Source: a virus
Length of the DNA stretch: 23,577 nt
Reading direction: 5' to 3' (one strand)
IMG/VR virus record: IMGVR_UViG_3300048836_000936
Coordinates: 1 to 23,577 of that record
The notes under the pieces are model-generated. The model saw only the letters and a list, made by a program, of their open reading frames with translations. It was not told the origin of the DNA and did not search any database. A program made the position numbers and the translations under genes. Positions 1-23,577 of the stretch are shown here, in pieces. Every line of letters begins with the position of its first letter. The stretch's first letter is position 1.

Positions 1-957
1 ATGCCCCGTGCCATCGGCGCCAATTGCCGTCTGCTCATGATCCCCGAGGCGACCTACGGCACCGCGCCCGCGGGCGACTGGCTGCGTATGCCCTTCCTCT
101 CCTGCGACCTCGGCGCCGAGCAGCCGCTGCTCGATGCCGATGTGATCGGCGTCGGCAGCAGCCGCGATCCGGCGGCACCCTTCCTCGACACCGTCACCGT
201 GCAGGGCCAGGCGGTGGTCCCGGTGGATCTGGTCAACATCGGCCACTGGCTGCGCCTGCTGCTCGGCCCGCCGACCACCACCGGCACCAGCCCGAATTTC
301 ATCCACAGCTTCGGCTCGGGCGCGGCGGCGCTGCCCTCGAACAGCGTCGAGATCGGCTATCCCGACGTGCCGAACTACGATCTCTGCGCCGGCGTGCGCG
401 CCGACACGCTGGAGATCGACTTATCGCCGACCGGCCCAGCGACGGCGACCTTCGGGCTGATGGGGCAGGGCTCGACGCGCGGTGCCTCGAGCTCGGGCGG
501 CACGCCGACCAGCGCCGCCTACACCGCCTTCCACAAGGCGCAAGGTGCGATCAGCCGGAACGGCGCCGCGCTCGCCCAGGTGACCGGCGCACGCCTGACC
601 TACGCGAACGGCATGGAGATGGTGCGCACCATCCGCGCTGACCGGAAGGTGGAGGGGGTGGATCCCGGCATCGCGCGCGCCACCGGCCAGATCACCGCGC
701 GCTTCGCGGACACCACGTTGCTGACCCAGGCGCAGAACAATGCGCCGGCGGAGTTCGCCTTCGGCTACACGATCGACGCGAACCGCAGCCTGACCTTCGT
801 GCTGCACGAGGTGTATCTGGCGCTGGCCAAGACCCCGGTCGAAGGGCCGGGCGGGGTCGAGGCCAGTTTCGAGTTCCGCGCGGCCTACAACACGACGGCG
901 ACGCGCATGATGACAGCGGTGCTGAAGAACCAGCAGGCGGGGACGGAGTACGCGTGA
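1..957 (+). CDS. Phage tail tube protein
   Basis: This 318-residue protein is probably the major tail tube subunit that polymerises around the tape measure to form the siphovirus tail. The assignment rests on length, on the beta-rich, Gly/Thr/Ala-rich composition typical of tube proteins of the Phage_tube_2 type, and on position ahead of a tail chaperone and tape measure. The N-terminus (MPRAIGANCRLLMIPEATYG) resembles the usual start of these proteins, where a short basic segment precedes 'E-T-YGT.P'. The ATG is the first base of the window, so the ribosome-binding site is not visible. The gene ends with TGA at 955-957. It should be followed directly by the tail chaperone, but a large reverse-strand gene intervenes. 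Codon use is strongly GC-rich, like the other tail genes. The family call is from memory. Confidence 0.8.
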   Translation: MPRAIGANCRLLMIPEATYGTAPAGDWLRMPFLSCDLGAEQPLLDADVIGVGSSRDPAAPFLDTVTVQGQAVVPVDLVNIGHWLRLLLGPPTTTGTSPNFIHSFGSGAAALPSNSVEIGYPDVPNYDLCAGVRADTLEIDLSPTGPATATFGLMGQGSTRGASSSGGTPTSAAYTAFHKAQGAISRNGAALAQVTGARLTYANGMEMVRTIRADRKVEGVDPGIARATGQITARFADTTLLTQAQNNAPAEFAFGYTIDANRSLTFVLHEVYLALAKTPVEGPGGVEASFEFRAAYNTTATRMMTAVLKNQQAGTEYA

Positions 958-1048
958 CGCCAAGCGCGCTGCGTGAGGAGGGAGGTGGTTTCGAAGCATG
1001 CGGCAAGCTGCGCCAAGTAGCCGCGGTCGCCGTCGCGCACGACCTCCA
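958..1048. other. Left junction of the cargo gene with the tail operon
   Basis: This 91-base strip lies between the tail tube stop and the stop codon of the reverse-strand NTPase gene. A strong Shine-Dalgarno-like run (GGAGGGAGGTGG, about 978-989) precedes an ATG at 998, but the reading frame behind it runs only 48 codons, mostly antisense to the NTPase gene. It may be an orphaned phage start signal. A GTG at 954 overlapping the tube stop also opens a frame (to 1193). On the reverse strand an ATG at 1049 overlaps the NTPase stop (TGATG) and opens 54 codons down to 885. None can be confirmed as a gene. I found no terminator, tRNA or convincing target duplication here. Confidence 0.4.
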
Positions 1049-4000
1049 TCAGTTCTTAGTTCCGGATTTCAGACTCACCCTTTGCCTCGGGCCTGTTCGC
1101 TTACCCACCTTGGCTTCTCGCTCCGTAGTCAGCCGCGGCTTTAGGTCGAGGCCCACGACCTGTATGTGGATTTCGTCGGGGAACCCTCGCTGAACTGCCT
1201 TCGCCGAATCCTGCAACATCGCAATAAGCCCATCGAAGTCGAGATGCTCGCCGGTGTCGGGGTGCTGCCAGCCGTCGCGCTCTGCTCGCGTGATCATGAG
1301 GCAGCCAGCACGACGACCCGCGGGCGCCAGGTACTTTCTAACGAGTTGCTCCGAGATCACCGCCTTCAGGTCCGTGCCTGAATAGTCCTTGTCGCCGACC
1401 TTGAGTTCAATGACACCTTCGATCGCGCTGACTGGGGAACGAAGCCTGATGTCGGTCTCCTTCTCGTCCACGGTTACGTTTTCCTGAGCGATCGAATAGG
1501 CGCCACGGGCATGCGTCTCCAGAAAGCGCGCGATTTCCCGCCGCATAACTCGCTCGTCTTTGATGGACGACCAGAGCTCGCGAGGCGAAGTGTCCTCAAG
1601 CATATGATCGTGAAGATCATCGAGGCGATCCAGCATGAGCACGAACATTTCCGCTGCAGATCGAGGTGCCGGCTCCCGCCTGTCGTCGAGTGTGCGCACT
1701 TCCTCGGGCCGCATCGCCAGGTTGTCCGCCTCCCTCGCGCTCTTCTCCATCGCCAGCGCGCGAAGCCTTTCTCGAAGATGCGCGAACTCCGGCTCGTTTG
1801 CGATGTCTTGCTTGGCCTTCCATCCGTCCGCGCCACCGAGTTCGATCACGGCGTTGAGCAGCATGTTGCGACCCGTCTCAGCAGTATCCCGCGTGTCTGG
1901 CGAATAGCTGCGTTCGTGGACGTTGTCTTCTTCGCGCTCGACGTGTCGATAGGCGAGCCGGAGGAGACGGAGAAGAAGATCGGCTGTCATTCCTCGGTGT
2001 TTGAGGTCGACGCCCTGCCCGCGATGAAGCCCACCGAACAGCTTTGCGAACCATTCCACAGCCGCGCTCTCCCGGGAGACACTGACATCGGAGCATATGG
2101 TTTCTAGCCGCTCGACAGCCCTCTCCGGGTCTACTTCGAACAACGCCGGCAGCAAGACGCGGGAGAACTGCTCGCTGCTTCCTTTAGCAAGAGCAGACGA
2201 CGCCATCGTCCCGATCGCCTCCCTGTCAGCGCCGTCGCCAAACTTTAGAAGGATCTCGATCACTTGCTCGAGCCGATCCGCTGCGCCACTGGCGTCGTCC
2301 GCCGGTGCCGGCTGGTCTGGGTCAGACTCGATCCATAACCGGAGGCGCGGCAAGAACAGCCTAGCGACCTCAGGATTCGCGTACTGGATGTCCTGCAGCA
2401 AGATCGATCGCGCATTAGCCTTCGCCGGCAACGACAGCGTCCAGCTGACCTCGCCGCCGAGCACGCGTTCCACTGTCGTGGGATGGGCCGCAGTTAGCGG
2501 AGCCAGCCAAGCCGGAAAGTTGGAGCTGCTCAGAGGCACATATCGGACCGCGGTCTCCGCCTCGCTAGGCTTCAGGCGAGCGGCCCATTCGGCGTCCTCC
2601 GCTTCTGCAGCAATAGCGGCCAAAGCGAGTGTCCAGCGGTGAAAATAGATGTTGCGTTCTTTCTCGGGGCGTTCAGACGGCAGCAGCGGCGTCTCTCTCC
2701 TCCACAACGGAATCAGGGCGCACCGAAGTCGGTCAGTGATTTGCTTCCCAAGATGCTTCTCCATCAGTTGGCGGTCCCAGCCTGAGGAGTTGCTCCGAGC
2801 CCCCCCGCGCGCCATCACCTGCAAGAGGTTCCACGCGGTGTTCTCAGCGTGCTCAGGACTGAACGCAGTGTCTGGATCATCCTTGAGGTTTCGCCAAAAC
2901 ATGACCCAGCTCGCTTTGTCCTTCGCCTTGCGCCGCTCCTCTTGACGCTTGCGTCGTGCGTTGCAGACGGCCCAGCGGCGTTCTGTTCTGCTGCTGAGAG
3001 GCGGCTTGAGGCGCTCCTCTAAGAATGCGGCGAGTTCGGTATCGTCGGATACGAGTGGCCTAAGGCTCTCGAGATAGGCCTTGGGGTTTTCGGTTTCTGG
3101 AGTGAAAGCGAATACTTCCATCAGCAACGCCGCGGCCCTGAGATCCGCCGAGGTATGCGAGGTCGACAAAAGCTCCCGCATCCATGCGCTATCGTCTTCC
3201 CTCAACCTCAGCGCGCCTCGCCAAGCAAGCTCCATAAAGAGATCCAGCCGCGGCCGTTCCGGTCGCAGTCTTCTCATGAGTGCGACATGCTCTACGAAAA
3301 GGGCAACTCGGACCTCCGGCAAAGCCGAGGCGACCGCTTCGGAAAGCCTTGAAGGTATCGCGTCGTCCGACCTCATGCCGCGCGCCAATTCGGCCGCTAG
3401 GGCGACCGATTTCGCTTGCGACGCCGAAAGCGCGCCCGCGCCGAGCAGCAGCGCGCAGGTTGCGGCCAGCAGATGGACGAGATGTGGACGCTTGTTCCTG
3501 GAAGTGCGGAGGTTGACGTCTAGGCTGAACCCATCTTCGACCAGCGGTGTAAGCCCGAAGCGCAGTTCTTCGAGCCGCTCGACCGTCAGTTCCTCAACGC
3601 GAGGAGGAAGGTTGCGAGACAGCTCTGCGCCAGTGCGCTGGGTCTCCTGCACCCAACTCAAGACTGCAAGGAACTGATTGACCGACATGTGCTGCGGAAA
3701 CAGCCGGTAGATGGCTGATCGCGCGAAATCCTGACCCCACCGGCCGGGCCCGACGCGCAACTCCTCCGCAATCTGCAGGAGGTCGGGGTCCTCAAGCGCA
3801 ATCATCGCGTTAAGCGCGTCAATTCTCTCCGGCAGCTCGACCTTCGGGTCCCACACAACTCGCCGCGCTAGATGTGCGCAGTCGTGCAGACGAGCGTCAC
3901 CGATCAGGTCGAGCAGTATCTCTCGCACCTCCGGATTCTCGATCGCGTCGAACTCAGCGCTGATGATCGATGCCATGGAGGTGTCCGCAAGCCGGTGGAC

Positions 4001-5410
4001 TTGGATCTGCGGAACGGAAAGACCGCGCCAGCCACCCTTGCCGAACCGCTCGATGAACGTAGCCAAGACCTCCCGCCGTTGCTCTGCTGACAGGCTGCCG
4101 GGGTCGCCGAGGTTCATCAGTAGGGCCGGGTCGAACGCAACCACGAGGTCGAACACCCACCGCTGCCGTAAAGCAAGCCAGGCGGCTACCTCGCGCAGTG
4201 AAGGACGGATCGCGGTGAACCCTTGGGCGGTTTGCACGGTGAGCAGGCGTCGCAACGCCTTTCGTGACATGCCGACCTCGACTAGGTCAGCGAATCGCCA
4301 TGCGGCCAGAAATTCGAATGCTAGCCGATTGTGGAACCTTACCCGACCATAGCTCGCGAAGCCGAAAAGCGCGCGTTCCAGTAGTCCTTTTCGGTCGTCA
4401 TCGCGCCAGTCAGGCAGGATGACCGCGGGATCCACTACGGGCGGCGCATCGCCAAGGTCGTTGTTCACGTCGTGCCGGATTGTCATGCGCTGAGTGAGGA
4501 CGACGGCGAGGGCGAGCCGCTTCGCCCCCTCCAAAGCACTTGCATCCTCAAGCTGCCTGTCCGGGCGCAGGACGTTGGGCTTCAGCCGAACCTTGATATC
4601 GAGCTCGACCTGCTGCGCATGCGTGCCGAACCTCCCACCCAATTCGTTCCATGCGCTTGCGGCTTCGATCACGTCCTGCGGGCGCCGCATAAAGTCCAAC
4701 ATTGAGGACGTCTCGAGGCCCTTCAGGAACGCGGCGGTGTCTCTGACCCCACGGCTCGCCGCCAGTTTTGCAACGTCCGCTGATCTGAGTGGCATCAGGG
4801 AGACGAACCGTACTTCAGGCGGTCCGTCCGTCTTCTCCTTTTCGCGCGTCTCCCCCAGGGCTAACGCAACGAAGGGGCTCTCACTGAGCGGCGGAGGCGA
4901 TTTGGGTGCAGCGAACGTCTTCAAGAAGAGGTCTCGATCCACCGGCAGCGGGCGCGAGGTGAGCACGACCCGGAGGCGGGCCAATTGACCTTGTAGGTCG
5001 TTCGCGACGTTCCGCAGCGCGGCCTGGAAGCCCCGTTGCGTCAACTTCAACTCGTCGACCGAATCCAGGAAGATCGTGGCGATCTCGGCCTCTGCGTATC
5101 GCCACCTCTCGAGGCGATCCGTCTCATCGGGCGACCGAAGTTCCCGCCAAGGCTGTGAGGCGACCGAAGATAGCTCGATGTAGAACGCAGGCTGTCCCGC
5201 TTCCCATAAGGCTTGCTGCATAGCTTTGCACTCATGGGTTTTACCAGACTGCGCCTCCGAGAGCAGGAGAATAAGGCGCGATTTTAGTACATTGTCCCAG
5301 TCAGAGACCTTGCCGAACCCAAACTGCCGGATCAGTGCCGTCCTCTCAGCTTCATCCACGTCCTTGTCGCTGAGATCAAAAAAGGTGCGTCGGATTTCGG
5401 TGGACGTCAT
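1049..5410 (-). CDS. NACHT/STAND-like NTPase with C-terminal PD-(D/E)xK-like nuclease, putative anti-phage protein
   Basis: This is a 1453-residue cytoplasmic protein. Near the N-terminus are a P-loop (SEAQSGKT, residues 51-58), a Walker B/NACHT-type motif (TIFLDSVDEL, 112-121) and a sensor-like LTSRP (150-154), the order seen in NACHT/STAND ATPases. Residues from about 350 to 1250 look almost entirely helical, with repeated Leu/Arg/Glu-rich segments like HEAT/TPR sensor repeats. Near the C-terminus, D1320, then IELK (E1335, K1337) and a following QLVRKYL fit a PD-(D/E)xK nuclease core. Known Avs proteins usually have the nuclease at the N-terminus, so this order is reversed. The gene lies antisense inside the prophage tail operon and is visibly less GC-rich (about 58% in one hand-counted line, against 67-70% in tail genes), which suggests transfer. 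Sensing phage and cutting DNA is inference. The first P-loop Gly is replaced by Ser. Start: ATG at 5410 with a weak GGGAAG upstream. Confidence 0.75.
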   Translation of the reverse strand: MTSTEIRRTFFDLSDKDVDEAERTALIRQFGFGKVSDWDNVLKSRLILLLSEAQSGKTHECKAMQQALWEAGQPAFYIELSSVASQPWRELRSPDETDRLERWRYAEAEIATIFLDSVDELKLTQRGFQAALRNVANDLQGQLARLRVVLTSRPLPVDRDLFLKTFAAPKSPPPLSESPFVALALGETREKEKTDGPPEVRFVSLMPLRSADVAKLAASRGVRDTAAFLKGLETSSMLDFMRRPQDVIEAASAWNELGGRFGTHAQQVELDIKVRLKPNVLRPDRQLEDASALEGAKRLALAVVLTQRMTIRHDVNNDLGDAPPVVDPAVILPDWRDDDRKGLLERALFGFASYGRVRFHNRLAFEFLAAWRFADLVEVGMSRKALRRLLTVQTAQGFTAIRPSLREVAAWLALRQRWVFDLVVAFDPALLMNLGDPGSLSAEQRREVLATFIERFGKGGWRGLSVPQIQVHRLADTSMASIISAEFDAIENPEVREILLDLIGDARLHDCAHLARRVVWDPKVELPERIDALNAMIALEDPDLLQIAEELRVGPGRWGQDFARSAIYRLFPQHMSVNQFLAVLSWVQETQRTGAELSRNLPPRVEELTVERLEELRFGLTPLVEDGFSLDVNLRTSRNKRPHLVHLLAATCALLLGAGALSASQAKSVALAAELARGMRSDDAIPSRLSEAVASALPEVRVALFVEHVALMRRLRPERPRLDLFMELAWRGALRLREDDSAWMRELLSTSHTSADLRAAALLMEVFAFTPETENPKAYLESLRPLVSDDTELAAFLEERLKPPLSSRTERRWAVCNARRKRQEERRKAKDKASWVMFWRNLKDDPDTAFSPEHAENTAWNLLQVMARGGARSNSSGWDRQLMEKHLGKQITDRLRCALIPLWRRETPLLPSERPEKERNIYFHRWTLALAAIAAEAEDAEWAARLKPSEAETAVRYVPLSSSNFPAWLAPLTAAHPTTVERVLGGEVSWTLSLPAKANARSILLQDIQYANPEVARLFLPRLRLWIESDPDQPAPADDASGAADRLEQVIEILLKFGDGADREAIGTMASSALAKGSSEQFSRVLLPALFEVDPERAVERLETICSDVSVSRESAAVEWFAKLFGGLHRGQGVDLKHRGMTADLLLRLLRLAYRHVEREEDNVHERSYSPDTRDTAETGRNMLLNAVIELGGADGWKAKQDIANEPEFAHLRERLRALAMEKSAREADNLAMRPEEVRTLDDRREPAPRSAAEMFVLMLDRLDDLHDHMLEDTSPRELWSSIKDERVMRREIARFLETHARGAYSIAQENVTVDEKETDIRLRSPVSAIEGVIELKVGDKDYSGTDLKAVISEQLVRKYLAPAGRRAGCLMITRAERDGWQHPDTGEHLDFDGLIAMLQDSAKAVQRGFPDEIHIQVVGLDLKPRLTTEREAKVGKRTGPRQRVSLKSGTKN

Positions 5411-5550
5411 GGCTTCCCGTGACTGAGGACTCCTGGCGAACTTAACTTATGAGGAATGGTTACGCACAGCCTGCGTGCGATGCGAAAGGCGCATGCTGTT
5501 GCCACCCTGCGGCCGGCCTCTTCCCTCAACTCACGCACAAGGAGAATCGC
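5411..5550. other. Right junction and upstream region of the cargo gene
   Basis: This 140-base spacer separates the divergent starts of the NTPase gene (-) and the tail chaperone (+). It must contain the cargo promoter, yet I see no strong -35/-10 pair. The stretch around 5445-5455 (read on the minus strand as CATAAGTTAAGTT) is the most AT-rich part and could hold a -10. The chaperone has a good AAGGAG at 5539-5544. The exact border between acquired and phage DNA cannot be placed by eye; GCATGC occurs on both sides (996-1001 and 5491-5496), but six bases is too short to be meaningful. Confidence 0.35.
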
Positions 5551-5928
5551 ATGCTCACTCTCGACCTCCCGGCCGAGCCGTACTGGCTCGACCTGCCGCG
5601 CGGCGTGCGCGTCGAGATCCGCCCCGTGACGACCGCCGTGATGGCGGCCGCCCAGGCCGCCGCTGCACGTCGGTTGACCGCCATCCGCCTCGCCGACCCG
5701 GACATCGACGCCGACATGTCGCGCGGCCTGTCCTTCGCTTTCCTGGTCAAGGCGCTCGCCCGCCACGCAGTGACTGCCTGGGAGGGCGTCGGCGACGCCG
5801 CCGGCCAGAAGCTGCCGCTCTCGCCCGAGGCGGTCGAGCGCCTGATGGACCTCGACGACATCGCCGCCGCCTTCTGGGATCGCGCCACCGCTCCCGTCGC
5901 CGCGGTGGCTGCCGAGGGAAACGGCTGA
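5551..5928 (+). CDS. Phage tail assembly chaperone (G-like, unshifted product)
   Basis: This 125-residue protein is the short form of the tail assembly chaperone, which in siphoviruses binds the tape measure and recruits tube subunits and is absent from the finished tail. The ATG at 5551 is chosen because AAGGAG lies at 5539-5544 and an upstream in-frame start has none. Support comes from its position just before the tape measure, its small size, an N-terminal beta-rich half (LDLPAEPYWLDLPRGVRVEI) and a helical acidic C-terminal half, and above all the frameshift signal at its 3' end. The ORF ends at TGA 5926-5928, two codons past the slippery heptamer. Sequence similarity to a named chaperone family was not recognised directly, so the call depends on context plus the frameshift. 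Confidence 0.8.
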   Translation: MLTLDLPAEPYWLDLPRGVRVEIRPVTTAVMAAAQAAAARRLTAIRLADPDIDADMSRGLSFAFLVKALARHAVTAWEGVGDAAGQKLPLSPEAVERLMDLDDIAAAFWDRATAPVAAVAAEGNG

Positions 5929-6251
5929 GGGCCCGCGCCGCCTGGCACTTCGGCCGCGGGCCCGACTACTGTCGCGGCTGCGCCGCGCTCGGCCGCGACT
6001 GCGCCGACGCCTGCCCCTATGCTGCGCAGGCTCCCATCAGCCTCGAAGGCCACGCCTGCTGGGCGGCCGGAACGTCCTGCGCCGAGGCGACCATGGCTGG
6101 CCTGATGCTCGACACCACCGGCGCGCTCGCCGCGGCACGCGATCTCGGCGCCGCCGGCTGGGCCGCCGCCGAGTTGCTGCTCGCCATCCGCATTGGCATG
6201 GCCGAGGGCGCCACCGCCCGCCGCGATGGGGAGGGAAAGCCGAATGGCTGA
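5551..6251 (+). CDS. Tail assembly chaperone frameshift fusion (G-T-like), -1 frameshift at 5916-5922
   Basis: Ribosomes slipping back one base on GGGAAAC would read 124 codons of the upstream frame and continue from 5922 for 109 more, giving a 233-residue fusion ending at TGA 6249-6251. This is equivalent to lambda gpGT, whose T part recruits tail tube subunits while G binds the tape measure. The downstream frame lacks its own well-placed start before 6093, stays open and GC-rich to the tape measure start, and overlaps it by 8 nt. The extension is unusual in being Cys-rich: YCRGC, then RDCADAC, then HAC and TSC, with the first four spaced C-x2-C-x6-C-x3-C. That suggests metal binding, which lambda gpT is not known for. 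A separately started small protein from ATG 6093 is the alternative. Confidence 0.78.
5916..5963 (+). promoter_or_regulatory. Programmed -1 ribosomal frameshift signal
   Basis: The heptamer GGGAAAC (5916-5922) sits in the exact phase required (gaG GGA AAC), so both tRNAs can re-pair after slipping (GGG AAA). After a 6-nt spacer containing the zero-frame TGA comes a perfect 9-bp GC stem, GGGCCCGCG (5929-5937) with CGCGGGCCC (5955-5963), and a 17-nt loop in which CCG/CGG can extend pairing past a single-base bulge. Slippery site, spacer length and stem match classic -1 signals such as the one between lambda G and T. Confidence 0.88.
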
Positions 6252-8418
6252 TGCAACCCGCCGCGTCTCGGTGCGCCTCTCGCTGGACGACGCCGCCCGG
6301 GTCAAGGCCGGGCTACGCGAGGTCGGTGAGACCGGCCAACGCTCGCTCGACCAGATCAAGGGCGGCGCCGAGCGCGCCTCCCGCTCGCTGGACCTGCTCG
6401 ACGTCGCCACCCGCGGCATCCAGCTTGCCGGCGTGGCGGTGGCCGCCCGCGCCCTGGTCCAGGCCGGCGACGCGCTCACCCAGAGCCTCTCCCGCCTGCA
6501 GAACGCCACCGGCTCGGTCGAGCGCGCCGGTGCGGTCTACGAGGCGCTGTACCGCAACGCCCTCTCGACCGGCGTCGCGGTGTCGGAGAGCGTCGACGCC
6601 TTCCAGCGCTTCTCGATCGCCGCGCGGGAGATCGGCGCCACCTCCGACCAGGTGGTCCGCCTCGTCGGCGGCCTGCAGCGCGTCGCCATCGTCTCCGGTG
6701 CTTCCACGCAGGAGATCTCCTCGGCGACGCTGCAGCTTGCCCAGGCGCTCGCCTCGGGCGTGCTGCAGGGCGACGAACTGCGCTCCATCCTCGAGGCCAT
6801 GCCGCTGCTGGCCGAGGGGCTGGCCAAGGAACTCGGCGTCTCGATCGGCGAGCTGCGCAAGCTCGGCTCCGAGGGCAAGCTCACCGCCGAGCGGGTGTTT
6901 CCCGCGCTGCTACGCGCCACCGAACGCCTCGGCGCCGAACTCGACCGCGCCCCGCTCTCCCTTGGCCGCGCCTTTGGGCAGCTGACGGCGGCGACCGAGA
7001 ACTTCCTCGGCCAGCTCGACCGCGCCATCGGCCTGTCCAACGCGCTGGCTCGGGCGCTCGCCGCCGCAGCCCGCGCGGTGGACGGCGTCCGCCAGGGTGC
7101 GGGCATGCTCAGCGAGGAGGAACGCTTCGCCGGCATGCGCCGCCAAGCCGAGGCGCTGGCGGCACAGATCGCCCGGCTGGAAAGCCAGCAGGATGGCCGC
7201 GCCAGCCTCACCGCCCCGGTCCGCCGCGGCAGCATCCGTCCCGGCCTGGTCGGCGCCGCCGAGCAGCAGGCCGGGGTCGATCGCGCCGCCCGACTGGAGG
7301 AACTGCGACGGCAATACACGGACCTCCAGGCCGAGATCACGCGCGGCGAGCAGGCCGCCGGCGAGCGCCAGCGCAGCGAACAGGAGACCGCGGCTGCTGC
7401 CGCCGCCGAGGCCCGGCGTCGCCGTGCCACGCAGGATGTCCAGGAGCTCACCCGCGACCTCGACGACCGCTTCCGGATCAACCGGGAGTACGAGGAGCGG
7501 GTCCGCCGCCTGCGCGAGGCCGAGGCCGCCGGTGGCGTCACCGCGGCCGAGCGCACCCGCCTCGAGACCCTGGCGCTGCAGGAGCGCGACGAGGCGCTGC
7601 GCCGACTGGAGCCGCGCGTCGCCGCGGTTCGCCGTGCCAGTACCGAGGGGGCCCGGGAGGCGCGCGAGGCGGAGCGCGAGCTCAACGAGCTGCTGCGCGA
7701 GCGCGAGCGGCTGATCCAGAACAACGAGACCGCCTATGAGCGCTACCAGCGCCGCCTCGCCACCCTGTCCACCCTGGTGGAGCGGGCGGAACGGGCCGGC
7801 CGGGCGGTGCCCGACGAGACCATCCAGCGCGAGGCGGTCGCGGCGATGGAGGAGTTGGAGCGCGCCGAGCGCCGCGTCGAGGAGAGCGCCTCGCGTACCT
7901 CCGACACCGTCCGCGAGCTGGGCCTGACCTTCTCCAGCGCCTTCGAGGACGCGATCGTCAAGGGCGAGAAGTTCTCCTCCGTGCTGGAGGGGCTGCTGCA
8001 GGACATCACCCGCATCCTCGCGCGCAAGGTCATCACCGAGCCATTGGGCAATGCCGTCACGGCGGGTCTGTCGAGCATGGGTGCGGGGAGCTGGCTTGAT
8101 TCCATCGGTGCCGCGATCGGCGGCCTGTTCCGCGCCGAGGGCGGGCCGGTCGCCGCCGGCCAACCCTATGTCGTGGGCGAGCGCGGGCCGGAATGGTTCG
8201 TCCCACGCCAGGCCGGGACCGTGCTCCCCAATGGCGTGGCGCCGGGCGGGGGCGGCCCGACCATCCACACCAGCATCACGATCGACGCCCGCGGCGCGGA
8301 CGCCGGCGTCGAGGCGCGGCTGCGGCTGCTGGCCGGGCAGATCGCCCGCCAGGCCTCGGCGATGACGCTGGATGCGATCCGCCGTGGCGGCGCGGCCTAT
8401 GACACCGTGCGCGGATAG
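6244..8418 (+). CDS. Phage tail tape measure protein
   Basis: This 724-residue protein sets tail length, fills the tube and helps DNA pass into the host. The region of about residues 75-225 (NATGSVERAGAVYEALYRNA through SIGELRKLGSEGKLTAERV) matches the conserved tape measure N-terminal domain (TIGR02675 type). A long Arg/Glu/Ala-rich coiled coil follows (about 280-570). The C-terminus carries the common tail-end signature FRAEGGPVAAGQPYVVGERG near residues 635-655. A start at 6244 is chosen over 6193 because GGGGAGGG lies at 6228-6235 and MADATRRVSVRLSLDD is a typical beginning. It overlaps the frameshift ORF by 8 nt. At this length the tail would be fairly short for a siphovirus. The hydrophobic stretch around residues 60-85 is the only membrane-like part. 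Confidence 0.93.
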   Translation: MADATRRVSVRLSLDDAARVKAGLREVGETGQRSLDQIKGGAERASRSLDLLDVATRGIQLAGVAVAARALVQAGDALTQSLSRLQNATGSVERAGAVYEALYRNALSTGVAVSESVDAFQRFSIAAREIGATSDQVVRLVGGLQRVAIVSGASTQEISSATLQLAQALASGVLQGDELRSILEAMPLLAEGLAKELGVSIGELRKLGSEGKLTAERVFPALLRATERLGAELDRAPLSLGRAFGQLTAATENFLGQLDRAIGLSNALARALAAAARAVDGVRQGAGMLSEEERFAGMRRQAEALAAQIARLESQQDGRASLTAPVRRGSIRPGLVGAAEQQAGVDRAARLEELRRQYTDLQAEITRGEQAAGERQRSEQETAAAAAAEARRRRATQDVQELTRDLDDRFRINREYEERVRRLREAEAAGGVTAAERTRLETLALQERDEALRRLEPRVAAVRRASTEGAREAREAERELNELLRERERLIQNNETAYERYQRRLATLSTLVERAERAGRAVPDETIQREAVAAMEELERAERRVEESASRTSDTVRELGLTFSSAFEDAIVKGEKFSSVLEGLLQDITRILARKVITEPLGNAVTAGLSSMGAGSWLDSIGAAIGGLFRAEGGPVAAGQPYVVGERGPEWFVPRQAGTVLPNGVAPGGGGPTIHTSITIDARGADAGVEARLRLLAGQIARQASAMTLDAIRRGGAAYDTVRG

Positions 8419-8433
8419 CGGGGAGGGATCGGC

Positions 8434-9123
8434 ATGACCGAATACGCCTGGCCCGCCACGCTGCGGCCGTCGCGGCTGAGCTTCTACCTGCAGCACAACA
8501 CGCTGCGCTTCGTCTCGCCGGTCAGCCGCGCCACCCAGGTGCTGCGCCGCGACGGGGCGCGCTGGATCGCCGAGGCCAGCTTCGATCCGCTGAACCGCGT
8601 CCAGGCCGGCCTGCTGGAGGGGCTGCTGGCGGCGCTCGCCGGCTCGGCCAACACCATCCGCATCTGGGACTGGCGGCGCGAGTACCGCACCGGAGATCCG
8701 CGGAGCCAGGGCGAGGTGCCCGCGGGACCGTATTCCTTCTCCGACGCCACCATCTTCACCGACGGGACGGGGCTGGTGGTGGGCAGCGGCACGCCGTCAC
8801 TCGCCGCCGGTGCCCCGCGCGGTGCCCTTTCCCTCCAAACCCAGGGCTGGTGGCCGAACGCGGTGGCGGTCGGCGCCGGGGACCATATCGGCCTCGCCGG
8901 CCGGCTCTACATGGCGACGGAGTCGGTGGTGGCCTCCGGCACCGGCACGGCCACCATCCCGATCGCCCCACCGCTGCGCGCCGCGGCTTCGCTCGCCGAG
9001 CCACTGGTGCTGACCACGCCCACCGTCGCCATGCGGCTCGCCTCCGACGACGAGGGGATAAACCCGACCCGGCCGGGGCGCTTCACCGCCATCACCATCC
9101 GCCTCGAGGAGACGTTGCCATGA
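8434..9123 (+). CDS. Distal-tail-like minor tail protein
   Basis: This 229-residue protein is placed as the tail-tip ring protein (Dit position) that joins tube and baseplate hub. Directly visible: an N-terminal beta-rich half (SRLSFYLQHNTLRFVSPVSR, RWIAEASFDPLNR) like the region of distal tail proteins that contacts the tube, then a Gly/Ala/Thr-rich beta-sandwich-like half, with no signal peptide or membrane segment. In gene transfer agents and related siphoviruses the gene after the tape measure is the DUF2460/Dit-type protein, and the following order here (hub, peptidase, tip) matches. I did not recognise a diagnostic motif, so the role is from synteny. A GGGAGGG motif lies 8 nt before the ATG. 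The stop overlaps the next start (ATGA). Confidence 0.65.
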   Translation: MTEYAWPATLRPSRLSFYLQHNTLRFVSPVSRATQVLRRDGARWIAEASFDPLNRVQAGLLEGLLAALAGSANTIRIWDWRREYRTGDPRSQGEVPAGPYSFSDATIFTDGTGLVVGSGTPSLAAGAPRGALSLQTQGWWPNAVAVGAGDHIGLAGRLYMATESVVASGTGTATIPIAPPLRAAASLAEPLVLTTPTVAMRLASDDEGINPTRPGRFTAITIRLEETLP

Positions 9124-9698
9124 CAGACGGCATCGCCGCCACGCCGCGCCTCTCGCCCCAGGCCGCGGCCGCTGCCACCGCCCCTGTCGCCACCCCCGTG
9201 GTCCTCGTCGAGCTCGACTTCGCCTCCGGGCCCATCCGCGCCTGGACCGGCCTCGGGCCGCTGCATTGGGCCGGCGTAACCTACGAGGGCATGGGCACCA
9301 TCGGCGCGGTCTCCGACATCGAGGAGACCGCTGAGCTCCGGGCGGTGCGGATCACGCTAACCCTGTCACCGGTGCCGCAGGAGGTGGTCGACATCGCGCT
9401 GGCCGAGCAGTCCTTCCGCCTCCGCCCCGCGCGGCTGTGGGGCGCGCTGCTCGATGCCGAGGGCGCCTTCGTCGCCGACCCCTTTCCGCTCTGGGCCGGG
9501 CTGATGGACACCATGCAGGTGGTGGACGGAACGGAGCCCAGGATCTCGCTCACCTGCGAGAGCCGCCTGGTTGACCTCGAGCGCGCCGAGGTGCGTCGCT
9601 ACACCGACGCCGACCAGCAGGCCGAGTATCCGGGAGACCGCTTCTTCGAGTTCGTCCCCGCCCTGCAGGAGGCGGAGATCCGGCTGCCGGCCAACTGA
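9120..9698 (+). CDS. Baseplate hub-like minor tail protein
   Basis: This 192-residue protein probably forms part of the tail-tip hub. It starts at ATG 9120, overlapping the previous stop by ATGA; a longer upstream reading in the same frame is antisense-like shadow. It has an N-terminal beta-rich domain (VVLVELDFASGPIRAWTGLG, VTYEGMGTIGAVSDIEET) and a characteristic end, LVDLERAEVRRYTDADQQ followed by YPGDRFFEFVPALQ. I recall this end from siphovirus proteins found between a distal tail protein and an NlpC/P60 peptidase. In gene transfer agents this slot holds the DUF2163 hub protein, but I could not establish membership of that family here. The stop TGA overlaps the next ATG by one base, indicating coupling with the peptidase-like gene. 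Confidence 0.65.
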   Translation: MTDGIAATPRLSPQAAAAATAPVATPVVLVELDFASGPIRAWTGLGPLHWAGVTYEGMGTIGAVSDIEETAELRAVRITLTLSPVPQEVVDIALAEQSFRLRPARLWGALLDAEGAFVADPFPLWAGLMDTMQVVDGTEPRISLTCESRLVDLERAEVRRYTDADQQAEYPGDRFFEFVPALQEAEIRLPAN

Positions 9699-10051
9699 TG
9701 GCTCGGCTGCCGGATTGGCACGACCGGCTGGCAGCCCTGCTTGCCGCGGCGGAAACGCGCCCGTTCGACGCGCATAGCTGGAACTGCGGGCGCTTTGCCC
9801 TCGCCGCGGTGATGGCCACCACCGGCCGGCGGCCCGGGTGGCGCAGCCTGCCGACACTGGAGGCCACGGCCGACAGCGCCGGCTTCCCGCGCATCCCGCC
9901 GACCTTCGCGCGGGCGGGGGATGTCGTCCTGGCGGGCGATCCGCCGCGGCTCGGCGTCGTGGTCGATGGCGGCCGTGCCGCCTTCGTCGGTCCCAAGGGC
10001 CTGCTCCGCGCCCCGCTCACCACCTGTATCACCGCCTGGCGCATCGACTGA
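9698..10051 (+). CDS. NlpC/P60-like (DUF6950-type) tail peptidase
   Basis: This 117-residue protein resembles the small cysteine-peptidase-like proteins encoded before the tip protein, which in related phages may trim peptidoglycan during DNA entry. The candidate nucleophile is Cys30 in HSWNCGRFAL, followed at about residue 70 by the ARAGDVVL strand typical of NlpC/P60 folds. The usual 'HVG' segment is replaced by RLGVVVDGG, so the canonical catalytic His is missing, as I recall for DUF6950 proteins in general. Its activity is therefore uncertain. It starts one base inside the previous stop (TGATG). The C-terminal ITAWRID is also typical of this family. It is the equivalent of gene 14 of the gene-transfer-agent cluster by position. 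Confidence 0.8.
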   Translation: MARLPDWHDRLAALLAAAETRPFDAHSWNCGRFALAAVMATTGRRPGWRSLPTLEATADSAGFPRIPPTFARAGDVVLAGDPPRLGVVVDGGRAAFVGPKGLLRAPLTTCITAWRID

Positions 10052-10072
10052 TGCCTCGGAGGACCGCGCCCG

Positions 10073-12079
10073 ATGCCTGCCGCTGTCCCCCTCATTGCCG
10101 TCGCCGCGGCCGGTATCGCCTCCGCCGCGGTTGGTGGCGGCATCATCGGCGCCGTGGTCGGCGCCGGCGCCGCCTTCATCGTCTCCGCCATCGGCCAGTC
10201 GGTCTTTCCGCAGAAGCAGAAAAAGCAGGCCAGCCTCAGCCCGCAGGCGGCGGCGATCGCCGGCTTCGACGCCGGCCAGCCCGGCGCCGGCCGCACCCAG
10301 GCCTTTCGCCAGCCGGTCACCGAGCACCAGCTGGTCCTCGGCCGCTGCAAGGTGTCCGGCCCGATCGTCTTCCTGCACTCGACCACCGACGACGAGGGCC
10401 GCACCGATGGCTACTTCTATTCCGTCGTCGTGCTCGCCGCGCACCGCGTCCGCGCCATCGGCGAGGCGTTCCTCGGCGACAAGGTCGAGAGCGATGGATC
10501 GCTTGCCGGGCTGGTCCGCATCGACCGCCACCTCGGCGAGCCAGGCCAGGCGGCCGACACCAATCTGATCGCCGAGACCGGCGGCCAGTGGACCAGCGCG
10601 CATCGCGGCCGCGGCCGCGCCTATGTCGCCGTCCGGCTCAAGCTCACCGCCGAGGCCTTCCCCGCCGGTCCACCCAACATCGCGGCCATCGTCGAGGGCG
10701 CCGACACCATCCTCGACCCGCGCAGCGGCGCGACGGGCTGGACCGACAACCCGGCCCTGTTGCTCGCCTGGTACCTCACTGCGCCGTTTGGCTGGCGCGC
10801 GTCGTGGTCCGACATCGACATCCCGGCGCTGATGGCGGCCGCCAACATCTGCGACGAGCTGGTCGGCACCCGGGCCGGGGTCTACGAGCGCCGCTATACC
10901 GCCAATGGCGTGCTGTCGCTCGCCGAGGGCAAGATCGCCATCACCCGCAAGCTCGCCGCCGCCATGGCCGGCGCCCTGGTGGTCTCGGGCGGGCGGTTCT
11001 TCATCCATGCCGGCGCGCCGGCGCTGCCGGCGGCGACGCTGACCTCGGACGACCTCCGCGGCGACGTCACCATCCAGGGCGCACGGCCGCGGCGCGATCT
11101 CTTCAACGGGGTGCGCGCCGTCTATGTCGAGCCAGCCGCCAACTGGCAGCCCACCGATGCGCCGCCGCTGCTCGCGTCGAACTACGTCGCCCAGGATGGT
11201 GGCGAGATGATCTATCGCGACCTCGAATTCCCGCTCACCACCTCGGTCAGCACGGTCCAGCGGCTGATGAAGCTTGAGCTCGAGCGCAACCGCCGCCAGC
11301 GCACCGTGGCCTTCCCGGCCAACCTCTCGGCGCTGCGGCTGCGGCCCTGGGAGGCGGCGACGGTGGTCCTCGACCGCCTGACGCCCTTCCCGGCGCGCGT
11401 CACTGCCTGGTCGCTGGCCGCCGAGGGCGGCGTCGATCTCACCCTGGAGGAGGAGGACGCCGCGGTGTGGGACTGGAACCCGGCGGTCGATGAGCGCGCC
11501 ACCGGATCGAACCCCGCCGTGGTGCTGCCCAACCCGGGGGTCATCGCCGCGCCGGCTGGCATCACGGTGGAGACGCCACAGGCGACCGCCTTTGCCGTCC
11601 TGGCCGTGTCCTGGGCGGCGGTCGGTTCCTCGCACCTCGCCGGCTACCAGGTGGAGTTCCTGCCCGCCTCTGTCGCGGCCTGGCAGGGCTATGGCGGCTC
11701 GCTGGGCGCCACCGCCGCTGCGATCTCAACCGCCGAGCCGACCGGCTTCCGGGTGCGCGCCGTGGCGCGCAGTGGCGCGGTGTCGGGCTGGCGGCAGGCC
11801 CTCGTCCCGGCCGCAGTGGCGGCGCCCACGGCGACGGGCATCAGTGGCGGGATCCGGCTCTCCGGCGGGTTCCCCTCCGACGCGGTGCGGCTGCAGGTCT
11901 TCGAGGCCAGCACGAACAGCCTCGCCGCGGCGACCAAGCTGCCGGACGAACCGACCGGGCTCTTCTGGGACCGCACCGGTCTGACCGCCGGCGACACCCG
12001 TTGGTACTGGCTGCGCGCCGTCTCGGCGGAGGGCAACGTCTCGGCCCTGGCTGGGCCGGTGACAGCGACCGCGCTGTAG
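10073..12079 (+). CDS. Tail tip attachment / host specificity protein (J-like, TipJ)
   Basis: This 668-residue protein is the central tail fibre/tip protein that contacts the host. Residues 1-48 are strongly Gly/Ala/Val-rich with membrane-inserting character (IIGAVVGAGAAFIVSAIGQS), common at the start of J-like proteins. The middle contains the conserved tail-3/tip region: VLGRCKVSGPIVFLHST near 88-104, a TGWTDNPALLLAWYLT segment near 225, and LPLT-type beta segments up to about 460 (VVLDRLTPFPARVTAW). Residues from about 500 onward have fibronectin-III-like character (FAVLAVSWAAVGSSHLAGYQ). A GGAGG lies at 10058-10062, 10 nt before the chosen ATG. It is shorter than lambda J. Its tail-spike partner follows after an 11-nt gap. 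Confidence 0.87.
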   Translation: MPAAVPLIAVAAAGIASAAVGGGIIGAVVGAGAAFIVSAIGQSVFPQKQKKQASLSPQAAAIAGFDAGQPGAGRTQAFRQPVTEHQLVLGRCKVSGPIVFLHSTTDDEGRTDGYFYSVVVLAAHRVRAIGEAFLGDKVESDGSLAGLVRIDRHLGEPGQAADTNLIAETGGQWTSAHRGRGRAYVAVRLKLTAEAFPAGPPNIAAIVEGADTILDPRSGATGWTDNPALLLAWYLTAPFGWRASWSDIDIPALMAAANICDELVGTRAGVYERRYTANGVLSLAEGKIAITRKLAAAMAGALVVSGGRFFIHAGAPALPAATLTSDDLRGDVTIQGARPRRDLFNGVRAVYVEPAANWQPTDAPPLLASNYVAQDGGEMIYRDLEFPLTTSVSTVQRLMKLELERNRRQRTVAFPANLSALRLRPWEAATVVLDRLTPFPARVTAWSLAAEGGVDLTLEEEDAAVWDWNPAVDERATGSNPAVVLPNPGVIAAPAGITVETPQATAFAVLAVSWAAVGSSHLAGYQVEFLPASVAAWQGYGGSLGATAAAISTAEPTGFRVRAVARSGAVSGWRQALVPAAVAAPTATGISGGIRLSGGFPSDAVRLQVFEASTNSLAAATKLPDEPTGLFWDRTGLTAGDTRWYWLRAVSAEGNVSALAGPVTATAL

Positions 12080-12090
12080 GGGAATCCTCC

Positions 12091-13917
12091 ATGCCCGCCC
12101 GCATCGACGACCTGCTGGTGCTCGACACCGCGGTCAGCAAGACCGATCTCGCCAAGTACCTGCGCGACCGCGAGACGGTGCTGCCCTCCGACTTCGGCGG
12201 CCTCGGCGATGGCGTCGCCGATGATCGCGCCCCCATCCAGGCGGCTTTCGACCGCGCGGCGGCCGACCAGAAATTCGCGGTCATCCCGCCCGGCACCTGG
12301 AACGTCTCCGCCGGTGTCACCCTCGGCGGCGGTGCCCGCGGGCTGATCATGCACGGCGTCATCCGCTACACCGGCAGCGCCCCGGCGACCGTGCTGACGC
12401 TCGGCGATGGCGGCACGGTCCGCAACGGAGAGAAGCACTATGCCGGGCTGCAGGTCACCCGGCAGATCCAGTCCGACTGGCTCGACGAGGCTGACATCGG
12501 CATCCTGGTGCGCAACATCGACGCCTCGGTGGTCGAGCTGCGCCTGGTGTCGGGCTTCACCATCGGCATGCGCACCCTGGGCGACGGCCGCGGCGTCGAG
12601 GACAGCACCTTCCACCTCGGGCGGATCCTCAACAACCGCATCGGCCTCGATATCCGCTGCGCCACCGCGACCGCCTGGAACACCTCCATCCGCTACTACG
12701 GCGGGCACTTCGCGATCGCGACCGGGATCAACCCCACCATCGACCGCTTCGGGATCCGGCTGTCCAAGGCGGACAGCGCCTACAACAACCACAACCGGCA
12801 CGTCTTCGACGCGCCGAATTTCGAGTTGCGCCAGCTCGATCCGAACGTCGCGATCCCCTTCCTCAACGAGACCAGCGGCTCGGCGATCATCGGCCGGGCG
12901 CTGCGCATGGAGGCCTGCTCGCCGATCGTCGCCCGGCACACCGCGGCGGCGCAGGATTGCGAGTACGAGGTCGCCTGGTCCAACACCTACCAGGTCGGCA
13001 TCGACTACACAGCCACCGCCACCCGCTGCGGCAACACCGTGCTCAACCGCCACCGCGCCCCGGCGTCGCGGCATCTGCGGCTGCACGGCGCCGTGCCGAA
13101 TGTTCGGGCCCAGGCCTTCCGGCACAGCGCGACCGAGATCGGCGTCGAGGGGCTGGCGGTGGTCGCCACCTCGACCACCAGCGCCACCAACCTCGCCGGG
13201 CTGTCCTTCAATGGGCTGGACGACATCACGCCGACCGCGCGCGGGTTGCTCCTCGAGGCGCAGCGGGGGCTGGCCTTCGTGGTGGAGTGCAGTCAGGCGA
13301 AGGAGTTCGCCCTGGTTCATTCCCTTGTCGGTGGCGTCGACGGCGGGCGCGTCTTCGTCCGCTGCTTCGACGCGGCGATGAATGTGCGGGAGAACATCGC
13401 CGGCGACGCGCTGGCCTCCATCACCACGCTGCTGTGGAACGTCCCGTCCAAGGCCTGGACCGGCGGCGCGGCCATGGCCGACGCGTCGCTGAACAAACGC
13501 ATGACGGTGAGGCTTGGCGCAGGCGTTGCCTTCGCGCAGATCGGCATCGTCGGCTTCGATGGGCAGATCGAGGTCGAAGCATTGCGGCTCTATGGGCTGC
13601 CGGAGGCGGCACCGGCGCTGCTCTGTGGGACGCCGGCCCTGCCGGTGGGGCAGCGGGAGTTCGCGGCGGAGGTAGCGTGGGACCTGCCATCGCTGGCCCC
13701 TGGAGCGACCAGTCTGCTCGACGTCACCGTCAACGGCGCACGGCAGGGAGACCTTGCCCATACCGCGCTCGCCTCGTCGACGCGCTTCATCGAGCTCGAC
13801 GCCGCGGCCTGGTCCAACAATACCGTCCGGGTGATGGCGCACAACATCTCACCCGCGACCTTCGATCTCGGATCGGCAACGCTATCGGTGCAGGTGACTA
13901 AGCGGCGTGTGCCATGA
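12091..13917 (+). CDS. Tail spike protein, pectate-lyase-like beta-helix
   Basis: This 608-residue protein is a probable receptor-binding tail spike, perhaps a polysaccharide depolymerase. After a short N-terminal attachment segment (about 1-35, LLVLDTAVSKTDLAKYLRDR) comes the typical beta-helix opening LPSDFGGLGDGVADDRAPIQ, then VIPPGTWNVSAGVTLGGG, as in the Pectate_lyase_3 superfamily. Repeated short Gly/Asn/Thr-rich strands continue to about residue 390, and a separate beta-rich C-terminal domain follows. No catalytic acid pair can be assigned by eye. The ATG at 12091 is preceded by AGGGGA; the longer upstream reading overlaps the tip gene and is rejected. It is the last recognisable phage gene in the window; no lysis genes follow. 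Confidence 0.83.
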   Translation: MPARIDDLLVLDTAVSKTDLAKYLRDRETVLPSDFGGLGDGVADDRAPIQAAFDRAAADQKFAVIPPGTWNVSAGVTLGGGARGLIMHGVIRYTGSAPATVLTLGDGGTVRNGEKHYAGLQVTRQIQSDWLDEADIGILVRNIDASVVELRLVSGFTIGMRTLGDGRGVEDSTFHLGRILNNRIGLDIRCATATAWNTSIRYYGGHFAIATGINPTIDRFGIRLSKADSAYNNHNRHVFDAPNFELRQLDPNVAIPFLNETSGSAIIGRALRMEACSPIVARHTAAAQDCEYEVAWSNTYQVGIDYTATATRCGNTVLNRHRAPASRHLRLHGAVPNVRAQAFRHSATEIGVEGLAVVATSTTSATNLAGLSFNGLDDITPTARGLLLEAQRGLAFVVECSQAKEFALVHSLVGGVDGGRVFVRCFDAAMNVRENIAGDALASITTLLWNVPSKAWTGGAAMADASLNKRMTVRLGAGVAFAQIGIVGFDGQIEVEALRLYGLPEAAPALLCGTPALPVGQREFAAEVAWDLPSLAPGATSLLDVTVNGARQGDLAHTALASSTRFIELDAAAWSNNTVRVMAHNISPATFDLGSATLSVQVTKRRVP

Positions 13918-13924
13918 GCCGGAT

Positions 13925-13954
13925 GGCGGGTGCGGTGTCACCTCCGCACCCGCC
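13925..13954. terminator. Hairpin terminator-like structure after tail spike
   Basis: A perfect 11-bp inverted repeat GGCGGGTGCGG (13925-13935) and CCGCACCCGCC (13944-13954) with an 8-base loop begins 7 bases after the spike stop. No T-run follows on either strand, so intrinsic termination may be weak or Rho-assisted. A second hairpin made of two GGCCGGCC copies (13966-13973, 13981-13988) follows closely. It sits between converging transcription units. Confidence 0.6.
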
Positions 13955-14198
13955 TCCAACCGTGCGGCCGGCCCTATGACGGCCGGCCTGGTAGGCGCCA
14001 GCGGGGTCGCCGCCATTCCCACCACCACCCTCGATCTGCCCCTCGTGCAGCGTCTCCGGCGGTCCCCGCGCTTTCGGGTCCGGGTCCCCTTGCGGCGACG
14101 ATAGCAGCCGGTGGTCACGATGGAAGTGTGAGCATGTGCGAGTGCTCCGCCGGCAGCTTCAACGAACTCTTGCCGTCGCGAAGAGATTGCAAGCGAGA
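13955..14198. other. Convergent intergenic region, nothing confirmed
   Basis: This region lies between the hairpin behind the tail spike and the end of the reverse-strand 385-aa gene. A 42-codon frame (ATG 13976, stop 14102-14104) begins within a CTATGA overlap with a 21-codon frame from ATG 13914, but its Arg-rich end and lack of a good ribosome-binding site argue against a gene. I see no tRNA, attachment-site-like repeat or integrase, so the prophage end could lie here but is unmarked. Confidence 0.35.
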
Positions 14199-15356
14199 TC
14201 ACGGAATTCGCGCTGGGTAAGGAATATCGAGATCGCGTTGCAGCGAATGAAGCCTGATGTTCGAACCATCGAGATCCCTCGAGAAGCGAAGGATCTCCTG
14301 CCGCAGCTTGAGGTTCCCGTCCTCCAGCGAGAGTTGCTCGGATACCACCGCCCGATACAGCGTTTCGCCGTCACTGGCGCTGCGGGCCGCGGCCGGAACC
14401 GCGTCGCCGAACTGTGCGAAGAGGGCACGCCCCTTCTCTGCCAGTGAGAGGCCAGTTTCGAGCTTGTCGAGGAAGCTCAACATCGCTGCTGCACGCTCGG
14501 CGCGCCGCAGGTCCCTCGCCAGCCGTTCCCTGACCTCCTGCAATTTCTGACGGCTCTCCCTGGCGTTGCTGAGGACCGCCTCGGCATTTCGTCGCGCTGC
14601 CTCCTCGATCGGCGCATGCCGCACCGCGCGCTCCAGCGCAGCGATACGCTCCACCTCCTGCTGCGTTTCCAGGGCCTGCCTGGCGATGCCAACAGCTCGC
14701 ACACTTCGCCGATTGGCCGACAGCACTCCATATGCCAGTCCGTTGATCTCCTGGACCTCCAACCCGTCTGGGCCTTCCTTGATCCAGAGGAACCAGCTGT
14801 TCTCGTTCGAAGTCACCCAGTATCGTCGGTCATTGCCGACCGGAGCACGCCCTTGAGAGGATCCTGTCGGAGAGCCCGGCCGAAGCGTAGGCGGGCGTAC
14901 GGGTGCGCCGACCACGGCATCAGGGCTCGATCCAATCCCCACGAGGGACATGTGCTCGAAGCGCGTCTGCTGAGGCCCCTCGGTCGGGATCCGCTGTCGC
15001 AATACCTCGACCTCCACGAGGATGCCCTGACCTCCAAGCCACGGGACCAAGCGATCCAGCTGTGGCCGCATCGCGTCCCAGGCCCGTGCAGCCTCGACCC
15101 TCGTCGCACGGCCATCCAGCATTTCGAGGACTGCCGGTCCGAGTTCCTCGATGGCGCGGTAGGTGCGGCGGCGGATTGCGCCGGCCCTGGAGACGCCGTC
15201 TCCTGCCAGGTCCGGACCAAGGGCAGGTGGTGGCGGCACCGTGACGACGAGGTCGCCACCGCCAACCGGGACCTCCCCGCTCATCGCCATCCCTCCGACA
15301 ACCAGGGTGAGCGGCAGGGTGAGCGCCCACAGCGCCTTTCTATTCGAACCGTTCAT
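14199..15356 (-). CDS. Secreted or membrane-anchored coiled-coil protein of unknown function
   Basis: I do not recognise this 385-residue protein. Visible: a basic start and hydrophobic segment (residues 6-25, RKALWALTLPLTLVVGGMAM) fitting a Sec signal or anchor without a lipobox Cys; a helical part to about 110; a Pro/Ser-rich linker (about 140-175); a short beta part including RRYWVTSNENSWFLWIKEGP; and a long coiled coil from about 220 to 320 (ETQQEVERIAALERAVRH, RESRQKLQEVRERLARDL), with a second heptad-rich piece near the C-terminus. The start ATG overlaps the stop of the 464-aa gene (ATGA), with GGGAGG just upstream, so the two are translationally coupled and probably work together in the periplasm or outside. 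A role as partner subunit, pore-former or surface protein is speculation. Confidence 0.7.
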   Translation of the reverse strand: MNGSNRKALWALTLPLTLVVGGMAMSGEVPVGGGDLVVTVPPPPALGPDLAGDGVSRAGAIRRRTYRAIEELGPAVLEMLDGRATRVEAARAWDAMRPQLDRLVPWLGGQGILVEVEVLRQRIPTEGPQQTRFEHMSLVGIGSSPDAVVGAPVRPPTLRPGSPTGSSQGRAPVGNDRRYWVTSNENSWFLWIKEGPDGLEVQEINGLAYGVLSANRRSVRAVGIARQALETQQEVERIAALERAVRHAPIEEAARRNAEAVLSNARESRQKLQEVRERLARDLRRAERAAAMLSFLDKLETGLSLAEKGRALFAQFGDAVPAAARSASDGETLYRAVVSEQLSLEDGNLKLRQEILRFSRDLDGSNIRLHSLQRDLDIPYPARIP

Positions 15357-16747
15357 GGCGAAATCCTCCCGAACACGGCCTCGATCTGCGTTTCCGCGCC
15401 TTCGATGATCTCCATCGCAGCATCGAGGAAGGCGAGGCGTTGCTCGATCAGGTCCAGGCTCGCGACCGCGGGCCTTCCGGGAGCTGGGATCCCACCTTCC
15501 ACGAGGAGTGCCATCGCCCTGACCTCCTCCGCGGCAGTCCTCATGCCCGGTCTCGCCAAGGCGGCGTCCTTCAGGCTGCCGCGCCGGACATCGATCGGCT
15601 GGCAGACGCTGGGACGCGCTCGTCGGGCCCAGGCGGGAAGGTCAGCGACGCCCTGGACGAACTCCACATGCGTGCGTGTTGCGGCGCCCGAGGCGTCGCG
15701 CACGATGCGCCAAGCGTGATGGAACTGTTGGGCGGGGCCGTGCCACGCTGGAATGGACCAGCAACTGGGCGCCGTACCAGGCGCAAATGAGACTGGCAGG
15801 AATGCGCAGTCACGCGATGCGGGTGTGTATTCGCGCACGCACTCCCGGGAGACACCCGCACCTGTCGATGCGCGCGTCGCGATCGAGAAGCCCGAAGCCC
15901 GGGCTGCCGGATTCTTCGAGATCGCGTCGAGCCGGCGAGCGAGTTGCGTACCGACCATCAGCCGTTGGTTTGCCGCCGAGTCCTCGCGTTCCAGGTCGCG
16001 CAGGGCAGCGAGCCAGGCGCGATAGCCTTCGCCCATGGACCAGAAGGCCCGGTCCTCCCCGTCGACGAGCAGCGTCAGGTGACCCTCGAGGCCGAGCGCC
16101 ATCGGCAGAATGATGCCGGCAAGGGGGTCTGCGCCGCGCCGGTTCGAGGTCAGGTGGTGGCGGGCGGCGCGCATCCGGCTGAGCATCGCCTCGACCTGGG
16201 AGCGGCGCTTCGCGTAGGCCTCCTCAGGCGTCCATCCTGCGTCGAAGAGCTCGCGCCATTCGCCGCCGACGGCGTTGATGGACTCGATGATGTGACGGGT
16301 GTCGCGAGCATCGAGGATGCTCTCGAAGACGTTGGGAAGAGCGCCCACCGCGAGGCTGAGGTTGGCGACCGCATCCTGGATGTTGGCGATCTGGCCCGCC
16401 ATGATGTCGATCTTGTCGTTGATCGCTCTCAGCATGAGCGACATCGGGCTGGGCGAACTGTTCGTGAACAGTTTGACGGCGGTCAAGCCGAAGGAGAGGG
16501 CCGCCACCGGATCAATGGCGACAGCGCGGCGCGGTGTCATCAGCAGCGCGGCCGGACCGCCGGTTCCCATGGCGGCGAGGGCAGTCATCGCCAGCGGGAA
16601 TAGGCGACGGCGGCTGATGGGCGTTGGTGGGCGATGGCCCGAAGGCTCTACCGTCTCACTGTATGGGCCATCTCGCACGAGTGCTTCTCGGCAGGTCTGG
16701 CGAGAGTCGATGAGGGCGCAGCCCGCCGATGATATCATCTTGGACAT
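15353..16747 (-). CDS. Tat-signal secreted helical protein of unknown function
   Basis: This 464-residue protein is not recognised. It carries a twin-arginine-like signal (SRRRLFPLAMTALAAMGTGG, about residues 45-64), suggesting folded export. The basic motif lies unusually far from the first ATG (16747), so translation may start at an internal GTG (codon 25). The mature part is mostly helical, with an amphipathic hydrophobic segment (INDKIDIMAGQIANIQDAVA, about 109-128) then repeated helices; an AGGA motif lies about 13 nt before the ATG. Four mature-region cysteines (in RECV, SRDCAF, APSCWS, PSVCQP) could form disulfides, consistent with an extracytoplasmic place. It is the middle gene of a probable three-gene reverse-strand operon, coupled to the following gene by ATGA. 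A helical pore-forming or binding protein is one possibility, without direct evidence. Confidence 0.7.
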   Translation of the reverse strand: MSKMISSAGCALIDSRQTCREALVRDGPYSETVEPSGHRPPTPISRRRLFPLAMTALAAMGTGGPAALLMTPRRAVAIDPVAALSFGLTAVKLFTNSSPSPMSLMLRAINDKIDIMAGQIANIQDAVANLSLAVGALPNVFESILDARDTRHIIESINAVGGEWRELFDAGWTPEEAYAKRRSQVEAMLSRMRAARHHLTSNRRGADPLAGIILPMALGLEGHLTLLVDGEDRAFWSMGEGYRAWLAALRDLEREDSAANQRLMVGTQLARRLDAISKNPAARASGFSIATRASTGAGVSRECVREYTPASRDCAFLPVSFAPGTAPSCWSIPAWHGPAQQFHHAWRIVRDASGAATRTHVEFVQGVADLPAWARRARPSVCQPIDVRRGSLKDAALARPGMRTAAEEVRAMALLVEGGIPAPGRPAVASLDLIEQRLAFLDAAMEIIEGAETQIEAVFGRISP

Positions 16748-16897
16748 TGATCTCGTGTTCCTGCGACGATGGTGACCAATTGAAGAAGGAGCGACCGCCC
16801 TTCAATCCAGTCGCTTTGCCATTGCACCGCGCTGGCGGATCCGGATGCGGTAGCGCCCCCCGCCAGGCGTGGCTCGGTCGGGGGAGCGAATGCGGCT

Positions 16898-17023
16898 CTA
16901 CTTGAACCAAGCCAAGCCACCGGTGTTGGTCCAGCCGTCGGCATGGGCGGTGCTCATGCCAAGGGGGATGGCCGCGCCCATGGCCACGAGGGCGGCGATC
17001 ACAAGGGTCCTGATGCTGGTCAT
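16898..17023 (-). CDS. 41-residue secreted pre-peptide
   Basis: This small gene has strong start signals: CAGGAGA ends 6 nt before the ATG at 17023. The product begins MTSIRTLVIAALVAMGAAIP and continues LGMSTAHADGWTNTGGLAWF with a final Lys: basic N-region, hydrophobic core and an A-H-A cleavage site near residue 28. Cleavage would leave only 13 residues (DGWTNTGGLAWFK). No family is recognised. It lies first in the reverse-strand unit, 150 nt before the Tat-signal protein, and divergent from the HTH regulator at 17300. It could be a signalling peptide, a small envelope peptide, or the remains of a longer secreted protein whose signal part survived. Codon use is GC-rich, as in the flanking genes. 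Confidence 0.55.
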   Translation of the reverse strand: MTSIRTLVIAALVAMGAAIPLGMSTAHADGWTNTGGLAWFK

Positions 17024-17226
17024 ATCGGTCTCCTGAGCGACGCGGAGTTGCGTCGAGATCGACGTTAGCTGGATGGTCGGGGCCGGTTCAGAGGCGCCGG
17101 GACGATCGCCGCCCCTGGGGCTGAGCTTGAGCTATTGACCCATCCGCCCTCGGCCCGAGGTGACCGAAGACGGTGTCGAGTAGCGTGGCTTTCGGAGGTG
17201 GGGCTTTTCCCTGGTGGAAGCCCCCT

Positions 17227-17282
17227 GTGACAGCGTCGCGCTCGCTGCCATATTCGCGACGCAGAGATGTAGACACTGTCAC
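17227..17282. promoter_or_regulatory. Candidate promoter/operator in the divergent region
   Basis: The 276-base space between the secreted peptide gene (-) and the HTH gene (+) contains an inverted repeat GTGACAG (17227-17233) / CTGTCAC (17276-17282), just before the regulator start at 17300. The left arm doubles as a -35-like GTGACA with a weak CATATT (17249-17254) 16 bases downstream. The right arm also forms a local palindrome GACAcTGTC (17273-17281). A regulator controlling its own promoter at such sites is common for Xre-type proteins. Elsewhere in the region I see only isolated hexamers such as TTGACC (17135-17140). Confidence 0.4.
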
Positions 17283-17299
17283 TCAGGGTGGGGGGTCGA

Positions 17300-18295
17300 A
17301 TGTTCGAAGAGGCGCGTCCCACGCGGGACAAGCTCGAGGCTCTGGTCCTCTGGTCGTCCAAGAGCGCCGTAGCGAAAGATACCGGTCTCGATCGGACGAA
17401 TATCCGCGGCATCCTGAAGGGCGATCGTGGCATTGGGCCTGCAACGCGCGAGCGCATCGACGCGGCCCATAGCAGGACCTTGAACAAGCGCTTTGGCGTG
17501 CCAGCCCTGCGCTTCCCGAAGCCCTTCGACAAGTGGCTCGATGAGATCCGAGCCATTGGGTTGCCAGAGGAAAAAGCCGGGCAGGACAAAGCCGAATGTG
17601 TTGCGAGGCTGCGCTGTTTGTACTTCCAAGACAAGCTCAGCATACTTCCGCGGGAAACTTTCGCCTATCCGGGGGTTGATGCGGATCAGACGGTCCGGCG
17701 CGCAGCGATGGACATCATTGGCGCCCACATCAACTGGCGTATCGTTCAGGTGCTCAAGCAGGCGAACGAGGTCGACGATCGCCGACGTGCACCTCACCGA
17801 GCCGCGACTCAGTTCGCCGAGGCAGCGAAGCTTCTGCGTCATGCGAAGGAAAACCAGGTCGGCGAAGAGGTCGAATGGAGTGGCGCCGAATTGCAGGCAC
17901 TCATCGGCTATGCTCGCTTCAATCAGTTCGCAGTTCTCAGTGAATTTCGCCACGAACGCCACGAGATGAACGGTGGTTTCTCAGTCTTTTCGGATGGGGA
18001 GATCGAGAAACTCCTGAAGAAGAAGGAGAACCTGGATGATGTGCGCTGTGTGCTGAATCTCTACCCTGCCGGCCATCCGAACCGACTGCCCGTCGCGGCC
18101 AACACCTTGGTGATCGGCAGCTTAGCCAAGGAGAGCACGCTTGCACTCGAGGGCTGGCAGGCGCTGGCTGCGGAGGATCCGTGCGCGGCCGATCTTACCT
18201 ACCGATTGCCTACGCATGACCGCCCTCTGGCGGAAAGCTCGCAGACCGCATGGCTGCGCAAAATGTACGGGCTCAATCTTCCCTCAGTCCAGTAA
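17300..18295 (+). CDS. Xre-like HTH protein with helical C-terminal domain
   Basis: This 331-residue protein starts with a helix-turn-helix: SAVAKDTGLDRTNIRGILKG (about residues 22-41) followed by GIGPATRERIDAA, the layout of Xre-type DNA-binding domains where helix 3 contacts DNA. The remaining 270 residues are largely helical (REIRAIGLP-like, AAMDIIGAHINWRIVQVLKQ, EAAKLLRHAKENQ) and could form a TPR-like or other ligand-binding bundle, but no named repeat is clear. ATG 17300 is preferred over GTG 17288 because a G-rich GGGTGGGGGG lies just before it. Unlike a simple phage repressor it lacks an S24 peptidase domain. It is followed after 12 nt by a 43-codon gene and is divergent from the secreted-protein genes, so regulation of either is plausible. 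Confidence 0.65.
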   Translation: MFEEARPTRDKLEALVLWSSKSAVAKDTGLDRTNIRGILKGDRGIGPATRERIDAAHSRTLNKRFGVPALRFPKPFDKWLDEIRAIGLPEEKAGQDKAECVARLRCLYFQDKLSILPRETFAYPGVDADQTVRRAAMDIIGAHINWRIVQVLKQANEVDDRRRAPHRAATQFAEAAKLLRHAKENQVGEEVEWSGAELQALIGYARFNQFAVLSEFRHERHEMNGGFSVFSDGEIEKLLKKKENLDDVRCVLNLYPAGHPNRLPVAANTLVIGSLAKESTLALEGWQALAAEDPCAADLTYRLPTHDRPLAESSQTAWLRKMYGLNLPSVQ

Positions 18296-18307
18296 GGGGT
18301 ACTCATC

Positions 18308-18439
18308 ATGATCCGGTTCGTGCTCGCACTCATCGTCGCCATGCTCGTTGTCAACGCCATCGACAACCCGCCGCCATCCCGCGGCTCAGACGCCCCGATC
18401 TTCGTGGTGGACATTAAGCCGGTGACGCGGCCCGCCTGA
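18308..18439 (+). CDS. 43-residue small membrane or exported peptide
   Basis: This short gene lies 12 nt behind the HTH gene stop, with AGGGG 9 nt before its ATG. The product opens MIRFVLALIVAMLVVNAIDN, a single hydrophobic segment of about 15 residues, and continues PPPSRGSDAPIFVVDIKPVT ending RPA. It could be a signal-anchored microprotein or an exported pro-peptide; no Ala-x-Ala site is clear after the hydrophobic core. A good terminator follows about 50 nt downstream, so the regulator and this gene form a two-gene operon. No family is recognised. Confidence 0.5.
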   Translation: MIRFVLALIVAMLVVNAIDNPPPSRGSDAPIFVVDIKPVTRPA

Positions 18440-18489
18440 GAGATCAATCACCGTACGCGCCCCGCGGTGGCTGGCGTCAAAGACGGAAA

Positions 18490-18519
18490 GAACGCTGGAT
18501 GATCAGCGTTCGGGCTTTT
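18490..18519 (+). terminator. Rho-independent terminator
   Basis: GAACGCTG (18490-18497) pairs perfectly with CAGCGTTC (18504-18511) across a 6-base loop and is followed by GGGCTTTTC. This is a good intrinsic terminator for the regulator/microprotein operon and the only one in the window with a T-run. Confidence 0.8.
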
Positions 18520-18654
18520 CGATCCACGGCGAGGATTCTCACTCGGCTCTGTGCGGCAGTCGGCGGACCGAGATGGCGCCCTGGCCCGCCGGGAGCCGCC
18601 GCCAGTGGGGCAATCGGCGGATCTTCTCCGCCTTACGTCAGCGAATCTTGATTC

Positions 18655-18826
18655 GGCCCTGCCGCGAGCGTCCTATTGATCGGCGTGCCGTCGAACCGGA
18701 ACTCGTCGACATCCTTGGCCAGCGGCAGCCTGGCCAGTGTGATCTGGTGCTTGATCGACCCCGCGGGCCTAACGGCAATCTCGGCCGCGACGAAATCGCC
18801 GATCACCCGCTGCGGCTCATGCCGAC
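18655..18826 (-). pseudogene. istB: IS21-family IstB helper ATPase remnant
   Basis: Reverse-strand translation gives RVIGDFVAAEIAVRPAGSIK, then HQITLARLPLAKDVDEFRFD and GTPINRTLAAG. I recognise the N-terminal part of IS21 IstB helper proteins (pattern 'AAEI..RQARSIKYQ..IAKLPLAKDID.F.F.GTPIN.TL'). The ATPase core with its P-loop, which should follow directly, is absent: the frame reaches a stop after NQDSLT at 18633. The extreme N-terminus is also not recognisable. IstA was not found. This is a decayed fragment marking an old insertion event at the edge of the Druantia-like genes. Confidence 0.65.
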
Positions 18827-18877
18827 GCCTCCCCCCACTCCCCTGGCGCCTGATCACTGGCGCTACCGCGTCTCCCT

Positions 18878-18883
18878 TATGAT
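18878..18883 (+). promoter_or_regulatory. Possible -10 element for the Druantia-like operon
   Basis: TATGAT lies 48 bases before the ATG at 18931, in an AT-richer patch. No good -35 is seen at 16-18 bases upstream, and the start codon lacks an evident Shine-Dalgarno sequence, so this is a tentative site only. Confidence 0.25.
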
Positions 18884-18930
18884 ACGCTACTACTTCGATG
18901 CGCTTGCAACGCTCTGTGTAATCCGCAAGC

Positions 18931-21900
18931 ATGCCCCGCGTGAGCGCGAACAATTTTCGAGCAAATCTCTTCCTATTGCGTGCTTTTGCAGGCGCGCGCG
19001 GGGGCTCTCTAGAGCTTGGCAAGCCGCTGTGCCGGCATCGTCTCAGTGTGGCCGAAGCTAAGGCAGCTAGGGATATTCTGCTGAAGCAATCCAGCGCTGA
19101 GGGGGCCGGCGAAACCTATATTTCAGCTCTGTTTTGCCTGTTCGCGGCAGACACATTGCGTCGAAATCACGCTGGTGGAGCATGGACCTGGTCGACGGTA
19201 ACCAGGCTGCTTGGTTCGTATTACGACGAGCCAGTCATGCGTCGGTACGTTGAGAAGGGACTCAACTTCTGGAAGCGCCCACTGCGGGAAAATGGGCAAG
19301 GGCGGCGTTTCCTCGGCTCCCTGGTGCTGGAAGGTGGGATCCCGGCAGCGCTGCTAGGCCGCGCCGACTTCGCGCATTTCCTCCGGCAGCTGCAACGCGA
19401 TCTCGACGATTATAACGTGTCGTCTGCGAGCGATGCAGAAATGTTCGCAGACCGACGCGCCACCGCCCTCCCGTCTGCTTGGCGCCAGTCCGATACGCTT
19501 GCGCTCGCCGCCGAGCTTCTCATGGAGCTGCGCGAATGGCGAAGGCACCTCCCGGCACATCTTAGTGGTGCGGCTTCCGTCGAGTACCTCAATGAACGGC
19601 ATCCAAGCTGGCGAGAGAAGCTGCCACTCGATTTAGATGACCGGGATGCGGCCAAACTGATTGGCTCGCTGCTAGCCGCTCCGCGCGTCCAGGCGGCAAC
19701 CCTTCGACCGCTCACAACTCTCGTCCGACGTGTAGTCGTTCGGAAGGGCGAAGCGTGGCACACCGCATTATCATTGGAGGGTGCGGGATTTTTGCCGGGC
19801 TCGATCACTGCTGACCCGCCCTTCGCCAGCAAAGATCCGCCGTTGCGTGTCCGCTTTGTTTTGGAGAGTCACGAGGCCCCTGAGCTAGCCTTCGCTGAGC
19901 GTGAGGGTGAAGACAGATGGCGATTTCAGCCTCTGCGCCGGCAGCCGATACTGCTTGCAGCCCAAGTTGAAGCTGCTGCGCGCCTTGTCGTCGATGGGAA
20001 TGAACTCGGACGAGCGCATCTCCCTGGCGGGGAGCCGCTCTCGGACGTGCCCTGGATTCTCGAAGACCTGGAAGAGGATTCGCTCGGCGACGATCCCACA
20101 CTCTTGGTTCATGTGGGGTACGGGAGCCGTACCACGTCGAGGAGCCGCGTTTTCGTCGCAGTCGAACCCAACGCAGGTAGCCTTGAATCCGCAGCAGGAG
20201 CCGTACGCGAGCTTGGTCCTATCATGGGCACGCAGCGCGTCATATTCGAGATCACGGATACAGCAGTCTGGCGCGAACACGGCGAACGCAGCGGCATTCG
20301 GCTGCAGACCGGGGCCAAGCAGATGGGCGCCGCGGCTCTTCTCTCAATCGACGCGAGCAAGCCGAGCTGGAAAATCCCGCATCCCTGCGTCACGATCGGT
20401 CCGCCAGGGGTAGGTACGCCATCAGCACGCGCGGAGGCACGCATCTGGTTGCGCCCCGCACAGGAGCGTGGGGTTTGGGAAGCGGTCGGCCGAGAAGCAT
20501 GGCGCGTCGGGGAGATGGACGTCGCGCTGATTGAAGGCGACGTGATTCTCGACCGGCGGCAAGTTCTAGTTCTGCCTACGGGTACTCAGATCTCTACGGC
20601 GGTTCGGAATGGGCGTGAGTGCACCGTCCGAGTATCCGGCTTTCCACCGACGATGGTTCGGGTCGATGGCTTTCCAAACGCGACTCGCGACACAGTGGAC
20701 GATGAGGTGTCTTTGCAGATGACCCTCGACGAATCGCCCCCTGCAGAGCTCACGGTCGTGACTGCACTCGGCATCCAAGGCAGCGCGCTGGAGGTAAGGC
20801 ATCGCCTGCCGCTGTATCTCGCAAAGGGCGGTTTCGCGGGCCCTGACGGACGTATGCTCAAGGGTGGCGCAATTCAAACGTTCGGTGCGTGCGGTGACCT
20901 GACGGCACGGGGCGGTGGACGGCTCGACGAGTCGGTGGAACTCGCGGTCAGATTAACCGCACCCCCAAGGGGACCACTCGCGGAGCTCCGCCTTGGTATG
21001 GGCATGACGTTTATTGGCGAGATGCCTCTCGCGCGCATTAAGCGAACACTTCGTCGACTTTGCACGACGGCCTATTCACAGGACGCCGAACTTCAGCTTG
21101 AGGTGCTGCGCGGGGGCATCCCTGGGCCGGCACTCCGGCTGGCCGCCTTCGCGTTCACAGTGCATGTCGATGCGGAGAGACGGCAGGCGTACCTGTGGTC
21201 GATCGATGGACGTACGCTGCCGCGCTTACCTGGTCAGGAGTTGGCGGCGCTAAACTTGTTGCGCCCCAGTGAGCCGGCCAGACCCCTTCTGCACGATGGG
21301 GCTTTGGCTTGGGCGCTTCCGTCTGCAAATGAGCAGGGCCCGTGGCTAGTTGTCGGCGACGGAAGTCTGTCGGGGCTCGTCCGTCCACGTGTTTGGACCA
21401 CAGACCCCTCCGACGTTGCTACCGCGGGGAAGCTGGCTGCAGCTGTCGATCTGCCAGAGCGATCGATGCGCGTGGAGGCGTTTGACACGCGCCTCAGCGA
21501 GCTGGCCGACGATCCGTATGCTGCCGACGCGGAGGCGGATTGGAGTCTGCTCGACTCAATGCTCGACGCGGCGGGTCGTGTCGCTCCTGCGCTCTCGTTT
21601 GAACTTCTCGAGGCGGTGGCGCGCATACCCGCCGTTCTAGCGAGCTGGATGCTCCGCGCGGACGACGCGCGGCTTTCGCGGCTGGCCGCACTTGAGGATG
21701 AGCTTCCCATCGCCTGGTCGCTGGTACCGCTTTCCACATGGCTGCAGGCCGCCCGTGTCATGATCCGGCACTATGCGACTTCAGCGGATCTAGAGATCGT
21801 TAAGCAGGTTCTCGCCTTTCGGCTGAACGAGGCCTGCTCTCTTTGTCCACCTGTGGCTGGGGCGGCCTGGTACGTGCGCGAGCATCTCGGGTTGCCCCAC

Positions 21901-22236
21901 TCGCCGAATGAGCCGTCCTTCGAGCAGCTCAAGCACCCCCATTTTCGGGCTATGCTGAGGCACCTGATTGGGCCTCCGCCTGACGAGGCGGTCTGGCGAG
22001 CCGAAATTGAGGCGGCGCCTGACTGGCAGAACCTCTCACCCGAGACGCGCGCCGGTGCTGCGATCATCGCCGCCCGTCGCGCCGTTTCTGGCCAGCCCTT
22101 ACCAGTTCGTCTGCTCGCTGCGGTTCGATTCTGCCGGCACCTCGCCGAAGATCAGTTCGACCAGCGCTTTCGTGTCGCCCTGCAATCCGAGATAGCTGAG
22201 GCATCAACCTTGCCGGAACTCTGCGCTAATGGCTGA
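18931..22236 (+). CDS. druH: STY4851/ECs_5259 (YjiT)-family protein, Druantia type III DruH-like
   Basis: This 1101-residue protein matches from memory the YjiT/STY4851 family, which includes DruH of type III Druantia anti-phage systems. Supporting sequence is the N-terminal pattern: FRANLFLLRAFAGARGG, then GKPLCRHRLSVAEAKAARDI, then ISALFCLFAADTLRRNHAGG and WTWSTVTRLLG. A beta-rich middle (about 270-850) contains many strands such as RVFVAVEPNAGSLESAAGAV, and a helical end follows. No P-loop or nuclease motif was found, in line with DruH having no known catalytic domain. The biochemical role is unknown; in type III Druantia it acts with the helicase DruE. Its stop overlaps the helicase start by 8 nt. 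Base composition is less GC-rich than the prophage, suggesting acquisition. No clear Shine-Dalgarno precedes the ATG, so the start is provisional. Confidence 0.68.
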   Translation: MPRVSANNFRANLFLLRAFAGARGGSLELGKPLCRHRLSVAEAKAARDILLKQSSAEGAGETYISALFCLFAADTLRRNHAGGAWTWSTVTRLLGSYYDEPVMRRYVEKGLNFWKRPLRENGQGRRFLGSLVLEGGIPAALLGRADFAHFLRQLQRDLDDYNVSSASDAEMFADRRATALPSAWRQSDTLALAAELLMELREWRRHLPAHLSGAASVEYLNERHPSWREKLPLDLDDRDAAKLIGSLLAAPRVQAATLRPLTTLVRRVVVRKGEAWHTALSLEGAGFLPGSITADPPFASKDPPLRVRFVLESHEAPELAFAEREGEDRWRFQPLRRQPILLAAQVEAAARLVVDGNELGRAHLPGGEPLSDVPWILEDLEEDSLGDDPTLLVHVGYGSRTTSRSRVFVAVEPNAGSLESAAGAVRELGPIMGTQRVIFEITDTAVWREHGERSGIRLQTGAKQMGAAALLSIDASKPSWKIPHPCVTIGPPGVGTPSARAEARIWLRPAQERGVWEAVGREAWRVGEMDVALIEGDVILDRRQVLVLPTGTQISTAVRNGRECTVRVSGFPPTMVRVDGFPNATRDTVDDEVSLQMTLDESPPAELTVVTALGIQGSALEVRHRLPLYLAKGGFAGPDGRMLKGGAIQTFGACGDLTARGGGRLDESVELAVRLTAPPRGPLAELRLGMGMTFIGEMPLARIKRTLRRLCTTAYSQDAELQLEVLRGGIPGPALRLAAFAFTVHVDAERRQAYLWSIDGRTLPRLPGQELAALNLLRPSEPARPLLHDGALAWALPSANEQGPWLVVGDGSLSGLVRPRVWTTDPSDVATAGKLAAAVDLPERSMRVEAFDTRLSELADDPYAADAEADWSLLDSMLDAAGRVAPALSFELLEAVARIPAVLASWMLRADDARLSRLAALEDELPIAWSLVPLSTWLQAARVMIRHYATSADLEIVKQVLAFRLNEACSLCPPVAGAAWYVREHLGLPHSPNEPSFEQLKHPHFRAMLRHLIGPPPDEAVWRAEIEAAPDWQNLSPETRAGAAIIAARRAVSGQPLPVRLLAAVRFCRHLAEDQFDQRFRVALQSEIAEASTLPELCANG

Positions 22237-23506
22237 TCGCCGCATCGTGCCACTGGTCGAGGCCCTAGCATCGCGCGCAGCTGAAGCCGCGATTGGCCGC
22301 AGCCGAATAGCGCTGGATCCACTTCGTGAGGCGCTACGTGCGCGGCTCTCACGGCCGGCGGGTCAGCCCGGTGCGCTTTTGGCCGCACCAGTTCTGGAAG
22401 CGGCATTCGGGCACCTCCCCGTCAAGCAGACACTGCAGGAGCTCGTAGCGGACGGCCTGCTTCACCAAAAGACAGTCGCGGCGCTGGCTGAGGCCGCCCC
22501 GATCGATCCGAAGGAAGGTCGCGAACGTAACACTTTGCCGCCAACGCTACGCCCTTACACGCACCAGGTTGAGGCTTGGCGCTTGCTGAAGGAGGAGGCC
22601 GCGCGGAGTGTTCTGGTCTCGGCTGGCACAGGTTCCGGCAAGACTGAGAGCTTCCTGGTCCCAATCCTCGACGACTTTGTCCGCCAGTCGCAAGAGAAAG
22701 GCACACTCACTGGTGTGCAGGCACTGCTGGTGTATCCACTGAACGCGCTCATCGCCAGCCAGCGCGACCGCCTCTCAGACTGGACAGCGCCTTTCGCTGG
22801 GAAGGTTCGCTTCAGCCTCTACAACGGAAACACGCCGGAGAATCTGCCATCTGCGCAGAAGGCGTTGCGTCCTTGGGAGGTACTCGATCGTTCAAGCCTG
22901 CGGCGGGACCCGCCCCCACTGCTCATCACAAACGCGACGATGTTGGAGTACATGCTACTCCGCACGCAGGACGCTCCAATCCTAAAGGCGTCGCAGGGTC
23001 GCCTGCGCTACGTCGTGCTCGATGAAGCCCACACCTACATCGGTTCGCAGGCCGCCGAGATGGCGCTGCTGCTGCGACGCACACTCCATGCTTTCGGGAT
23101 GGCGCCGGGTGATGTCCGCTTTGTTGCGACATCTGCAACACTCGGCAGCGCCGACGATCCGGAGGTCGAGAAGCAACTGCGGCGCTTCCTAGCCGATATG
23201 TCAGGCTCCCCGGAGGACCGGGTGCAGGTAGTCCTCGGCAAGCGCTACGTTCCTGAGGTCGCACCTGGCAGCTTTGGTGGCCTTGGCAGCAATCGATCCG
23301 CACTACGGCTTCGCGAGCGATTGGCGAAGTCTCCGGCTACGTTAGCCGAGCTTGATGAGGTGGCGGCTCCGGTGGCCGCCATTGATCTCCTTGAGCAGGG
23401 AATATCCGCACGATCGTCCTCTGGCGACGCATTCCTGCCCCTACGCTTGCTGGAGCGGCCCCCAATTCGACTGGACACGCGGCATAGCCCGGAGGGCCTA
23501 GGTTGA
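22229..23506 (+). pseudogene. druE: Druantia DruE-like DEAD/DEAH helicase, truncated by an IS element
   Basis: The frame encodes 425 residues, but only about the first 407 are native. Helicase motifs are intact up to the break: HQ (112-113, Q-motif-like), motif I AGTGSGKT (132-139), YPLNAL (169-174), NATMLEYMLL (235-244), DEAH (265-268) and SAT (302-304). The second RecA domain and the large C-terminal part (DUF1998-type in DruE, which is well over 1000 residues) are missing. At 23451 the reading passes into an IS3-family left end and stops at TGA 23504-23506 inside it. It starts 8 nt before the druH-like stop (ATGGCTGA), so the pair was one operon. A hybrid product with a single RecA domain would be expected to be inactive. 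The helicase could also belong to a related DpdJ-like or YjiV-type family; order and partner favour Druantia III. Confidence 0.72.
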
Positions 23507-23515
23507 AGCCTAGGC
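23496..23515 (+). promoter_or_regulatory. Leader hairpin upstream of IS OrfA
   Basis: GCCTAGG (23496-23502) pairs with CCTAGGC (23509-23515) across TTGAAG, ending 8 bases before the OrfA ATG. The hairpin contains the stop codon that closes the disrupted helicase frame. Such leader structures can limit transposase expression from outside transcription; this role is inferred. Confidence 0.45.
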
Positions 23516-23523
23516 GCACGCCT

Positions 23524-23577
23524 ATGTCGAAGCCCATCGAGCGCGTTGAGATCATCACCGGCATCCACCGCCGCCGG
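23524..23577 (+). CDS. IS3-family transposase OrfA, N-terminal fragment
   Basis: Eighteen codons are present before the window ends (MSKPIERVEIITGIHRRR). The '(V)EIITG..RRRRW' opening is typical of OrfA/helix-turn-helix proteins of IS2-like elements, as in IS2 InsC where the first residues lead into a basic RRRR stretch before the helix-turn-helix. The short length means the call depends on the adjacent inverted-repeat-like sequence. No Shine-Dalgarno is close to the ATG. Confidence 0.62.
   Translation, partial: MSKPIERVEIITGIHRRR

Follow-up and report, generated by a model that had tools for sequence, protein, structure and literature searches.

Locus and inserted gene

Why does a large gene lie backwards inside the tail operon of a prophage, and what does it do there? 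The stretch of DNA analysed here (the window) is a complete IMG/VR record, a linear virus fragment of 23,577 bases, of which the first 13.9 kb form a siphovirus-type tail module from tube to spike (Table 1). The initial annotation had pointed to a reverse-strand gene of 1453 residues between the tail tube and tail chaperone genes, had read it as a defence cargo carried in the middle of the late operon, and had proposed that late transcription could silence it during lytic growth or else that the insertion may have made the prophage defective. The gene is indeed found there, complete with an ATG start, and composition does shift at both of its borders, the GC content being 0.69-0.71 on the left (about 0.70), 0.57-0.64 across the gene (about 0.61) and 0.73-0.76 on the right (about 0.74). 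Furthermore, a twin IMG/VR contig (L003) is 100% identical to positions 1-9518 of the window, both insert borders included; the same join is thus present in a second record, and the insert is not confined to one. The virus is one integrated in a Roseomonas-type bacterium, with this gene, hyoA, placed backwards in a slot between two tail genes.

Table 1. Positions of the tail module, the inserted segment and the prophage end in the window.
Feature	Position	Strand	Basis
Tail tube (Phage_tube_2), left anchor of the proposed hotspot	1..957	+	Pfam E=2.6e-53; phrog_290
Inserted cargo segment, tube stop to chaperone ATG	958..5550	.	empty-site comparison; loss of blastn homology
hyoA, 1453 aa, ATG start	1049..5410	-	NCBIfam NF058534
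Intergenic stretch closing the cargo on the right, with the chaperone ribosome-binding site and the presumed promoter region of hyoA (minus strand)	5411..5550	.	
Tail assembly chaperone (corrected start), right anchor of the proposed hotspot	5551..5928	+	phrog_313, E=5.2e-15
Programmed -1 frameshift heptamer G GGA AAC (GT-type chaperone)	5916..5922	+	sequence; -1 frame open to 6251
Tape measure protein (true start probably at 6244)	6193..8418	+	TMP_3 E=3.1e-51
Distal tail, tail tip, DUF6950, central fibre J-like and tail spike genes	8434..13917	+	Pfam/PHROGs
Prophage right end (attR), probable	14070..14095	.	three-way comparison with L246 and L247

Borders of the insert and empty sites

In blastn comparisons with the window, more than 200 related loci match over the tube gene and about 200 from 5.5 kb onward. 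Over 1.0-5.5 kb the only matches are the twin, a single record that appears as L002, L003 and L083, and the window's own record (L001); positions 958-5550 are the only part of the tail module at which homology to relatives is lost. Related prophages with an uninterrupted pair, whose alignment had been suggested as a way to define the borders, do exist. Five loci are empty, four of them with stop and start directly fused as TGATG or TAATG. The tube stop overlaps the chaperone start in L056 and L063 (GCG TGATG CTC, GCGTGATGCTC), the two genes are directly joined in L103 and L127 (GCATAATGCTC), and in L030 the gap is shorter than 20 bp.

Aligned to these empty sites, the cargo occupies 958-5550 and is therefore wider than the 1049-5410 first noted. 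It reaches 5550 and not 5410 because the real chaperone start is the ATG at 5551: the listed chaperone reading frame opens at 5449, but its first 34 codons are not conserved in most relatives, which align from about residue 35, and the ATG is found at the equivalent position in 143 of the 162 loci that carry a cargo. A strict target-site duplication at the borders was considered and found unconvincing, as the GGAG common to both ends, which at the left lies in the last tube codons just ahead of the stop, is better explained by the chaperone ribosome-binding site.

The inserted gene encodes a predicted antiphage NTPase

Judged by its sequence, the product of 1049-5410 is HyoA, a predicted single-protein NACHT/STAND antiphage NTPase. 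It scores 1378.2 bits against the NCBIfam model NF058534 ('NACHT domain-containing antiphage protein HyoA'), which has a curated cut-off of 1200, and residues 6-1426 match over positions 1-1430 of the 1430 in the model. Pfam, PHROGs, PADLOC, the PDB and a profile search gave no match for the 1453-aa protein, which is named by NCBIfam only. A Walker A motif (SEAQSGKT, residues 51-58) and a Walker B motif (FLDSVDE, residues 114-120) are present, and in an alignment with four Acetobacteraceae homologues (26-41% identity) residues G56, K57 and T58 of the former and F114, L115, D116, S117, D119 and E120 of the latter are invariant. So are D1320, E1335 and K1337 within the last 140 residues, which form a PD-(D/E)xK-like motif (E1335-L-K1337) and suggest that the C-terminus is a nuclease of this type. 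AlphaFold models of the N- and C-terminal parts, made from 2-3 sequences each, reached a pLDDT of 42, too low to bear on the predicted fold.

Among 299 sampled Acetobacteraceae genomes, four contain hyoA above the cut-off, and no conserved partner gene was found among the Acetobacteraceae copies, hyoA being a lone gene without a common neighbour. Distant homologues were found on plasmids, and among viral contigs the search retrieved no more than two distant homologues besides the twin; on one phage contig (L253) a distant homologue adjoins an integrase-like gene, as read by eye. A lone gene with homologues on plasmids and beside an integrase is as expected of mobile defence.

On another phage contig, of 40% GC (L254:10001-13462), a distant homologue lies beside genes that by eye resemble a P2-type portal and terminase, that is, near a known P2 hotspot. 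Two Acinetobacter 'phage' records with a 26% identical homologue were set aside, since the one inspected looks like a bacterial chromosome. Our literature search returned no paper on HyoA and none of relevance on prophage defence in Roseomonas.

The tube-chaperone junction as a cargo hotspot

With tube and chaperone as search queries, more than 200 loci were retrieved from viral contigs and from Acetobacteraceae genomes, the host genera including Neoroseomonas, Siccirubricoccus, Falsiroseomonas, Caldovatus, Rubritepida, Crenalkalicoccus and others. Both genes are present in 167 distinct loci, and the tube protein is 77-100% identical among related loci with a full-length match. Apart from the five empty sites (3-17 bp), all of these carry something between the two genes (162 filled sites, 0.6-7.1 kb). 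By nucleotide similarity the filled sites fall into 96 clusters, one with 53 members and 95 others that are mostly singletons, and even a single genome can hold copies whose cargos are unlike in length and gene content, as in Neoroseomonas alba (L157, L163, L168 and L198). The standard deviation of the tube-chaperone gap is 1250 bp. In the same loci it amounts to 2-60 bp for the three junctions further upstream and to 20 bp between DUF6950 and J, while some outliers occur at the chaperone-tape measure junction and at two later ones (249-422 bp).

So are tube and chaperone normally adjacent, as had been assumed? They are in distant relatives: the gap is 13 nt in the cultured relative Rhodobacter phage RcKemmy and 2-6 nt in Shinella and Paracoccus prophages, and the pair is adjacent in 73 of 79 members of a Paracoccus-type clade (tube identity about 42%), the other six having about 1.07 kb. 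A Methylobacterium clade (L259-L305) shows intermediate occupancy, with 17 of 39 pairs within 65 bp and the remainder separated by 0.23-2.1 kb. The assumption thus holds for RcKemmy, Shinella and Paracoccus but fails in the window's own group, where cargo separates the pair in 162 of the 167 loci. Adjacency in the distant clades indicates that it is usual outside this group, and that the window's group turned the junction into a cargo slot. A pair normally far apart had been named as an observation that would speak against an insertion; taken literally this is the situation in the window's group, yet the insertion stands, other cargo being what mostly occupies the slot. The six exceptions in the Paracoccus-type clade (L317, L319, L332, L350, L356 and L362) all have a uniform insert at the junction, about 1076 bp long.

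What do these cargos encode? Gene calls in the cargos came from a simple picker based on GC3, and the scan covered representatives of the 159 protein clusters with a length of 150 aa or more. At E values up to 1e-5, the PADLOC matches include LmuA/LmuB/LmuC, BilA/BilB/BilD, HamB, IetA/IetS, RmrA and HEC-06, as well as PD-T4-6, PD-Lambda-3, TIR-NLR, ThsA, Lit, Mad and caspase models, while Pfam matches extend the list to nSTAND NTPases, inactive sirtuin, SIR2, GmrSD, ABC-3C components, HEPN-Toprim and patatin. Overall, the cargos include Lamassu, Bil, Hachiman-like, Iet, GmrSD, ABC-3C and TIR/SIR2/STAND types together with ParDE/Phd toxin-antitoxin pairs. Many have no defence match, and others encode ordinary proteins by Pfam (MFS, LysR, EamA, TctC, PNPase-like, transposases), so defence is not the sole content of the slot. 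A prophage whose tube is about 97% identical to that of the window carries in the same slot a Lamassu-like three-gene set in sense orientation (L006:11191-15976), a reading that rests on an SMC-like gene and its neighbours and on recognition by eye.

With HyoA above a curated antiphage cut-off, empty sites at hand and a slot rich in defence genes, the reading of a defence cargo in the middle of a late operon is well founded. We are confident that in Acetobacteraceae (Roseomonas-group) prophages the junction is a cargo (moron/defence) hotspot, which here holds hyoA. Recombination in the conserved tail genes on either side may be the means by which its cargos are exchanged.

Orientation of the cargos and control in the life cycle

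When the largest gene of each cargo cluster is counted, as called by a simple gene caller and with phylogeny ignored, this main gene is antisense to the late operon in 70 of the 96 clusters and sense in 26 (p=8e-6). Purely antisense clusters number 59, purely sense ones 17 and mixed ones 20. It could be that this placement is a control device, likened to a noncontiguous operon arrangement within the tail operon, in which hyoA is on in the lysogen and off under antisense late transcription after induction, thereby avoiding self-attack. The significant bias speaks for it, and the Tha/Ith system of S. aureus uses a nested antisense arrangement for the same purpose (PMC11087260). However, about a quarter of the cargos are sense, the Lamassu-like set of L006 among them, the bias may instead stem from selection that disfavours overexpression of the cargo, or cargo terminators that would block late transcripts, and in 80-alpha the effect of antisense transcription is minor compared with that of the inhibitor protein (PMC11087260). 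As such, we regard the control device as possible but hold it with reservation. Silencing as such, which had been suggested for this cargo, seems plausible because of the bias and the Tha/Ith precedent, and the sense cargos show that antisense placement is not required.

In the mechanism that we propose, hyoA would be expressed in the lysogen from a promoter of its own, the large repeat region of HyoA would sense an invading phage, the protein would assemble via its NACHT ATPase, and the C-terminal PD-(D/E)xK-like nuclease would destroy DNA, blocking or aborting the infection. On induction, late transcripts would read through the slot to the chaperone and tape measure genes, the cargos usually bringing their own ribosome-binding site for the chaperone downstream. 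A promoter scan, weak for GC-rich Alphaproteobacteria, found no sigma-70-type promoter for hyoA, and terminator-like sites were not above chance. Phage tails are known triggers of some such immune systems. The further proposal that the tail operon holds a dedicated, exchangeable immunity slot is likewise tentative; through its antisense bias the slot would couple defence to the life cycle, with late transcription shutting down the cargo at the very time when tails are being produced by the phage.

The commonest cargo cluster, which accounts for 53 of the 162 filled sites (about a third), consists mostly of small antisense toxin-antitoxin-like pairs with ParD or Phd antitoxins, and such cargo is seen in L012, L033, L078, L104 and others. 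From the dominance of these pairs it could be argued that the chief role of the slot is that of a toxin-antitoxin or addiction site, by which the prophage is stabilised, and that large defence cargos arrived late. Given that the other 95 clusters are diverse and often larger, we consider this improbable; moreover, toxin-antitoxin pairs may also serve phage defence, and would then be compatible with a hotspot and not opposed to it.

Intactness of the tail operon

Has the insertion broken the operon? The GGGAAAC heptamer at the end of the chaperone gene is present in 138 of 148 related loci, the window included, and the chaperone of RcKemmy is annotated as a joined product. Just upstream of the chaperone, an SD-like core is found in 122 of the 137 filled sites with an ATG start, versus 10% at random cargo positions; the commonest is GGAG, six nucleotides from the ATG, and the window itself has AAGGAG at about 5539-5544. 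Otherwise unlike cargos sometimes share their last 80-150 nt before the chaperone, with 70-75% identity over 80-120 nt in e.g. L006, L011, L018, L158 and L180. Such common right ends would fit exchange by recombination in shared flanks, or a regulatory element.

The frameshift site, SD cores and common right flanks argue against a wrecked prophage. It might still be held that 4.6 kb inserted within an operon, in a window fragment without visible integrase or replication genes, left a defective prophage in which hyoA is a domesticated host gene that landed by chance. We find this very unlikely, as the genes on either side have open frames and many close counterparts, the chaperone keeps both an intact frameshift site and its ribosome-binding site, and filled sites are the norm (162 of 167 loci) across many species and samples. 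The earlier suggestion of a defective prophage is accordingly not supported: most sites are occupied, and a ribosome-binding site for the chaperone stands at the end of almost all cargos. That hyoA is a core gene of the phage family, normally at this site, has practically nothing in its favour beyond the twin record, as a search for the same protein at the same position in other phages gave only that twin, and among the 167 distinct loci sampled the slot holds hyoA solely in the window's own sequence.

Probable right end of the prophage and adjoining DNA

Homology to the sister prophages L246 and L247 ends at CGCTTTCGGGTCCGGGTCCCC, and beyond 14.1 kb no locus matches the window by blastn. The left end and the integrase of the prophage lie outside the window record. 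A Druantia type III locus is located just outside the right end (18931-23506), with a DruH of 1101 aa and a DruE whose match extends to residue 347 of a 425-aa frame and then diverges, DruE being probably frameshifted or cut near the contig end. This locus presumably belongs to the host chromosome; it was rejected as a part of the prophage, since it lies beyond the point at which homology to the sister prophages stops, and a search of viral contigs gave no DruH. Two adjoining minus-strand genes of 385 and 464 aa (14199-16747), for which no Pfam, PADLOC or specific NCBIfam match was obtained, separate Druantia from the prophage end.

Comparison with known systems

The HyoA family itself is already known, and prophage hotspots are also a known kind (PMC9122126). 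New, as far as the papers searched show, are the location between tube stop and chaperone start in the tail operon of Acetobacteraceae prophages, the very high turnover, the re-supplied ribosome-binding site of the chaperone and the antisense bias. The tube stop and chaperone ATG provide a precise and cheap anchor for finding immune systems in prophages of Acetobacteraceae, and perhaps of Methylobacterium; most of the cargo clusters inspected are singletons, and many are without a known family. The slot furthermore offers naturally occurring variants with which to ask whether a phage that places its immunity genes antisense to a late operon is thereby spared self-attack.

With the NF058534 family the window protein shares its full-length match, a similar length and the lone-gene state, but it differs in sitting inside a prophage tail operon, and it is 26-41% identical to its Acetobacteraceae homologues. 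How does the slot compare with other places where phages carry extra genes? The defence hotspots of P2/P4-type prophages are high-turnover loci between conserved phage genes that are full of antiphage systems (Rousset et al. 2022, PMC9122126). The features by which such hotspots are recognised are found here as well, namely a small variable locus between conserved genes, high turnover and diverse known antiphage systems, and the likeness extends to small (~1-5 kb) antiphage-rich loci flanked by two conserved phage genes. However, P2/P4-type hotspots sit next to cos or between cI and integrase, while the present slot lies inside the tail operon of another phage family in another host group, with a strong antisense bias and many toxin-antitoxin pairs.

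Gp15 of HK97 is a moron in a late operon, and Tab of JBD26 is likewise a late-operon moron, located between terminase genes (PMC10884400). Both resemble the present cargo as an extra gene between conserved late genes, and such genes can confer superinfection resistance, but they are short single genes at other junctions, whereas here a recurrent slot holds up to 7 kb and about 96 different cargos.

A parallel for the orientation is Tha/Ith of S. aureus prophages, in which prophage defence is coupled to a gene nested antisense in an operon (Rostol et al. 2024, PMC11087260). The minus-strand hyoA between plus-strand tail genes shows the nested antisense gene order that is one mark of a noncontiguous operon. 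In Tha/Ith, however, the nested gene is the inhibitor Ith within the cI/tha transcript, whereas in the window, where no inhibitor gene is seen, it is the defence gene itself that is nested, and the surrounding operon is that of the late tail genes.
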